From the NCBI RefSeq assembly GCF_026163685.1, contig NZ_JAOXSR010000001.1:496001-560000 (forward strand): 64,000 nucleotides of DNA, in the 5' to 3' direction. A program made the position numbers and the translations under genes. Of this stretch, positions 1 to 64,000 are shown piece after piece. The notes beneath the pieces were generated by a model. That model ran no database searches and was not told the DNA's origin. It was given only the letters and a program-made list of their open reading frames with translations. The DNA comes from Oerskovia flava. GTDB lineage: Bacteria; Actinomycetota; Actinomycetes; Actinomycetales; Cellulomonadaceae. How positions within the stretch are numbered: the first letter of the stretch is position 1; every line of letters begins with the position of its first letter.

Positions 1-1
1 G

Positions 2-919
2 GAGGCCGAGCTGCGCTTCGGCGTCTCGGTGAACACGTGGGGTGTCAACGACCTCGTCGAGGCGGTCGCCGCGGTGGACGACGCCCGGGTGGACAGCCTC
101 GTGCTCGAGTACGAGAACCTCTACGACGTCGCCCCGGAGCTGCGCAAGGACGGCGACCGGCACGAATCGCTGCGCTACGCCGCGCGGCAGGAGATCGCGC
201 TCGAGACGTTCCTCGAGTCCGTGGGGGCCAAGGCCTTCACGACGAACTTCGAGGACCTCGGTGACCTGCGCCAGCTGCCCGGCATCGCGGTGCAGCGCCT
301 GATGTCCAAGGGGTACGGGTTCGGCGCCGAGGGCGACTGGAAGACGGCGGTGCTCGTGCGCGCGGCCAAGGTCATGGGCGAGGGCCTGCCGGGCGGGGCC
401 TCTCTCATGGAGGACTACACCTACGACCTCACCCCGGGCCACGAGCGGATCCTCGGCGCCCACATGCTCGAGGTCTGCCCGTCGCTGACCACCTCGAAGC
501 CCCGCGTGGAGATCCACCCGCTCGGCATCGGCGGCAAGGAGGACCCGGTCCGGATGGTGTTCGACGCCGACCCCGGTGTGGGTGTCGTCGTGTCTCTCGC
601 CGACATGCGGGACCGGTTCCGTCTGACGGCCAACGTCGTCGACGTCGTCGCGCCGACCGCTCCGCTGCCCCACCTGCCGGTCGCGCGCGCCGTGTGGGAG
701 CCGCGTCCGGACTTCGCGACCTCGGCGGAGTCGTGGCTCACCGCCGGCGGCGCGCACCACACGGTGCTGTCCACCGGGGCGGGTGTCGACGCGTTCGAGA
801 TCTTCGCCGACATCGCCGGCACCGAGCTCCTTGTCATCGACGAGAGCACAACGCGTCGTGGGTTCCGCGACCAGGTGCGCTGGAACCAGGCCTACTACCG
901 CCTCGCCCAGGGCCTGTAG
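2..919 (+). CDS. araA: L-arabinose isomerase, C-terminal part (5' end outside window)
   Basis: Converts L-arabinose to L-ribulose in the cytoplasm, the first step of bacterial arabinose catabolism. The reading frame is open from base 2, so the start lies upstream. About 305 of the usual roughly 500 residues are present. Family-typical stretches are visible, including [20 protein letters not shown] and the C-terminal [13 protein letters not shown]. Its position at the head of an arabinose importer and arabinan-degrading enzymes supports the substrate. An araB/araD pair would be expected just upstream but cannot be seen. A 12-bp hairpin follows the stop, so it probably ends its own transcription unit. 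Confidence 0.95.
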
Positions 920-962
920 GTCTCCCTCACGGGGCGGCACACCCCTACGGGCGGTCGCCGGG

Positions 963-991
963 GACCGTGGCCGGGCGGACCGGCCACGGTC
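963..991 (+). terminator. Hairpin terminator after araA
   Basis: GACCGTGGCCGG at 963-974 pairs perfectly with CCGGCCACGGTC at 980-991 around a 5-nt loop, 44 bp after the araA stop. No T-tract follows, which is common for terminators in high-GC actinobacteria. Confidence 0.65.
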
Positions 992-1081
992 GACCCGGTG
1001 CGCCACGGCCTGTCCGGGTGCGTTGCCGGGGGTCGGTAGGTCGTGATCGAACCGTGACCCAGAGGGCTTTCGCCCGGTGTG

Positions 1082-1095
1082 TGTGAGCGCTAACA
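1082..1095. promoter_or_regulatory. LacI-family operator 1 (importer promoter)
   Basis: TGTGAGCGCTAACA is a near-palindrome with the central CG typical of LacI-family sites. Its reverse complement differs by one base from the site at 13254. A second copy lies 29 bp downstream. The likely regulator, an arabinose-responsive LacI/AraR-type repressor, is not encoded in the window. Confidence 0.7.
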
Positions 1096-1110
1096 TCGGA
1101 GCCAGGGGGG

Positions 1111-1124
1111 TGTGAGCGTTCACA
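1111..1124. promoter_or_regulatory. LacI-family operator 2 (importer promoter)
   Basis: TGTGAGCGTTCACA has perfect 5-bp outer arms (TGTGA/TCACA) around GCGT. The start-to-start distance to operator 1 is 29 bp. It superficially resembles a Rex site but is 14 rather than 18 bp and shares the pattern of the other sites in this locus. Confidence 0.7.
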
Positions 1125-1201
1125 CAGCGGAACCGGGTTCGAGGCACAGGTGCTTCGAGTCGGTCGAGCTGATCGATGAGCTTCGGTTTGACGGGTTTCA
1201 T

Positions 1202-1231
1202 TTGTCATTCGGACGTTGACACCGCTAGATA
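1202..1231 (+). promoter_or_regulatory. Possible promoter of the arabinose importer operon
   Basis: A -35-like TTGTCA (1202-1207) and a -10-like TAGATA (1226-1231) are separated by 18 bp, downstream of both operators and about 105 bp before the start codon. Alternative TTGACA boxes at 1216 and 1232 lack a good -10. Confidence 0.3.
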
Positions 1232-1335
1232 TTGACAAACCTGAACAGACACCGACAGCGCCCAACAGGATGCGGTCGGTCACGCACGGAACGGTCCGGG
1301 CACGATGCCAGGACCGGCATCTCAAGGAGGAGAGC

Positions 1336-2352
1336 ATGTTCAGCACTTTCACGGCGCGCAGGCGTCTGACAGGAGTTCTCGCCGGTGCGGCGATCTTCGC
1401 GCTCGCAGCCTGCGGCGGCGGCGACACCGACGGCGGTGGCGGCGCCGAGGGTGACGGCGACGGCGGCACGAGCGGCGACACGATCGTCGTCGGCTTCTCG
1501 CAGGTCGGCGCCGAGAGCGGCTGGCGCGCGGCGAACACCAAGTCCATCCAGGACACCCTGACCGCCGAGAACGGCTTCGACCTCAAGTTCTCCGACGCGC
1601 AGCAGAAGCAGGAAAACCAGATCCAGGCGATCCGGTCCTACATCGCCCAGGGCGTCGACGTCATCGCCTTCTCGCCTGTCGTGGAGTCCGGCTGGGACTC
1701 GGTGCTCGAGGAGGCTCGCGACGCGGGCATCCCCGTCGTGCTGACGGACCGGGCCGTGGACTCCGAGGACGACACGCTCTACGAGTCCTTCATCGGCTCC
1801 GACTTCGTCCTCGAGGGTGAGATGGCCGGTGAGTGGGTCTCGGAGAACCTCGCGGCCGAGCAGCTCAACGTCGTCGAGCTCCAGGGCACCACCGGCGCCG
1901 CGCCCGCGATCGACCGCAAGACCGGGTTCGAGTCGGCCACGGCCGGCAACCCGAACATCGAGATCATCGCGTCTCAGACCGGCAACTTCACGCGGACCGA
2001 GGGCAAGCAGGTCATGGAGGGCTTCCTGCAGGCCCACGACGACATCGACCTGGTCTTCGCGCACAACGACGACATGGGCCTCGGTGCGATCGAGGCGATC
2101 GAGGCCGCCGGCATGGTGCCCGGCGAGGACATCAAGATCGTCACGATCGACGCGGTCAAGGACGGCATGCAGGCGCTGGCCGACGGCAAGATCAACTACA
2201 TCGTCGAGTGCAACCCGCTGCTCGGCCCGGACCTGGCCGAGATCATCAAGAGCGTCATCGCCGGCGAGCCGGTCGAGAAGCGCATCGTCGTCGAGGACCT
2301 CGCGTTCGACCAGGAAGCAGCCATCGAGGCGCTCCCCACCCGCGAGTACTGA
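1336..2352 (+). CDS. Sugar ABC transporter substrate-binding lipoprotein (YtfQ-like)
   Basis: Extracytoplasmic receptor of a pentose/furanose ABC importer; L-arabinose is the likely ligand from context. The 338-residue protein begins with a basic n-region, a hydrophobic stretch and lipobox LAAC with Cys26, followed by a Gly/Asp-rich linker and a periplasmic-binding-protein type I fold (Peripla_BP_4). The ATG at 1336 was chosen because a perfect AAGGAGG sits at 1324-1330, whereas longer in-frame starts lack both Shine-Dalgarno and signal peptide. It is the first gene of a four-gene operon and is followed by two strong hairpins that probably lower downstream expression. E. coli YtfQ binds galactofuranose, so other sugars remain possible. 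Confidence 0.9.
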   Translation: MFSTFTARRRLTGVLAGAAIFALAACGGGDTDGGGGAEGDGDGGTSGDTIVVGFSQVGAESGWRAANTKSIQDTLTAENGFDLKFSDAQQKQENQIQAIRSYIAQGVDVIAFSPVVESGWDSVLEEARDAGIPVVLTDRAVDSEDDTLYESFIGSDFVLEGEMAGEWVSENLAAEQLNVVELQGTTGAAPAIDRKTGFESATAGNPNIEIIASQTGNFTRTEGKQVMEGFLQAHDDIDLVFAHNDDMGLGAIEAIEAAGMVPGEDIKIVTIDAVKDGMQALADGKINYIVECNPLLGPDLAEIIKSVIAGEPVEKRIVVEDLAFDQEAAIEALPTREY

Positions 2353-2372
2353 CGCGGACAGCACGACCTGAC

Positions 2373-2400
2373 GGTGGGGACGCGGCACCGCGTCCCCACC
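2373..2400 (+). terminator. Intra-operon hairpin after binding-protein gene
   Basis: GGTGGGGACGCGG (2373-2385) pairs with CCGCGTCCCCACC (2388-2400), leaving a tight loop. Such a hairpin just after a binding-protein gene usually gives partial termination or protects the upstream mRNA. Confidence 0.6.
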
Positions 2401-2416
2401 GCTACCACGGACGGGT

Positions 2417-2449
2417 CGTGCACCAGGTGCTTCGAGGCCCTGGTGCACG
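2417..2449 (+). terminator. Second intra-operon hairpin
   Basis: CGTGCACCAGG (2417-2427) is perfectly complementary to CCTGGTGCACG (2439-2449) with an 11-nt loop. It lies 17 bp beyond the first hairpin and 76 bp before the ATPase start. Confidence 0.5.
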
Positions 2450-2525
2450 GCCGACACCCCGCAGTCCCGCACGCTGCACAGCACGCCGCCCGCGCCCCGC
2501 GCGGGCTCGGCACGGAAGGTCAACG

Positions 2526-4064
2526 ATGACTACGCCACACGACGCCCCACCGGTCGTCGAGATGACGGGGATCTCGATCGAGTTCCCCGGAGTCAAAGCT
2601 CTGCAGGCCGTGGACTTCACCCTTCGCGCGGGCGAGGTCCACGCCCTCATGGGGGAGAACGGCGCCGGCAAGTCCACGCTCATCAAGGCGCTCACGGGCG
2701 TCTACTCGATCGACTCCGGCCGGATCGTCGTGGACGGCCAGGAGCAGGAGTTCAGCGGTCCCGGGCAGGCCCAGTCCGCCGGCATCAGCACCGTGTACCA
2801 GGAGGTGAATCTCTGCGAGAACCTCTCGGTCGCCGAGAACATCATGCTCGGTCACGAGCCGCGCCGTGCCGGCGCGATCGACTGGCGTGCCACCCGGCGC
2901 ACCGCGGGCGAGCTGCTCACGCGGCTGAACCTCAACATCGACCCGGCCTCCTCGCTGTCGGCGCACTCGCTCGCCGTCCAGCAGCTGGTCGCGATCTGCC
3001 GTGCCATGGTCGTCGACTGCAAGGTCCTCATCCTCGACGAACCGACCTCGAGCCTGGACGCGGACGAGGTCGCGCAGCTGTTCGCCGTGATGCGGTCTCT
3101 GCGCGACCAGGGCGTCGCGATCCTCTTCGTCTCGCACTTCCTCGAGCAGATCTACGAGATCTCGGACCGGATGACCGTTCTGCGCAACGGTCAGCTCGTC
3201 GGTGAGTACCGCACGGCCGACCTGCCCCGCCTCGAGCTGGTCTCGAAGATGATCGGTACCTCGCTCGAGGTGCTCGAGGAGCTCGAGGAGGCGCCCAAGC
3301 GATCAGTCGCCGAGCGCCCCGACACCGCTCCGCTCGTCCAGGCCGTCGGGCTCGGGCGCAAGGGCTCGGTACAGCCGTTCGACCTGGACCTCTACGAGGG
3401 CGAGGTCGTCGGGCTGGCGGGCCTGCTGGGGTCCGGCCGTACCGAGCTTGCTCGGCTGCTCGCCGGCGCCGACCGCGCGGACTCCGGTCTGACGCGCATC
3501 GCGGGCGCGCTCGCGCGCCTGCGCACCCCACGCGCGGCCATGCAGCACGGCATCGCCTTCTCCTCCGAGCACCGCAAGGCCGAGGGCATCATCGGTGACC
3601 TGACGGTCCGGGAGAACATCATCCTGGGGGTCCAGGCCGACCGCGGCTGGGCCCGCCGGCTCCCGCGCAAGCGGGCGGACGAGATCGTCGACCGCTACAT
3701 GACCGCGCTCGACATCCGGCCGGCGAACCCCGACGCCCTGATCCGCAACCTCTCGGGCGGCAACCAGCAGAAGGTGCTGCTCGCCCGGTGGCTCGCGACC
3801 GCACCCCGCCTCCTGCTGCTGGACGAGCCGACCCGCGGCATCGACGTCGGCGCGAAGGCGGAGATCCAGCGGCTGGTCGCCCAGCTCGCCGCCGACGGCA
3901 TGTCCGTCGTCTTCATCTCCGCGGAGCTGGAGGAGGTCCTGCGGCTCAGCCACCGGATCGCCGTCATGCGGGACCGCGAGAAGATCGCAGAGGTCACCAA
4001 CAACGAGAACGTCACGGTCAGCGACCTCGTGGAGCTGATCGCGAGCGGAGGTCAGCACCGATGA
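2526..4064 (+). CDS. Sugar ABC transporter ATP-binding protein, two ATPase domains (YtfR-like)
   Basis: Energises the pentose importer at the inner membrane face. The 512-residue protein has two fused ABC domains. The first has Walker A GENGAGKST and Walker B LILDEPTSSLD. The second has a degenerate Walker A (GLLGSGRTE), the signature LSGGNQQKVLLARWL and Walker B LLLLDEPTRGID. One canonical and one degenerate P-loop is normal for the RbsA/MglA/YtfR class. The ATG at 2526 follows a weak GGAAGG; upstream sequence in frame is low-complexity Arg-rich and was excluded. The stop overlaps the next start by 4 bp, so it is translationally coupled to the permease. Confidence 0.92.
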   Translation: MTTPHDAPPVVEMTGISIEFPGVKALQAVDFTLRAGEVHALMGENGAGKSTLIKALTGVYSIDSGRIVVDGQEQEFSGPGQAQSAGISTVYQEVNLCENLSVAENIMLGHEPRRAGAIDWRATRRTAGELLTRLNLNIDPASSLSAHSLAVQQLVAICRAMVVDCKVLILDEPTSSLDADEVAQLFAVMRSLRDQGVAILFVSHFLEQIYEISDRMTVLRNGQLVGEYRTADLPRLELVSKMIGTSLEVLEELEEAPKRSVAERPDTAPLVQAVGLGRKGSVQPFDLDLYEGEVVGLAGLLGSGRTELARLLAGADRADSGLTRIAGALARLRTPRAAMQHGIAFSSEHRKAEGIIGDLTVRENIILGVQADRGWARRLPRKRADEIVDRYMTALDIRPANPDALIRNLSGGNQQKVLLARWLATAPRLLLLDEPTRGIDVGAKAEIQRLVAQLAADGMSVVFISAELEEVLRLSHRIAVMRDREKIAEVTNNENVTVSDLVELIASGGQHR

Positions 4065-5194
4065 GCACGCAGGCACCCGCCCCCGCGGACCGCCCGGGCA
4101 CGAGCGTCGGGTCGCGCGCACCGGGTGACACCCGCCGCGGCCTGACGAGCTTCACGCAGAACCGGCTCTTCTGGCCCGTGGCCGCGCTGGTCCTGCTGGT
4201 GGTCGCGAACACGATCAAGAACCCCGGCTTCCTCGGGGTTCGCCTCCAGGACGGCAACCTGTTCGGGGCGACGATCAACATCCTGCGCAACGGTGCGCCG
4301 CTGCTGCTCGTGGCCCTCGGTATGACGCTCGTCATCGCGACCCGGGGGATCGACCTGTCGGTCGGCGCCGTGGTCGCGATCTCGGGCGCGGTCGCGTGCA
4401 GCTTCATCGCCTCGTCGCCCGACCCTACGAGCGTGACGACGGTGCTCGTCGCCGTGGGGATCGCGCTGACGCTGTCGTTCGTGCTCGGCGTCTGGAACGG
4501 GTTCCTCGTCTCGGTGCTCGGGATACAACCGATCATCGCGACCCTCGTCCTCATGACGGCGGGTCGTGGCATCGCGATGCTCATCACGAACGGTCAGATC
4601 ACGACGGTCAACAGCCCTCCGTTCAAGACGATCGGTTCGGGCTTCTTCCTCGGCCTCCCGGTCGCGATCCTCATCGCGGGCGGGGTCTTCGCCCTCGTCG
4701 CGGTCCTGACGCGGCGCACGGCGTTGGGCATGCTCATCGAGTCCGTCGGCATCAACCCGGCGGCGAGCAGGCTCGCCGGGGTCAAGGCGCGCAACATCGT
4801 GTGGACCGTGTACGCGGTCGCGGCGCTGTTCGCCGGCCTCGCCGGGTTGATGATCAGCTCCAACGTCATGGCGGCCGACGCGAACAACGCCGGACTGTTC
4901 ATCGAGCTGGACGCGATCCTCGCCGTCGTCATCGGGGGGACGTCGCTGGCAGGAGGCAAGTTCTCGCTCTCGGGCACCCTGGTCGGCGTCTTCGTCATCC
5001 AGACCCTCACTCTGACCGTGACCATGCTTGGCATCTCGCCGTCCGTGACGCCGCTGTTCAAGGCGATCGTCGTCATCGCCGTGTGCCTCATGCAGGCTCC
5101 CGTGGTGCGCAAGAAGCTCGCCGCCCGACGGCGCCGCAAGGCGTCGGAGGCCGGTACCGACAGCACGTCCGCCCGCACGGAGGTCGCAGCCTGA
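4061..5194 (+). CDS. Sugar ABC transporter permease (YtfT-like)
   Basis: One of two membrane subunits of the pentose importer (BPD_transp_2 family). The 377-residue protein has a hydrophilic N-terminal tail of about 35 residues, then roughly eight to ten hydrophobic segments. It shows the family motif GMTLVIATRGIDLSVGA and the ATPase-contact region around GINPAASRLAGVKARN. Start ATG at 4061 overlaps the ATPase stop (ATGA), and its own stop overlaps the next permease start by one base. Two distinct permeases with one fused ATPase is the YtfT/YjfF arrangement, rather than the single-permease RbsC or AraH arrangement. Confidence 0.9.
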   Translation: MSTQAPAPADRPGTSVGSRAPGDTRRGLTSFTQNRLFWPVAALVLLVVANTIKNPGFLGVRLQDGNLFGATINILRNGAPLLLVALGMTLVIATRGIDLSVGAVVAISGAVACSFIASSPDPTSVTTVLVAVGIALTLSFVLGVWNGFLVSVLGIQPIIATLVLMTAGRGIAMLITNGQITTVNSPPFKTIGSGFFLGLPVAILIAGGVFALVAVLTRRTALGMLIESVGINPAASRLAGVKARNIVWTVYAVAALFAGLAGLMISSNVMAADANNAGLFIELDAILAVVIGGTSLAGGKFSLSGTLVGVFVIQTLTLTVTMLGISPSVTPLFKAIVVIAVCLMQAPVVRKKLAARRRRKASEAGTDSTSARTEVAA

Positions 5195-6228
5195 TGTCCA
5201 TCGACCAGATCCAGGCGCCCGAGACCAAGAGGTCCGGCGGGCTCGTACCGGCCGTCTCCGGCCTGCGCCGCCGACTGCACATCGACCGCCGCTACCTGCC
5301 GGTGCTCGGCACGCTCGTCGTCCTCGCGCTCATGCTCGTGGTCGGGGCGACCCGCTACGACAACTTCCTGTCGGGACGGGTCATCTCGAACCTGTTCATC
5401 AACAACTCGTTCCTCATCGTGCTGGCAGTGGGGATGACGTTCGTGATCCTCACCGGCGGCATCGACCTGTCGGTCGGAGCGGTGGTGGCGTTGTCGGGGA
5501 TCTCCGCGGCCTCGCTCCTGCAGACCGGGTGGCCGGCCGCGGTGGTCATCCCGCTCGTCGTGCTCATCGGCTCCGCGCTCGGCCTGGTCGTCGGGATCAT
5601 GGTCCACGTCTTCGAGATACAACCGTTCATCGCGACCCTGGCCGCGATGTTCCTCGCGCGTGGACTGAGCTACGTCATCAGCCTCGAGTCGATCACGATC
5701 ACGAACGAGACGTTCGTGGAGCTCGCGAGCTGGTCGCTGCCGATCGGCGAGACGTGGCGGATCAACGCGAGCGTCGTCATCGCGCTGGTGGTCGTCGCGA
5801 TCGGCTTCTACGTGCTCCACTACACGCAGTTCGGCCGGACCGTCTACGCGATCGGCGGCGGTGAGCAGTCGGCCATGCTCATGGGTCTGCCCGTCGCACG
5901 CACCAAGGTCCTCGTCTACGTCATCAGCGGGACCTGCGCGGGGCTCGGGGGACTGCTGTTCGCCCTCTTCTCCCGGTCCGGCTACTCGCTGACGGGCGTC
6001 GGCATGGAGCTCGACGCGATCGCCGCGGTCGTGATCGGAGGCACGCTGCTCACCGGCGGGACGGGATTCGTGCTCGGCTCCGTGCTGGGTGTGCTCGTCC
6101 TCGGACTCATCCAGACCATCATCACCTTCGAAGGAACGCTCAGCTCCTGGTGGACCAAGATCGTCATCGGCGCGCTGCTCCTGATCTTCGTGATCCTGCA
6201 GCGGGTCCTGGCGGTCCGCCGGACGTAG
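5194..6228 (+). CDS. Sugar ABC transporter permease (YjfF-like)
   Basis: Second membrane subunit of the importer. The 344-residue protein belongs to the same permease family as its upstream neighbour, with GMTFVILTGGIDLSVGA near residue 80 and a conserved GGTLLTGGTG loop near the C-terminus. The start shares its A with the stop codon of the preceding gene (TGATG), which implies coupled translation and equimolar permease subunits. A 14-bp hairpin starting two bases after the stop ends the operon. Confidence 0.9.
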   Translation: MSIDQIQAPETKRSGGLVPAVSGLRRRLHIDRRYLPVLGTLVVLALMLVVGATRYDNFLSGRVISNLFINNSFLIVLAVGMTFVILTGGIDLSVGAVVALSGISAASLLQTGWPAAVVIPLVVLIGSALGLVVGIMVHVFEIQPFIATLAAMFLARGLSYVISLESITITNETFVELASWSLPIGETWRINASVVIALVVVAIGFYVLHYTQFGRTVYAIGGGEQSAMLMGLPVARTKVLVYVISGTCAGLGGLLFALFSRSGYSLTGVGMELDAIAAVVIGGTLLTGGTGFVLGSVLGVLVLGLIQTIITFEGTLSSWWTKIVIGALLLIFVILQRVLAVRRT

Positions 6229-6230
6229 GT

Positions 6231-6263
6231 CGTCGGGTGCCGGGCACGTCCCGGCACCCGACG
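6231..6263 (+). terminator. Terminator of the importer operon
   Basis: CGTCGGGTGCCGGG (6231-6244) and CCCGGCACCCGACG (6250-6263) form a perfect 14-bp stem with a 5-nt loop. Confidence 0.75.
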
Positions 6264-6357
6264 AGTCCCGACGTGCGCCGGTGCGCGCCGGGACCACAGC
6301 AGGGGGCCGGTACCCCGTGCGCATCGAGAACGGGTCCAGGGGGACGCCGCCCGGTCG

Positions 6358-6371
6358 TGTGATCGTTAACA
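6358..6371. promoter_or_regulatory. LacI-family operator 3 (GH51 promoter)
   Basis: TGTGATCGTTAACA matches the 14-bp consensus of the sites at 1082, 1111 and 13254 (TGTKAKCGNTMACA). It lies 51 bp before the GH51 start, where it could block transcription, so this gene probably has its own arabinose-controlled promoter. Confidence 0.65.
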
Positions 6372-6421
6372 TCAACGACGGTCGACGGATTCCCAGGTCT
6401 CTCAACGAGGAGAGGTACTTG

Positions 6422-9400
6422 ATGTCAGCATCCACGCACCACCCGCACGAACCGTCCGTCGCGCCACCACCGAGCCCACGACCCCCACGGGCTGCGGACG
6501 CACACCGAATCGGACGCCGCCGCCGGCAGGCCGTCGCCGGCGTCGTCTCGGCGAGCCTCCTCGCCACCGGCGCGCTCGTCGCCGGGACGCTGCCCGCCGC
6601 CGCCGCCGAGCCCGAGCTGCCGGAGGGCGCCTGGATCGAGCAGTTCGACGGCGACGCGCTCGGCGCCGACTGGACGGTGGTCAACCCGGCCTCCGAAGCG
6701 CTCGAGGTGTCGGGCGGGGCGTTGCGGCTCACGTCGCAGCCGGGGGACACGTGGCAGTCCACCAACAGCGCCCGCAACATCCTGATGCTCGACGTGCCCG
6801 ACGGCGACTTCACCGTCGTCACACGGGTCGACGCGCCGGTGTCGCAGGTGTACCAGGGGGCAGGCCTCATCGCCTGGCAGGACATGGACAACTACGTCCG
6901 CTCCGGGCTCACGTTCGTCGGGTCGTTGTCGCCATCGGGCCGTGCGATCGAGAACGACGTCGAGACCGGCGGTGTGTTCACGGCGAACGAGTTCACCGAC
7001 CGGCCCGGGTCGACGGGAGAGACGCTGCGCATGCAGCGCGCCGGCGACACCCTGACCACGTCGTTCTGGGACGAGCCTGCGGGCGTCTGGGCCGACGCCG
7101 GGGCGGTCGAGCTCGACTTCCCGATCACTCAGGTGGGCCTGTACGCGCTCGCGGCGCAGGACGGTACCGCGCACGAGGCCGTGTTCGACTACGTGGCGCT
7201 CGACGCCGCGCCCGGGACCGACCAGGTCCCGACCGGTCGATTCACGCTGTCGGGCCCTGCCCCGTTCCGGTACCTGGTCTCGACGGACGAGGGTCTCGCC
7301 CTCGACGACGAGCGCCCGTCGACCACTGTCGCGCTCGGTGCGACGCCGGTCGGTGAGCCCGGGAGCGACGGGTCGCAGCCGATCACGCTGTCGGTCGGTG
7401 ACCGGCCCGTCGTGGTGGACGACGCGCGTCTGACGCTCGGTGCCGAGGGAGCCGACGCCGCTACGCTGCGGCTGACCGACGCGGGCGGCGGCCGGGTCGT
7501 CCTGCGTGACGCCACGGACCCGGAGGCTCACGCCGGCCTGGCGGCCGACGGTGCGCTGGTCCTGGGCGGGCGGGAGGACGCCGTGCGGCTGACGATCACC
7601 CCCGTGTCCTCCGCGGAGCACGAGATCACGGTCGACACCCAGGCGACGCGCACGCAGATGAGCGACGAGCTGTACGGGGTCTTCTACGAGGACATCAACT
7701 ACGCGGCCGACGGCGGCCTGTACGCCGAGCTCGTCCGCAACCGGTCGTTCGAGTTCAACAACCAGGACAACGGGTCGTTCACTGGGATGACGGCCTGGTC
7801 CGCGGTGAACCGGGGTGGCGCGAGCGCCACGACCACGGTCGTCAACGACGCCGGGCGGCTCAACGAGACGAACCGCAACTACCTGCGCCTGGTCTCGACG
7901 GGTGCGGGCGCCGGCGTGCGGAACGCCGGCTACAACACCGGCCTGTTCGTCGAGGAGGGCGCGGACTACGACTTCTCGGTCTGGGTCCGTTCCACGGTCG
8001 CGCAGACGCTGACCGTGCGCGTCGAGGACGCCGCGGGCACGGCGGCCTTCGCGAGCGGTACCGTCGACGTCGACGGCAGCGACGAGTGGGTGCAGCACGA
8101 CATCACGCTCAGCGCCGAGGGGACCACGACGTCCGGCCGCCTCGCGGTGCTCACGGGCGCCGCAGGCACCGTGAACCTCGACATGGTCTCGTTGTTCCCG
8201 CAGGACACCTGGGAAGGGCCGGTCAACGGGAGGTCGGTGCTGCGCAAGGACCTCGCGGAGAAGATCGAGGCCATGGACCCGCGGTTCTTCCGGTTCCCGG
8301 GCGGCTGCGTCACGAACGTGGGGACGTTCCGCACGTACGCCGAGAGCGGTTTCACCGACCGGCGTCGGACGTATCAGTGGAAGGAGACCATCGGTCCCGT
8401 CGAGGAGCGCGCGACGAACTGGAACTTCTGGGGCTACAACCAGTCCTACGGCATCGGCTACCTCGAGTACTTCCTCTTCGCGGAGGACCTCGGCGCGACG
8501 CCGCTCCCCGTGGTGTCCGTCGGTGCCAACGGCTGCGGCAGCACGATCCCCGAGATGACCGACCCCGTCCAGATCGCGCGCTGGGTGCAGGACACCCTCG
8601 ACCTCGTCGAGTTCGCCAACGGTGACGTCGACACGCAGTGGGGTGCGGTGCGGGCCGAGCTCGGGCACCCCGAGCCCTTCGACCTCAAGTACATCGGCCT
8701 GGGGAACGAGGAGAACACGCGGACCTTCGAGGCGAACTTCCCGGCGTTCCGGGACGCGCTCGAGGCCGAGCACCCCGAGATCACGATCATCTCCAACTCG
8801 GGCCCGCTGTCGAGCGGTGCGCGCTTCGACGAGCTGTGGGAGTTCAACCGCGAGCAGGGCGTCGCGATGGTCGACGAGCACTACTACAACGACCCGTCGT
8901 GGTTCCTCGAGAACGACGAGCGCTACGACTCCTACGACCGCGAGGGCCCGGCGGTCTTCCTCGGCGAGTACGCCTCGCGGGGGAACACCTTCGCGAACGC
9001 CCTGTCGGAGGCCGCGTTCATGACAGGTCTCGAGCGCAACGCGGACGTCGTGAAGCTCGCCGCCTACGCTCCGCTGCTCGCGAACGAGGACTACGTGCAG
9101 TGGTCGCCGGACGCCATCTGGTTCGACAACGACGAGTCGTGGGGCTCGGTGAACTACTACGTGCAGACGATGTTCGCCGAGAACGACGGTGACGAGGTCG
9201 TCCCGAGCACGCACACGGGACCTCCGGTCGCAGACGCCGTGCTCGACGGCGGTGTGTTCCTCTCGACGTGGGCGACGTCCGCCGCGTACGCCAACGTCCG
9301 GGTGACCGACAACGCGTCCGGTGACGTGCTGTTCTCCGACGACTTCGCGGACGGTGCCGGCTGGGAACCCCAGGCGGGCACCTGGGCGGTGGACGATGGC

Positions 9401-10342
9401 TCCTACGTGCAGTCGTCCACGACCGTGACCGACGCGCGCAGCATCGTCGAGGGCGCGTACGCGAAGAACTGGTCCGACTACACGCTCGAGCTGGACGCCC
9501 GCAAGCTCGCGGGCAGCGAGGGCTTCCTCGTCGGGTTCGCCGCCGGTGGGCCGAACGAGTACTACTGGTGGAACCTCGGCGGGTGGAACAACACCCGGTC
9601 GGTGCTGCAGCGCGCTTCCGGTGGCAGCGCCGCCGAGGTGCAGGCGATCGAGGGGCAGAGCATCGAGACCGGTCAGCCGTACCGGATCAAGATCGTGGTC
9701 GAGGGCTCGACGATCGAGCTCTACCTCGACGACGAGCTGCAGATGTCCTACGAGCAGCCGTCGGCGAAGTCGCTCTACCAGGTCGTCACCCACGACGAGG
9801 ACACGGGCGACATGGTCGTCAAGGTGGTCAACCCCACCGAGACCGCCGCGCGCACCACCGTCCGTCTCGACGGCGGGATCGAGGTGGCGCCCGAGGCGAC
9901 CGTGACGGAGATGGTGGGGTCGCCGTCGGACACCAACACGAAGGCCGCGCCGACGCACCTGGTGCCGGTCGAGCGCGCGTGGGACGGCGCGGGGGACGAG
10001 TTCTCGTACGAGTTCCCGGCCCACTCGATCACGTTCGTGCGGCTGCAGACCTCGGCCACGGACTCCGTGGCTCTCGACGTGACCGCGAGCAGCCGGTGCA
10101 CGGGTCCCACGGCCTACGTGGTGGTGCGTGCGGTCAACGGCGAGGACGAGGTGGCCTCTGTCCGGCTCCAGACGCCGTTCGGCAGCAAGACGTTCGCCGC
10201 CGTGGCGCCGGGCGCGAGCGCCTACCAGGCCTTCAGCACCCGCCAGCGGGCGGTGGAGGAGGGCACGGTCACGGTGACCGGGACGCTCGGGGACCGGTCG
10301 ACGTCGTACGACGTCGACCACCCGGCGGTCGACTGCACCTGA
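6422..10342 (+). CDS. Secreted multidomain GH51 alpha-L-arabinofuranosidase
   Basis: Removes terminal alpha-L-arabinofuranosyl groups from arabinan or arabinoxylan outside the cell. The 1306-residue protein has a long signal peptide (basic GRRRR at 31-35, hydrophobic to about 58, cleavage near PAAAA at 59-62). A DUF1349-like concanavalin domain follows (about 70-265), then an unassigned beta region (275-395). The GH51 barrel begins near 400 with a CBM4_9-like insert around 465-600. YIGLGNEENT gives the likely acid/base Glu763 and FLGEYAS the likely nucleophile Glu849. A second concanavalin/DUF1080-like domain starts near 957 inside the C-terminal part, and the shared Cys-bracketed module ends the protein (1214-1306). 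ATG 6422 follows GAGGAG. It is far longer than typical intracellular GH51 enzymes (about 500 residues). Confidence 0.9.
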   Translation: MSASTHHPHEPSVAPPPSPRPPRAADAHRIGRRRRQAVAGVVSASLLATGALVAGTLPAAAAEPELPEGAWIEQFDGDALGADWTVVNPASEALEVSGGALRLTSQPGDTWQSTNSARNILMLDVPDGDFTVVTRVDAPVSQVYQGAGLIAWQDMDNYVRSGLTFVGSLSPSGRAIENDVETGGVFTANEFTDRPGSTGETLRMQRAGDTLTTSFWDEPAGVWADAGAVELDFPITQVGLYALAAQDGTAHEAVFDYVALDAAPGTDQVPTGRFTLSGPAPFRYLVSTDEGLALDDERPSTTVALGATPVGEPGSDGSQPITLSVGDRPVVVDDARLTLGAEGADAATLRLTDAGGGRVVLRDATDPEAHAGLAADGALVLGGREDAVRLTITPVSSAEHEITVDTQATRTQMSDELYGVFYEDINYAADGGLYAELVRNRSFEFNNQDNGSFTGMTAWSAVNRGGASATTTVVNDAGRLNETNRNYLRLVSTGAGAGVRNAGYNTGLFVEEGADYDFSVWVRSTVAQTLTVRVEDAAGTAAFASGTVDVDGSDEWVQHDITLSAEGTTTSGRLAVLTGAAGTVNLDMVSLFPQDTWEGPVNGRSVLRKDLAEKIEAMDPRFFRFPGGCVTNVGTFRTYAESGFTDRRRTYQWKETIGPVEERATNWNFWGYNQSYGIGYLEYFLFAEDLGATPLPVVSVGANGCGSTIPEMTDPVQIARWVQDTLDLVEFANGDVDTQWGAVRAELGHPEPFDLKYIGLGNEENTRTFEANFPAFRDALEAEHPEITIISNSGPLSSGARFDELWEFNREQGVAMVDEHYYNDPSWFLENDERYDSYDREGPAVFLGEYASRGNTFANALSEAAFMTGLERNADVVKLAAYAPLLANEDYVQWSPDAIWFDNDESWGSVNYYVQTMFAENDGDEVVPSTHTGPPVADAVLDGGVFLSTWATSAAYANVRVTDNASGDVLFSDDFADGAGWEPQAGTWAVDDGSYVQSSTTVTDARSIVEGAYAKNWSDYTLELDARKLAGSEGFLVGFAAGGPNEYYWWNLGGWNNTRSVLQRASGGSAAEVQAIEGQSIETGQPYRIKIVVEGSTIELYLDDELQMSYEQPSAKSLYQVVTHDEDTGDMVVKVVNPTETAARTTVRLDGGIEVAPEATVTEMVGSPSDTNTKAAPTHLVPVERAWDGAGDEFSYEFPAHSITFVRLQTSATDSVALDVTASSRCTGPTAYVVVRAVNGEDEVASVRLQTPFGSKTFAAVAPGASAYQAFSTRQRAVEEGTVTVTGTLGDRSTSYDVDHPAVDCT

Positions 10343-10400
10343 CCCGGCGTGATCATGCCCGCCTGGCCGGGCACGACTGATCAGGCCTGACCGCGTGTGA

Positions 10401-10443
10401 CCCGTGGCCCGGGCGGCCCCTCCGGGGGCCTCCGGGCCACGGG
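10401..10443 (+). terminator. Terminator after GH51 gene
   Basis: Outer stem CCCGTGGCCCGG (10401-10412) with CCGGGCCACGGG (10432-10443), plus an inner GGCCCC/GGGGCC stem (10415-10420 and 10425-10430). This two-tier GC hairpin lies 59 bp after the stop. Confidence 0.7.
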
Positions 10444-10477
10444 CTCCGCGCGGATCTTCTCGGTCCGATTCGATATC

Positions 10478-10489
10478 GGTATCGCTAAC
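10478..10489. promoter_or_regulatory. Degenerate LacI-type operator upstream of GH43 gene
   Basis: GGTATCGCTAAC keeps the central CGCTAAC of operator 1 but has lost the outer TGTGA arm. It sits in the same relative place (before a secreted arabinanase gene), so weaker regulation by the same repressor is possible. Confidence 0.35.
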
Positions 10490-10642
10490 GATCTCGAACC
10501 AGAGGGGGGCTCTCCGAGGAAGCCGCCCCGAGAGGAGGTGAGAGCCCGCGGGAGGGCTACGCGCGATCACCCTGACCCGGCCCGGCACGACCGAGCGCCG
10601 GTGGCAGGGCGCAGACGATGGACAGAACACCAGGAGGAACTG

Positions 10643-13063
10643 ATGGAGAGTCAACGTGGACGACGACGTCGTCTTCGAGGGACCGTGGCCGCGGCAGCGG
10701 TCGCGACACTGCTGACGGCGTCGTTCGCGGCGCTGCCGTCGTACGCCGCGGACGAGGAGCTCGTCGTCAACGGCGGCTTCGAGGACGGGACGACGGGCTG
10801 GTTCGTCAACGACGGGAACGCGACGGACGCCGGTGTGCTCTCGACCACCGACGACGCGTTCTCCGGTGCGGCCGCCGCGCTCACCACCGAGCGGGCGACG
10901 ACCGGGTCGGGACCGATGCAGGACCTCAGCGGCCTGGTCCAGGCGGGGGAGGCCTACGAGCTCAGCGCCCGCATCAGGTACGACGCCGCGGACGCCCCCG
11001 CGACGAAGGAGTTCTTCGCCACGATGCACTACGGCGGGAGCAGCTACACGAACCTCGTGAGCGTCGTCGCGACGAAGGGGCAGTGGGCACTGATGGAGGG
11101 GACCTTCACGATCCCCGCGGCGCAGGACGTGACGACCGCGCGGCTGTTCTTCGAGACGCCGTGGACGGCCAACCCGTCGGCCGACCCCGGCACGCACCTC
11201 ATGGACTTCACCCTCGACGACGTGTCGGTGGTGGGCGCTCCGCCGCCGCCACCCGCGTCGCGGACGATCGAGGTCCTGGGCAAGGTCCCGGGGGAGCACA
11301 ACCCGCTCGTCTCGCACAAGTTCGGTGCGGACGGCTTCGGGTTCGTCGAGGACGGTCGGGTCTACATGTACCTGACCAACGACACGCAGGGGTACGCGCC
11401 GGACCCGGTCACCGGGATCTCGCCGCAGATCAACTACGGGGACATCAACCAGATCACCCTCATCTCCTCGGAGGACCTGGTGAACTGGACCGACCACGGT
11501 GAGATCCAGGTGGCAGGCCCTGACGGCGTGGCCCCCTTCACGAACAACTCGTGGGCTCCCGGCTTCGCCAAGAAGGTCGTCGACGGCGTGGAGAAGTACT
11601 TCCTCTACTACGCCAACGGCGGCGGCTCGAGCAACGTCCTCACGGGCGAGTCCCCGCTCGGGCCGTGGGCGAGCGAGCGGACGAGCACGCTCGTCAACGC
11701 GAGCACCCCGGGCGTCGAGGGTGTCGCCTGGCCCTTCGACCCGGCGCCGTTCGTCGACGACGACGGCACGGGCTACCTCTACTTCGGTGGCGGCCCGGCG
11801 TCGACGAGCATGCCCGCGGCGGAGCGCTTCAACAACCCGAAGAACATCCGCGCGATCGAGCTCGGCGACGACATGGTCTCCACGACGGGGTCGGCCGTCG
11901 TGGTGGACGCCCCGGTGGCGTTCGAGGCCGCGCACGTGTTCGAGCGGGAGGGCATCTACTACCTGTCCTACTCGTCGCACTTCGGCGGGAGCGACTTCGG
12001 TGGCAACCAGACGCCTCTGCCCGGGTACCCGGGTGGTGGGCAGATCGGCTACATGATGTCCGACGACCCCATGACGTGGCCGAAGGAGACCTACGCGGGC
12101 GTCCTGTTCCCCAACCAGTCCCAGTTCTTCGGGGCCGGGACCGGGGGCAACAACCACCAGTCCGTGTTCGAGCTCGACGGGAAGTTCTACTTCACCTACC
12201 ACGCGCCGACGCTCAATAAGCGGATCAACGGGAACACGACCCAGGGGTATCGCAGCCCGCACATCCAGGAGCTGACGTTCGACGAGGACGGCACCATCCA
12301 GCAGGTCGTCGGGGACTTCGCCGGCCCGGAGCAGGTCAGGGACCTCGACCCGTACCGGGTGATCGAGGCCGAGACCTTCGCGTGGCAGCAGGGTCTGGCC
12401 ACCGCGAAGGTCGAGGGTGGTTCCGCGCAGTTCGGGGACGGCGCCCCGAACCTGGTGGTCCGTGACGTCGACGACGGCGACTGGTCGGCGCTGTCGTCGG
12501 TGGACCTCGGGGCGGACGGCGCGGGGAGCGTCACCGCGCGCGTCAAGCCGCTCGTCGAGGGTGGCCGGATCGAGGTCCGGCTGGACGACCGCACCGCACC
12601 GGTGGTGGGGACGATCCCGCTCGACACCGCGGTCGGGGAGTGGGCGGAGATCACCGCCGAGCTGGACGGCGCGACCGGGGTGCGGGACGTGTACTTCACG
12701 TTCAGCGGCCCGGCCGGTCAGGACCTCGTCGAGGTCGACACCTGGCAGTTCGCACCGGCGGAGGCGGGTGCGTCCGTGGACCTGTCCGTCACGGCCGAGG
12801 CCCGCTGCGTGGCGGGCAAGGCGTACCTCGCGGTGCGTGCCACGAACGACGACGCCGCCGCGGTCGACGTCGTGCTGTCGACGCCGTACGGCAGCCGGGT
12901 CTTCACGGAGGTCGCGCCGGGCAAGGGCGCGTACCAGTCGTTCCCGGCGCGGACGGCGTCCGTCCCTGCGGGTGTGGCGTCGGTGACGGGTACGTCGACG
13001 CTCGACGGCGAGGAGGTGACCACGACGTTCGAGACCCCCTTCGAGGCAGCCGGCTGCAGCTGA
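10643..13063 (+). CDS. Secreted CBM4_9-GH43-CBM6 arabinofuranosidase/arabinanase
   Basis: Predicted extracellular hydrolase of arabinose-containing polysaccharide, 806 residues. The signal peptide runs to about residue 33 (SYAAD). A CBM4_9-type module opens with ELVVNGGFEDG (35-190). A five-bladed GH43 domain spans about 205-535. Candidate catalytic residues are Asp230 (base, in FGADGFGF), Asp366 (pKa modulator, in WPFDPAPF) and Glu428 (acid, in FEAAHVF). A CBM6-type module starts at RVIEAETFAW (about 571), and the shared terminal module occupies 711-806. The ATG at 10643 follows CAGGAGGAAC. GH43 covers arabinofuranosidases, arabinanases and xylosidases; arabinose activity is inferred from the locus. 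Confidence 0.88.
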   Translation: MESQRGRRRRLRGTVAAAAVATLLTASFAALPSYAADEELVVNGGFEDGTTGWFVNDGNATDAGVLSTTDDAFSGAAAALTTERATTGSGPMQDLSGLVQAGEAYELSARIRYDAADAPATKEFFATMHYGGSSYTNLVSVVATKGQWALMEGTFTIPAAQDVTTARLFFETPWTANPSADPGTHLMDFTLDDVSVVGAPPPPPASRTIEVLGKVPGEHNPLVSHKFGADGFGFVEDGRVYMYLTNDTQGYAPDPVTGISPQINYGDINQITLISSEDLVNWTDHGEIQVAGPDGVAPFTNNSWAPGFAKKVVDGVEKYFLYYANGGGSSNVLTGESPLGPWASERTSTLVNASTPGVEGVAWPFDPAPFVDDDGTGYLYFGGGPASTSMPAAERFNNPKNIRAIELGDDMVSTTGSAVVVDAPVAFEAAHVFEREGIYYLSYSSHFGGSDFGGNQTPLPGYPGGGQIGYMMSDDPMTWPKETYAGVLFPNQSQFFGAGTGGNNHQSVFELDGKFYFTYHAPTLNKRINGNTTQGYRSPHIQELTFDEDGTIQQVVGDFAGPEQVRDLDPYRVIEAETFAWQQGLATAKVEGGSAQFGDGAPNLVVRDVDDGDWSALSSVDLGADGAGSVTARVKPLVEGGRIEVRLDDRTAPVVGTIPLDTAVGEWAEITAELDGATGVRDVYFTFSGPAGQDLVEVDTWQFAPAEAGASVDLSVTAEARCVAGKAYLAVRATNDDAAAVDVVLSTPYGSRVFTEVAPGKGAYQSFPARTASVPAGVASVTGTSTLDGEEVTTTFETPFEAAGCS

Positions 13064-13100
13064 CCCGGAGCATCCCGCGCCCCACCGAAGTAGAACCACA

Positions 13101-13168
13101 GTGCGCGAGGTAGAACCGGGGTGCGCGAGGTAGAACCGGGGTACTCACCCCGGTTCTACCTCGCGCAC
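13101..13168. repeat. GTAGAACC tandem-repeat/hairpin element A
   Basis: Two identical 20-bp units (13101-13120, 13121-13140), preceded by a decayed third (13087-13100), run into a perfect inverted copy. Bases 13121-13142 pair with 13147-13168 (22 bp) around the loop ACTC. It sits 37 bp after the GH43 stop. A related element with GTAGTACC lies at 18255-18336. It may terminate transcription, but the tandem units are not explained by that. Confidence 0.85.
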
Positions 13169-13253
13169 GGGAGTTCTCCCTCGGCGGCCCAGGTCGACAT
13201 CGTTATCGACAATTGTTCGTTCTTGACCGGCTCTGTTCAAGCGCAAGGGCACA

Positions 13254-13267
13254 TGTTAGCGTTCACA
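13254..13267. promoter_or_regulatory. LacI-family operator 4 (double-GH43 promoter)
   Basis: TGTTAGCGTTCACA differs at one position from the reverse complement of operator 1 (TGTTAGCGCTCACA). It lies 68 bp before the start codon. A weaker similar sequence, GTTATCGACAAT, is at 13202-13213. Confidence 0.65.
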
Positions 13268-13334
13268 CGCGCCGGTCCAACGACGGACGGGCCGCCCGGC
13301 GAGGCTGCCGGGGCACGACGACGAGGAGTCACCG

Positions 13335-16300
13335 ATGACCTCACGCCACGAACCACCACCGACCCGCAGGCGGATGCCCCGCCGCGTGCTCGGCGGGCTG
13401 CTCGGCCTGACGCTCACCGCGCCGCTGCTGACCGCCCCCGCCACGGCCGCTCCCGCACCGACCCTCCAGCTCGCCGCCGCACCGTCGGACGGCCTGAGAC
13501 TGTGGCTGCCGCTCGACGAGACCGAGGGGACCGTCGCGCACGACGAGTCCGGCAACGGGCTCGACGCGACGCTCACGGGGGCCGGCGGAGGCTGGCGCGC
13601 GGGCCAAGGGCTCGAGTTCGGCGGGAGCAACCACGTCGAGCTGGTCGACGATCTCCTCGCGGACCTCGACGCCGTGACCGTCAGCGCCGACGTCTGGATC
13701 GACACGTCCCTGACCGGGAACTACTTCTTCTACAACCTCGGCAACGCCGCCGTCGGCACCCCGCAGTCCGGGACCGGCTACCTCTTCTCCACCGGGAACG
13801 CGAACTACCGCGCGACGATCTCCGACGTCGCGTGGGGCCGCGAGCAGAACACGGTCAAGGCACCCGCCGGCGCCCTCGCGCGCGGCGTGTGGAAGACCGT
13901 CACCTACACGCTCGCCGACGGCACCGCGCGCCTCTACGAGGACGGCGCGCAGGTCGGCGAGAACGCCGCGGTGACGCACACGCCCGGCGCGATCGGCGGG
14001 GGCAGCACGACCGCCAACTTCCTCGGGAAGTCCGCGTACGCCGCGGACGGCCTCTTCAAGGGCCGCATGAAGGACTTCCGCCTCTACGAGCGCGCCCTGA
14101 GCGCGCAGGAGGTCGCCGACGTCGCGGCCGACGCCGCGGCAGGCGCCGTCACCGCGGACGCCGCCGCGCTCGACCTCGGTGACACCAGCGCCGTCGTCGC
14201 CGACCTCGCGCTGCCTGCTCGGGGCGCCGGTGGCTCGGCGGTCGCGTGGGAGTCCTCCGACACGTCGGTCGTCGCTACGGACGGCCGGGTGACCCGCCCG
14301 GCGGAGAACCCCACGACCGTCACGCTCACCGCGACCGTCACCCTCCGGGGCGCGTCCGAGACCCGCACGTTCGACGTCACGGTCCTCCCGGGCGAGGCCG
14401 GGGGTGACGACCAGGTGACGGTCGACGCCGCAGCGGCGGCCCTCGAGGTGACGAACCTCGACGACGTCCGCGGACACCTCACGCTGCCCACCACCGGTCT
14501 CGACGGCACGAGCGTGACCTGGGCTGCGTCGTCGGGCACCATCACGCCCACGGGCGAGGTGACCCGGCCCGCGCACGGTGAAGAGGCCGAGACCGTGACC
14601 CTCACCGCGACCGTGACGCTGGGCGACGCGGTCGTCGAGCGGACGTTCGAGGCCCACGTGCCGCCCTTGCCGCAGGACGAGGAGCTCGAGGGCTACCTCT
14701 TCTCCTACTTCATCGGCGAGGGCACGGCCGACGGCGAGCAGGTCTACTTCGGGCTCAGCAAGGGCAACGACCCGCTGCGCTACATCGACCTCAACGACAA
14801 CCAGCCGGTGCTGACCTCCGAGCTGGGCGACGAGGGCCTGCGCGACCCGTTCATCATCCGCTCTCCCGAGGGCGACAAGTTCTACCAGATCGCGACCGAC
14901 CTCAAGGTGCACGGCTCGTGGGACTGGGACGGGTTCCAGCGCCGGGGGTCCAAGTCGATCATGGTCTGGGAGTCCACCGACCTCGTGAACTGGACGGACC
15001 AGCGGCTCGTGCAGGTCTCGCCCGAGAACGCGGGCAACACGTGGGCACCCGAGGCGTACTACGACGAGACGATCGGCGCGTACGTCGTGTTCTGGGCGTC
15101 CAAGCTCTACGCCGAGGACGACCCGAACCACACCGGCAACACCTACAACCGCATGATGTACTCCACGACGCGGGACTTCGTGACGTTCACGGACCCGCAG
15201 GTGTGGGTCGACCCGGGCTACTCGGTCATCGACTCCACGGTCATGCTGCACGACGGTGAGTACTACCGGTTCACGAAGGACGAGCGGAACAACACCTCGA
15301 GCACGCCCTGCTCGAAGTTCATCATCGGGGAGAAGTCGTCCGAGCTGCGCTCGACCGACTACGAGTTCATCACCGACTGCATCGGCAGGGCGAACTCGCT
15401 CGGCGCGGGGATCAACCAGGGCGAGGGCCCGACGATCTTCAAGTCGAACACCGAGGAGAAGTGGTACATGTTCATCGACGAGTTCGGTGGACGAGGCTAC
15501 GTGCCCTTCGAGACCACCGACCTCGACGCGGCCGAGTGGAAGATGTCCACCGGCTACGAGATGCCGTCGCGCCCGCGCCACGGCACGGTGCTCCCGGTGA
15601 CGCAGGCCGAGTACGACCGCCTGCTCCAGACGTACCAGCCCGACGCGTTCGTCGAGGCCGTGGACGACGTCGAGGTCACGGTCCAGGTCGGGTCCGCGCC
15701 CGTCCTCCCGTCGAGCGTGACCGCCCGTTTCGCGGACGGGTCCACGGGTCCGGCCGACGTCACGTGGGACGCCGTCGACGCGGCGTCGTTCGCGCAGGCC
15801 GGCGTGTTCGTCGTCGAGGGGTCGCTGGGCGGCGGTGTGAGCGTCCGCGCCCGCGCGGTCGTCACGGTGACCGACGACGTCGTCCCCGTCGAGGGCCTGA
15901 GCGTCACGCCCGCCTCGGCGCAGGTGGGTATCGGGGGGACCCGGCAGCTGGTCGCGACGGTCAGCCCGGCGAACGCCACGGCGCGCGCCATCACGTGGGC
16001 GTCGGAGGACCCCGACGTCGTCACGATCTCGGCCGACGGCCTCGTCACGGGCGTCGGCGAGGGCACCGCGATGGTCACCGCGACCACCGCCGACGGCGAG
16101 CACACCGTGTACGTGGCGGTCGAGGTCACGGCCGACGTGCCCGGGCTGGTCGTGCGCTACGCGCTCGACGAGACGAGCGGCACGTCCGCGGCGAACTCCG
16201 CCCCGGGCAGCAGCTTCGGCGCGGCCGCGCTCGTCAACGGCGCCGCGTTCACCGGCGACGAGGGGGTGGCGCTCGACGGCACGAACGACTACGTCGACCT

Positions 16301-18242
16301 GCCGGACCACGTGCTCGCCGGGCTGACCGACATCTCGGTGAGCCTCGACGTGAAGATCGCCGCGGCGCAGGCCACGCCGTACTTCATCTACGGGATGGGC
16401 AACACGAGCGGGACCACCGGGGACGGGTACCTGTTCACGACCGGCAACGCGTACCGGACCTCGATCGCCACGGGCAACTGGTCGACCGAGCAGACCGTCA
16501 CGAAGGGGTCGAACCTCGACCGCGGGGTCTGGAAGCACCTGACCTACACGCTCGAGGGCACGACCGCCACGCTCTACGAGGACGGCGTCCAGGTCGGGCG
16601 TCAGACGGGTGTGACGATCAACCCGCAGGACATCGGTGGCGGGTCGACTCTCGCCAACTACATCGGCCGCTCGGTGTACACCGGCGACCGGTACCTGCAG
16701 GGCAACGTCCGCGACTTCCGGATCTACGACCGCGCGCTCACGGCCGACGAGGTCGCTGCCGTCGGGGCGGACCACACCGCGGTGACGGGCGCCGAGCTCG
16801 ACACGCTGAAGGTCCCGGCGGTCGTGCACGCGGCGAGCTCGACGGTCACCCTCCCGGTCGAGCCCGGGACGGACCTCACGGCGCTCGCGCCGGAGCTCAC
16901 GGTCTCGGCGCTGGCGACGGTGACCCCGGCGAACGGGTCGGTGCAGGACTTCACCGACCCGGTCGAGTACACCGTGGCGGGCCCGGGCGGAGCGTCGCGC
17001 ACGTGGTCCGTCCAGGCGAAGATCATGAACAGTCCTTCGTTGCCGGGCCTGTACGCCGACCCGAACATCGTCCAGTTCGGCGACACGTTCTACATCTACG
17101 CGACGTCGGACGGGTACGCCGGCTGGGGTGGCAAGGAGTTCTACGTCTGGAAGTCCAGCGACCTCGTCGACTGGGAGCGCTCGGAGGAGCCGTTCCTCAC
17201 GCTCGACGGTGCGAACGGGAACGTCCCGTGGGCGACCGGCAACGCGTGGGCCCCGACGATCGCGGAGCGGGAGGGGAAGTACTACTTCTACTTCTCGGGC
17301 CACAACCCGACGTACAACCGCAAGACCATCGGTGTCGCGGTCGCGGACAGCCCCGAGGGCCCGTTCACGGCCGAGCCGACGGCGATGATCACCAACGGAG
17401 AGTCGATCGCGTCGGGTCAGGCCATCGACCCCGCCACGTTCCACGACCCCGAGACGGGCAAGTACTGGCTCCTGTGGGGCAACGGCGGGCCGACGAACGG
17501 CCCGGTCATGGCCGAGCTGAACGACGACATGACGTCGATCAAGCAGGACACCCTGCGCCGGATCCCCGGCCTGACGGGCTTCCGCGAGGGCCTGTTCGTC
17601 AACCTGCGTGGCGGGCTCTACCACCTCACGTACTCGATCGACGACACCGGCTCGGAGAACTATCGGGTCGGGTACGCCACGGCGACCAGCATGGAGGGGC
17701 CGTGGACCTATCGCGGCGTCATCCTCGAGAAGGACGCGACGCAGGGTCTCCTCGGGACCGGGCACAGCTCGATCCTCAACGTCAAGGGTACGGACGACTG
17801 GTACATCGCGTACCACCGCTTCGCGATGCCCGGTGGCAACGGCACGAACCGCGAGACGACGATCGATCGCCTCACGTTCGGCGAGGACGGGCTCATGCTC
17901 CCCGTCACCCCGACCCTCGAGGGGGTGCAGCCGCTCGATGCGGCGCCGCAGCCCGAGGTGGAGATGACGGTCGAGGTGGCACCCCGCTGCGTCGCAGGCC
18001 GCGTCTACCTCGCGGTGAGCGCGACCAACGCCGGGGACGTGCCGGCGACGATCACGCTCGCGACGCCGTTCGGTTCCCGGACGGTGGCGGACGTCGCGCC
18101 GGGCAAGGTCGCCTACCAGGCGTTCACGACGCGCTCGGCGAGTCTGACGGCCGGCACGGCGACGGTCGCCGCGACGGCCCTCCTCGACGGCGAGGAGGTC
18201 ACGACCGTTCGGGACGTCGAGTACGACGCCTCGACCTGCTGA
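13335..18242 (+). CDS. Giant secreted enzyme with two GH43-type domains
   Basis: Predicted extracellular arabinan-degrading enzyme of 1635 residues. Order of parts: signal peptide (to about 45), LamG-like domain (51-265), two atrophied Ig-like repeats (275-440), first GH43-type domain (449-775, with GLRDPF and NTWAPEA), Big_4-like (780-850), Big_2-like (850-935, VEGLSVTPAS), second LamG (936-1145), a DUF5018-like segment (1149-1230), second GH43 domain (1231-1535, with GLYADPN and GNAWAPT), and the shared C-terminal module (1543-1635). ATG 13335 follows ACGAGGAG. The N-terminal half is a paralogue of the next gene. The second LamG looks closer to the LamG of the next gene than to the first LamG here, pointing to domain shuffling. 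Whether the first GH43-type domain is active is uncertain because its N-terminal general-base Asp is not obvious. Confidence 0.88.
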   Translation: MTSRHEPPPTRRRMPRRVLGGLLGLTLTAPLLTAPATAAPAPTLQLAAAPSDGLRLWLPLDETEGTVAHDESGNGLDATLTGAGGGWRAGQGLEFGGSNHVELVDDLLADLDAVTVSADVWIDTSLTGNYFFYNLGNAAVGTPQSGTGYLFSTGNANYRATISDVAWGREQNTVKAPAGALARGVWKTVTYTLADGTARLYEDGAQVGENAAVTHTPGAIGGGSTTANFLGKSAYAADGLFKGRMKDFRLYERALSAQEVADVAADAAAGAVTADAAALDLGDTSAVVADLALPARGAGGSAVAWESSDTSVVATDGRVTRPAENPTTVTLTATVTLRGASETRTFDVTVLPGEAGGDDQVTVDAAAAALEVTNLDDVRGHLTLPTTGLDGTSVTWAASSGTITPTGEVTRPAHGEEAETVTLTATVTLGDAVVERTFEAHVPPLPQDEELEGYLFSYFIGEGTADGEQVYFGLSKGNDPLRYIDLNDNQPVLTSELGDEGLRDPFIIRSPEGDKFYQIATDLKVHGSWDWDGFQRRGSKSIMVWESTDLVNWTDQRLVQVSPENAGNTWAPEAYYDETIGAYVVFWASKLYAEDDPNHTGNTYNRMMYSTTRDFVTFTDPQVWVDPGYSVIDSTVMLHDGEYYRFTKDERNNTSSTPCSKFIIGEKSSELRSTDYEFITDCIGRANSLGAGINQGEGPTIFKSNTEEKWYMFIDEFGGRGYVPFETTDLDAAEWKMSTGYEMPSRPRHGTVLPVTQAEYDRLLQTYQPDAFVEAVDDVEVTVQVGSAPVLPSSVTARFADGSTGPADVTWDAVDAASFAQAGVFVVEGSLGGGVSVRARAVVTVTDDVVPVEGLSVTPASAQVGIGGTRQLVATVSPANATARAITWASEDPDVVTISADGLVTGVGEGTAMVTATTADGEHTVYVAVEVTADVPGLVVRYALDETSGTSAANSAPGSSFGAAALVNGAAFTGDEGVALDGTNDYVDLPDHVLAGLTDISVSLDVKIAAAQATPYFIYGMGNTSGTTGDGYLFTTGNAYRTSIATGNWSTEQTVTKGSNLDRGVWKHLTYTLEGTTATLYEDGVQVGRQTGVTINPQDIGGGSTLANYIGRSVYTGDRYLQGNVRDFRIYDRALTADEVAAVGADHTAVTGAELDTLKVPAVVHAASSTVTLPVEPGTDLTALAPELTVSALATVTPANGSVQDFTDPVEYTVAGPGGASRTWSVQAKIMNSPSLPGLYADPNIVQFGDTFYIYATSDGYAGWGGKEFYVWKSSDLVDWERSEEPFLTLDGANGNVPWATGNAWAPTIAEREGKYYFYFSGHNPTYNRKTIGVAVADSPEGPFTAEPTAMITNGESIASGQAIDPATFHDPETGKYWLLWGNGGPTNGPVMAELNDDMTSIKQDTLRRIPGLTGFREGLFVNLRGGLYHLTYSIDDTGSENYRVGYATATSMEGPWTYRGVILEKDATQGLLGTGHSSILNVKGTDDWYIAYHRFAMPGGNGTNRETTIDRLTFGEDGLMLPVTPTLEGVQPLDAAPQPEVEMTVEVAPRCVAGRVYLAVSATNAGDVPATITLATPFGSRTVADVAPGKVAYQAFTTRSASLTAGTATVAATALLDGEEVTTVRDVEYDASTC

Positions 18243-18254
18243 CCACGCCGAAGC

Positions 18255-18336
18255 GCGAGGTAGTACCGCAGTCCGCGAGCTAGTACCGCAGTCCGCGAGG
18301 TAGTACCGGGGATCGTTCCCCCGGTACTACCTCGCG
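18255..18336. repeat. GTAGTACC tandem-repeat/hairpin element B
   Basis: Three 20-bp units start at 18255, 18275 and 18295 (GCGAGSTAGTACCG core) and run into an inverted copy. Bases 18294-18311 pair perfectly with 18319-18336 (18 bp) around a 7-nt loop. The period, order and distance after a CAZyme stop codon match element A at 13101, but the core has GTAGTACC instead of GTAGAACC, with the change mirrored in both arms. Confidence 0.85.
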
Positions 18337-18394
18337 CACCTGGGTTCTCTCTCGGCAGGGGAAGTGCCGGAATCTCGACGAGGAGAAGGACGAC

Positions 18395-20992
18395 ATGAGA
18401 GCACGAACCACGCAGGACCGACGGCGGGGCAGCGCAGCCCTCGCCGGCACACTGGCGGGCGCCCTGCTGGCGTCCGTACTGATCGCCGCCGCAGCGACAC
18501 CCGTGGCGGCCGATGTCGGCGGGGCCACGGACGACGGTCTGGTCGCCTGGTACCCGCTGGACGCGACCGCCACGACCGGGGGGACGACCGCGAACCTGGC
18601 CGAGGGCTCGACCTTCGGTCCGGCCACGGTCCACGGCGGTCTGCCCGGCGCGGACGGGCTCACCCTCGACGGGGTGGACGACTACGTCGACCTCCCGGAC
18701 AGCTTGCTCGCCGGCCTCACGGACGTGACCGTCAGTCTCGACGTGAACATCGCCACGACCCAGGGCACGCCCTACTTCATCTGGGGGCTCGGCAACTCCA
18801 GCGGGAGCAACGGCAACGGCTACCTGTTCGCGACCGGCAACCCCTACCGGGCCGCCATCGCGTCGGGCAACTGGTCGACCGAGCAGATCGTCACAAAGGG
18901 CGCGGGCAACAACCTCCCGCGCGGCACGTGGACCTCGATCACCTACACGCTCGACGGCACCACGGCCCGCATCTTCGAGGACGGGGTCCAGGTCGGGCAG
19001 AACACGAACGTCACGACCGACCCGGGCGCCATCGGCGGTGGGTCCACGTTGGCGAACTACATCGGCCGTTCCCTGTACTCCGCGGACCGGTACCTCGCGG
19101 GCCAGGTCCGCGACTTCCGGCTCTACGACCGGGCGCTCGAGCAGGCGGAGGTCGCCGAGCTGGCCGGGCCCGTCGCAGACGCGGCGGTCGAGGCCGACGC
19201 CGCTGCGCTCGACCTCGGCGACACGAGCGCCGTGACCCGTGACCTGGTCCTTCCGCAGCGCGGCGACCAGGGTTCCGTCATCATCTGGGAGTCCTCGGAC
19301 GCGTCAGTGGTCGCGCCCGACGGTACGGTCACCCGACCCGAGCCGGGGGAGCCCGACGCCGAGGTGACGCTCAGCGCGACGCTCACCCGCGGTGTGGCGA
19401 CCCGGACGGTCGACGTCCCGGTCACGGTCCTCGCCTCCTTCGACGCCGAGCAGTCGGTGGCCTGGGACGCCTCGCACGTCGTCGTCCCGAACCTTGACGA
19501 CGTCCGCGGCAACGTCACGCTGCCGACCTCCGGGGAGTACGGCTCGATGCTCACGTGGGGCACCTCCCACCCCGAGGTCGTGACGACCACGGGAGAGGTG
19601 GACCGGCCGGCGCACGGTGCGGACGCCGTCGTCGTGACGCTCACCGTGACGGCTACCAAGGGCGGCGCGACCGCGTCGCACGAGTATGTCGCCACGGTGG
19701 CGCCGCTGCCGGCCGAGGCGGACTACGAGGGCTACTTCTTCCCGTACTTCGAGGGCGAGAGCACACCCGACGGCGAGTCGGTCTTCTTCGCGGCGAGCGA
19801 CGGGAACGACCCGCTGCAGTGGCTCGAGCTCAACGAGAGCGAGCCCGTGCTCAGCTCCGAGTTGGGGGAGCGGGGCCTGCGGGACCCGTTCCTCATCCGC
19901 TCGCCCGAGGGTGACCGGTTCTTCATGATCGCGACCGACCTGAAGATCTACGGCGGCAACAGCTTCGCCAATGCGCAGGAGCGCGGCAGCCGCTCGCTGA
20001 TGATCTGGGAGTCCGACGATCTCGTGACCTGGTCCGACCAGCGTCAGGTCCAGGTCTCGAGCGCGTTCGCGGGCAACACGTGGGCGCCCGAGGCGCACTG
20101 GGACGCCGCCCGCGGGGAGTACATCGTGTACTGGGCGTCGGCGTTGTACCCGACGACGGAGACCGCGGGACGCAACTACCGCAACAGCTACCAGCGGATG
20201 ATGTACTCGACCACGCGCGACTTCGTGACCTTCACCGAGCCGCAGATCTGGATCGACGAGCAGCGGGGCGCGGGCCTCGGCATGATCGACTCGTCGATCA
20301 TCGAGCACGAGGGGACCTACTACCGGTTCACCAAGGACGAGAGCTACATGGGCATGCGGCTCGAGACGTCCACGGACCTGCGCGATCTCGACTGGGACTT
20401 CGTGGCGGAGCGCATCGGGTTCGGGCAGCCGAACGGGTACGGCGGCACCTTCACGGCCGCCGAGGGGCCCACGGGCTTCAAGTCGAACACCGAGGAGAAG
20501 TGGTACCTCTTCATGGACCAGCCCAGCTATCACGGCGGGCAGGGTTACGTGCCGTTCGAGTCGACGGACCTGTCGACCGGCGAGTGGACCCTCGCGGAGG
20601 GTGCCGCGCTGCCCACCAGCCCGCGTCACGGGACGGTCATGCCGGTCACCGCCGCCGAGCACGCACGTCTGCTCGACGCGTTCGGTCCGGAGCAGCCCGC
20701 TGAGGAGCTCGACCTCGCGGTCGACGTCGCACCGCGCTGCCTGGCGGGCAGGGCGTACGTGGCGGTCTCGGTGACCAACGCGGAGGCTGTGCCGGTCGAC
20801 GTCGAGGTCGTCACTCCCTACGGGACACGCTCCTTCGCGGCCGTCGCACCGGGCAAGGCCGCCTACCAGTCGTTCAACGCCCGTGCGACCTCCGTCCCGG
20901 CCGGGTCGGTCATGGTCACCGGGACCGCGACCCTCGACGGGGCGACCATCACGTCGGACCAGGAGGCGCCGCTGCTCGCGACGACCTGCTGA
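18395..20992 (+). CDS. Secreted LamG-Ig-GH43-type protein
   Basis: Predicted extracellular glycoside hydrolase of 865 residues. A signal peptide (to about 38, TPVAAD) precedes a LamG-like domain (47-245), two atrophied Ig-like repeats (255-430), a GH43-type domain (441-765, with GLRDPFLIRS, NTWAPEA and an HGTVMPVT tail) and the shared terminal module (771-865). It is a shorter paralogue of the N-terminal half of the upstream gene. ATG 18395 follows AGGAGAAGGA. No LacI-type site lies in front of it, so it probably depends on read-through past element B, or on an unrecognised promoter. The substrate is inferred from the locus; the activity could be arabinanase or arabinofuranosidase. Confidence 0.85.
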   Translation: MRARTTQDRRRGSAALAGTLAGALLASVLIAAAATPVAADVGGATDDGLVAWYPLDATATTGGTTANLAEGSTFGPATVHGGLPGADGLTLDGVDDYVDLPDSLLAGLTDVTVSLDVNIATTQGTPYFIWGLGNSSGSNGNGYLFATGNPYRAAIASGNWSTEQIVTKGAGNNLPRGTWTSITYTLDGTTARIFEDGVQVGQNTNVTTDPGAIGGGSTLANYIGRSLYSADRYLAGQVRDFRLYDRALEQAEVAELAGPVADAAVEADAAALDLGDTSAVTRDLVLPQRGDQGSVIIWESSDASVVAPDGTVTRPEPGEPDAEVTLSATLTRGVATRTVDVPVTVLASFDAEQSVAWDASHVVVPNLDDVRGNVTLPTSGEYGSMLTWGTSHPEVVTTTGEVDRPAHGADAVVVTLTVTATKGGATASHEYVATVAPLPAEADYEGYFFPYFEGESTPDGESVFFAASDGNDPLQWLELNESEPVLSSELGERGLRDPFLIRSPEGDRFFMIATDLKIYGGNSFANAQERGSRSLMIWESDDLVTWSDQRQVQVSSAFAGNTWAPEAHWDAARGEYIVYWASALYPTTETAGRNYRNSYQRMMYSTTRDFVTFTEPQIWIDEQRGAGLGMIDSSIIEHEGTYYRFTKDESYMGMRLETSTDLRDLDWDFVAERIGFGQPNGYGGTFTAAEGPTGFKSNTEEKWYLFMDQPSYHGGQGYVPFESTDLSTGEWTLAEGAALPTSPRHGTVMPVTAAEHARLLDAFGPEQPAEELDLAVDVAPRCLAGRAYVAVSVTNAEAVPVDVEVVTPYGTRSFAAVAPGKAAYQSFNARATSVPAGSVMVTGTATLDGATITSDQEAPLLATTC

Positions 20993-21071
20993 CGGCCTGA
21001 GCCCGCCCGGTACGTCGGGTGGGCTCGAACCTGAGCCCCCCGCGTGGTGTGCCGGCACCGCGCGGGGTCCG

Positions 21072-21121
21072 CGCCCGGCGCCACGTCAGCCCGCCTCCGC
21101 GGGCCGTCGTGGCGCCGGGCG
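21072..21121 (+). terminator. Terminator ending the arabinan locus
   Basis: CGCCCGGCGCCACG (21072-21085) pairs with CGTGGCGCCGGGCG (21108-21121), enclosing an inner GCCCGC/GCGGGC stem (21089-21094, 21099-21104). Confidence 0.7.
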
Positions 21122-21166
21122 TCGTCGTGCCCGGAGGGGGGCGTGGGTGAAATCCCGGTGCGGAGT

Positions 21167-21180
21167 TGGACAAGTGTCCA
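21167..21180. promoter_or_regulatory. Palindrome upstream of LPVTG-protein gene
   Basis: TGGACA-AG-TGTCCA is a perfect inverted repeat 76 bp before the GTG start and may be an operator overlapping a TTGGAC-like -35. No regulator can be assigned. Confidence 0.3.
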
Positions 21181-21255
21181 GATCGGCGGGAAAACCTGGC
21201 AGGATCGTCACTGCACACGTCGGCCAGGGGGCGAAGGACGAAGGAGCCTCCCCCC

Positions 21256-21996
21256 GTGACGACCCGCCCTGCCCTCGATCTCGCGCGCCCGAAGCGCATC
21301 GCTCGCTGTGCCCGGGCGCTGCGCGCCGGAGCCCTCGCCCTGGCGGTGCTGGCCCTGAGCGTGGTGGGTGCCGGAGTCGTCCCGCCGGCGGTAGCCGCCG
21401 CCGGGCCCGAGCGCGGTATCGACATCACCGTCGACATCGAGGAGCGCGAGGGCCCCCAGCGCCCGGGGGTCGAGGTCGTCGCCGACCGGCCGGTCCCGGG
21501 GTCGACGATCCTTGTCCGGGCCTGGGGACTCCTACCGAACAGCGACGTCCAGGTTCACCTGCACTCCGACCGTCTGCTCCTGGGCGTGGGACGCACCGAC
21601 GCCGAGGGGCGACTCGAGATCGAGCTCGTGCTCCCGGCGTCGATCGCCCCCGGTATGCACCATGTGAGCGTCACCGTGCTCGACGGAGGTGCCGTCGTGG
21701 AGTCGGCGCCGTTCGAGGTCTTCGCCGGCGCACCCGTGGACCCGGGCGGTCCAGACCCCGTCGACCCGGACCTGCCGGGCGCTGACGGCGGTCCGGGGAG
21801 CCCGGGCGTGCCCGGGGCCCCCGAGGCACCCGGCGCCCCGGAGGCGCCCGCGAACCCGGGTGCATCGGGCCCGGCTCGGCCGGGTGCGCTCCCGGTGACC
21901 GGTGCGGCGCTCGGCGGGCTGCTCGCGCTCGCCGCGGGCCTGGTCGTCGGCGGCGTCTACCTGTCGCGGCGCCGGTACGGACCTGACGGCACCTGA
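21256..21996 (+). CDS. LPVTG cell-wall-anchored protein of unknown function
   Basis: Exported protein predicted to be linked to the cell wall by sortase. The 246 residues comprise a signal peptide (to about 48, AVAAAG), one beta-rich domain (about 50-155) recalling a secreted Ig-like adhesion or sugar-binding fold, a Pro/Gly-rich spacer with repeated PGxPGAPEAPG-like units (about 158-210), then LPVTG (212-216), a hydrophobic segment and a basic tail (SRRR). The GTG start at 21256 was chosen for the signal peptide immediately after it, with AAGGAG upstream. It is monocistronic between a terminator and the convergent ktrA gene. The ligand is not recognisable. Confidence 0.8.
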   Translation: MTTRPALDLARPKRIARCARALRAGALALAVLALSVVGAGVVPPAVAAAGPERGIDITVDIEEREGPQRPGVEVVADRPVPGSTILVRAWGLLPNSDVQVHLHSDRLLLGVGRTDAEGRLEIELVLPASIAPGMHHVSVTVLDGGAVVESAPFEVFAGAPVDPGGPDPVDPDLPGADGGPGSPGVPGAPEAPGAPEAPANPGASGPARPGALPVTGAALGGLLALAAGLVVGGVYLSRRRYGPDGT

Positions 21997-22020
21997 CGGC
22001 ACCTCACGGCACCTGACGGC
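21981..22020. repeat. Four 10-bp tandem repeats spanning a stop codon
   Basis: ACCTGACGGC occurs at 21981, 21991 and 22011, with ACCTCACGGC at 22001. The stop codon of the LPVTG gene lies in the second copy. Since 10 is not a multiple of three, unit gain or loss would shift which copy supplies the stop and alter the C-terminal residues. Confidence 0.8.
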
Positions 22021-22073
22021 ACGGACCTGTCAGGCTGAGCGCCCGCTCGTCGTCGGGCGCTCGTCCGGCACGC

Positions 22074-22745
22074 TCACGGCCGGGCGGCGAACCGTTCGAG
22101 CAGCTCGGCGTGCCCGGAGCACACGAGCAGGTCGTTCGCCGAGATCCGGGTCTCGGGGGTCGCGTAGACGAACTCGATACCGGGGGACTTCACGCCGATG
22201 ACCGTCACGCCGTAGCGCTCCCGCACCTTGGACTGCGCGAGGGTGAAGCCCTGCGTCTCCTTGGGCGGCCGCATCTTGACGATCGTGAAGCCGTCCTCGA
22301 CCTCGATGTAGTCGAGGAGCTTTCCGGAGACGAGGTGCGCCACCCGGTTGCCGGCGTCAGCCTCGGGGAAGACGACGTGGTGAGCCCCGATGCGCTGGAG
22401 GATCCGGCCGTGCTCCGCGGAGATCGCCTTGGCCCAGATCTGCGGCGTCCCGAGGTCGACGAGGTTGCCGGTGATGAGGACGCTTGCCTCGAGCGACGTG
22501 CCGACGCCCACGACCGCGACGGCGAAGTCCCGTGCGCCGAGCTGTTCGAGCGCCGTCGGGTTCGAGGCGTCGGCCTCCACCAGGGGCAGGCGTCCGCTCC
22601 AGTGGGCGATCAGGTCGGGGGACTTCTCGACCGCCAGCACGTCCTGTCCCAGGCGGTCGAGCGTCGTGGCGAGGGACGACCCGAACCGGCCCAGGCCGAC
22701 GACGAGCACACCGGCGTCTCTCGTGGGTGCCTTCTTCTCCGCCAC
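22074..22745 (-). CDS. ktrA: K+ uptake regulatory subunit KtrA/TrkA (RCK protein)
   Basis: Cytoplasmic nucleotide-binding gating ring of a Ktr-type potassium transporter. The 223-residue protein has a Rossmann RCK_N domain with VVGLGRFGSS near residue 15 and an acidic residue at the end of the second strand (LAVEK), then a TrkA_C domain (about 140-223). The start is GTG preceded by GAGAGG. It lies 92 bp downstream of ktrB on the same strand, as expected for a pore and gating subunit pair, and is convergent with the LPVTG gene. Confidence 0.92.
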   Translation of the reverse strand: MAEKKAPTRDAGVLVVGLGRFGSSLATTLDRLGQDVLAVEKSPDLIAHWSGRLPLVEADASNPTALEQLGARDFAVAVVGVGTSLEASVLITGNLVDLGTPQIWAKAISAEHGRILQRIGAHHVVFPEADAGNRVAHLVSGKLLDYIEVEDGFTIVKMRPPKETQGFTLAQSKVRERYGVTVIGVKSPGIEFVYATPETRISANDLLVCSGHAELLERFAARP

Positions 22746-22837
22746 GTGGCTTCACCTCTCTGCGTTCTGCGTCGGTCCGGACCGTGCGGTCCGGGGTGCT
22801 GCGTCCGGCCCGTGCTGTTGCCGGGCCCGTCGGTCCG

Positions 22838-24214
22838 TCAGCCGATGATCGGTCGCTCCTCGGGGTAGCGGACGATCCGGCGGCGGTCGCGCAGCGCGAG
22901 CGCCGCCGCGAAGGTCATCGTGCCCGTGCGGCCGACGAACATCAACGCGGTGAGCACGTACTTGCCCGCCTCGGGGAGATCGCCTGTGACGCCGGTCGAC
23001 AACCCGACGGTCGCGAACGCGGAGATCGTCTCGAAGAGGATGACGTCGAGGGTCCACCCTGTGATCGACAGCAGGACGAGGCTGGACAGCAGGACGGCGG
23101 TCGCGCCGATGAACGACACCGCGACGGCCAGACGCAGGGTCTCGCGGGGGATGCGGCGTCCGTACGCCTCGGTGTCGCGGTCGCCGCGCGCCTCGGAGAC
23201 GATGGCGAGGATCATCACGGCGAGCGTCGTGACCTTGATGCCCCCCGCTGTCGAGGCGCTGCCGCCGCCGACGAACATCAGGGCGTCGGTGATGAGCCAG
23301 CTCGACTCGAGCATGTCGCCGGTGTCGACCGTGCTGAAGCCACCCGAGCGGGGCATGACGCCGGCGAACAGGGCCGCGAGAATCCTCGACGGCACGCTCA
23401 GCTCGCCCAGCGTCTCGTCGTTGCGCCACTCGAAGGCGCCGATGAGAACGGCGCCCACGACGACGAGGACGGCGCTCGTCGTGAGGGTGATCTTGGTGTG
23501 CAGGCTCCAGCGCCGCGTGTCGCGTCGGCTGCGCAGGACGTTGAGGATCACCGGGAAGCCGAGCGAGCCGATGAAGACTCCGAGGATGATCGGCAGGCAC
23601 AGCATCCAGTCACCTACGTGCGGGGCGAGGCCCTCGGCCGTGGGGACGAACCCGGCGTTGTTGAACGCCGAGATGCCGTAGAAGACGCCGTGCCAGGCGG
23701 CCTCGCCGATGCTCTCCTCGAGGACGAGGAACCGCGGGAAGAGCATGAGCGCGATGAGCAGTTCGATCGCGGTCGACGTGAGGATGACGACCCGCACGAG
23801 CGAGCCCACCTCGCCGAGCCGGGTCGTCTTGGTCTCGGAGGCCGTGAGCAGCTTCTGCGTCAGGCCGATCCGTCGGGAGACGGCGAGCCCGAGGATCGAT
23901 GCGAGCGTCATGATCCCCAGGCCACCGACCTTGATGCCGACGATGATGACGACCTGACCGTAGGTCGACCAGTAGGTCCCCGTCGGGACGACGACCAGCC
24001 CGGTCACGCACACGGCCGATGTCGCGGTGAACAGGGCGTCGACGAACGCCGCGGACCGGCCGGTCGTCGTCGCCCACGGCGCCATGAGCAGCGCGGTGAA
24101 CAGGGCGATCACGGCGGCGAAGACCGTGATCGCGAGGCGCGCGGGCGACTGCCGGGCGACCCGGTCGACGAACTCCCGCGCGGAGAACAGGCGAGCGGTC
24201 ACCCCCTTGGCCAT
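22838..24214 (-). CDS. ktrB: K+ transporter membrane subunit KtrB/TrkH
   Basis: Ion-conducting membrane subunit of the Ktr potassium uptake system. The 458-residue protein has four repeated M-P-M units; glycine-containing selectivity loops are visible (for example SAVCVTGLVV, NNAGFVPTAEG, GGSASTAGGIK and TVGLSTGVTGDL). The ATG at 24214 was chosen over a start 38 codons upstream because AGGAG lies just before it and the added N-terminus is Arg/Pro-rich and non-homologous. It is transcribed divergently from the acuC-like gene and upstream of ktrA. Confidence 0.92.
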   Translation of the reverse strand: MAKGVTARLFSAREFVDRVARQSPARLAITVFAAVIALFTALLMAPWATTTGRSAAFVDALFTATSAVCVTGLVVVPTGTYWSTYGQVVIIVGIKVGGLGIMTLASILGLAVSRRIGLTQKLLTASETKTTRLGEVGSLVRVVILTSTAIELLIALMLFPRFLVLEESIGEAAWHGVFYGISAFNNAGFVPTAEGLAPHVGDWMLCLPIILGVFIGSLGFPVILNVLRSRRDTRRWSLHTKITLTTSAVLVVVGAVLIGAFEWRNDETLGELSVPSRILAALFAGVMPRSGGFSTVDTGDMLESSWLITDALMFVGGGSASTAGGIKVTTLAVMILAIVSEARGDRDTEAYGRRIPRETLRLAVAVSFIGATAVLLSSLVLLSITGWTLDVILFETISAFATVGLSTGVTGDLPEAGKYVLTALMFVGRTGTMTFAAALALRDRRRIVRYPEERPIIG

Positions 24215-24388
24215 CCGGTCTCCTGATCTGCGTCCGTTCCCGCGTGTGGACCGCGAGCGAGGTGCACGCGCCGGTGGGCGCGCTCTGGGCAAACTCTGCC
24301 ACGAGGGCAGGGGTGAGTCACGGACCACCGGGCTTCTCGGTGCACGGTCGGTGGGTCGCGCGGCGCCCGCGCGGCGTTACGGTGGTCC

Positions 24389-25633
24389 ATGCCCAGAGCC
24401 GCCATCCCCGAGGGACGGACCGTGATCGAACCCGTAGCCCGCGAGCTCGTCACCCGCTGTGAAGGTCCCGTCCGCGTGGTGTGGAGCCCCGAGCTCCTCG
24501 CATACGACTTCGGCCGTGGCCACCCGATGGCGCCCACGCGGCTCGACCTCACGATGCGGCTCGCCCGGGACCTGGGTCTGCTGGACGCGCCCGCGGTACA
24601 GGTCGTCGAGGTGCAGGCCGCGCCGGACCGCGTCCTCGAGCTCGTGCACGACCCCGCCTACGTCGCGGCCGTGCGCGCCGCCTCGCACGGCGGGCGCGTC
24701 GATCCGGCGCGGGGGCTCGGGACGGAGGACGACCCGGTCTTCGCGGGGATGCACGAGGCTGCGGCACGGATCTTCGCGGGGTCCTACGACGCGGCCGGCG
24801 CGGTCTGGTCCGGCGAGGTCCGGCACGCCGTGAACATCGCGGGCGGGATGCACCACGCGCAGGTCGGGGCGGCGTCGGGGTTCTGCGTCTACAACGACGC
24901 GGCGGCCGCCGTGCGACGCCTCCTCGACGACGGCGCGCAGCGGGTCGCGTACGTCGACCTGGACGCGCACCACGGCGACGGCGTGGAGTCGATCTTCTGG
25001 GACGACCCCCGCGTGCTCACGGTCTCGGTGCACCAGAGCGGGACGACCCTCTTCCCGGGGACGGGTCACGCCGTGGACACCGGCGGCCTCGCGGCGCCTG
25101 GCTCGGCGGTGAACGTCGCGCTGCCGCCCCGGACGGACGGGGCGCGCTGGCTGCGGGCGATCGACGCCGTCGTGCCGGAGGTGCTGCGCGCGTTCCGCCC
25201 GGAGGTCCTCGTGACCCAGCACGGGTGCGACGCGCACGGCGACGACCCGCTCTCGGACCTCGACGTCTCGCTCGGCGCGCAACGCACGGCGGCGGCCTGG
25301 ATGCACGCGCTCGCGCACGAGGTCGCCGACGGCCGGTGGGTCGCGCTCGGGGGCGGGGGCTACGCCGTCGTGCGGGTGGTGCCGTTCGCGTGGGCAGCTC
25401 TGCTCGCGGAGGCGGTCCACCGGCCGTTCGGGACGTCGTGCGCGGTGCCGAGCGGATGGCGCGAGCAGGTCGAGGTCCTCTCCGGGACACGGGTGCCCGC
25501 GGTCGTCGAGCTCGACGACCTGGACTTCCGCCCCTGGAGCGGCGGCTACGACCCGTCCGACGACGTGGATCGAGCCGTGGCGGCGACGCGGACGGCGGTC
25601 TTCCCGCTGCTGGGCATCGACCCGCACTACTGA
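24389..25633 (+). CDS. acuC: AcuC-like class I histone deacetylase-family protein
   Basis: Predicted zinc-dependent amidohydrolase that removes acyl groups from protein lysines; in Bacillus, AcuC reverses acetylation of acetyl-CoA synthetase. The 414 residues cover the arginase/deacetylase fold: GRGHPM near the start, GGMHHAQ (the His pair), VDLDAHHGDGVE (zinc Asp and His) and a C-terminal GGGGYAVVRV loop. No acetyltransferase or acsA is adjacent, so the substrate is unknown. The start is uncertain: ATG 24389 has a poor Shine-Dalgarno and GTG 24422 is an alternative. Confidence 0.85.
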   Translation: MPRAAIPEGRTVIEPVARELVTRCEGPVRVVWSPELLAYDFGRGHPMAPTRLDLTMRLARDLGLLDAPAVQVVEVQAAPDRVLELVHDPAYVAAVRAASHGGRVDPARGLGTEDDPVFAGMHEAAARIFAGSYDAAGAVWSGEVRHAVNIAGGMHHAQVGAASGFCVYNDAAAAVRRLLDDGAQRVAYVDLDAHHGDGVESIFWDDPRVLTVSVHQSGTTLFPGTGHAVDTGGLAAPGSAVNVALPPRTDGARWLRAIDAVVPEVLRAFRPEVLVTQHGCDAHGDDPLSDLDVSLGAQRTAAAWMHALAHEVADGRWVALGGGGYAVVRVVPFAWAALLAEAVHRPFGTSCAVPSGWREQVEVLSGTRVPAVVELDDLDFRPWSGGYDPSDDVDRAVAATRTAVFPLLGIDPHY

Positions 25634-25741
25634 CCCGCCGCCTCGGGTGCGGGCTCGATTACGGGACTGGGCGGGGAACGGGTATCCTCGGAGACGGACT
25701 TTTATCGCGTTGGTCGTTCACGATCAACCGTGGACCACCAT

Positions 25742-25760
25742 GATCGGGGCGACCCCGATC
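25742..25760 (+). promoter_or_regulatory. Leader hairpin before the bS22 gene
   Basis: GATCGGGG (25742-25749) pairs perfectly with CCCCGATC (25753-25760) around CGA, 27 bases before the ATG. It could influence translation of a ribosomal protein mRNA, but no known leader family is recognised. Confidence 0.4.
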
Positions 25761-25787
25761 GCTCACCGATCAGCATTGCGAGGACCC

Positions 25788-25886
25788 ATGGGCTCCGTCA
25801 TCAAGAAGCGCCGCAAGCGTATGGCCAAGAAGAAGCACCGCAAGCTGCTTCGCAAGACGCGCCACCAGCGCCGCAACAAGAAGTGA
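25788..25886 (+). CDS. Small ribosomal subunit protein bS22-like (AURKAIP1/COX24 domain)
   Basis: A 32-residue, strongly basic protein starting MGSVIKKRRKRMAKKKHRK. It matches the short actinobacterial family described as bS22 on the mycobacterial 30S subunit near the decoding centre, with an AURKAIP1/COX24 domain. More than half the residues are Lys, Arg or His. ATG 25788 follows AGGA, while the in-frame upstream extension does not resemble the family. A leader hairpin precedes it and two terminator-like hairpins follow within 70 bp, so it is probably a monocistronic, highly expressed gene. Confidence 0.88.
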   Translation: MGSVIKKRRKRMAKKKHRKLLRKTRHQRRNKK

Positions 25887-25887
25887 C

Positions 25888-25913
25888 GACTCGCGCGTCC
25901 TGACGCGCGAGTC
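25888..25913 (+). terminator. First hairpin after bS22 gene
   Basis: GACTCGCGCGTC (25888-25899) and GACGCGCGAGTC (25902-25913) are perfect complements starting two bases after the stop. Confidence 0.6.
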
Positions 25914-25916
25914 ACC

Positions 25917-25956
25917 ACGAGAGCCCGGCCCCTCCGAGGAGGCGCCGGGCTCTCGT
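25917..25956 (+). terminator. Second hairpin after bS22 gene
   Basis: ACGAGAGCCCGGC (25917-25929) pairs over 13 bp with GCCGGGCTCTCGT (25944-25956). It is the likely main terminator of the bS22 mRNA. Confidence 0.7.
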
Positions 25957-25975
25957 GCGTCCCCCACCTGCGTGC

Positions 25976-26027
25976 GGGCGGGATGACGGCGTGAATCCGC
26001 CGCCGTGTTCACGCCATCATCCCGCCC
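25976..26027 (-). terminator. 20-bp-stem hairpin between convergent bS22 and HAD genes
   Basis: Bases 25976-25995 are complementary to 26008-26027 except at one pair. That pair is a C-A mismatch in a plus-strand transcript but a G-U pair in a minus-strand transcript, so the fold is best for RNA from the HAD gene, whose stop is 20 bp away. The loop is 12 nt. Confidence 0.6.
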
Positions 26028-26046
26028 ACAGCGGGAAACGGGGTGG

Positions 26047-26844
26047 TCAGCCGCGGAGGGTACGGCGCAGGGCGCGCAGGACCAGGCCTACGACCCAGGC
26101 GGCGCCGGCCCAGCTCGCTGTGCTCACACCGCTGCGGGCGACGCGCCGGCGTCGACCGCGGAACTCGCGGATGGGCCAGCCGATGTCCTGGGCGAAGCGG
26201 CGCAGCCGCGCGTCGGGATTGATCGCGCACGGGTGGCCGACGGCCTGCATCATCGTCACGTCGTTGAGCGAGTCGCCGTAGGCGTACGACGCGTCGAGGT
26301 CGATGTCTCGCAGCTCGGCGAGCTCGCGGACCCCCGCCGCCTTCGCCCGACCGTGCATCATGTCGCCCACGAGGCGGCCGGTGTAGAAGCCGTCCTCGTG
26401 CTCGGCGACAGTGCCGAGCGCCCCCGTCGCGCCGAGCCGACGGGCGATGAGCTCACCGATCTCCCGGGGCGTAGCGGACACGAGCCACACCTGGTGACCG
26501 GCCGCGAGGTGCTCGTCGAGCAGCTTCTGGGTGCCCGGGTAGATCCGCAGGGCGAGGACCTGGTCGTAGACCTCCTCGCCGATGGCGGTCACCTCCGCGA
26601 CGGAGCGGCCCGCGATGAGCGTGAGCGCACGGGACCGCACCCGGTCGATCTGGGTCTTGCTCTCGCCGAACGCGAGGTAGCGGGCCTGGTGGAACGCGAA
26701 CGTCACGAGGTCGCGCGTCGAGAAGAACTCCCGCTGGTGCAGCGCCCGCGCCAGGTGGAACGAGGAGGCCCCGCGGATGATGGTGTTGTCGACGTCGAAG
26801 AACGCAGCCGTGGACTGGGCGGACCCGGGCTGTGACGTCGGCAT
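26047..26844 (-). CDS. HAD-superfamily phosphatase, subfamily IB (SerB-like)
   Basis: Predicted small-molecule phosphatase of 265 residues. HAD motif I is FFDVDNTIIRG near residue 15, motif II is LVSATP, and motif IV is AYGDSLND. A SerB/TIGR01490-type cap follows motif I. The C-terminal 30 residues contain a short hydrophobic segment with basic flanks (WVVGLVLRALRR) that could touch the membrane. The ATG at 26844 gives the usual short leader before motif I; an earlier start would overlap the divergent gene's upstream region. The substrate is unknown, because this subfamily includes phosphoserine phosphatase but also many others. Confidence 0.82.
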   Translation of the reverse strand: MPTSQPGSAQSTAAFFDVDNTIIRGASSFHLARALHQREFFSTRDLVTFAFHQARYLAFGESKTQIDRVRSRALTLIAGRSVAEVTAIGEEVYDQVLALRIYPGTQKLLDEHLAAGHQVWLVSATPREIGELIARRLGATGALGTVAEHEDGFYTGRLVGDMMHGRAKAAGVRELAELRDIDLDASYAYGDSLNDVTMMQAVGHPCAINPDARLRRFAQDIGWPIREFRGRRRRVARSGVSTASWAGAAWVVGLVLRALRRTLRG

Positions 26845-26910
26845 ATGCCCCACTCTATCGGGGTGGGCGGGCCTCGCTGTCCCGTCCGCGCACGTGCGTA
26901 CGCTGTGCTG

Positions 26911-27195
26911 GTGAGCACTCTCGGCGACGCACGTGTGGTCCTCTTCTCCCGGGACGGGTGCCACCTGTGCGACGACGCGCGCCGGGTCGTGGCACAGGTC
27001 TGCGCGGAGGCCGGGGCGGCCTGGGTCGAGCGCGACGTGGACGACCTCGAGGCAGATCCCACGGGCACGTTGCGCGAGCAGTACGGGGACTACGTGCCCG
27101 TGGTGACGGTCGACGGCGTCCAGCAGGGCTTCTGGCGGGTGGACGCCGCCCGGCTCGCGCGGGCGCTGGCGCGGACTCGCCCCGATTTCGGCTGA
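26911..27195 (+). CDS. Glutaredoxin-like thiol-redox protein (DUF836)
   Basis: Small thioredoxin-fold protein of 94 residues. FSRDGCHLCDDA carries a CxxC active site near residue 17, and YVPVV supplies the cis-Pro. Actinobacterial genomes often place this family directly before rex, as here (142 bp gap), suggesting a role in thiol or redox homeostasis. GTG 26911 was chosen because it begins just before the first strand; GTG 26905 and ATG 26845 are in-frame alternatives. It is divergent from the HAD gene. Confidence 0.8.
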   Translation: MSTLGDARVVLFSRDGCHLCDDARRVVAQVCAEAGAAWVERDVDDLEADPTGTLREQYGDYVPVVTVDGVQQGFWRVDAARLARALARTRPDFG

Positions 27196-27337
27196 CCGCG
27201 CGGACCTGGGATGATCGGTGCGGAGCCCTCCTGGGCTCCGGCCCGGCCGCTGGTGGCCCGGGTCGTCGGGGGTCGGGCCGTGAGCCGGCTCCGTCTCGTC
27301 AGCACGTCGTCAAGGGCGACGACGTACGGGGTGATGG

Positions 27338-28027
27338 GTGGAACGCGTGGTCGAGTCCGTGAACGAGTCGGGTATCCCTGGGGCGACGGTCGCGCGCCTG
27401 CCGTTCTACCTCCGCGCCCTGCGTGACCTCGCGGCGCGCGGTGTGAGCACGACGTCGTCGGTGGACCTCGCCGAGCTCGCCGGGGTCGGGTCGGCGCAGC
27501 TGCGCAAGGATCTGTCGTTCCTCGGCTCCTACGGCACGCGCGGGGTCGGGTACGACGTCGACTCGCTCGCGACGTACATCTCGAGCGCACTGGGGCTGGT
27601 CGAGGAGCACAAGATCGCCATCGTCGGCATCGGGAACCTCGGTCACGCGCTCGCGAACTACTCGGGCTACGGGTCGCGGGGCTTCCAGGTGGTGGCGCTG
27701 CTCGACGCGTCGTCGGCCGTGGTCGGCTCGACCGCGGCAGGGCTCGTCGTCGAGCACACGGACGCGCTCGAGGACGTCGTCGCCCGCCACGGGGTGTCGA
27801 TCGTGGTGCTCGCCACGCCCGCGTCCGCCGCGCAGCCGGTCACCGACCGGATCGTGGCGGCGGGGGTCAAGGAGATCCTCAACTTCGCGCCGTGCGCGCT
27901 GCAGGTGCCCGACGACGTGGACGTGCGGTCGGTCGACGTGGGCAGCGAGCTGCAGATCCTCGCGTTCCACTCCCAGGCGCGCGCGCTGGCGTCCGGGGTG
28001 GCCCGTGGCGCGGTGGCGGGCGCCTGA
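27338..28027 (+). CDS. rex: Redox-sensing transcriptional repressor Rex
   Basis: Senses the NADH/NAD+ ratio and represses respiratory genes when NADH is high. The 229-residue protein has an N-terminal winged helix (about 10-80, with VGSAQLRKDLSFLGSYG) and a Rossmann domain with VGIGNLGHAL near residue 95. The C-terminal helix AFHSQARAL supports the domain-swapped dimer. The GTG start at 27338 gives a normal length. Unlike the classical Streptomyces rex-hemACD arrangement, no hemA follows; a terminator and yceI do. A close Rex-box match lies at 55475, upstream of menJ-nuo. Confidence 0.93.
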   Translation: MERVVESVNESGIPGATVARLPFYLRALRDLAARGVSTTSSVDLAELAGVGSAQLRKDLSFLGSYGTRGVGYDVDSLATYISSALGLVEEHKIAIVGIGNLGHALANYSGYGSRGFQVVALLDASSAVVGSTAAGLVVEHTDALEDVVARHGVSIVVLATPASAAQPVTDRIVAAGVKEILNFAPCALQVPDDVDVRSVDVGSELQILAFHSQARALASGVARGAVAGA

Positions 28028-28064
28028 GACGCACCGCGCCGCACCGCCGGAGTCTCAGAGCGCG

Positions 28065-28096
28065 GACGCCCGCGGCACGCAGGTGCCGCGGGCGTC
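28065..28096. terminator. Bidirectional terminator between rex and yceI
   Basis: GACGCCCGCGGCAC (28065-28078) pairs perfectly with GTGCCGCGGGCGTC (28083-28096) around a 4-nt loop, between two convergent genes. Confidence 0.75.
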
Positions 28097-28114
28097 GGTC
28101 GTGCAGGTGGGGTC

Positions 28115-28666
28115 TCAGGCCTGCTTGATGGCCGAGAGGTCGAGCGCGATCTTGACCTTGTCGCCGACGAGGACGCCGCCGGTCTCGAGCGCTGCGTTCC
28201 AGGTCAGCCCGTAGTCCTTGCGGGAGATCTCGGTCTTGGCCTCGAAGCCGGCGCGCGGGTTGCCGAACGGGTCGGTCGCGGTGCCGGCGAACTCGGTCTC
28301 GAGCGTCACGGTGTTGGTGACCCCGTTGATCGTGAGGTCGCCCTCGATCGCGTAGTCGTCACCGTCGGTCGTGATCTTGGTGGAGGTGAACGTCCACGTC
28401 GGCTTGTTCTCGGCGTCCCAGAAGTCCTGGCTCTTGAGGTGGCCGTCGCGACCGGCGTCGCCGGTGCTCACCGAGGCGGCGTCGAGCTCTGCCTGCACGG
28501 TCGAGTTCTCCACCTCCTCGCCGATGGTGATGCTGCCGGACGAGATGGCGATGGTCCCGCGGACCTTCGAGATGCCGGCGTGGCGGACCGTGAAGGCCGC
28601 CTGCGAGTGGGAGGGGTCGATGGTGTAGGTGCCAGCGGTCAGGCCGTTCGGCAGGGGCGTCGCCAT
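28115..28666 (-). CDS. YceI-family lipid-binding protein
   Basis: YceI-like beta-barrel protein of 183 residues that in characterised homologues binds polyprenoid or amide lipids. It starts with the typical GTYTIDPSHSQAAFTVRHA and ends KVKIALDLSAIKQA. There is no signal peptide, so it is probably cytoplasmic, as in many actinobacterial copies. The ATG at 28666 follows AGGAG by 6 bases. It is divergent from a marR gene with a palindrome in the shared promoter region, so MarR control is likely. Confidence 0.88.
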   Translation of the reverse strand: MATPLPNGLTAGTYTIDPSHSQAAFTVRHAGISKVRGTIAISSGSITIGEEVENSTVQAELDAASVSTGDAGRDGHLKSQDFWDAENKPTWTFTSTKITTDGDDYAIEGDLTINGVTNTVTLETEFAGTATDPFGNPRAGFEAKTEISRKDYGLTWNAALETGGVLVGDKVKIALDLSAIKQA

Positions 28667-28708
28667 GATGGGTCTCCTAGGTTCGGTGGGACGGTCTCGG
28701 TCAAGCTC

Positions 28709-28722
28709 GTTGAAGATTCAAC
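28709..28722. promoter_or_regulatory. Candidate MarR operator in the yceI-marR intergenic region
   Basis: GTTGAA-GA-TTCAAC is an inverted repeat, overlapped by TGAAG-N6-CTTCA (28711-28726). It lies 42 bp from the yceI start and 155 bp from the marR start, a normal place for a divergent MarR site. Confidence 0.6.
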
Positions 28723-28877
28723 TTCATGCGCCCGTATCAACACAGCCCCCGTAACCTCTATTCCCACAGGGCACGACGACCGTCGACGCCCCGGATCGAC
28801 GCACCGGACACGCCCCGGATCGACGACCGCTCACCGGGCGCGGGTCGGCCGCGGCCCGCACGTGGAGGATCAGCCCG

Positions 28878-29402
28878 ATGGCCAGCAGCACCGACCGCTC
28901 GACCGAACCCTCGGTGTCCGACGCCGTCGGCGACCCCGTGGAGCCCCGTTGGCTCGACGAGGACCAGCAGCGGTCATGGCGCCAGTACCTCGAGGGCACC
29001 GCGCGGTTCGTCGAGGCCCTCGGGCACGACCACGACGTGCACTCGGCGGTCTCCCTCGGCGAGTACGAGCTCTTGGTGCGCCTCTCCGAGAGCCCGGGTC
29101 GCTCCGTGCGCATGTCCGTCCTCGCCGACGGTCTCGCCCAGTCCCGCAGCCGTGTCACGCACACGGTGCACCGCATGGAGCGGCGTGGGCTCGTGCGCCG
29201 CACGGCCGACGCGGACGACCGTCGGGGTGTGCACTGCGTCATGACGCAGCAGGGGTACGACCTCCTCGTCGCGTCCGCGCCTGCGCACGTGGCGGCGGTC
29301 CGTCGCCTGATGGTCGACGTCCTGACCCCCGAGCAGCTCCGGGTGCTCGGCGAGTCCATGGCCGCGATCTCCGAGGTGTGCAAGCACGACCACGTGCTGT
29401 GA
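28878..29402 (+). CDS. MarR-family transcriptional regulator
   Basis: Winged-helix repressor of 174 residues. After a disordered 25-residue leader, an N-terminal dimerisation helix, the DNA-recognition region (LADGLAQSRSRVTHTVHRME, about 87-106) and the wing (RRTADADDRRGV) are recognisable. The likely target is the divergent yceI promoter and itself. In this family the ligand is often a phenolic compound or an oxidant; no sensing Cys is obvious, with only two late cysteines present. ATG 28878 is preceded by GGAGGA. Confidence 0.87.
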   Translation: MASSTDRSTEPSVSDAVGDPVEPRWLDEDQQRSWRQYLEGTARFVEALGHDHDVHSAVSLGEYELLVRLSESPGRSVRMSVLADGLAQSRSRVTHTVHRMERRGLVRRTADADDRRGVHCVMTQQGYDLLVASAPAHVAAVRRLMVDVLTPEQLRVLGESMAAISEVCKHDHVL

Positions 29403-29418
29403 GCGCTCCGGCGCGGCA

Positions 29419-29446
29419 GTGAGGTCGTGTCCGTGAGGTCGTGTCC
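29419..29446. repeat. Two 14-bp tandem repeats plus a partial third
   Basis: GTGAGGTCGTGTCC occurs at 29419-29432 and 29433-29446, followed by CTGAGGTCGTC. The repeat lies in the 88-bp gap between marR and the phosphatase gene. Function unknown. Confidence 0.7.
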
Positions 29447-29490
29447 CTGAGGTCGTCGGGAGGCGGGGAGATCTTTGGGAGACTGGGTCC

Positions 29491-30183
29491 ATGGTCGCAA
29501 CCACGGTCCACCTCATGCGTCACGGCGAAGTCTTCAACCCCCAGGGTGTCCTTTACGGACGCCTGCCCGGATATCACCTGTCCGAGCTGGGGCACGAGAT
29601 GGCTCGTCGCGTCGCCGCCCACCTGTCCGGCTCGTCCTCCTCGGACGGCGAGCAGCCGGTGCCCGACGGCGGGGCGGAGCACCCGTTCGACGTCGCCGTG
29701 GTCATCGCCTCGCCCCTGCAGCGGGCGCAGGAGACCGCGACGCCCGTCGCCGAGGCGTTCGGCCTGGAGCTGGGCACCGACGAGCGCCTGCTGGAGGCGG
29801 GCAACCACTTCGAGGGCATGACCTTCGGCGTGGGGGACGGCTCGCTCCGTCACCCCCAGCACTGGCCGTACCTGTGGAACCCGCTCCGCCCGTCGTGGGG
29901 CGAGCCGTACACGCAGCAGGTGGCGCGCATGCGGGCTGCCGTCGAGGACGCCCGCGTCAAGGCCGAGGGTCGTGAGGCCGTGCTGGTGAGCCACCAGCTC
30001 CCGGTGTGGGTCACCCGTCTGAGCTTCGAGGGCAAGCGTCTCTGGCACGACCCGCGCAAGCGCCAGTGCTCCCTCGCGTCGCTGACGTCGCTCCGCTTCG
30101 AGGACGACCGGCTCGTCGGCATCCACTACACCGAGCCCGTCGCGGACCTCCTGCCCGGCGCCACGAAGGTGTCCGGCGCGTGA
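29491..30183 (+). CDS. Histidine phosphatase (phosphoglycerate mutase-like) family protein
   Basis: Two-His phosphatase of 230 residues with the catalytic LMRHGEV motif near residue 8, the second conserved region SPLQRAQET, and the C-terminal SHQLPVWV His motif. In many actinobacteria this gene precedes resA-ccdA-resB-ccsB, as here, so it may be co-transcribed (52 bp gap to resA). Its link to cytochrome c maturation is unexplained and the substrate unknown. ATG 29491 is preceded by a weak GGGAGA. Confidence 0.85.
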   Translation: MVATTVHLMRHGEVFNPQGVLYGRLPGYHLSELGHEMARRVAAHLSGSSSSDGEQPVPDGGAEHPFDVAVVIASPLQRAQETATPVAEAFGLELGTDERLLEAGNHFEGMTFGVGDGSLRHPQHWPYLWNPLRPSWGEPYTQQVARMRAAVEDARVKAEGREAVLVSHQLPVWVTRLSFEGKRLWHDPRKRQCSLASLTSLRFEDDRLVGIHYTEPVADLLPGATKVSGA

Positions 30184-30235
30184 CGTCCCCGGTTGCTCTC
30201 AGGTCTCCCTCAGGTATCTGGGAGACAGTGCTGTC

Positions 30236-30883
30236 ATGATCCGCGCTCGTACCCGTCGTTCTCGCGCCCGCACCCGTGGTGGTCGCCGCACCCAGCACGG
30301 CGTGCGGGTGCGGGCGGGCGCGGTCCTCGCCGGCGGGGCCCTGCTCCTGGCAGGGTGCGCCCAGGACTCGGGCAGCACGAGCCCGGCCGACGTCGTCGGC
30401 CAGGGGTACGTCTCCGGCGACGGCTCGGTCCGCACCTGGGACGCCGGCGACCGGTCCGAGCCGGTGACCGTCACGGGGACGGACTTCGAGGGCGAGGCGG
30501 TGGACACGAGCGTCTGGCTGGGGGAGGTCGTCGTGCTCAACACCTGGTATGCGGCGTGCGCGCCCTGCCGGGCGGAGGCGCCCGACCTCGTGGAGCTCGC
30601 CGTCGACCGAGCCGACGACGGCGTGCGGGTCCTCGGGATCAACACCACCGACGAGCCGGGAGCTGCCCAGGCCTTCCAGCGGACGTTCGACGTGCCGTAC
30701 CCGTCGATCGACGACCGCAGCGGCCAGGCCGTCGCGGCGCTCTCGGGCGCCGTGCCGCTGCAGGCCGTCCCGTCGACGGTCGTCCTCGACCGCGAGGGCC
30801 GGGTCGCGGCACGGGTCATCGGGCTCGTCGAAGGCACCACGCTCTCGGCGCTGGTCGACGACGTCGTGGCGGAGTCGACGTGA
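30236..30883 (+). CDS. resA: ResA/TlpA-like thiol-disulfide lipoprotein for cytochrome c maturation
   Basis: Membrane-anchored thioredoxin-like protein that keeps apocytochrome c haem-binding cysteines reduced on the outer face. The 215 residues have a basic n-region, lipobox LLAGC with Cys41, and a TlpA fold with WYAACAPCR, giving active-site Cys108 and Cys111. VPSTVVLDREG contains the cis-Pro. Its stop overlaps the ccdA GTG start, so electrons would pass from CcdA to ResA within one operon. Confidence 0.9.
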   Translation: MIRARTRRSRARTRGGRRTQHGVRVRAGAVLAGGALLLAGCAQDSGSTSPADVVGQGYVSGDGSVRTWDAGDRSEPVTVTGTDFEGEAVDTSVWLGEVVVLNTWYAACAPCRAEAPDLVELAVDRADDGVRVLGINTTDEPGAAQAFQRTFDVPYPSIDDRSGQAVAALSGAVPLQAVPSTVVLDREGRVAARVIGLVEGTTLSALVDDVVAEST

Positions 30884-31722
30884 TCGGGTACGGCGCCGTC
30901 GCGGCGGACGTCGGCTCCACGTTCGCGACGACGGCGTTCAGCGGGTCGATGTTCCTCGCGATCCCCGTCGCGCTGCTGGCGGGGCTCGTGTCCTTCGCGT
31001 CCCCCTGCGTGCTGCCCCTCGTGCCGGGCTACGTCGGGTACGTCAGCGGGATGGCGGCGGCGAACGCCGGCCCGGCTCCCGCCGGGCCCGGCGGCACTGC
31101 ACGTGGCGGCTCGACGGGCACCGCGGTCGCGACCGCGGCGCCTGCGCGCGGCCGGGTCCTGCTCGGCGTCGGGCTCTTCGTCGGCGGCTTCACGCTCGTG
31201 TTCGTCCTGCTCATGACGGCCGCCGGGGCCGTGGGCGTCCACCTGCTGCGGTGGGAGGACGTCATCACGCGCGTGCTCGGTGTCGTGGTCATCCTCATGG
31301 GGCTGGCGTTCCTCGGTGCCGTGCCGTTCCTGCAGCGTGAGCGCCGGTTCCACCCGAGCCCGCGCGCCGGTCTGTGGGGTGCGCCGCTGCTCGGGATCGT
31401 CTTCGGCCTCGGCTGGACCCCGTGTCTCGGCCCCACCCTCGTCGCGGTCCAGGCGCTCGCGCTCGACGAGGCCTCCGCCGGTCGCGGCGCACTCCTCGGT
31501 GTCGCGTACTGCCTCGGCCTCGGGGTCCCGTTCCTGCTCATCGCGCTCGGTCTGCAGAGCTCGCAGCGCATGCTCGGGTTCCTGCGCCGCCACCGCCTGG
31601 CGATCATGCGCTTCGGCGGCGCCATGCTCGTCCTCATCGGCCTCGCGCTCGTGACCGGTCTGTGGAGCCTGCTCACGGGCGTCGTCCAGGGCTGGCTCGA
31701 CGGCATGACCCTGGTGGTGTGA
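30880..31722 (+). CDS. ccdA: Cytochrome c biogenesis protein CcdA
   Basis: Membrane protein that transfers electrons from cytoplasmic thioredoxin to ResA. The 280-residue protein has six predicted membrane segments and the paired redox cysteines in SFASPCVLPLVPGY and GWTPCLGPTL. A Gly/Ala/Pro-rich loop (about 62-85) separates the first two segments. The GTG start overlaps the resA stop by 4 bp (GTGA), and its stop shares one base with the resB ATG. Earlier in-frame codons encode out-of-frame shadow sequence of resA and were excluded. Confidence 0.9.
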   Translation: MIGYGAVAADVGSTFATTAFSGSMFLAIPVALLAGLVSFASPCVLPLVPGYVGYVSGMAAANAGPAPAGPGGTARGGSTGTAVATAAPARGRVLLGVGLFVGGFTLVFVLLMTAAGAVGVHLLRWEDVITRVLGVVVILMGLAFLGAVPFLQRERRFHPSPRAGLWGAPLLGIVFGLGWTPCLGPTLVAVQALALDEASAGRGALLGVAYCLGLGVPFLLIALGLQSSQRMLGFLRRHRLAIMRFGGAMLVLIGLALVTGLWSLLTGVVQGWLDGMTLVV

Positions 31723-33578
31723 TGAGCACGCGCGAGCCCGACCCGCGACCCGATCGCGGCGCCTACCGTCCCGAGGGCATCGACGACTCCTTCAGCGCCC
31801 CGGTCGCGACCGCGGAGCCCCCGGCCGAGAAGCCGGCGAGCGGGCCGGCGGACGGGCAACCGTCCCTCCCCGCGCTGGGGCTGCGCGGCACCCTGCGGTG
31901 GACGTGGCGCCAGCTCACGAGCATGCGTGTGGCGCTGATGCTGCTCATGCTCCTGGCCGTGGCGGCGGTGCCCGGCTCGGTGCTGCCGCAGCGCCCGCAG
32001 GACCCGGCCGCGGTCCTGCGGTACCTGCAGGACAACCCGACGGCGGGGGAGTGGCTCGACCGGCTGGGCTTCTTCGACGTCTACAGCTCGGTGTGGTTCT
32101 CGGCGATCTACATCCTGCTGTTCGTGTCCCTCGTCGGGTGCATCCTGCCGCGCACGGGCGCGCACCTGCGGGCCGTGCGCAACCGTCCGCCGCGCACCCC
32201 GCGCCGCTTCGACCGGTTTCCCGCGCAGGCCACCGTGGTCACCACCGCGTCCCCGGACGAGGTGACCGACGCCGTCGCGCGCCACCTGCGGGGCCGGTTC
32301 GCCTGGCTGCCGACCTTCCGCGTCGACACGGGTACCCAGGAGACACGCTCATCGGGCGGGCCGCGCGTCGAGCGGACCGTCGCCGCCGAGCGGGGCTACC
32401 TGCGCGAGACGGGCAACCTGCTGTTCCACCTGTCCCTGCTCGGACTGCTCGTCGCGGTCGCGACCGGTCAGCTCCTGCACTACCGGGGTCAGGCGATCAT
32501 CACCGAGGGCCGGGGCTTCGCCAACGCGGTCGTCGACTACGACACGTTCGAGAACGGTTCGCTGTTCTCCCCGTCGTCGCTCGTGCCGTTCTCCATGACC
32601 CTCGACGGGTTCGAGGCGGAGTTCGCGACGGACGCCCTGGCGTTCGCGCAGTCGCGCGACTTCACGGCGTTCGTCACGGTGCGGGACCCCGACGGCACGG
32701 AGCACGTCGAGACCATCAAGGTGAACCACCCGCTCCAGGCGGGCAACGCCAAGATCTACCTGCAGGGCAACGGCTACGCACCCGGCATCACCGTGCACGA
32801 CGCGAGCGGGGAGGTCGCGTTCTCCGGCCGGGTGCCGTTCCTGCCCGAGGACACGATGTACACCTCGGACGGGGTCGTCAAGGTGCCCGACGTCGCGCCG
32901 GGCCTTGAGCAGATCGGTCTCGTCGGCACGTTGCTGCCCACGGCGGAGGTGACCGAGGCCGGTGCCCGCTCGGTCTTCCCGGAGGCGCTCGACCCGTTGC
33001 TCGTGCTCGACGTGTACCGCGGCGACCTCGGCCTCGACGAGGGCCTGCCGCAGAACGTGTACACCCTCGACACCGACGACCTCACGGCGTCGGTGGACGA
33101 GGAGGGCGAGCGCGTCAAGGTGCTCGTCGCCCCGGGGGAGACCGTCGAGCTCCCGGACGGCCTGGGCACCATCACCCTCGACGAGGAGCTGCCGCGCTTC
33201 GTCGCCCTCGACCTGCGGCACGACCCGGCGCTCGGCTGGATCCTCGTGTTCGCCCTCGGCGCGCTCGCCGGTCTGACGATCTCGCTCTTCACACCCCGGC
33301 GCCGGGTGTGGGTGCGCACGTGGAGCGAGGACGGGGCGGCGGGCGACGCCCGTCCCGGGACGACCTCCACGGGCGGCACCGCGCGGCGTACCGTGGTGCA
33401 GATCGCGGGCCTCGCCCGTGGTGATGACGCCGGTCTCCAGGGCGAGGTCGACGCCGTCCGGCACGCGGTTCCCGGCGCCGAGCAGTCGGACGGACCGGCA
33501 GGCACCTCGCACGACTCAGCAGGACCCCACCCTCAGGACCGCGCCACGGGGCGCGGAGCAGGAAAGGCTGACCGATGA
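31722..33578 (+). CDS. resB: Cytochrome c biogenesis protein ResB (Ccs1)
   Basis: Part of the System II haem-delivery and ligation complex with CcsB. The 618-residue protein has a hydrophilic N-terminal extension (about 60 residues), then membrane segments near residue 70 (RVALMLLMLLAVAAVPGS), 125 (SAIYILLFVSLVGCILP), 235 (FHLSLLGLLVAVATGQLL) and 510 (GWILVFALGALAGLTISL). A large extracytoplasmic domain lies between the third and fourth. A long C-terminal disordered tail follows. It overlaps ccdA and ccsB, consistent with one operon. Confidence 0.9.
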   Translation: MSTREPDPRPDRGAYRPEGIDDSFSAPVATAEPPAEKPASGPADGQPSLPALGLRGTLRWTWRQLTSMRVALMLLMLLAVAAVPGSVLPQRPQDPAAVLRYLQDNPTAGEWLDRLGFFDVYSSVWFSAIYILLFVSLVGCILPRTGAHLRAVRNRPPRTPRRFDRFPAQATVVTTASPDEVTDAVARHLRGRFAWLPTFRVDTGTQETRSSGGPRVERTVAAERGYLRETGNLLFHLSLLGLLVAVATGQLLHYRGQAIITEGRGFANAVVDYDTFENGSLFSPSSLVPFSMTLDGFEAEFATDALAFAQSRDFTAFVTVRDPDGTEHVETIKVNHPLQAGNAKIYLQGNGYAPGITVHDASGEVAFSGRVPFLPEDTMYTSDGVVKVPDVAPGLEQIGLVGTLLPTAEVTEAGARSVFPEALDPLLVLDVYRGDLGLDEGLPQNVYTLDTDDLTASVDEEGERVKVLVAPGETVELPDGLGTITLDEELPRFVALDLRHDPALGWILVFALGALAGLTISLFTPRRRVWVRTWSEDGAAGDARPGTTSTGGTARRTVVQIAGLARGDDAGLQGEVDAVRHAVPGAEQSDGPAGTSHDSAGPHPQDRATGRGAGKADR

Positions 33579-34582
33579 CCCTCGCCGACCTGAGCGTCGA
33601 CCTCGTCTGGGCCGCAGCGACGGCCCTGACCGTCGGGCTCGTCGCGTTCGCGTTCGACCTCGCCCGGCTCGCGGGCCGCTCTCCGGCGCGCGCGACGGCC
33701 GTGCCCGCCGCCGTGACCTCGGCTGAGTCCACCGAGGCGACCACGGGCTCCTCACCGACCCCCTACGGCCCGGACAGCACCGAGCGCGCCGGGTCAGAGG
33801 GTGCCCCGGTCTCCCGCAAGGCCGCCGGCATCGGGATCTCGACGACGTGGCTGGGGACGATCCTGCTCCTCGCGGCGATCGTGACCCGTGGGGTCGCGGC
33901 CGGTCGGGCCCCGTGGGCGAACATGTACGAGTTCGCGCTGGTCGGCACGTTCTTCGCGCTCGCCGTGTTCCTCGGTGTGAGCCTGCGACGCGACGTGCGG
34001 TACCTCGGGGCGTTCGTCACCGGGCTGTCCGTCCTGTTCCTCGTCCTCGCGCAGAACTCGTTCTACGTCGTGGCGACGGGTGTCCAGCCGGCTCTGCAGT
34101 CGTACTGGCTGGTGATCCACGTCGGTGTCGCCGTCGCGGCGACCGGGATCTTCACGGTGGCCTTCGCCACGTCCGCGGTCCAGCTCCTGCGCGACTCGCG
34201 AGACGGCGGCAGCGCGTTCCTCGGCCGACGGGCATGGCGATGGCTCGACTCCACCCCCCGACCGGCGGTCCTGGAGGCGTTGAGCTTCCGCATCAACGCG
34301 GTCGCGTTCGTGCTGTGGACGTTCACCCTCATCGGCGGCGCGATCTGGGCGGAGGACGCCTGGGGCCGGTATTGGGGCTGGGACCCCAAGGAGGTCTGGA
34401 GCTTCGTCGTCTGGATCGTCTACGCCGCCTACCTGCACGCACGCACGACCCGCGGCTGGTCGGGCCGCCGCGCGGCGTACTTCGTGCTCGTCGGCTACGC
34501 CTGCGTGCTGTTCAACTTCACGGGCGTCAACATCCTCTTCGACGGCCTGCACTCCTACTCAGGTCTGCCCGGCCAGGAGTAG
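33575..34582 (+). CDS. ccsB: Cytochrome c biogenesis protein CcsB (ResC)
   Basis: Haem-handling membrane partner of ResB. The 335 residues contain about eight membrane segments and the haem-binding WWD motif in WGRYWGWDPKEVWSFV near residue 270, plus conserved His residues (VIHVGVAVAATG and YAAYLHA) that would ligate haem. An inserted hydrophilic linker (about 45-85) follows the first segment. Start ATG 33575 overlaps the resB stop (ATGA). It is the last gene of the System II cluster and is convergent with the next gene. Confidence 0.92.
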   Translation: MTLADLSVDLVWAAATALTVGLVAFAFDLARLAGRSPARATAVPAAVTSAESTEATTGSSPTPYGPDSTERAGSEGAPVSRKAAGIGISTTWLGTILLLAAIVTRGVAAGRAPWANMYEFALVGTFFALAVFLGVSLRRDVRYLGAFVTGLSVLFLVLAQNSFYVVATGVQPALQSYWLVIHVGVAVAATGIFTVAFATSAVQLLRDSRDGGSAFLGRRAWRWLDSTPRPAVLEALSFRINAVAFVLWTFTLIGGAIWAEDAWGRYWGWDPKEVWSFVVWIVYAAYLHARTTRGWSGRRAAYFVLVGYACVLFNFTGVNILFDGLHSYSGLPGQE

Positions 34583-34588
34583 CGTGCC

Positions 34589-35152
34589 CTACCTCGGGTC
34601 GCTGCCGTCCGAGCCGGCCGGACCACGCCGGTCGTCCGATGCCGGTCCGGCGTCGTCTTCGCCGCTCTCCGACGAGGCACCGCTCGCCGTGTCGCTGGTG
34701 TCCGCGGTGCTGTCCGCGGCGTCGGCGTCCGTGGTGCCGTTGCTCGTGCGCTCCCCGGGGGCTCCATCGCCACCGGCGGCGTCGTCCGACGTGCCGCCGC
34801 CCGCCGCGCGCTCCTGGCGTCGGCGCTCCTGCTCGAGGCGCCACAGGAAGTCGGGGTCGTCGTCGGGCGCGACCGGTCCGCGGCGTCGGCGCTTGGCCGA
34901 CCCGCGGCCGGAGGACGGCATCCCGGGACGCTGGGGGTACCCGCCGCCCGCCGCGTAGCGGGTGCGCTGCGAGCGCTTGACGAGGATCCAGGCGACGGGT
35001 CCCACGAGCGGCAGGAAGATGATGAGGACGAACCACAGACCCTTGGGGACGCCGCCGCGCTCGTCCTCTTCGCTCGAGGCGCAGTCGGCGATCGCATAGA
35101 CCGCCAGGCCGATGGCGAGCAGGGGCACGATCACGCGGAAGAACATGCCCAC
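34589..35152 (-). CDS. Membrane protein with PLD nuclease N-terminal (PLDc_N) domain
   Basis: 187-residue protein of unknown function. The N-terminal 60 residues form a PLDc_N-type hairpin of two membrane segments (VIVPLLAIGLAVYAIADC and LWFVLIIFLPLVGPVAWILV). The rest is a charged, then Asp/Ser/Thr/Gly-rich disordered tail. There is no phospholipase catalytic motif, so the domain name implies no activity. The alternative start at codon 3 is equally plausible. It is convergent with ccsB (6 bp between stops) and divergent from the DUF4229 gene. Confidence 0.75.
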   Translation of the reverse strand: MGMFFRVIVPLLAIGLAVYAIADCASSEEDERGGVPKGLWFVLIIFLPLVGPVAWILVKRSQRTRYAAGGGYPQRPGMPSSGRGSAKRRRRGPVAPDDDPDFLWRLEQERRRQERAAGGGTSDDAAGGDGAPGERTSNGTTDADAADSTADTSDTASGASSESGEDDAGPASDDRRGPAGSDGSDPR

Positions 35153-35176
35153 AGCCTATGCGCCTACCCTGAGTGC

Positions 35177-35494
35177 ATGCCCATGGTCACGTACTCAGCC
35201 CTCCGGATCGTCATTCTCGGGGCGCTCCTCGGCATCCTCTACGGGGTGGGGATGCGGGGATGGCTGCTGCCCCTCGCCGCGATCCTCCTCGCGTTCCTCG
35301 TGTCCTACCTCACGCTGCGCGGACCGCGGGAGGCCGCGGCCCGCTACCTCGCGGACCGGGCGGCGGCGCGTGCCGAGCGCGGCGGGCGCCGCCCGGGCCG
35401 GCTCGCGCGGTCGCTCGACGAGGACGCCGCCGCGGAGGACGCGGAGACCGAGGCGCCTCAGAGCGACAGGCCGAAGCCCAGCAGCAGGCCGTAG
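35177..35494 (+). CDS. DUF4229-like small membrane protein
   Basis: 105-residue protein with two adjacent membrane segments (ALRIVILGALLGILYGVG and LLPLAAILLAFLVSYLTL), followed by a charged cytoplasmic tail. It resembles actinobacterial DUF4229 proteins, commonly found next to menA. Its last 37 bases overlap the 3' end of the convergent menA gene, so the two transcripts are mutually antisense there. Function unknown. Confidence 0.75.
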   Translation: MPMVTYSALRIVILGALLGILYGVGMRGWLLPLAAILLAFLVSYLTLRGPREAAARYLADRAAARAERGGRRPGRLARSLDEDAAAEDAETEAPQSDRPKPSSRP

Positions 35495-36327
35495 CCCAGC
35501 TCGTACAGCCCGGTGCCGGCCAGCACCGGGACCAGCAGCGGGCCACGTGCCCCGACGACGACCGGGATGCTGAGCAGCACGGCCGGCAGGAGCAGCAGCA
35601 GCGTCAGGAGCGACCACGGCGCGGCGAAGGCGCACACCACGGCGAGCAGCAGCGGCACCCAGATCATGGCGAGGTAGACGCGCCGGGCGCGGAAGTCCCC
35701 GAGACGCACGGCGAGCGTGCGCTTGCCGGTGACGGTGTCGGTGGGGATGTCGCGCAGGTTGTTCACCATGAGCAGGGCGCACGCCAGCAGCCCGACCGCG
35801 ACGGCGGCGACGTACCCGGTCCACGGCACCTGACCCGCCTGGGTGTAGGTCGTCCCGAGCACGGCGACGAGGCCGAAGAACACGAAGACCCCGACCTCCC
35901 CCAGGCCGCGGTACCCGTACGGGTTCTTGCCCCCTGTGTAGTACCAGGCGGCGACGATCGAGGCTGCGCCGACTGCGAGCAGCCACCAGTACCCCGTGAC
36001 GGCGACGAGCACGAGGCCGAGCACCCCGGCGGTCGCGAAGGCGGCGAAGGCCGCGCCGCGCACCCGGGAGGCTGGTGCGGCGCCGGAGGCCGTGAGACGC
36101 CGTGGGCCGACGCGCTCGGCGTCCGTGCCGCGCACCCCGTCGGAGTAGTCGTTGGCGTAGTTCACGCCGACCTGCAGCGCCAGGGCGACGCCGAGCGCGA
36201 GCAGCGCGGGACCGGCCGCGAATCCGTCCACCTGCGCGGCCGCGCCCGACCCGACCAGGACGGGCGTCGCCGCCGCCGGCAGGGTGCGGGGCCGTGCGCC
36301 GGCGATCCATTCGGCTGGGGTGGCCAT
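35458..36327 (-). CDS. menA: 1,4-dihydroxy-2-naphthoate polyprenyltransferase
   Basis: Attaches the isoprenoid tail to DHNA to give demethylmenaquinone in the membrane. The 289-residue UbiA-family protein starts WIAGARPRTLPAAATPVLVG, with prenyl-diphosphate and Mg2+ motif NYANDYSDGVRGTD near residue 55 and the second Asp-rich motif NNLRDIPTDTVTGKRTLAVR near 185. About eight to nine membrane segments are visible. The ATG at 36327 follows ACGGAG and gives the standard length; a longer frame upstream is antisense shadow. It is downstream of menE on the same strand (47 bp gap). Confidence 0.93.
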   Translation of the reverse strand: MATPAEWIAGARPRTLPAAATPVLVGSGAAAQVDGFAAGPALLALGVALALQVGVNYANDYSDGVRGTDAERVGPRRLTASGAAPASRVRGAAFAAFATAGVLGLVLVAVTGYWWLLAVGAASIVAAWYYTGGKNPYGYRGLGEVGVFVFFGLVAVLGTTYTQAGQVPWTGYVAAVAVGLLACALLMVNNLRDIPTDTVTGKRTLAVRLGDFRARRVYLAMIWVPLLLAVVCAFAAPWSLLTLLLLLPAVLLSIPVVVGARGPLLVPVLAGTGLYELGYGLLLGFGLSL

Positions 36328-36374
36328 GGTGCTCCGTTCGGTGGATCGAGAGGTGACGAGTGTGCGTGCGCCGG

Positions 36375-37562
36375 TCAGGTGGGTGCCGTGGCCACGTGCC
36401 CGACGGCGAGGTCCCGCACCGCCGCCCGGTCCACCTTCCCTGGCCCTCGGCGGGGCAGGTCGGGGACGACGAGCAGGCGGCGCGGCGCGGCGGCCGCCCC
36501 CAGCGTAGTGCTGACAGCGGTGCGCACCGCTGCGAGGAGGTGGGGAGCGGCGTCGCGAACACCGGGCCGCGACGTCGTGCCCGCGATCACCGCGACGACC
36601 AGCTGACCCCACTCCGGGTCCGGGACCCCGACGACGCAGGCCTCGCCGATTCCCGGGACGTGCGACAACGTCGCCTCGACCGCAGCCGGAACGACGTTCA
36701 CACCGCCGCTGACCAGCACGTCGTCCGCCCTGCCCAGGACCGTGAGCGTGCCGTCGGCGCCGAGCGCACCGAGGTCGCTCGTGCGGAACCAGCGGGCAGG
36801 CGGGCCGGCGGGCTCGTCGCGGAACGCGGCGGCCGTGAGGTCGGGCTCGCCGACGTACCCGCTCGCGAGGACGTCGCCCCCGATCTCGACGACGCCACCG
36901 GCTCCCAGCCGGACGTGGACACCGGGGAGCGCGACGCCGTCGTACACGCAGCCGCCCGACGTCTCGGTCATCCCGTACGTCGTGACGACCCGGGCCCCGG
37001 CGTCCCGGGCGCGGGTCAGCAGCCCGGGCGGGGTCGCGGCCCCGCCGAGCAGGACGGCGTCGAAGGCGCCCAGCGCGTCGAGGCCCGCGGTGTCGCCCGC
37101 GGACGCGGCCGCGACGAGCCGGTGCAGCTGGGTCGGCACGAGGGACACGTAGCGGCGGGGGCCGTCGAGGCGTGCGGCGGCCGCCGCGAACGTCGCTGGC
37201 GTGAACGTCTCGCCCGGTGGTGCCACGACGAGCCCGTGCCCGCCCACGTGGGCGCGGACGATCACCTGCAGCCCCGCGACGTGCGACGCGGGCAGTGCGA
37301 GCAACCACTGCCCGGCGCCGCCGAGGTGTGTGTGCGTGGCGGTCGCCGACGCCCGCAGCGCCGCCGCGCCGAGCGCGACCTGACGGGCGGTCCCCGTCGA
37401 CCCGGAGGTCCGCAGCACGAGCGCCGTGCCCGCCGGGACGTCGTCGGGCAGCGGGTCCGGCACGGGAGCCGTCGCGACCGGGGGGCCCGCGCCGTCGAGG
37501 GCGCGCGCGAGGGCGGTGCGCAGCGCGGCGACGTCGTCGGGGTCGAGGACGGCGGCGCGCAT
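36375..37562 (-). CDS. menE: o-Succinylbenzoate-CoA ligase
   Basis: Activates o-succinylbenzoate with CoA and ATP in menaquinone synthesis. The 395-residue ANL-superfamily enzyme has the P-loop LRTSGSTGTARQV near residue 50, the adenylate motif TYGMTETSGG, the hinge GRADDVLVSGGVNV, and the catalytic Lys in RRGPGKVDRA. At under 400 residues it is shorter than E. coli MenE, as is usual in actinobacteria. The start at 37562 was chosen because sequence further upstream lacks similarity. It lies upstream of menA on the same strand. Confidence 0.9.
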   Translation of the reverse strand: MRAAVLDPDDVAALRTALARALDGAGPPVATAPVPDPLPDDVPAGTALVLRTSGSTGTARQVALGAAALRASATATHTHLGGAGQWLLALPASHVAGLQVIVRAHVGGHGLVVAPPGETFTPATFAAAAARLDGPRRYVSLVPTQLHRLVAAASAGDTAGLDALGAFDAVLLGGAATPPGLLTRARDAGARVVTTYGMTETSGGCVYDGVALPGVHVRLGAGGVVEIGGDVLASGYVGEPDLTAAAFRDEPAGPPARWFRTSDLGALGADGTLTVLGRADDVLVSGGVNVVPAAVEATLSHVPGIGEACVVGVPDPEWGQLVVAVIAGTTSRPGVRDAAPHLLAAVRTAVSTTLGAAAAPRRLLVVPDLPRRGPGKVDRAAVRDLAVGHVATAPT

Positions 37563-37671
37563 CACCGCACCAGCGTAGGTCGCGCGTAGGGTGGGCCCCA
37601 ACGAGGCAGGCCGGTGGTGACGTCCGTCACGTCCGGTCGAGCGGACCAGGGTCGAGACCCGGGGGGCGAGG

Positions 37672-38739
37672 ATGCACGTGACCACGGTCGACGGCTGGCG
37701 CCGAGCGCCTGCCGCAGCCCTGCTCGTCCTGGCGCTGGGAGTCGTCGCCGCGTGCGGGGGCGAACCTCCCGCGGCACCCGTCACGCAGACCGTGCCCGCC
37801 CCCCTCGACGCCCGCCGCGGGGTGCCGCCGACTCCCGATGTCCCGCTGGTCTGGCCCCTCACCGGCATCGAGACCGACGAGGTCGCCGACCGACCGGCGC
37901 TCGCGGTGAAGATCGAGAACTCGGTGGCGTCCCGTCCGCAGACCGGGCTCGAGGATGCCGACATCGTGTGGGAGCAGGTCGTCGAGGGTGGGATCACGCG
38001 GTTCGTCGCCGTCTACCACTCGCGGGCGCCCGAGCTCGTCGGCCCCGTCCGTTCGGTGCGACCGACGGACCCCGCGATCGTCGCGCCCCAGCACGGGGTC
38101 CTCGCCTACACCGGCGGGCAGCGACCGTTCGTCGACGCCGTCGCCGCGGCCGGCGTCCAGTCGGTGGTGATGGACGCCGGCGACCCCGGGTTCGTCCGAA
38201 TGCCGGAGCGGCGCGCCCCGCACAACATCTACGGCGACCTCGAGAGCTTCTGGGACCAGGCCGACGCCGACCGCACGGTGCCGCCGGTCGCCGAGCTCGT
38301 CCACGCCAGGGCGGGCGAGGGCTCCGCGACCACCGAGGGCGACCCCGCGGAGCGGATCGACGTGCGGCTCACGTTCGCGAGCTCGGCCGTCTGGCACTGG
38401 AGCGCGGACGACAGCGCCTACCTGCGCGACGAGGGCACCACGCCGGCCGTCTCGGCGGACGGAGAGCGGCTGTCCGCGGCCAACGTCGTGCTGCTCGACG
38501 TCGTCCTCGTCAACACCGAGTTCCGCGACGTGGGGGGTGCGGCGGTCCCGCGCACCGAGCTGGTCGCGTCGGGCGTCGGGCACGTCGCGAGCGGCGGTCG
38601 GTGGATCCCGGTGTCGTGGTCCAAGGCCGCCGTCGAGGCCCCGCTGACGCTGACGACCGCGGACGGCACGGCCGTGCTGCTCGAGCCCGGCACCACCTGG
38701 ATCGAGCTGGTGCCCGGCGGGTCGTACACCGCCGGATGA
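37672..38739 (+). CDS. DUF3048 lipoprotein (YerB-like)
   Basis: Predicted surface lipoprotein of 355 residues. A signal peptide ends in a lipobox VVAAC (Cys28), followed by a Pro-rich linker and a DUF3048 domain (WPLTGIETDE, RPALAVKIENS, PVRSVRPTD) plus its C-terminal part (about 220-355). Bacillus YerB is the best-known relative; the function is undefined. The gene is divergent from menE and has no obvious role in quinone synthesis. A start at GTG 37678 is an alternative to ATG 37672. Confidence 0.82.
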   Translation: MHVTTVDGWRRAPAAALLVLALGVVAACGGEPPAAPVTQTVPAPLDARRGVPPTPDVPLVWPLTGIETDEVADRPALAVKIENSVASRPQTGLEDADIVWEQVVEGGITRFVAVYHSRAPELVGPVRSVRPTDPAIVAPQHGVLAYTGGQRPFVDAVAAAGVQSVVMDAGDPGFVRMPERRAPHNIYGDLESFWDQADADRTVPPVAELVHARAGEGSATTEGDPAERIDVRLTFASSAVWHWSADDSAYLRDEGTTPAVSADGERLSAANVVLLDVVLVNTEFRDVGGAAVPRTELVASGVGHVASGGRWIPVSWSKAAVEAPLTLTTADGTAVLLEPGTTWIELVPGGSYTAG

Positions 38740-38886
38740 CGGGCATCTCGGGCAGCTGACCACCGCCGGGGCGACCGTGTCCGCCTGCGGGGGGAGCACG
38801 TCTCCGACCGAGGGGTGACGCCGGACCGGTGAGGTCGCGACGCGAGGCCGACGCGGACGAGTGTGGCGGCGCGCGACGCTGGAGGC

Positions 38887-39117
38887 ATGGCAACCACGAC
38901 ACCGCACACAGGCCCCTTCGGCGAGCACGTCCCCGCCCCGCCGTCCTTCGAGCCGACCCCGCCGCCGGCGTTCCCGCCGGCGGACGAACCGGGCGCTGCG
39001 AGCTCCGCCGTCCCTGTCGTCGTCTCCGTCGCCCTGCTGTTCGGGCTCGCGGTGGCGGCGGCTTTCGTCGGGCGCGGGATCATCGGGATGCTGTCCGGCC
39101 TGCTGGCCGGCGGCTGA
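38887..39117 (+). CDS. Small single-pass membrane protein, unknown
   Basis: 76-residue protein with a Pro-rich N-terminal half (PAPPSFEPTPPPAFPP) and one C-terminal hydrophobic segment (VPVVVSVALLFGLAVAAAFV) ending in a Gly-rich tail. The ATG at 38887 has a GGAGG very close upstream; GTG 38863 in frame may be the true start. No family recognised. It is convergent with menB. Confidence 0.55.
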   Translation: MATTTPHTGPFGEHVPAPPSFEPTPPPAFPPADEPGAASSAVPVVVSVALLFGLAVAAAFVGRGIIGMLSGLLAGG

Positions 39118-39165
39118 CGGTCGATCTCCCTGCGGGCCCGCGACAGCCCTGCGCCCGACCCGCCG

Positions 39166-40146
39166 TCAGAACGCGTAGGGGAAGCCGCTCCAGTCGGGTG
39201 CGCGCCGCTCGAGGAACGCGTCGCGGCCCTCGACCGCCTCGTCCGTCATGTACGCGAGGCGGGTGGCCTCGCCGGCGAAGACCTGCTGGCCCATGAGCCC
39301 GTCGTCCGCGAGGTTGAACGCGAACTTCAGCATGCGGATCGCCTGGGGCGACTTGGCGGCGATGGTCCGGGCGTAGTCGATCGCCAGGGCCTCGAGGTCG
39401 GCGTGGTCGGCGACCTCGTTGACCGCGCCCCACTCGTACGCGTCCTGCGCCGAGTACTCGCGGGCGAGGAAGAAGATCTCCCGCGCGCGCTTCTGCCCGA
39501 CCTGCCGCGCGAGGTACGCGGAGCCGTAGCCGCCGTCGAAGGACCCGACGTCGGCGTCGGTCTGCTTGAACCGTGCGTGCTCGCGGCTCGCGACCGACAG
39601 GTCCGCCACGACGTGCAGCGAGTGCCCACCGCCCGCGGCCCAGCCGTTGACGACCGCGATGACGACCTTGGGCATGGTGCGGATGAGCCGCTGCACCTCG
39701 AGGATGTGCAGCCGCCCGGCGCGGGCGGGGTCGACGTGGTCCGCCGTCTCGCCCAGCTGCTCGCCCTGCCCGGCCGGGTTCTCGACGGGGGTCGTGTACT
39801 GGTACCCGGAGCGTCCGCGGATGCGCTGGTCGCCGCCGGAGCAGAACGCCCAGACGCCGTCCTTGGGGGAGGGGCCGTTGCCCGTGAGCAGCACCGTCCC
39901 GACGTCGGAGGTCATGCGGGCGTGGTCGAGCACACGGTAGAGCTCGTCGACGGTGTGCGGCCGGAACGCGTTGCGCACCTCGGGCCGGTCGAAGGCGATG
40001 CGGACGACGGGCAGGTCGCGCTCGGTGGGACCCTCCCGGTCGACGCCGCGGTGGTAGGTGATGTCGGTGAGGCCCTCGAAGCCGGTGACGGCGCGCCAGG
40101 CGCGAGGGTCGAAGGTCTCGGACACACGGGGCGGGAGGCTGCTCAC
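39166..40146 (-). CDS. menB: 1,4-dihydroxy-2-naphthoyl-CoA synthase
   Basis: Crotonase-fold enzyme that closes the second aromatic ring in menaquinone synthesis. The 326-residue protein has ITYHRG, the oxyanion-hole regions (FCSGGDQRIRG and VNGWAAGGGHSLHVVADL) and the MenB-specific DVGSFDGGYGSAYLARQVG with the catalytic Asp/Gly loop. It ends APDWSGFPYAF, typical of the hexameric enzyme. GTG 40146 was chosen (SSLPPRVSETFDP); a start 9 codons earlier is possible. It includes an actinobacterial insertion (SGYQYTTPVENPAGQGEQ). Confidence 0.94.
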   Translation of the reverse strand: MSSLPPRVSETFDPRAWRAVTGFEGLTDITYHRGVDREGPTERDLPVVRIAFDRPEVRNAFRPHTVDELYRVLDHARMTSDVGTVLLTGNGPSPKDGVWAFCSGGDQRIRGRSGYQYTTPVENPAGQGEQLGETADHVDPARAGRLHILEVQRLIRTMPKVVIAVVNGWAAGGGHSLHVVADLSVASREHARFKQTDADVGSFDGGYGSAYLARQVGQKRAREIFFLAREYSAQDAYEWGAVNEVADHADLEALAIDYARTIAAKSPQAIRMLKFAFNLADDGLMGQQVFAGEATRLAYMTDEAVEGRDAFLERRAPDWSGFPYAF

Positions 40147-40203
40147 GTGCGCCAGCCTAGGTCGTCCTCGCACGAGCGGCTCTCACCGTCGGTCGGTGCG
40201 GCG

Positions 40204-40227
40204 ATCTATTCGTACGTTCTGATAGAT
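40204..40227. promoter_or_regulatory. Candidate TetR operator before tetR-MFS unit
   Basis: ATCTAT (40204-40209) and ATAGAT (40222-40227) are inverted repeats separated by 12 bp, about 50 bp before the tetR start, in locally AT-rich sequence that stands out here. Confidence 0.5.
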
Positions 40228-40274
40228 TGCCGAGGCGCCGCGCGCCGCGCGGTGAAGACGGACGGAGAGGCACC

Positions 40275-40820
40275 ATGGCGGGGTCTGGTACCCGACGGCA
40301 CGACCCTGACCGGCGCGACCGGATCGTCGAGGTGACACTGGACCTCATCGTCGAACGGGGGCTCGCGGGCGCGACGTACCGGACGATCTCGGCGGCGGCC
40401 GACGTCCCGCTCGGCTCGATGACCTACCACTTCGCGACGCGCGACGACCTGCTGCTCGCCGCCTTCCGCCGCTTCGCCGACGAGAGCTTTACGCCGCTGA
40501 GCGCCGAGGCGGCACAGATTGCCGACCCCGTGGAGGCGATGACCGCGGTCGTCCTCGCCGGCGACGGCCAGCGGTTCCGGATCCTGCTCGCGGAGCTCAT
40601 GGTGCTGGCCTTCCGCGACGAGCGCTACGCCGAGCTCGTCCGCGACTGGATGCGCCGGGCGCAGGGCTTCTTCGCCGGTCGCATCGAGGGCGTCGAGCCG
40701 CACGTCCTCGACGCCGTGCAGGAAGGGCTCGGGCTGCACCGGTGGTTCATGCCCGAGGTGTTCACCGAGGACGTCGTCCGCGGCACCTTCCGCGCGCTCC
40801 TCCGGCAGGACCCCGCATGA
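40275..40820 (+). CDS. TetR-family regulator of the adjacent MFS exporter
   Basis: 181-residue repressor with an N-terminal TetR helix-turn-helix (DRIVEVTLDLIVERGL through VPLGSMTYHFATRDDLLLAAF, about 12-57) and a variable ligand domain. The ATG at 40275 follows GGAGAGG; an upstream ATG adds an Arg-rich non-homologous leader. It overlaps the MFS gene by 4 bp (ATGA) and an AT-rich inverted repeat precedes it, so self-regulation with the exporter is likely. Confidence 0.87.
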   Translation: MAGSGTRRHDPDRRDRIVEVTLDLIVERGLAGATYRTISAAADVPLGSMTYHFATRDDLLLAAFRRFADESFTPLSAEAAQIADPVEAMTAVVLAGDGQRFRILLAELMVLAFRDERYAELVRDWMRRAQGFFAGRIEGVEPHVLDAVQEGLGLHRWFMPEVFTEDVVRGTFRALLRQDPA

Positions 40821-42058
40821 CGCGGGCCGCGCTGGTCGAGGGCAGCGAGCGGGTCGGCCTCGGACGGTGGCGCGCCGCACTCGTCGTGGCGTTCTTCGGG
40901 ACCGGCCTGGGGATGGCGACCTGGGTCACGCGCACCCCCAGCATCCGGGACGTCCTCGGGGCGTCGACGGCGGAGATGGGGCTGATCATCGCCGGGCTGT
41001 CGGTCGGCTCGGTGATCGGGATCGGCGTCGGTGGGCTCCTCGTCGCACGCCGCGGCGCGCGCTTCGTCGTCGCCTGCGGGATGTCCGCGATCGTGGCCGG
41101 CGTCCTCGTCGTCGGCCTCGGTGCGGGGCTGTCGCACGGGCTCGTCGTCGCGACCGGGCTGGCGCTGTTCGGCTACGGGATGGGCTCCGGCGAGATCGGC
41201 CTGAACGTCGAGGGTGTCGAGCTCGAGGTCGCGGTGGGCCGCAGCGTCGTGCCCGGGCTGCACGGTTGCTTCAGTCTCGGGATCTTCGTGGGGGGTCTCG
41301 CCGGGCTCGCGGCGAACGCGGCCGCCGTGCCGGTGCTCGTCCACATGGCGACCGTGACCCTCCTCGTGGGCGCCGGGACGGTGTGGCTGGTCGGTCAGCT
41401 TCCCGCGCGCACCGGGGCGACGGCGCGCACGTCAGGCGCCGACCCGATGCGTGGCGCCGCCGTGCCACGCGGGCAGCGCTGGCCCTGGTTCGACGCCCGG
41501 CTCCTCGCCCTCGCGGCGATCATCCTCGGGATGGCGCTCGCGGAGGGCTCGGCCAACGACTGGCTGCCCCTCATCGTCGTCGACGGCTACGGGCTCTCCG
41601 AGTCGGTGGGAGCGCTCGTCTACGCCTTCTTCGGCCTGTCGATGGCCGTCGGGCGGCTGACCGGCGGGCGGGTCATCGACCGATTCGGGCGGGCGCCGGT
41701 CATGCGCACCAGCGCCGTCGTGGCGGCGGCCGGGATCGCGATGGTGTCCTTCGCGCCCGGTCCGTGGCTCGCCGCCGTCGGAGTGCTGCTCTGGGGGCTC
41801 GGCGCGTCGCTCGGGTTCCCCGTCGCGCTCTCGGCGGCCGGTGACGACCCCGAGCACGCCGCGAAGCGGGCCAGCGCGGTCGCGACAGCCGGCTACGCGG
41901 CCTTCCTCGTCGGGCCGCCGATCCTCGGCCTGCTCGGCGAGCAGGTCGGGCTGCGGGCCGCGATCCTCGTCGTCATGGTCGCCGTGCTGGCCACCACCCT
42001 GTTCTCCGGCGCGGTGCGCGAGCGCCCGTCACCCACCCACCGAGAGGACCCCTCATGA
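40817..42058 (+). CDS. Major facilitator superfamily transporter
   Basis: 413-residue MFS protein with about twelve membrane segments. It begins WRAALVVAFFGTGLGMATWVTRTP and contains the loop 2-3 region LLVARRGARF and its second-half counterpart GGRVIDRFGRAP. It resembles the actinobacterial YbjJ-like inner-membrane MFS group. The substrate is unknown; a preceding tetR suggests drug or metabolite efflux. It overlaps both the upstream tetR and the downstream DUF1349 gene by 4 bp, making a three-gene unit. Confidence 0.85.
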   Translation: MTRAALVEGSERVGLGRWRAALVVAFFGTGLGMATWVTRTPSIRDVLGASTAEMGLIIAGLSVGSVIGIGVGGLLVARRGARFVVACGMSAIVAGVLVVGLGAGLSHGLVVATGLALFGYGMGSGEIGLNVEGVELEVAVGRSVVPGLHGCFSLGIFVGGLAGLAANAAAVPVLVHMATVTLLVGAGTVWLVGQLPARTGATARTSGADPMRGAAVPRGQRWPWFDARLLALAAIILGMALAEGSANDWLPLIVVDGYGLSESVGALVYAFFGLSMAVGRLTGGRVIDRFGRAPVMRTSAVVAAAGIAMVSFAPGPWLAAVGVLLWGLGASLGFPVALSAAGDDPEHAAKRASAVATAGYAAFLVGPPILGLLGEQVGLRAAILVVMVAVLATTLFSGAVRERPSPTHREDPS

Positions 42059-42681
42059 GCCCGACGCTCCACGTGCCCGGCATCCCCGTCGACCTGCGCC
42101 CCTCGCCAGGTTCGTCCTGGCAGGTCGACCCCGCTGCGGGGGCTCTCGAGGTCACCGCGGCCCCGCACAGCGACATCTTCGTCGACCCGGGCGAGGGTGA
42201 CCAGGTGACCTCGCACACCCTGCTCAACGCGGTCACGCTGCTGGGCGAGGCACCGGCGGGCGACTTCCAGCTGACCGCTCGCGTCACGGCCGACTTCGGC
42301 GCGACCTTCGACGCGGGGGTCCTGCTCCTGTGGCTGGACGAGAAGCACTGGGCCAAGCTCTGCTTCGAGCTCTCGCCCGACGACGAGGCGATGGTCGTCT
42401 CGGTGGTCAACCGCGAGGTGTCCGACGACGCCAACGCCTTCGTCGTCGACGGCGCCTCGATCTTCCTGCGGGTCTCGCGCGTCGGGCGTGTCTTCGCCTA
42501 CCACGCGTCGGTCGACGGACGGACGTGGCGCCTGGTCCGGGCCTTCGTCCTCGACGCCCCGGGCCTGACGCCGTCGATCGGTTTCGAGGCGCAGTCCCCG
42601 CACGGCGAGGGGTGCCGGGTGGTCTTCGACCAGGTGACCTTCACGAGCGCGCGGCTGGAGGACCTGCGCGACGGGTCGTGA
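42055..42681 (+). CDS. DUF1349 concanavalin-like protein
   Basis: 208-residue cytoplasmic protein of the DUF1349 family (beta-sandwich, YdaB/ScrA-regulator-like). Characteristic stretches are DFQLTARVTADFGATFDAG, LLLWLDEKHWAKLCFE and FVLDAPGLTPSIGFEAQSP. No signal peptide or catalytic residues are evident. Such proteins may bind sugars, but no function is established here. It is translationally coupled to the MFS gene, so it may act on or sense what that transporter moves. Confidence 0.8.
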   Translation: MSPTLHVPGIPVDLRPSPGSSWQVDPAAGALEVTAAPHSDIFVDPGEGDQVTSHTLLNAVTLLGEAPAGDFQLTARVTADFGATFDAGVLLLWLDEKHWAKLCFELSPDDEAMVVSVVNREVSDDANAFVVDGASIFLRVSRVGRVFAYHASVDGRTWRLVRAFVLDAPGLTPSIGFEAQSPHGEGCRVVFDQVTFTSARLEDLRDGS

Positions 42682-42714
42682 ACGGCGCGAGGAGCGGCCG
42701 CCTTGAAGGCTAAA

Positions 42715-42732
42715 GTGGTACGCTAGTACCAC
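42715..42732. promoter_or_regulatory. Candidate TetR operator before SMR-tetR unit
   Basis: GTGGTAC-GCTA-GTACCAC is a perfect 7+7 inverted repeat 53 bp before the SMR start. The only local regulator is the TetR encoded just after the SMR gene. Confidence 0.7.
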
Positions 42733-42785
42733 ATCGTGTCCTGCGACGGCGGACCTGCCACCCGGCGGACACAGGAGGTCATCTC

Positions 42786-43112
42786 ATGGCATGGGTCATC
42801 CTCGTCCTGTCCGGCATGCTCGAGGCCGGCTGGGCGCTCAGCCTCAAGGCGTCCGACGGCTTCACCAAGCTCTGGCCGAGCGTCTCGTTCGTCGTCCTGC
42901 TCGTCCTCAGCATGGTCGGGCTCAGCTACGCGCTGCGGACCCTTCCGGTCGGCATCGCCTACGGTGTGTGGGTCGGGATCGGCGCGTCGCTCACGGCCGT
43001 GGTCGCGGTCGTGCTGTTCGACGAGACGGTCACGGTGCTGAAGATCGTCTCCCTCGTCCTCATCATCGCGGGAGTCGTCGGACTCAACCTGTCGGGCGGA
43101 GGCCACGCATGA
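42786..43112 (+). CDS. Small multidrug resistance (SMR) exporter, Gdx/SugE-like
   Basis: 108-residue, four-helix SMR transporter. Glu13 in LSGMLEAGWALSLKASDGF is the conserved proton/substrate-binding carboxylate, and TLPVGIAYGVWVGIGA is the family signature. The LK.SDGFT sequence and the length resemble the guanidinium exporter (Gdx/SugE) branch rather than EmrE, but this is a motif judgement. AGGAGG precedes the ATG at 42786. It overlaps the following tetR by 4 bp, and no guanidine riboswitch is recognisable upstream; a palindromic operator is. Confidence 0.88.
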   Translation: MAWVILVLSGMLEAGWALSLKASDGFTKLWPSVSFVVLLVLSMVGLSYALRTLPVGIAYGVWVGIGASLTAVVAVVLFDETVTVLKIVSLVLIIAGVVGLNLSGGGHA

Positions 43113-43738
43113 CCCCGAGTAGCACGGCGAGCAGCGCGCCGCGGCGCCAGGCGCGCGGTACCCAGCGGCGGGACGCGATCGTCGCTGCCGCCGTCGAGCT
43201 CATCCTGCGGGACGGCCCGGCCGGGCTCTCGCACCGCACGGTCGCGGCCCACGCCGACGTCCCGCTCGCGGCGACCACGTACTACTTCACCGGCCTGGAC
43301 GACCTCGTCGCCGCGGCCGGCGCCCGGATCGCCGCGGGGTGGGCGGACCACGCGCGCGCCGTGGTCGAGGGTCTGGCCGAGCGCCGGGCACCGGGCGCCG
43401 TCCCGCTGACCGAGGGGGAGCGGGCCGAGCTGCTCGTGCGCGCCGTCCTGCCGCAGACGGGCGTCGCGAAGTTGCGCGGCTTCTACGAGCACCTCGTCGC
43501 GGCGGGACGCCACGAGGCCCTGGCCCGTGCCTACGCCGACGGCCGCCAGCTCCTCGACGACGCGATCGCCGAGCTGCTCGCCGAGCTCGACGTCGACCTC
43601 GCGCCGGCGCTCCTCGTCGCGGTGGTCGACGGCGCGGCCGTGAGCGCCCTCAGCGAGGGTCGCGACGTGCGCGACCTCGCCGCGCACCTCGTGTCCGGGC
43701 TGCTGGCCACGGCCGGACGGCCCGCCCAGGGCGCGTGA
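43109..43738 (+). CDS. TetR-family regulator of the SMR exporter
   Basis: 209-residue repressor with an N-terminal helix-turn-helix (AAAVELILRDGPAGLSHRTV through VPLAATTYYFTGLDDLVAA). The ligand-binding part is Ala/Leu-rich without recognisable subfamily. Start ATG 43109 overlaps the SMR stop, so repressor and exporter are made from one mRNA, and the perfect palindrome at 42715 is its probable site. An exporter-first, repressor-second order is the reverse of the tetR-MFS unit 2 kb upstream. Confidence 0.85.
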   Translation: MTPSSTASSAPRRQARGTQRRDAIVAAAVELILRDGPAGLSHRTVAAHADVPLAATTYYFTGLDDLVAAAGARIAAGWADHARAVVEGLAERRAPGAVPLTEGERAELLVRAVLPQTGVAKLRGFYEHLVAAGRHEALARAYADGRQLLDDAIAELLAELDVDLAPALLVAVVDGAAVSALSEGRDVRDLAAHLVSGLLATAGRPAQGA

Positions 43739-43774
43739 GCCGCTCGTGAGCCCCGGTGGCCTAGCCTGGGAGGC

Positions 43775-44785
43775 GTGCCCGCCCTCGACGCGACGGTCGT
43801 CTACCGCACCCGTCTGACCACCCGGTTCCGAGGCCTCGACGTGCGCGACGGCGTGCTGCTGCGCGGCGAAGCCGGGTGGGGCGAGTTCTCGCCGTTCTGG
43901 GAGTACGACGACGCGGAGTCGGCCGCGTGGCTGGCCGCGGCCCGGGAGTCCGCGCACCTCGGCTGGCCCGCTCCCGTGCGCACGCACGTCCCGGTCAACG
44001 TCACGGTTCCCGCGGTCGACGGCGCCCGCGCGGCCGCGATCGTCACGGCGTCCGGCGGCTGCCGCACGGCCAAGGTCAAGGTCGCGCAGCGCGACCCGGA
44101 CGGACCCGGGGGTCTCGAGCCCCTGGCCGCGGAGATCGAGCGGCTGGAGGCGGTGCGGGACGCGCTCGGCCCCGGCGGGCGCATCCGCATCGACGCGAAC
44201 GGTGCCTGGACGAGTACCGAGGCGCTCGCCCGCCTGCGGCACCTCGACCGCGCCTCGGGGGGTCTGGAGTACGTCGAGCAGCCGTGCGCCACCGTGCCGG
44301 AGCTCGCGGCGGTCCGCCGCGCGACGCACGTGCCGGTCGCGGCCGACGAGTCGATCCGCCGGGCCGAGGACCCCTTCGCGGTGGTGCGCGCCGAGGCCGC
44401 GGACGTGGTGGTGCTCAAGGTGCAGCCGCTGGGCGGGGTCCGGGCGTGCCTCGACCTCACCGAGCAGATCGGCCTGCCGGTCGTGGTCTCCTCGGCGCTC
44501 GAGAGCTCGGTCGGGCTCGCCGCCGGGCTCGCGCTCGCCGCAGCGCTGCCCGAGCTCCCGTTCGCGTGCGGGCTCGCGACGTCGCAGCTGCTCGTCGACG
44601 ACGTCGTGGACCACCCCCTGCTGCCCGTCGACGGCGAGATCCCCGTACGCCGTCCGGAGCCGACCGTCGCCCGCCTCGACGCCACCGCCGCGGACGTCGA
44701 GACCACCGACCGCTGGCTCGCCCGCCTCGCTCGCGTCGGCACCGTGCTCGACGCCCGCACCCTCACGCCCGGAGGCGCGACATGA
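43775..44785 (+). CDS. menC: o-Succinylbenzoate synthase
   Basis: Enolase-superfamily dehydratase that forms o-succinylbenzoate from SHCHC. The 336-residue protein shows the catalytic Lys pair (TAKVKVAQ), metal ligands in RIDANGAW, EQPC and VAADESI, and a second Lys in VVLKVQPLGG. It starts at GTG 43775 after GGGAGG and overlaps menD by 4 bp. In actinobacteria menC-menD neighbours are typical. Confidence 0.92.
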   Translation: MPALDATVVYRTRLTTRFRGLDVRDGVLLRGEAGWGEFSPFWEYDDAESAAWLAAARESAHLGWPAPVRTHVPVNVTVPAVDGARAAAIVTASGGCRTAKVKVAQRDPDGPGGLEPLAAEIERLEAVRDALGPGGRIRIDANGAWTSTEALARLRHLDRASGGLEYVEQPCATVPELAAVRRATHVPVAADESIRRAEDPFAVVRAEAADVVVLKVQPLGGVRACLDLTEQIGLPVVVSSALESSVGLAAGLALAAALPELPFACGLATSQLLVDDVVDHPLLPVDGEIPVRRPEPTVARLDATAADVETTDRWLARLARVGTVLDARTLTPGGAT

Positions 44786-46614
44786 ACCAGCCGCCTTCGA
44801 TCGTCGCCGCCCGCCGGCTCGTGGCCGACCTCGTCGCCGGGGGAGTGGCCGACGTCGTCCTCGCACCCGGCTCCCGCAGCGCCCCGCTCGCGTACGCCGT
44901 CGCGGAGGCCGCGGACGCCGGCCGGCTGCGCCTGCACGTGCGGATCGACGAGCGGTCCGCGGCGTTCCTCGCGCTCGGCCTCGCGCGCGGCGCCGCGCTC
45001 ACCGGTGCGGGGGACGGCCCCGACGGGGGCGAGCCGAGCACGTTCGCGACCCGTGCGGCCCCGGTGGCGGTCGTGACGACGTCGGGCACCGCCGCCGCGA
45101 ACCTGCACCCTGCCGTGCTGGAGGCCCACCACAGCGGCGTGCCCCTCGTGCTGCTCACCGCGGACCGGCCGCACGAGCTGCGCGGCACGGGCGCGAACCA
45201 GACCGTCGACCAGGTGGGCCTCTACGGCTCGGCCGTACGCCTGGCCGTCGACGTCCCCGCCCCCACCGGCCGCGCGGACGAGCCGCGCGACCTGAGCACG
45301 CTCGTGACCCGGGCGCTCGCGGCCGCGCGCGGCGACCGCTCGGGATACCCCGGGCCGGTCCACCTCAACCTGGCCTTCCGCGACCCGCTCGTCCCGACGT
45401 CGCCGCTCGGGTCCCCGGACGGGCCGGACGCCGGTACGGACCGGCGCCCGGAGCGTCGGGCCGTCGTCGTCCCTGCCGTCGCTGCCGTCGCGTCCTTGAC
45501 CGCGGTCCCGTGGGGGTCGACGGGCGCGGCGGACGACGCCGGGCTCGCCGAGCCCCCGACCGTGCTCGTGGCCGGCGACGGCGCGGGTGCGGCCGCGCGG
45601 AGGCTGGCCGAGGCGCGCGGCTGGCCGCTGCTCGCCGAGGCCTCCTCGGGTGCGGCGGGCGGGGCGAACCTGGTGCGCGCGCACCGGCTCGTGCTCGGCG
45701 CGGACGCGCTCGTCGAGCAGGTGCGGCGGGTCGTCGTGCTGGGCCGCGCGACCCTGTCCCGGCCCGTCCAGACGCTGCTCGGACGGCCGGGCGTCGAGGT
45801 GGTCGTCGTCGCGCCCGGCGCCGGGCCGTGGCCGGACGCGGCACGCAACGCGTCCGTGGTGCTGCCCGCCGTCCCGGACGCCTGGTGGGACCGACCCGTC
45901 GAGGGCCCGGGCGCGTGGTGCGAGCTCTGGGTCGCCGCGGGGGACGCCGCGGCCGCGGTCGTGGCGACGCACCTGCAGGGGCCGACGACGGCGCTCGCCG
46001 TCGCCGCAGAGGTCGCGGCCGCGTGCCACCCCGGTGACGTGCTCGTCGTCGGCTCGAGCAACCCGGTGCGGGACCTCGACCTCGTCGCCGGGTGGGACGA
46101 GGCCGTGCACGTCGTCGCGAACCGCGGCGCCGCCGGCATCGACGGCACCGTGTCGACCGCCACCGGGATCGCGCTGGCCGCGGGCCGGGCCGGTCGCCGG
46201 ACCCACGCCCTGCTGGGGGACCTGACGTTCCTCCACGACGCCGGGGGCCTGCTGCGCGGACCGGCCGAGGAGCACGTCGACCTGCAGATCGTGGTGGTCA
46301 ACGACGACGGCGGCTCGATCTTCGCCTCGCTCGAGCACGGGGCGCTCGCGGCCGGGTCGAGAGCGGCGCACCGCACGTTCGAGCGCGTGTTCTCGACTCC
46401 GCACGGCGCGCACCTCGCGCAGGTCTGCGCGGGCTACGGCGTCGACCACCAGCTCGTCACCGACACCGCGAGCCTGCGGCACGCCCTCGCCTCCCCGACC
46501 CACGGCGTCCAGGTCATCGAGGTACCGGTCCCGCGCGCCGACCGCAGGACGGCGGGGATCGCGCTCGCCGGTCAGGTCCGGGACGCGGTGGCCGAGGTCC
46601 TCCGCGCCCGCTGA
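44782..46614 (+). CDS. menD: SEPHCHC synthase
   Basis: Thiamine-diphosphate enzyme that joins isochorismate and 2-oxoglutarate, the first committed menaquinone step. The 610 residues begin with the family signature VLAPGSRSAPLAYAV and contain the conserved DERSAAFLALGLARG (catalytic Glu region), TTSGTAAANLHPAVLEA and HELRGTGANQTVDQVGLYG. The ThDP-binding segment is GDLTFLHDAGGLL. Start ATG 44782 follows GGAGG and is coupled to menC. No menH gene is adjacent. Confidence 0.94.
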   Translation: MNQPPSIVAARRLVADLVAGGVADVVLAPGSRSAPLAYAVAEAADAGRLRLHVRIDERSAAFLALGLARGAALTGAGDGPDGGEPSTFATRAAPVAVVTTSGTAAANLHPAVLEAHHSGVPLVLLTADRPHELRGTGANQTVDQVGLYGSAVRLAVDVPAPTGRADEPRDLSTLVTRALAAARGDRSGYPGPVHLNLAFRDPLVPTSPLGSPDGPDAGTDRRPERRAVVVPAVAAVASLTAVPWGSTGAADDAGLAEPPTVLVAGDGAGAAARRLAEARGWPLLAEASSGAAGGANLVRAHRLVLGADALVEQVRRVVVLGRATLSRPVQTLLGRPGVEVVVVAPGAGPWPDAARNASVVLPAVPDAWWDRPVEGPGAWCELWVAAGDAAAAVVATHLQGPTTALAVAAEVAAACHPGDVLVVGSSNPVRDLDLVAGWDEAVHVVANRGAAGIDGTVSTATGIALAAGRAGRRTHALLGDLTFLHDAGGLLRGPAEEHVDLQIVVVNDDGGSIFASLEHGALAAGSRAAHRTFERVFSTPHGAHLAQVCAGYGVDHQLVTDTASLRHALASPTHGVQVIEVPVPRADRRTAGIALAGQVRDAVAEVLRAR

Positions 46615-46712
46615 AGCGCGACCGCGCGGAGTTCGCAGCGAACTCACAGGCAGGTTCAAGCCCCGTACCAGCGCCGGGGTGTTCAGTGGTGTGCAGAGAC
46701 CAGGAGGCCACC

Positions 46713-48212
46713 ATGACCACAGAGAACACCCCGAACACCCCCAGCAACCCGGAGCAGGCGCGGCCCGTGCACCCGGCGCCGTACACGCGCCCCACGGACT
46801 TCCACGCCACGCAGCCGCTGCCGCTCCCGCCCGTGCCCGCGCCCGCGCCCGACCAGGGTCGGCCCTCGGCCCCGGCGCAGGTCCACTCCGGCCCGACGGC
46901 CGGCCCCGCTGCCGGCGCGGCATTCGGTTACCCGCCCGCGCCGCCGGTCAGCTCGGGCGTCCCTGCCGGAACGGCCGAGCGCCCCGCACGTCGCGGGTGG
47001 GTCCCGATCGTCGGCGTCGCCGCGGGTGCCGCGCTCCTCGCGAGCCTCGGCACCGCCGGCCTGACGGGTGCGTTCGACCAGGGCGCGGTCGAGCCGACGT
47101 CGCTCGCGACGGTCGAGCAGGACGACGAGGCGCAGACGGTCCCGGTCGCGAGCTCCACCTCGGAGAACCCGGACTGGCAGGCGGTGACGCAGGCCGTCGC
47201 TCCGTCGGTCGTCGCGATCCAGGTGCAGACGTCCGCGGGCGGCGGCGAAGGGTCCGGCGTCGTCCTCGACACCGAGGGGCACGTCCTGACGAACAACCAC
47301 GTCGTCGAGGGCGCCGTGGACGACACGGTGCAGGTCACCCTCAGCGACGGGCGGCTCTTCGAGGCGACCATCGTCGGGCTGGACCCGACGACGGACCTCG
47401 CGGTCGTGCAGCTCGTCGACGCCCCGGACGACCTCACCCCGGCGACGATCGGTGACTCCGACGCCGTCAGCGTGGGGGAGTCGGTCCTCGCGGTGGGCAA
47501 CCCGCTCGGGCTGGCGAACACCGCCACGACCGGGATCGTCTCCGCGCTCGACCGCCCGGTCTCGGCGTCGGGCGCGACCGGCGGGGACGTCGTCGTGACG
47601 AACGCGATCCAGATCGACGCGGCGATCAACCCGGGCAACTCGGGTGGTCCGCTGTTCAACGCGCAGGGCGAGGTCATCGGCATCACGTCCTCGATCGCGA
47701 CGATGTCGAACGGGTCGAACCAGTCCGGGTCGATCGGCCTCGGGTTCGCGATCCCGGTGAACCTCGCGTCGAACATCGGCGAGCAGCTCATCGCCGACGG
47801 CGAGGCGGAGCACGCATTCCTCGGGGTCAGCCTGAGCGACGCGACGGCCACCTCCGACGGCGTCACGCGCCGGGGTGCGCAGGTCGAGGAGGTGACCCCC
47901 GGCTCCGCGGCCGACGAGGCAGGCATCGTCTCGGGCGACGTGATCGTCGCCATCGACGGCGACGCGGTCAGCGGGGCCGAGTCCCTCACGGCGTACGTGC
48001 GCGAGCGCACCGCCGGTGCCGAGACGACCCTCACGGTCGTCCGCGCCGGGCAGAGCCAGGAGGTCCGGGCGACGCTCGCGGCCCGGGCGGTCGAGGAGAC
48101 CGGCGGCCAGAACGGCTCGGGCCAGGACGGCTCGGGCCAGGAGGGTCAGGGCGACCCGACCCGACCGGACAACATCCCCGGCCTGGACGAGCTCTTCCCG
48201 CCCCAGGGCTGA
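46713..48212 (+). CDS. HtrA/DegP-like membrane-anchored serine protease with PDZ domain
   Basis: Envelope quality-control protease of 499 residues. A Pro-rich cytoplasmic N-terminus (about 1-90) precedes one membrane segment (WVPIVGVAAGAALLASLG), a trypsin-like domain with triad His196 (TNNHVV), Asp228 (TTDLAVV) and Ser310 (GNSGGPLF), and a C-terminal PDZ domain (about 375-465). It ends with a Gly/Gln/Ser tail and NIPGLDELFPPQG. The architecture matches PepD/HtrA of actinobacteria. ATG 46713 follows AGGAGG. It does not belong to the menaquinone pathway. Confidence 0.92.
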   Translation: MTTENTPNTPSNPEQARPVHPAPYTRPTDFHATQPLPLPPVPAPAPDQGRPSAPAQVHSGPTAGPAAGAAFGYPPAPPVSSGVPAGTAERPARRGWVPIVGVAAGAALLASLGTAGLTGAFDQGAVEPTSLATVEQDDEAQTVPVASSTSENPDWQAVTQAVAPSVVAIQVQTSAGGGEGSGVVLDTEGHVLTNNHVVEGAVDDTVQVTLSDGRLFEATIVGLDPTTDLAVVQLVDAPDDLTPATIGDSDAVSVGESVLAVGNPLGLANTATTGIVSALDRPVSASGATGGDVVVTNAIQIDAAINPGNSGGPLFNAQGEVIGITSSIATMSNGSNQSGSIGLGFAIPVNLASNIGEQLIADGEAEHAFLGVSLSDATATSDGVTRRGAQVEEVTPGSAADEAGIVSGDVIVAIDGDAVSGAESLTAYVRERTAGAETTLTVVRAGQSQEVRATLAARAVEETGGQNGSGQDGSGQEGQGDPTRPDNIPGLDELFPPQG

Positions 48213-48370
48213 CGGAGCCCCCACGAACCGGGGCTGGGCGGTGTACCGCGAACCGGTGTCCCCAGCACTTCCCAGCCCCACCCTCGTCCCGTCGGAGGTC
48301 TCCCCTGCCGCCGACGGGGCACGGTCGAGACGACCGGCCCGGCCCCCGTACCGGACGGTGCGTCCGACCC

Positions 48371-48407
48371 CGGTGCCCGGCCTGCGCGCAGCGCGGACCG
48401 GGCACCG
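48371..48407. terminator. Hairpin between convergent htrA and GNAT genes
   Basis: CGGTGCCCGG (48371-48380) pairs with CCGGGCACCG (48398-48407), enclosing a GC-rich 17-nt apical region that is itself partly self-complementary. The rest of the 272-bp gap (48213-48484) shows nothing recognisable. Confidence 0.55.
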
Positions 48408-48484
48408 TCGTGCGTCGAGGGCGACGAGGAGATCGCCCGCCCGCCGGTCGGCACAGGTCAGAGCGAGTCATGGCCTCCCGTGGG

Positions 48485-49036
48485 TCAGGCGGGGTCCGCC
48501 ACCGGTTCCCACGCGGCCTCGGAGTCGTCCGCTCCGGACCCCGACCCCGCGCCCGGGTCCGCGCCGGTGACGACGGCGACGTCCTTCGCGAAGTACCCGG
48601 CGGCCTCGACGTAGTCGTTGGTGCGGTAGAAGTCCTTCGACAGGCCGGTGGCGAGCGTCACACGACCGGCGCCGTGCTCGCCGCTCCAGGCCTCGACAGC
48701 ACGCAGCAGCTGCCCGCCGATCCCGCGGCGTCGGGCGTCCGACGTCACGACGATCTCCTCGACCCAGGTCACCGGCCCGTTGGACGCGAACGTGAGGTGC
48801 CGGTTGGCCAGGACGTACCCCACGATCTCGTCGGGTGTCTCGGCCACGGCGAAGAACGTGTCGAGCGCACCGAGGAGCGGTCCGAACGACCGGTCGAACG
48901 CGGTCCGCTCCGGGCTGCGCCGCGGGATCTGGAGCACGAGCGGCCACACGGCCTCGCGGTCGGCGACCCGCGCCCGGCGCACCACGACGGGGGACGTTCC
49001 AGAATGTCTCTGATCAGGGCTTTCGTCGGCAGGCAC
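48485..49036 (-). CDS. GNAT-family N-acetyltransferase
   Basis: 183-residue acetyl-CoA-dependent transferase. Motif A is visible as SDARRRGIGGQLLRAVEAW (pyrophosphate-binding R/Q-x-x-G-x-G/A), and motif B is around LSKDFYRTNDYVEAAGYFAK. The C-terminal 30 residues are Gly/Asp-rich and disordered. The GTG start at 49036 follows the reading frame but is not firmly supported; sequence before the first strand VVVRRARVAD is variable. The substrate is unknown. Confidence 0.8.
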   Translation of the reverse strand: MPADESPDQRHSGTSPVVVRRARVADREAVWPLVLQIPRRSPERTAFDRSFGPLLGALDTFFAVAETPDEIVGYVLANRHLTFASNGPVTWVEEIVVTSDARRRGIGGQLLRAVEAWSGEHGAGRVTLATGLSKDFYRTNDYVEAAGYFAKDVAVVTGADPGAGSGSGADDSEAAWEPVADPA

Positions 49037-49124
49037 GACGCGAACGTAGCAGCCGACGCGGCGGCGCGAAACGGGTCGTCCACCGGACGAGAACGACGGC
49101 GCGGACCTGACGAACCGGCGCCGG

Positions 49125-50480
49125 TCAACCGCCCAGCGCGTACCGCATGGGCTCGAGCTTGGCCTCGGACTCGGCGAGCTCCGCCGCCGGGTCGGAGGCC
49201 GCGACGATCCCGCAGCCGGCGAACAGCCGCACCGTGCGCGGGTCGCGCTCGGACAGCTCGGCCGAGCGCAGGGCGATGCCCCACTCGCCGTCGCCGTCGG
49301 CCCCGAGCCAGCCCACCGGGGCGGCGTACCGGCCGCGGTCCATGCCCTCGATCTCGCGGATGAGCTCGCGGGCCGCGGCCGTGGGCGTGCCGCACACGGC
49401 CGCCGAGGGGTGCAGCGCCGCGGCGAGCGCGAGGCTGGACGGCACGGAACCGGCCACCGGACCGCCGTCGGCCGCGTGGCCCGCGAGCACGCCCGTGACG
49501 TCCGAGGCCAGGTGCATGACGTTGGGCAGGTGCAGGACGAACGGTGCGTCCGGCACGTTCATCGACGAGCAGAACGGCGCGAGGGCCTCGGCCACGGACG
49601 CGACCGCGTACTCGTGCTCCTCGAGGTCCTTGGAGGACCGGGCGAGCTGGGCTGCGCGCAGGAGGGCGTCGTCGTCGGACACCCCGGCGCGCGAGCGGCG
49701 GATCGTGCCCGCCAGGACGCGGGAGGTGACCAGGCCTTTCTCGCTGCGCACCAGCAGCTCCGGCGTCGCGCCCACCATGCCGTCGACGGAGAACGTCCAG
49801 CACGCCTCGTACGCCGACGCGAGGCGGGTGAGCAGCCAGCGCGGGTCGATGGGGGCGCTCGCGGTCGCGACGACGTCGCGCGCGAGCACGACCTTGTCCA
49901 GCGCCCCGTCCCGGATGCGCTCCACGGCCTCGCCGACGACGGCGCTCCAGTCCGTCGCGGACAGCGCGCCGTCGACCGTGGTCACCTCGCCCGGGGCGGT
50001 GACCGGCTCGCGGTCGGCCGCGCGGAGGACGTGCGCGCCGGGCGTGCGGGTCAACGAGCCCGCCGTGTCGATCGTCGTCACCCAGGTGCGCCCGCCGCGG
50101 CGGCCCACCACGACGCGCGGCACCACGATCGTGCCGCACGCGCGCGCGTCGCCCGAGGTGCCGGCCGTGTCGTCGAACGCGAAGGACCCGAACGCGACCG
50201 GGCCGCTGCCGGGTAGCCCGACCTCGTCGCGCACGACGGCGTGGGCGAGGACGTCCTGCCAGGCCGCCTCGGCGTCGGCGAACCGACCGGGCCCCCACGC
50301 CTCGAAGCGCAGCGCCTCGCCCCAGCCGACGATGCCGTCCCCGCGGCGCACCCACGCGAGCGGGCGCGTGTCCGGGAGGACGTCCAGGAGCGCGGTGAGG
50401 CCACCGGGGAGGTCGGCGACGGGGGTGGAACGCACCACGAGCGGGTGGGCCGAGGTGGCGCTCGTCGATTCAGCAGTCAT
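49125..50480 (-). CDS. menF: Isochorismate synthase
   Basis: Converts chorismate to isochorismate, feeding MenD. The 451-residue protein has a variable N-terminal half and a conserved chorismate-binding C-terminal half: ALDKVVLARDVV (catalytic Lys region), FSVDGMVGATPELLVR, LAGTIRRSRAG, HPSAAVCGTPT and GWLGADGDGEWGIALRSA, ending RLFAGCGIVAASDP-type sequence. The specificity for isochorismate over salicylate or anthranilate follows from the men context. ATG 50480 was chosen. It is divergent from menG with only about 40 bp between starts. Confidence 0.9.
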   Translation of the reverse strand: MTAESTSATSAHPLVVRSTPVADLPGGLTALLDVLPDTRPLAWVRRGDGIVGWGEALRFEAWGPGRFADAEAAWQDVLAHAVVRDEVGLPGSGPVAFGSFAFDDTAGTSGDARACGTIVVPRVVVGRRGGRTWVTTIDTAGSLTRTPGAHVLRAADREPVTAPGEVTTVDGALSATDWSAVVGEAVERIRDGALDKVVLARDVVATASAPIDPRWLLTRLASAYEACWTFSVDGMVGATPELLVRSEKGLVTSRVLAGTIRRSRAGVSDDDALLRAAQLARSSKDLEEHEYAVASVAEALAPFCSSMNVPDAPFVLHLPNVMHLASDVTGVLAGHAADGGPVAGSVPSSLALAAALHPSAAVCGTPTAAARELIREIEGMDRGRYAAPVGWLGADGDGEWGIALRSAELSERDPRTVRLFAGCGIVAASDPAAELAESEAKLEPMRYALGG

Positions 50481-50522
50481 CACCACCCAGGGTAAGCCGG
50501 GCGGCGTGACACCATGGTCCGC

Positions 50523-51221
50523 ATGTCTCGCGCCAGCCTGGAGAAGAAGCCCACCGAGGTCGCGTCGATGTTCGACGGCATCGCTCGTCGCTACGACCTG
50601 ACGAACGACGTCATCTCCCTGGGCCAGGACCGGCGGTGGCGCCGCGCGACCGTCTCGGCCGTCGCGGCGATGCCGGGGGAGAAGGTGCTCGACCTCGCGG
50701 CCGGGACCGGCACCTCGAGCGAGCCGTTCGCCGACGACGGCGTGCGGGTCGTGCCCTGCGACTTCTCCTTCGGGATGCTGCAGGTCGGCAAGGAGCGCCG
50801 CCCCGACCTGTCGTTCGTCGCGGGCGACGCGACGCACCTGCCGTTCGCCGACGAGACGTTCGACGCCGTGACGATCTCCTTCGGCCTGCGCAACGTCGTC
50901 GACACGGACGCGGCCCTGCGCGAGATGCTGCGCGTCGTACGGCCGGGCGGGCGGGTCGTGATCTGCGAGTTCTCCCAGCCCACGTGGGCGCCGCTGCGCA
51001 CGGTGTACAGCGAGTACCTCATGAAGGCCCTGCCGCGCGTGGCCGCGGCGGTCACGCGCGAGGGGAGCTCGTACGAGTACCTGGCCGAGTCGATCAGCGC
51101 GTGGCCGGACCAGGTCCGGCTCGGCCGCCTGCTCGTCCGGGCAGGGTGGGAGCAGGTCGCCTATCGCAACCTCTCCGGCGGTATCGTCGCGCTGCACCGC
51201 GGGACCCGCCCCGCCCGGTAG
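50523..51221 (+). CDS. menG: Demethylmenaquinone methyltransferase
   Basis: SAM-dependent C-methylation that completes menaquinone. The 232-residue protein has the UbiE/MenG signatures [20 protein letters not shown], the SAM motif [12 protein letters not shown] and the post-motif [20 protein letters not shown], ending with a typical [15 protein letters not shown] 50523 (MSRASLEKK) is preferred on homology; ATG 50514 in frame is equally possible and no strong Shine-Dalgarno separates them. It shares a short divergent promoter region with menF. Confidence 0.93.
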
Positions 51222-51267
51222 GAGGCTCGTCGGTTGGCCTCCGGACGGCGGGCGGCTGGACGGATCA

Positions 51268-51284
51268 GGTAACGATTTGGTTAC
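51268..51284 (+). promoter_or_regulatory. Direct repeat GGTAAC-N5-GGTTAC before secreted SH3 protein
   Basis: Half-sites at 51268-51273 and 51279-51284 are 11 bp apart (one helical turn), as expected for OmpR-type response regulators. Actinobacterial MtrA sites before cell-wall hydrolase genes are built of GTAAC-like repeats. A TACACT -10-like box overlaps at 51282-51287, 43 bp before the start. Confidence 0.4.
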
Positions 51285-51326
51285 ACTGGCGCGGTCCCGT
51301 TCGTTCACCCACCCCCGGAGTGCCCC

Positions 51327-52280
51327 ATGTCCAGAGGTCGCCACAGTGCAGCACCGGCTGCGCCCGCCCGCACGCGGCGGCTCCCGGCGCTCGCGCTGAT
51401 CGCCGTCCTCGGCGCCGCGGTCGTCGGCTCGGGCCCCCAGGTGGCGGTCGGCACCGAGGACACCGGCGTCCCGTTCGCCGGGTCGACGTCGGAGCGCGAC
51501 GCGAAGGCCGCCAGCCGTTCCGGCGACCGGGCGACGCTGGGCGCCGGGCCGAGGACCGACACGACGGACCCCACGCCCGCTCCGACGTTCGAGGTCGCCG
51601 ACGAGCCGACCCCGGAGGTCGTCCCCGCACCCGATCCGGAACCTGAGCCGGAGCCCGAGCCGGAACCCGAGACGGTGCCCGACGTGACCGGGCAGATGTG
51701 GACCACGGACGCCGTCAACGTCAGGACCGAGCCGTCGGCGGACGCCGAGAGGGTCACGACCGTTCCGTCCGCCACCGTCGTCGACGTTACCGGCGCCACT
51801 GACGACGGGTGGAGCCAGGTCGTCTGGGACGGGGCCGCCGCCTGGATCAGCTCGGCCTTCCTGTCCGAGACGGAGCCGGAGCCCGAGCCCGAGGAGCAGG
51901 CGGCGAGCACGTCCGGTCCGTCGGGCGCCGCCTGCTCGGTCAACCCGGAGATCGAGTCCGGGCTGCAGGCCAACGCGATCGCGACCTATCGCGCGGTGTG
52001 CGCGGCATTCCCCCAGGTCACCTCGTACGGCGGGCTGCGCCCGGGCGACGGCGGCGACCACGGCACGGGCCGCGCCGTCGACGTCATGATCACCGGCGAG
52101 ACAGGGTGGCAGATCGCCCGGTACGTGCAGGCCAACGCGGGCTCGCTGGGTGTCACCTACATCATCTACGAGCAGAAGATCTGGATGGCGGGCGACTCCG
52201 CGAGCGCGTGGGCACCGATGGCGGACCGCGGCGGCGCGACCGCGAACCACTTCGACCACGTGCACATCAGCACGTCGTAG
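51327..52280 (+). CDS. Secreted SH3-domain protein with ARB_07466/VldE-like C-terminal domain
   Basis: Exported, probably cell-wall-associated protein of 317 residues. The signal peptide or anchor spans about 18-42. A Pro/Glu repeat linker (PEPEPEPEPE near 105) leads to a bacterial SH3 domain (about 123-182, VNVRTEPSADAERV), a second EPEPEPE linker, and a C-terminal domain (about 200-317) with GLRPGDGGDHGTGRAVDVM and ANHFDHVHIS. The latter resemble the His/Asp zinc motifs of the uncharacterised ARB_07466-like family related to D,D-peptidases. It probably binds or trims peptidoglycan. ATG 51327 follows CCCCGGAG loosely. Confidence 0.8.
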   Translation: MSRGRHSAAPAAPARTRRLPALALIAVLGAAVVGSGPQVAVGTEDTGVPFAGSTSERDAKAASRSGDRATLGAGPRTDTTDPTPAPTFEVADEPTPEVVPAPDPEPEPEPEPEPETVPDVTGQMWTTDAVNVRTEPSADAERVTTVPSATVVDVTGATDDGWSQVVWDGAAAWISSAFLSETEPEPEPEEQAASTSGPSGAACSVNPEIESGLQANAIATYRAVCAAFPQVTSYGGLRPGDGGDHGTGRAVDVMITGETGWQIARYVQANAGSLGVTYIIYEQKIWMAGDSASAWAPMADRGGATANHFDHVHISTS

Positions 52281-52387
52281 GGGGCTCGGGACAGGCGCTC
52301 GGTCCGCCGGGTCCGCGCTGGCCGAATCGTCTGCGGCCGAACTGCCTGATCGCGCGGTACAGACGGAACCCTCGTACCGTGGGGGAG

Positions 52388-52409
52388 TCGTGCACGCCGG
52401 TGTGCACGA
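52388..52409. promoter_or_regulatory. Inverted repeat upstream of the SipW-type operon
   Basis: TCGTGCAC (52388-52395) and GTGCACGA (52402-52409) form a perfect 8+8 inverted repeat. A third GGTGCAC lies shortly downstream. A GGAACC (52365-52370) with a GTC 17 bp on resembles an ECF-sigma promoter, but this is weak. Confidence 0.4.
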
Positions 52410-52475
52410 TCCTTGGTGCACTCCGACGGGGTGCCACGAGGCGCACGCAACGATGCGAACGCAGGGGGCTCGACG

Positions 52476-53018
52476 ATGGACAAGTTGACAAAGGGTGCAG
52501 TAGCGGTCGGCGCGGGGGTGGTCCTCCTGCTCGGTGGGGCGGGGACGTACGCCCTGTGGTCCGACTCCCAGAGCGTCGCCGAGAGCGGCGAGATCGCCTC
52601 CGGTGACCTCGACCTCGAGCTCGGCACGGAGGGCACCTGGACGCTGAACGGCGCCGCCGTCGCGGACGTGACGGCGGTGCGGATCGTCCCGGGCGACGTG
52701 CTCGCTCTCACCCAGCCGATCACGGTGACGGCGATCGGCGACACGCTGCAGTCCACGCTCTCGGTCTCCTCGGCGGGGCTGACGGGTGACGCGGACCTGC
52801 TGGCGGCGCTCGACCTCGCCTTCACGTTCGACACCCCACCCGCGTGGGCGACCGACAACGGGGACGGCACGTTCGACGTCGCCCCCTCGGACGCGGCGTA
52901 CGCGCCCGTCGACGCCGGGGTGACGCTGACCTTCGACGAGGCCACGCCCGACCAGGTGGCGACCGACGCCGTCGTGGACCTCTCGAGCGTCACGTTCAGC
53001 CTCGAGCAGTACCTCTGA
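52476..53018 (+). CDS. Alternate-type (SipW-class) signal peptide protein 1
   Basis: 180-residue exported protein. The N-terminus carries the actinobacterial alternate-type signal peptide motif (KGAVAVGAGVVLLLGGAGTYALWSDS), which is processed by SipW-like peptidases and is related to the Bacillus TasA/TapA leader class. The mature part (about 35-180) is a Thr/Asp/Val-rich beta domain with no cysteines. It heads a five-gene operon that includes such a peptidase. ATG 52476 was chosen on the signal motif. The function is unknown; a fibre or surface-layer subunit is one possibility. Confidence 0.8.
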   Translation: MDKLTKGAVAVGAGVVLLLGGAGTYALWSDSQSVAESGEIASGDLDLELGTEGTWTLNGAAVADVTAVRIVPGDVLALTQPITVTAIGDTLQSTLSVSSAGLTGDADLLAALDLAFTFDTPPAWATDNGDGTFDVAPSDAAYAPVDAGVTLTFDEATPDQVATDAVVDLSSVTFSLEQYL

Positions 53019-53031
53019 GAGGTCGCACTCC

Positions 53032-53556
53032 ATGACGGCCACCGATCACGATCGACGGCCGGGCGGACGGTGGGCGGGCGGGGCGGCGCGGTGGGTGATC
53101 GTGCCGCTCCTCTCGCTCGGCGCGCTCGGCGTGATGTCGGCGGCGTCGGCGCTGTGGGGTGCGCAGGCTCCCGTGAGCTCGGCCCAGGTGACCTCGGGGA
53201 CCTTCGGGCTCAGCGCGACCTGGTCGAGCGCACCGAACCTCACGGGGATCCTGCCGGGCCAGTCGCGCGACGGCGTCCTGACCCTCCAGCACAGCGGCGA
53301 CGGCACGTGGCGCTACCGCGTGGCGTCCAGCCACACGGGGACGCTGCGTCCGACGCTCACCGAGACCTTCTACGCCGGCGCGACGTGCACCGGCACACCC
53401 GTGGCGTCGGGTGCGCTGAGCGCGGCCACGCTCCCGCGGGGCGGGAGTGCCCAGGTGTGCGTGCGGTACACGCTGCCTGCGAACGCGCCGTCCGGCCTGC
53501 AGGGCGCCACCTCCCAGATCACCCTCACCGCGTCGGCCGAGAACAGGCCCTCATGA
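53032..53556 (+). CDS. SipW-class exported protein 2
   Basis: 174-residue protein with a basic leader, a hydrophobic segment (VIVPLLSLGALGVMSAASALWG) and a sequence SAQVTSGTFGLSATW that follows the pattern of SipW-dependent exported proteins. The mature domain is beta-rich with two cysteines (about 125-150) that could pair. Length and leader resemble the previous protein, but the overall sequence is divergent. It lies 13 bp after the first gene and overlaps the next by 4 bp. Confidence 0.72.
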   Translation: MTATDHDRRPGGRWAGGAARWVIVPLLSLGALGVMSAASALWGAQAPVSSAQVTSGTFGLSATWSSAPNLTGILPGQSRDGVLTLQHSGDGTWRYRVASSHTGTLRPTLTETFYAGATCTGTPVASGALSAATLPRGGSAQVCVRYTLPANAPSGLQGATSQITLTASAENRPS

Positions 53557-54035
53557 CGCGCACCCGACGTCGGCTGCTGGCCTGGCCACTCGTTCTCACC
53601 CTCGCGCTGGTGCTGACCGGTGGTGCGGGCGCGGCGGCCTGGTGGACCGCGAGCCAGACGGTCCAGGCGACCGCGACGGCCGCCGTGATCGCCCCGGCGA
53701 CGAACATCCGCTGCACGACGACGGGTGGCACCCTCACGCGCACCGCGACGGTGGCGTGGAACGCCGCCGCGCAGGTCCCCGCGTCCTACCGCGTGACGAT
53801 CCGCTCCGGCACGACGGTGACGACCACGACGGTGCCCGGGACGCAGACGCAGCTCGTCATCTCCCAGTCGTTGCTGGGCGGCCTCCTCGGGTCGATCCTC
53901 GACCTGCTGCTCGGGGGAGCGGTGCTCAACGTCAGCGTGCAGGCGGTGCACTCGAGCGGCTGGGTGTCGGTGCCCACCGGGACCGTGGGCGTGCGCAACG
54001 CGCCCCTCCTGCAGGCGGGGATCGTCTGTGCGTGA
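53553..54035 (+). CDS. SipW-class exported protein 3
   Basis: 160-residue protein with a leader WPLVLTLALVLTGGAGAAAW followed by WTASQTVQATATAAVI, again like the alternate signal class. The mature part resembles a fibronectin/Ig-like beta domain (VAWNAAAQVPASYRVTIRSG), with Cys in RCTTTG and a terminal Cys (IVCA) able to form a disulphide. Its 3' end overlaps the peptidase gene by 8 bp. Function unknown. Confidence 0.72.
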   Translation: MTRTRRRLLAWPLVLTLALVLTGGAGAAAWWTASQTVQATATAAVIAPATNIRCTTTGGTLTRTATVAWNAAAQVPASYRVTIRSGTTVTTTTVPGTQTQLVISQSLLGGLLGSILDLLLGGAVLNVSVQAVHSSGWVSVPTGTVGVRNAPLLQAGIVCA

Positions 54036-54639
54036 CGACCCTGCGCCCCGGCGCCGTCTGCTCGGCCGTGTGCTCGGCGCGCTGCTCCTGGCCGCGGCGC
54101 TCGCGCTCGCGCTGCTGCTCGTCGTCGTCCCCCTGTTCCTCGGGGCCACGCCGTACGCGGTGCTCACCGGCAGCATGCGCCCCGACATGCCCCCGGGCAG
54201 CCTCGTCGTCGTCCGCCCGGCCGAGCCCGAGGAGATCCGTGTCGGGGACGCCATCACCTACCAGATCGCCTCCGGGCGCCCCGAGGTGGTGACGCACCGC
54301 GTCGTCGGCGTCGGCGTCACGAGCGAGGGCAGGACGTTCACCGCGCAGGGCGACGCGAACGCCCTGCCGGACCCCGATCCCGTGGTCCCCGGGCAGGTGC
54401 GCGGCGTCGTGGTCTACGCCGTCCCCTGGGCGGGCTACGTCAGCTCGGCGATCGGGGCCGAGGAGCGCCGCACCGCGCTCTACCTCGTCGCGGGCGGGGT
54501 GGTCCTCTACGGCCTCTGGCAGGTCGCCGGCGGGGTGCGTGAGCGCCGTCGGGCACGACGTCGCCCGGCCCGGCATGCCGCGACCCCACCGTCTGCGCGT
54601 GCGGAGTCCGAGGCGCCCGCACCGGACCGGGTGCGGTGA
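54028..54639 (+). CDS. SipW-type (archaeal/ER-like) signal peptidase I
   Basis: Membrane peptidase expected to process the three preceding proteins. The 203 residues have an N-terminal membrane segment (about 11-38), then the S26B motifs TGSMRPDMPPGS (Ser49), VTHRVVGVG (His90, replacing the Lys of ordinary bacterial signal peptidases) and AQGDANALPDPD (Asp109), and a C-terminal membrane segment with a basic tail. The Ser/His/Asp set defines the SipW class. The GTG start at 54028 overlaps the upstream gene by 8 bp. Confidence 0.88.
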   Translation: MRDDPAPRRRLLGRVLGALLLAAALALALLLVVVPLFLGATPYAVLTGSMRPDMPPGSLVVVRPAEPEEIRVGDAITYQIASGRPEVVTHRVVGVGVTSEGRTFTAQGDANALPDPDPVVPGQVRGVVVYAVPWAGYVSSAIGAEERRTALYLVAGGVVLYGLWQVAGGVRERRRARRRPARHAATPPSARAESEAPAPDRVR

Positions 54640-55376
54640 GCCCCGTGCCCGTGTCCTCTCGCCGTCCGCGCACACCGGTGCGGCGCCGCCGCGGAGCCCG
54701 AGCACTTCTCGCGGCGCTCCTGCTCCCGCTCGCCCTCCTCGCCGCTGCGCCGGCACACGCCGTGCCCGACGTCGTGCCTCACGCCCTGCCCGACGGGCAG
54801 TCCGGCGGGCTCCAGCTGAGCGTCGACGGCGAGACGTGGGGCGACCGGCTCCCGGCGGCTCTCTTCGGTCCGTCGGTCCGTATCGTCCCCGGCGAGACGG
54901 TCGCCGCGGACCTCTGGGTCCGCAACACCTCCCGCGAGCACGCCCGGCTCGAGCTCGAGGTCTCGACCGGCGCGGAGCCCGGGACCGGGCTCGGCGGCTG
55001 GATCCAGGTGGCGATCGACGGTGACCCCGCGGTGGCGAGCAGCACGTGGCGAGGTCCGGTCCTCAGCCCGGGGCAGTCGAGGCGGGTGGAGATCCGAGTG
55101 CACCTGCCGGCCGAGGCGCCGAACGCGACACGAGCGGACCGCGCCACCGTGGTCGACACCGTGCGGCTGGTGAGCACCGGCTCTCCGACATCGCCGTCGC
55201 CTTCCGGGCCGCCCGAGCCCGGACACCCGGGCGCGCAGGACGACGGGCGGGCGGACGGCGGTGCGGGGCGGGGCCTCGCGACGACCGGAGCGGACCTCAC
55301 CGCGCTGGGAGCCCTTGCGCTGCTGCTGGCGTGCGCAGGCGCCGGCGCGCTCCGCGCCCGCCGACGAGCGGGCTGA
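54636..55376 (+). CDS. LATTG wall-anchored protein of the SipW operon
   Basis: 246-residue exported protein with a conventional signal peptide (LLPLALLAAAPAHAVP, cleavage near 42), a beta-rich extracellular domain (about 50-180, VWVRNTSREHARLE-like Ig/DUF11 pattern), a Pro/Gly linker, then LATTG (214-218), a membrane segment and a basic tail (RARRRAG). LAXTG is the motif preferred by class E sortases of high-GC actinobacteria. It is translationally coupled to the peptidase (GTGA), so it may anchor the three small proteins to the wall. No sortase gene is in the window. Confidence 0.78.
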   Translation: MSPVPVSSRRPRTPVRRRRGARALLAALLLPLALLAAAPAHAVPDVVPHALPDGQSGGLQLSVDGETWGDRLPAALFGPSVRIVPGETVAADLWVRNTSREHARLELEVSTGAEPGTGLGGWIQVAIDGDPAVASSTWRGPVLSPGQSRRVEIRVHLPAEAPNATRADRATVVDTVRLVSTGSPTSPSPSGPPEPGHPGAQDDGRADGGAGRGLATTGADLTALGALALLLACAGAGALRARRRAG

Positions 55377-55402
55377 GGGTCGTGTGTCGGACCTGTAATG
55401 AA

Positions 55403-55418
55403 CCTACGGAGGCGTAGG
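55403..55418. promoter_or_regulatory. CCTACG-GAGG-CGTAGG palindrome
   Basis: A perfect 6+6 inverted repeat lies between the LATTG gene and menJ, upstream of the Rex box. It could be a small terminator hairpin or an operator; no regulator is assigned. Confidence 0.35.
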
Positions 55419-55474
55419 GAAGGTCCGCCTTGGTACACAAGCCTGCCCATTCCTGGCTAGAGTCGCCTCAGTCA

Positions 55475-55492
55475 TTGTGACCGTCTTCACAA
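55475..55492. promoter_or_regulatory. Rex operator upstream of menJ-nuo
   Basis: TTGTGACCGTCTTCACAA matches the Rex consensus TTGTGAA-N4-TTCACAA at 13 of 14 fixed positions (C for A at position 7). A -10-like TAGAGT is at 55458-55463, so the site would overlap the early transcribed region. nuo operons are established Rex targets in Streptomyces, and rex itself is at 27338. Confidence 0.75.
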
Positions 55493-55614
55493 AGACGGCT
55501 GCGACCTGGCCGGGAGTCGGTCACGATGACACCGCGGGACATCGGGGTGAGGGTTCCTTCGCCCGGTCGCAGGCATGTGCAGCACGGACGTGGTCGTCGG
55601 AGTGAGGTGAGTAC

Positions 55615-56928
55615 ATGGTCAGCACGGTGGTAGGCAGTCGCGACGACGCGGACGTCATCGTCGTGGGGGCCGGTCCTGCCGGAGCCACGGCCGCGCACTA
55701 CTGCGCCGCCGCGGGACTGTCCGTCCTCCTCCTCGAGAAGTCTTCGTTCCCGCGCGACAAGATCTGCGGCGACGGGCTGACGCCGCGCGCCGTGGGCGAG
55801 CTCGTCCGCATGGGCGTGCCGACGACCCCCGAGGACGGCTGGATCCGCAACAAGGGTCTGCGCGTCGTGGCGAGCGGTCGCTCCTGGGAGCTGCCCTGGC
55901 CCGAGCTGAAGAGCTACCCCAGCTACGGCCTGGCGCGCTCGCGCATGAACCTCGACCAGACGCTCGCCGAGCACGCGCAGCGCACCGGCGCCAAGCTCCT
56001 CGAGCGCACCAACGTCACCGGACCGCTGCTCGACGAGCGCACCGGCCGGGTCGTCGGCGTCACGGTCCGCCCGCTCGACGACAAGGGCCGTCGCGCGGGG
56101 GACGAGCGCGAGCTGCGCGCACCGGTGGTCATCGCGGCCGACGGCGTCTCCTCACGGTTCGCGCTCGCGCTCGGCCTCGAGAAGCGTCAGGACCGCCCGA
56201 TGGGCGTGGCCGTGCGCACCTACTTCCGCACACCCCGGCACGACGACGCCTGGATGGAGTCCCACCTCGAGCTGTGGGACGGCGCGCCGAACCGCTCGAA
56301 CCTGCTGCCCGGCTACGGCTGGATCTTCGCCCTCGGTGACGGCACCGCGAACGTCGGGCTCGGCTCGGTGAACTCCACCCCGGCCCGGCAGTCGGCCGCG
56401 AACGTCGACTACAAGGACCTCTTCGCCACCTGGATGGCCAACGCGCCCGCCGAGTGGGAGTTCACCCCCGAGAACCAGGTCGGCCCCGTGCGCGGCGCGG
56501 CGCTGCCGATGGGCTTCAATCGCACGCCGCTGTACTCGCGCGGCGTGATCCTCGTCGGCGACTCCGGCGGCATGGTGAGCCCGTTCAACGGCGAGGGCAT
56601 CGCGTACGCCATGCAGGCCGCCCGGGTCGCGGCCGACGTCGTGGCCCAGTCGCGCGCCCGCTCGACCGACGCCGCGCGCGAGCGCACGCTCGCGACCTAC
56701 CCCGAGATCATGCGCCGCGACCTCGGCGGGTACTACACGCTCGGCCGCTACTTCGTGCGGCTCATCGAGCACCCCGAGATCATGCGGCTGTGCACGCGGT
56801 ACGGGCTGCCGCGCCCGCTCGTCATGCGCTTCGTCCTCAAGCTCCTGTCCGACTGTTACGAGCCCCGGGGCGGCGACGTCATCGACCGCGTCATCGCGGG
56901 GCTCACGAGGGTGGTGCCATCGGCATGA
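55615..56928 (+). CDS. menJ: Geranylgeranyl-reductase-family flavoprotein, menaquinone reductase-like
   Basis: FAD-dependent enzyme of 437 residues that probably saturates a double bond in the menaquinone isoprenoid side chain, as mycobacterial MenJ does. The dinucleotide motif is VVGAGPAGATAAH near residue 15. KICGDGLTPRAV and GDSGGMVSPFNGEGIAYAMQ are the substrate and FAD regions of the family. ATG 55615 follows GGAGTGAGG. It precedes nuoA by 76 bp and shares the Rex box, linking quinone tailoring to complex I. Confidence 0.9.
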   Translation: MVSTVVGSRDDADVIVVGAGPAGATAAHYCAAAGLSVLLLEKSSFPRDKICGDGLTPRAVGELVRMGVPTTPEDGWIRNKGLRVVASGRSWELPWPELKSYPSYGLARSRMNLDQTLAEHAQRTGAKLLERTNVTGPLLDERTGRVVGVTVRPLDDKGRRAGDERELRAPVVIAADGVSSRFALALGLEKRQDRPMGVAVRTYFRTPRHDDAWMESHLELWDGAPNRSNLLPGYGWIFALGDGTANVGLGSVNSTPARQSAANVDYKDLFATWMANAPAEWEFTPENQVGPVRGAALPMGFNRTPLYSRGVILVGDSGGMVSPFNGEGIAYAMQAARVAADVVAQSRARSTDAARERTLATYPEIMRRDLGGYYTLGRYFVRLIEHPEIMRLCTRYGLPRPLVMRFVLKLLSDCYEPRGGDVIDRVIAGLTRVVPSA

Positions 56929-57004
56929 CGACCACCCGTCGGGCGGCAACGACGCCGACCCGCACCCCGTGCACCACGAGCCCCCACTCGAGGAGAGCAG
57001 AGCG

Positions 57005-57367
57005 ATGACCAACCCTTACGTCCCCGTCCTCGTCCTCATGGGCATCGGTGCCGTGCTCGCTCTCGGCGGAGTGGCCGCGAGCGCGATCATCGGCCCCAAG
57101 CGATACAACCGCGCCAAGCTCGACGCCTACGAGTGCGGCATCGAGCCCACGCCGCTGGCGGTGGGTGGCGGCAGGTTCCCCATCAAGTACTACCTCGTCG
57201 CGATGACGTTCATCGTCTTCGACATCGAGATCGTCTTCCTCTACCCGTGGGCGGTGGACTTCGCCACGCTGGCGACGTTCGGGCTCGTCGCCGCCCTGGG
57301 CTTCCTCGCGCTGATCACCGTCCCGTTCGTCTACGAGTGGCGCCGGGGTGGTTTCGAGTGGGACTGA
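57005..57367 (+). CDS. nuoA: NADH-quinone oxidoreductase subunit A
   Basis: Membrane subunit of complex I, 120 residues with three membrane segments. The conserved loop [22 protein letters not shown] carries the Cys typical of NuoA, followed by [15 protein letters not shown] 57005 follows GAGGAGAG. First gene of a nuo operon in the standard order. Confidence 0.95.
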
Positions 57368-57446
57368 GACCTCGGCCGGGCCTGCGGGCTCCGGCGCACC
57401 GGCACCTGGCGCGCACGCGCCGCAACGGCTAGGGAGAGGAACGCAC

Positions 57447-57998
57447 ATGGGGATCGAGGAGGCTCCCTCGGGCTTCTTGCTGACGACGGTCGAGAACCTC
57501 GCGGGCTACTTCCGCAAGGCCTCGCTGTGGCCGGTGACGTTCGGGCTCGCGTGCTGCGCGATCGAGATGATGGCGGCAGGTGCGTCGCGCTACGACCTGT
57601 CGCGCTTCGGCATGGAGGTCTTCCGTGCCTCGCCGCGCCAGGCCGACCTGATGATCGTCGCCGGTCGTGTGAGCCAGAAGATGGCGCCGGTCGTCCGGCA
57701 GGTCTACGACCAGATGAGCGAGCCCAAGTGGGTGCTGTCGATGGGCGTGTGCGCCTCCAGCGGCGGCATGTTCAACAACTACGCGATCGTCCAGGGCGTC
57801 GACCACATCGTGCCGGTGGACGTGTACCTGCCGGGCTGCCCGCCGCGCCCCGAGATGCTCATCAACGCGATCCTCGCCCTGCACGAGCAGATCCAGGCGG
57901 AGCCGCTCGGCGTCAACCGGGTCGAGGCCGCGAAGGCGGCCGAGGCCGCGGCGCTCGAGGCCACGCCGACGTTCCAGATGAAGGGGCTGCTGCGATGA
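57447..57998 (+). CDS. nuoB: NADH-quinone oxidoreductase subunit B
   Basis: Carries the N2 4Fe-4S cluster next to the quinone site. The 183-residue protein has ligands Cys36 and Cys37 ([10 protein letters not shown]), Cys102 ([10 protein letters not shown]) and Cys131 ([10 protein letters not shown]). ATG 57447 after GGGAGAGGA gives the standard length. It overlaps nuoC by 4 bp; the C-terminal Ala/Glu-rich tail (about 155-175) is longer than in E. coli. Confidence 0.95.
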
Positions 57999-58786
57999 CG
58001 GCCGACACCCCGGCGGACAAGGCCGCGGGCGGGGGAGCGAAGCCCGCGCCGCAGCCCGAGGAGGTCATGGGTCCGCGCAGCGGCGACCTCGTCGCCGGCG
58101 CCGCGCCGCGCACCCTCGAGGTCGTCGAGGTCCGCACGGGCATGTTCGGCGGCCAGGGCTCGGGGGACACCTCGGGCTACGGCGGGCTCGTGCAGCCCGT
58201 CGCGATGCCCGGTCAGAGCGCCCGACCCTACGGCGGCTGGTTCGACGAGGTGGTGGACGTCCTCGGCGAGGTGCTGGCCGACGGCGGCACACCCCTCGAG
58301 CGCGCCGTCGAGCGGGTGGTCGTGGACCCGCCCGGCCCGCACGCCGAGCTCACGCTGCACGTGCACCGCGACCACCTGCTCGAGGTGGTCCAGGCGCTGC
58401 GCGACGACCAGGACCTGCGGTTCGAGATGACCCTGGGCGTCAGCGGCGTGCACTACCCGCACGACGTCGGCCGCGAGCTGCACGCCGTCTACCACCTGAC
58501 GTCGATCACGCACGGTCGCACCCTGCGCCTCGAGGTCGCGGTGCCCGACGCCGACCCGCACATCCCGTCCACGACGGCCGTGTACCCGGCGAACGACTGG
58601 CACGAGCGCGAGACCTGGGACTTCTTCGGCATCGTCTTCGACGGGCACCCCGCGCTCGCCCGCATCGAGATGCCCGACGACTGGCCGGGCCACCCCCAGC
58701 GCAAGGACTACCCGCTCGGCGGCATCCCGGTGGAGTACAAGGGCGCCACGGTGCCCCCGCCGGACCAGAGGAGGTCGTACTCGTGA
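57995..58786 (+). CDS. nuoC: NADH-quinone oxidoreductase subunit C
   Basis: Peripheral-arm subunit of 263 residues (30-kDa type). After an actinobacterial N-terminal extension of about 70 residues, the conserved core reads [17 protein letters not shown] and [15 protein letters not shown] near the C-terminus. NuoC and NuoD are separate genes, as usual outside enterobacteria. It overlaps nuoB and nuoD by 4 bp. Confidence 0.94.
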
Positions 58787-60165
58787 GCACCAGCACATCC
58801 GGCACGTCGGGCGCGCCCGCAGGGGCGGCGCCGCACGCGACCCGCGCACCGGCCGACGACCTCGACCCGTCGATCCCGAGCTTCGAGGCGTCGGGCGGGG
58901 ACTGGGCGGAGATCGCCGCCGAGGCCGCGCAGCTCGGCGAGGAGCGCATCGTCGTCAACATGGGCCCCCAGCACCCGTCGACGCACGGGGTGCTGCGCCT
59001 CATGCTCGAGATCGACGGCGAGACCGTCACCGAGGCGCGCTGCGGCATCGGCTACCTGCACACGGGTATCGAGAAGAACATGGAGTACAGGACGTGGACG
59101 CAGGGCGTCACGTTCTGCACCCGCATGGACTACCTCGCCCCGCTGTTCCAGGAGACCGCCTACTGCCTCGCGGTGGAGAAGCTGCTCGGCATCACCGACG
59201 ACGTGCCCGAGCGGGCGAGCGTCATCCGTGTCCTCATGATGGAGCTCAACCGCATCGCGTCCCACCTCGTGTGCCTGGGCACGGGCGGCAACGAGATGGG
59301 CGCCACGACGGTCATGACGATCGCGTTCACGGCGCGTGAGGAGATCCTGCGGATCTTCGAGGCCGTCACGGGTCTGCGCATGAACCACGCCTACGTCCGC
59401 CCCGGCGGCGTCGTGCAGGACGTCCCGCCCGACCTCGTCGAGCAGGTGCGCCGCGCGGACCCGCTCATCCGCGGGTACCTCGCCCAGCTCGGTGACCTCA
59501 TGCTGGCCAACCCGATCTTCAAGGCGCGCCTGGTCGGCGTCGGGCACCTCAACCTCAGCGGGTGCATGGCGCTCGCGCTGTCCGGTCCGGTGCTGCGCTC
59601 GGCCGGCCTGCCGTACGACGTGCGCAAGGCCGACCCGTACTGCGGCTACGAGACGTACGACTTCGACGTCCCGGTGTCCGACGACGCGGACTGCTACGCC
59701 CGCGTCGTGCTGCGGCTGGAGGAGTGCTACCAGTCGCTACGGATCGTCGAGCAGTGCCTGGAGCGCCTCGAGCGCACCGCCGGGCAGCCCGTCATGGTCG
59801 GGGACAAGAAGATCGCGTGGCCGGCCCAGCTCGCCATCGGCTCCGACGGCATGGGCAACTCGCTCGAGCACATCAAGGAGATCATGGGCACCTCCATGGA
59901 GGCCCTGATCCACCACTTCAAGCTCGTGACCGAGGGGTTCCGGGTGCCGGTGGGGCAGGCGTTCCAGACCGTCGAGCACCCGCGCGGCGAGATGGGTGTG
60001 CATCTGGTGTCCGACGGCGGCACACGCCCCTACCGGGCCCACTTCCGGGACCCGTCGTTCAACAACCTGCAGGCCGTGGCGGCCATGTGCGAGGGCGGCC
60101 AGATCGCCGACGTCGTCGTGGCCGTCGCGTCGCTGGACCCGGTGCTGGGAGGGGTGGACCGATGA
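58783..60165 (+). CDS. nuoD: NADH-quinone oxidoreductase subunit D
   Basis: Forms the quinone-binding pocket with NuoB. The 460-residue protein has the signature [20 protein letters not shown] near residue 62, the [19 protein letters not shown] motif and the C-terminal [19 protein letters not shown]. The GTG start overlaps the nuoC stop (GTGA). It carries a Thr/Gly-rich N-terminal extension of about 30 residues. Confidence 0.95.
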
Positions 60166-61025
60166 CGACCGACACCGGCTACGACGCCGAGACCCGCGCA
60201 CGGCTGACCGCCGACGCGGACCAGATCGTGGCGCGCTACCCGCAGGCGCGCTCGGCGCTGCTGCCGATGCTGCACCTGGTGCAGGCGGAGGACGGGTACG
60301 TCTCGCGCCACGGGATCCTGTTCTGCGCGGACCACCTCGGCATCACCGCTGCCGAGGTGTCGGCGGTCGCGACGTTCTACACGCAGTACAAGCGCCACCC
60401 GAACGGCACCTACACGGTGGGGGTCTGCACGAACACGCTGTGCGCCGTCATGGGGGGCGACGCGATCTTCGACGAGCTCGCCGACCACCTCGGCGTCGGG
60501 CACGACGAGACCACCGACGACGGGGCGATCACGCTCGAGCGCGTCGAGTGCAACGCGGCCTGCGACTATGCGCCCGTCGTGATGGTCAACTGGGAGTTCT
60601 TCGACAACCAGACGCCGTCGACCGCCACCCAGCTCGCCGACCGGCTGCGTGCGGGGGAGCAGGTCGCCCCCACGCGCGGGGCGGCGAGCGTGTGCAGCTT
60701 CAAGCAGATGAGCCGCGTGCTCGCCGGGTTCTCGGACGGCCGGGCCGACGAGGGCGTCGGCGCGGGTGGCCCGACCCTCGTGGGGCTGCGGCTCGCCGAG
60801 GACAACGGCTGGTCGGCGCCCAGCGGCTCGCAGGCCGAGGCGGCAGGGCCCGCGGACGCCGCCGGACCCGCGCAGGGCGCGGGCGCCGCCGCAGGCGAGG
60901 CTGCCGTCGGGGAAGAGCAGTCCAGCGCCGAGCGCGAGCCCGAGACCCCCGCGGACTCGGCCACGGGCGCCAAGCCGGGCACGCCCGAGGGCGAGCCGGA
61001 CGCGTCGAAGGGAGCAGGAGCATGA
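60162..61025 (+). CDS. nuoE: NADH-quinone oxidoreductase subunit E with long C-terminal tail
   Basis: Carries the N1a 2Fe-2S cluster of the NADH dehydrogenase module. The thioredoxin-like core has ligands Cys89 and Cys94 ([13 protein letters not shown]), Cys130 and Cys134 ([12 protein letters not shown]). The core ends near residue 205, but the protein continues to 287 with an Ala/Gly/Glu/Pro-rich, low-complexity tail. Family members are usually 160-250 residues, so the tail is an extension and is probably disordered. Start ATG 60162 overlaps the nuoD stop. Confidence 0.94.
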
Positions 61026-62383
61026 GCACACCCACCGCACGCCCCACGCCCGACCCGCTCACCCCGATCCTCAGCCGGACCTGGGGCGCCGAGCGGTCCT
61101 GGTCGCTGGAGACGTACCTCGAGCACGGCGGCTACGACGGCCTGAAGGCCGCGCTCGCCCAGGACCCGGCCGACGTCGTCGCGACCGTCAAGGCCTCGGG
61201 CCTGCGGGGACGCGGGGGAGCGGGGTTCCCCACGGGCATGAAGTGGGGCTTCCTGCCCCCGCCCGACGGCGGCCCGCGCTACCTCGTCGTCAACGCCGAC
61301 GAGTCCGAGCCCGGGACGTGCAAGGACATCCCGCTCATGCTCGCGAGCCCGCAGCTGCTCATCGAGGGCGTGGCGATCACGTCCTACGCGATCGGGTGCG
61401 ACCACGCGTTCATCTACGTCCGCGGCGAGGTGCTGCACGTCTACCGCCGCCTGCTGCGCGCGGTCGAGGAGGCGTACGCGGCCGGGTACCTGGGCAAGGA
61501 CGTCCAGGGCTCCGGGTTCGACCTCGACGTCACCGTGCACGCGGGCGCGGGGGCGTACATCTGCGGCGAGGAGACGGCGCTGCTCGACTCCCTCGAGGGC
61601 CTGCGCGGCCAGCCCCGGCTCAAGCCGCCGTTCCCGGCGGTCGCCGGGCTGTACGCCCGCCCGACCGTCGTCAACAACGTCGAGTCCGTCGCGAGCGTGC
61701 CGGCGATCGTCGCCCAGGGTGCCGACTGGTTCACGTCGATGGGCACGGAGCGGTCCGCGGGCCACGGCCTGTTCTCGCTGTCGGGCCACGTCGTCCGACC
61801 GGGGCAGTACGAGGCGCCGCTCGGGATCACGCTGCGCGAGCTGCTCGACATGGCCGGCGGCGTGCGCGACGGCAACGCGCTGAAGTTCTGGACCCCCGGC
61901 GGGTCCTCGACGCCGCTGTTCACCGCCGAGCACCTCGACACCCCGCTCGACTACGAGTCCGTGGCGGCGGCCGGGTCCATGCTCGGCACGCGCGCGCTGC
62001 AGATCTTCGACGAGACCACGTGCGTGGTACGCGCGATCAGCCGCTGGACGGACTTCTACGCGCACGAGTCGTGCGGCAAGTGCACGCCGTGCCGCGAGGG
62101 CACGTACTGGCTCAAGCAGATCCTGCGGCGCGTCGAGGACGGGACGGGGACCGAGGCCGACCTCGACGTCCTGCTCGACACGTGCGACAACATCCTCGGC
62201 CGCTCGTTCTGCGCGCTGGGTGACGGTGCGACGTCGCCCATCACGAGCGGGCTGCAGTACTTCCGGGACGAGTTCGAGGCGCACATCACGGGGCGCGGGT
62301 GCCCGTTCGACCCCGCGGCCTCGGCGCTCTTCGACCACACCCCGAGGCGTGCCCGGCAGGTCCAGACGGCGGGAGCCCACTGA
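61022..62383 (+). CDS. nuoF: NADH-quinone oxidoreductase subunit F
   Basis: Binds NADH and FMN and carries the N3 4Fe-4S cluster. The 453-residue protein has the nucleotide/FMN-binding [16 protein letters not shown] (about 60-75), [35 protein letters not shown] and cluster ligands Cys351, Cys354, Cys357 ([12 protein letters not shown]) and Cys397 ([11 protein letters not shown]). It overlaps nuoE by 4 bp and shares one base with nuoG. Confidence 0.96.
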
Positions 62384-64000
62384 TGACGACGACGACACCG
62401 AAGCCCGGCACGCCCGCCGCTCAGCCGCCGCAGGGCAAGGCCCCCGTGCCGGCCGACCAGGTGACGTTCACGATCGACGGCATCGAGATGGCCGTGCCCA
62501 AGGGCACGCTCGTCATCCGGGCCGCCGAGCAGGTGGGCATCCAGATCCCGCGGTTCTGCGACCACCCGCTGCTCGCCCCCGCCGGTGCCTGCCGCCAGTG
62601 CCTCGTGGAGGTCGCCGCCCCCGACCGTGAGGGCAACGTGCGGCCGATGCCCAAGCCGCAGGCGTCCTGCACGCTCGAGGCGACGGCCGGAATGGTCGTG
62701 CAGACCCAGCGCACCTCGGCCGTCGCCGAGAAGGCGCAGCACGGGGTGATGGAGCTGCTGCTCATCAACCACCCGCTCGACTGCCCGGTGTGCGACAAGG
62801 GCGGCGAGTGCCCCCTGCAGAACCAGGCGATGAGCAACGGCCGCGCCACGAGCCGGTTCGTCGACGTCAAGCGCACGTTCCCCAAGCCGATCGCGATCTC
62901 GACCGAGATCCTGCTCGACCGTGAGCGCTGTGTCCTGTGCCAGCGCTGCACCCGCTTCTCCGCCGAGATCGCCGGCGACGCGTTTATCGACCTGCAGAAG
63001 CGCGGGGCGCAGCAGCAGATCGGCCGGTTCGACGAGAACGTGCTCGGGTTCGCCGAGCCTGCGGGTCCGTCCGACGGGCGCACGGACGAGGGCGCGCTGC
63101 TGCGCGGCCCTGCCGACGAGTACGCGAGCCAGTCGCGCGGGCGCGACGGCGAGCGGCCGGTCGGGCTCGCGCTCGAGGACGAGTCGGGGCTGCCCTTCGC
63201 GTCGTACTTCTCGGGCAACACCGTGCAGATCTGCCCCGTGGGCGCGCTCACCGGCGCCGCCTACCGCTTCCGGTCCCGGCCGTTTGACCTGGTCTCCACC
63301 CCGTCGGTCGCGGAGCACGACGCGTGCGGCTCGGCGATCCGGATCGACCACCGTCGCGGCACCGTGCTGCGGCGGCTCGCGGGCGACGACCCCGTGGTCA
63401 ACGAGGAGTGGATCACCGACAAGGACCGCTTCGCGTTCGCGTGGCAGAGCGCTCCGGACCGCCTGACGCACCCCCTCGTGCGCGACCGTCACGTGGACGC
63501 CGCCGGACGCACGACCCGCGGTGAGCTGCGGCCGGCCTCCTGGGCCGAGGCCCTCGAGGTCGCGGCGGACTCGCTGCGCGCAGCGGTCGACGCCGGCGGC
63601 GTCGGTGTGCTGCCGGGCGGTCGGCTCACGCTCGAGGACGCCTACGCGTACGCGAAGTTCGCGCGCGTCGTCCTGGGGACCCACGACGTCGACCACCGCG
63701 CTCGTGCGCACTCCGCGGAGGAGGCCCAGTTCCTCGCCCACGCGGTGGCGGGCACGGGCATCGGCGTGACGTTCGGCGAGCTGGAGAAGGCGCCCGCGGT
63801 CCTCCTCGTCGGCCTCGAGGCCGAGGAGGAGGCGGGCGTGACCTTCCTGCGCCTGCGCAAGGGCGCCACGCGCCACGGTCTCAAGGTGTACTCGATCGCG
63901 CCGTTCGCCAGCCGCGGCCTCGAGCGCTGCCACGGGACGCTGCTGCCCGCGGCCCCCGGGACCGAGGCGGAGTGGCTCGACGGCATCGCCGGCGGGTCGG
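62383..64000 (+). CDS. nuoG: NADH-quinone oxidoreductase subunit G (3' end outside window)
   Basis: Largest peripheral subunit, carrying several Fe-S clusters. The frame opens at ATG 62383 (TGATG overlap with nuoF) and runs uninterrupted to the window end, giving about 539 residues. Visible are a Thr/Pro-rich leader, the 2Fe-2S set ([20 protein letters not shown] and a later Cys in QASCTLE), [14 protein letters not shown], the 4Fe-4S set [14 protein letters not shown], the CPVGALTG motif and the start of the molybdopterin-oxidoreductase-like domain. An acidic insert is present around the [12 protein letters not shown] region. Confidence 0.95.

Follow-up and report, generated by a model that had tools for sequence, protein, structure and literature searches.

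TasA of Bacillus subtilis and BsaA of Clostridium perfringens are secreted proteins that form filaments, and the signal peptidase SipW is needed for their export or for biofilm formation (PMC7395162, PMC10151520, PMC9674648). The BsaA polymers, which make up the pellicle matrix, are mainly extracellular and do not depend on SrtB, the sortase encoded nearby (PMC7395162). A donor-strand fibre reported to be related to TasA is also known in archaea, the bundling pilin of Pyrobaculum (PMC9674648). Among Gram-positive bacteria, donor-strand fibres are known from TasA, and how they are held on the wall is poorly understood.

A five-gene locus of Oerskovia flava is compared here with these systems. 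It lies in the window, by which we mean the whole stretch of 64,000 nucleotides that was analysed. We propose that it is a self-contained SipW-type module for the export and assembly of a TasA/BsaA-like extracellular fibre with a sortase-anchored homologous subunit, and we put the probability of this reading at roughly 0.55.

Gene organization and the signal peptidase

The five genes, designated A to E, are all on the + strand between 52476 and 55376: gene A at 52476..53018 (180 amino acids), gene B at 53032..53556 (174 amino acids), gene C at 53553..54035 (160 amino acids), gene D at 54028..54639 (203 amino acids) and gene E at 54636..55376 (246 amino acids). Genes A and B are separated by a gap of 13 bp, and the three following junctions are overlaps of 4, 8 and 4 bp, respectively. 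An earlier note, made from the sequence alone, had described this arrangement of five open reading frames, and every value was found exact on re-reading of the window. The same series of overlaps is present in two Cellulosimicrobium loci, for which the gene caller took a later start of gene B, and in one further locus (L080). The start of gene A was placed at 52476, because the alignment with the TIGR04089 model begins at its first residue there; the stretch 52388-55376 marked in the earlier note therefore holds the operon genes from 52476 onward, its first part (52388-52475) being upstream DNA.

No match was obtained at the operon in searches for promoters, terminators and Rfam families. Just upstream of gene A, the palindrome GTGCAC occurs three times within 32 bp (window 52390-52421), forming two spaced pairs, where 0.09 would be expected in the window. 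These palindromes are a possible operator; they are not kept in the aligned upstream regions of Cellulosimicrobium. A gene for a secreted protein with a bacterial SH3 domain (window 51327-52280) is located between a ubiE-like gene and gene A, and in Cellulosimicrobium gene A directly follows the ubiE-like gene, without the SH3-domain gene in between.

Protein D is predicted to be a Ser/His signal peptidase of the ER/archaeal (S26B) type. It matched TIGR02228 (ER/archaeal-type signal peptidase) with 80.4 bits against a cut-off of 51.85, and Ser49, His90, Asp109 and Asp115 are invariant among 125 relatives, in agreement with the Ser/His/Asp peptidase claimed at the outset. With the Bacillus SipW equivalog NF046067 the score was 70.5 bits, below the cut-off of 190, placing D outside that equivalog. 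The only other S26 peptidase match in the genome carries the Ser/Lys pattern (SASMQ ... IKRVVG) of the housekeeping type, indicating that D is a second, specialised enzyme.

Exported proteins, the wall-sorted protein and the domain common to A, B and E

Protein A belongs to the SipW-cognate exported proteins (TIGR04089), with a score of 136.4 bits (cut-off 60) over positions 1-179 of the 179 positions. It also matched the SipW-leader model TIGR04088 (27 bits, cut-off 19), and its residues W28 and Q178 are invariant among 61 relatives. Alternate-type leaders had been claimed for all three small proteins: for A the curated models bear this out, while the leaders of window B and C were unrecognised and draw their support from relatives. 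Neither B nor C of the window matched TIGR04088, and with a leader profile for which relatives of A and B had served as the training set, B reached 0.1 bits and C -0.4 bits, as against 49.2 bits for A. Among the relatives, TIGR04088 matched 12 of 37 for B and 5 of 23 for C, and TIGR04089 matched 14 of the 37 for B. The trained profile, the training set of which contained part of the B set, gave at least 8 bits for 39% of B relatives, 18% of C relatives and 1% of other genes. It had replaced a loose regular expression for SipW leaders, which had also been matched by 28% of the other genes that encode a hydrophobic segment at the N-terminus. In the window proteins themselves, an aromatic residue stands just after the hydrophobic segment of both B (SALWG) and C (AAWWT).

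Protein C is an exported protein and possibly FN3-like, its match to FN3 being weak and below the cut-off. Two cysteines (C54 and C159) and W31 are invariant in the alignment of its family, and by profile comparison it was unrelated to A, B and E.

Protein E carries a leader of the ordinary Sec type, which was unrecognised by the trained leader profile, and ends with LATTG, a hydrophobic stretch and RARRRAG. Against the anchor models, E itself gave no match above a curated cut-off. Two sortase genes are present in the genome, one of class E (234.8 bits, cut-off 160) and a second (L073) to which no class was assigned. Class E sortases favour LAxTG. With the motif, the hydrophobic stretch, the positive tail and a class E sortase gene all present, the claim of a sortase-anchored LATTG protein holds. 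Having a Sec leader and LATTG, E would be attached to the wall by the class E sortase. Elsewhere in the window, another 246-residue protein (21256-21996) has a leader, a C-terminal hydrophobic stretch and an RRR tail; its gene follows a series of genes for large secreted proteins (6281-20992) that opens with an arabinofuranosidase-like one, and searches of Pfam and NCBIfam gave no match for it.

The mature domains were compared with hhalign, using disjoint sequence sets from which leaders and sorting signals had been removed. The values obtained were 98.3% (E 1.5e-14) for A and B, 97.5% (E 4.9e-12) for B and E, and 95.5% (E 1.6e-8) for A and E. This comparison shows homology among mature A, mature B and the wall-anchored E, which have one common predicted beta domain; B is an exported relative of A with the same predicted domain. 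E is accordingly more than the wall-anchored partner described in the earlier note, being a homologue of the exported subunits.

By profile, and through its relatives, this predicted domain is linked to the TasA/BsaA/camelysin group. A profile of mature B matched proteins in four other loci at 32-52 bits, and these proteins exceed the Pfam camelysin/TasA cut-off. Relatives of B directly match BsaA (TIGR04090), TasA (NF046066) and PF12389; the last was matched at E 0.01 or better by 11 of 37 B relatives and 10 of 61 A relatives, some of the PF12389, TasA and BsaA signal in the relatives coming from the leader. Protein A of the window scored 16.4 bits with PF12389, below the gathering cut-off of 22.5, and is therefore a relative, not a curated member, of the TasA/camelysin family; B and E of the window gave no match to PF12389. 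The comparison with SipW and TasA made from the sequence alone was thus right, and is strengthened by the reach of the A, B and E domain to this group. A search of PDB sequences with the profiles of A and E gave no TasA match, and the best matches were uninformative (retinol-binding protein entries for A, the C-terminal sorting region of Spa2 for E).

The structure model of A has a mean pLDDT of 87; values are about 97 for the greater part of the domain, and the N-terminal segment is loose. Foldseek placed FimG (E 0.0096) at the head of its matches, together with the rod of type 1 pili and, at E 0.018 and probability 0.99, the TasA fibre 8aur. None of the matches passed E 0.001; the fold comparisons of A also brought up adhesins (SdrG, ClfA) and shaft pilins, SpaD for one. 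Alignment of A with 8aur by VIA-align gave Z 5.6 and an rmsd of 4.1 over 137 residues, model 27-180 lying on chain 28-234. If the ends of this alignment are ungapped, W28 would fall on TasA F29 and Q178 on Q232, a correspondence read from the range ends only. These two TasA residues are conserved and are among those forming the donor-strand binding cavity (PMC10151520). With the archaeal bundling pilin 7ueg, the A model gave Z 4.9. For the model of E (mean pLDDT 76), the closest Foldseek matches were PapG and CfaB pilin domains, with 7ueg (probability 0.99) and TasA also listed; MSP-type domains, glycosidase modules and generic Ig-like folds are similar to it as well. A Z value of about 8 or lower can mean a common arrangement, and nearly all values here are below 8; the fold matches therefore support, and do not prove, a donor-strand fibre.

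Conservation, relocation and gene fusions

D has a match with E no higher than 0.001 in 102 of 150 sampled genomes of the family to which this genome belongs, and the best of these matches have 41-62% identity. Among 98 distinct loci with D near A, gene B is present in 78, E in 57 and C in 39, and all five genes are found in 31. A protein with a sorting signal is encoded at most four genes away in 65 of these 98 loci, as compared with 25 of 1,147 flanking genes. The remaining third lack such a protein and 41 of the 98 lack E, some of these absences possibly being gene-calling errors; the anchor is therefore not essential everywhere. In a phylum-wide sample, TIGR04089 was above its cut-off in 2 of 296 genomes, this genome included, indicating that the family is not spread throughout the phylum.

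Among the loci retrieved, Cellulosimicrobium and its kin have the five genes together in the order of the window; Promicromonospora, Antribacter and others have them as A-D-E-B-C. The former arrangement adjoins a geranylgeranyl-reductase-like gene and nuo genes, and the latter pdxT- and yebC-like genes. The earlier note had set conserved synteny as a test, to be failed if the five genes were not conserved together; they are found together in several genera and fused in several combinations, so that this ground for refutation is excluded. The module seems to be old and to have changed its genomic place, between the yebC side and the nuo side. Chance would hardly account for a module whose parts stay together while their order and their place in the genome change. 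The module is near yebC, and near pdxT too where this was read, in 11 loci spanning both Micrococcales and Propionibacteriales. In Microbacteriaceae a downstream gene of about 850 codons encodes what we take, from reading it, to be a glucan phosphorylase-like protein and a mere neighbour.

Fusions join the parts in three combinations. D and E form one protein in seven Microbacterium loci and in three other loci, and B- and C-type domains are fused in three loci. A D-like peptidase with a C-terminal extension is encoded in 10 loci, and the C-family profile detects this extension in most of the loci carrying it, in Nocardioides and others. The downstream D-like genes of seven of these loci consist of a peptidase and a C-type domain. 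In several peptidase-C fusions, a hydrophobic segment and then a SipW-like motif lie between the two halves, for example TWATWNDNVSVNGTTFSSG in locus L143. Such a protein resembles a peptidase with its substrate attached, and the fusions suggest that C is a substrate of the peptidase. Since D is fused with E, D-like peptidases with C, and B with C, the parts can be argued to act together.

Two contigs with unexpected titles, L109 (NZ_JADHDY010000011.1, titled Sporosarcina) and L095 (JABBOD010000036.1, titled Acidobacteria), carry an actinobacteria-like module. Relatives of L109, sought as a Bacillota source of TasA, were actinobacteria-like proteins instead, and proteins from genomes in the family of the L109 genome also look actinobacterial. 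One title or both could be mistaken, or the contigs could be foreign.

Proposed function and comparison with described systems

In the fibre module that we propose, D would act apart from the housekeeping Ser/Lys enzyme and cut the leader off A and, probably, off B and C too. Removal of the leader would free an N-terminal strand beginning with the conserved aromatic residue, and by analogy with TasA (PMC9674648) this strand could complete the beta-sandwich of the next subunit by donor-strand exchange. Gene A probably encodes the main fibre subunit; B would be a minor subunit related to it, and C would play an accessory part. E, which the class E sortase would attach to the wall, is probably the anchor of the fibre there and may serve as its base or acceptor. 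Polymerisation, the order of the subunits and the role of C are likewise proposed. A more specific version, which we put forward tentatively and at somewhat less than even odds, is an actinobacterial donor-strand surface fibre with a covalent root in the wall. Duplication of a TasA-family domain would have given rise both to the exported subunits and to a base anchored by sortase, and the peptidase of some relatives would cleave itself to release its own substrate.

The evidence on export, homology and wall sorting would fit equally well a secretion and surface-display module without fibres, in which D processes small beta-domain adhesins or binding proteins, soluble or wall-bound, and E is their wall-anchored relative; the adhesins SdrG and ClfA among the fold matches point the same way. 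We consider this unlikely, though the most credible of the alternatives, because the nearest characterised relatives, TasA and BsaA, form filaments (PMC9674648, PMC7395162) and donor-strand pilins are among the top fold matches of both A and E. A fibre could also be secreted into the medium as in C. perfringens, with E as a receptor or regulator instead of a covalent base. The mainly extracellular, SrtB-independent polymers of BsaA (PMC7395162) and the 41 D-and-A loci without E agree with such a fibre, but the homology of E to the subunits and its fusion to D in several Microbacterium loci make it improbable.

For a classical sortase-polymerised pilus, one could cite the presence of a LATTG protein and the fold similarity of A to shaft pilins such as SpaD. 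However, A, B and C are without a sorting signal, no sortase gene stands beside the operon among the genes read, and the sortase that could be classified is of class E, not of the polymerising class C. The locus thus falls outside the class C pilus systems, and we regard a classical pilus as very improbable.

If the wall-anchored fibre module is real, the question of how such fibres are held on the wall would be answered directly by a TasA-like domain that bears a sorting signal and is encoded in a single operon with its peptidase and with two exported relatives. The known range of this fibre type would also grow to include actinobacteria, among them Cellulosimicrobium, Microbacterium, Promicromonospora and Nocardioides. 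Fusions of peptidase and substrate offer a natural test of which proteins are cleaved by SipW-type peptidases.

The earlier note had claimed that no actinobacterial counterpart is characterised, and no paper on an actinobacterial module was found in the literature searched, which took in a minority of the subscription papers. In the same literature, no homologous sortase-anchored subunit was found described for bsa, tapA-sipW-tasA or TasA-CalY-CapP. The bundling pilin of Pyrobaculum (PDB 7ueg) resembles A and E in fold but is archaeal. We know of no peptidoglycan-anchored subunit for it.

The locus resembles tapA-sipW-tasA of B. subtilis (PMC10151520, PMC9674648) in its dedicated signal peptidase, in the SipW-type leader of A and in a TasA-like beta domain recognised by profile and fold. 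It differs in that no TapA-like gene was recognised here, three proteins are exported, a wall-anchored homologue (E) is present, and D and A are under the NF046067 and PF12389 cut-offs, respectively. The TasA-CalY-CapP system of B. cereus likewise combines two related fibre subunits with an accessory protein, which localises to the cell wall; unlike the present locus, that system is described as sortase-independent, and localisation to the wall there depends on a disordered C-domain, not a sorting signal (PMC13082335). The parts of the locus are of known kinds, and the combination of TasA relatives with a wall-fixed subunit is undescribed in the literature searched. The operon sipW-bsaABCRSD of C. 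perfringens also unites a SipW-type peptidase with several small secreted proteins (PMC7395162), and the BsaA model TIGR04090 matches relatives of B. In contrast to the present locus, it includes the two-component system bsaRS, BsaA is without LPXTG and SrtB is dispensable (PMC7395162), whereas here it is a homologous subunit, E, that bears the sorting signal.
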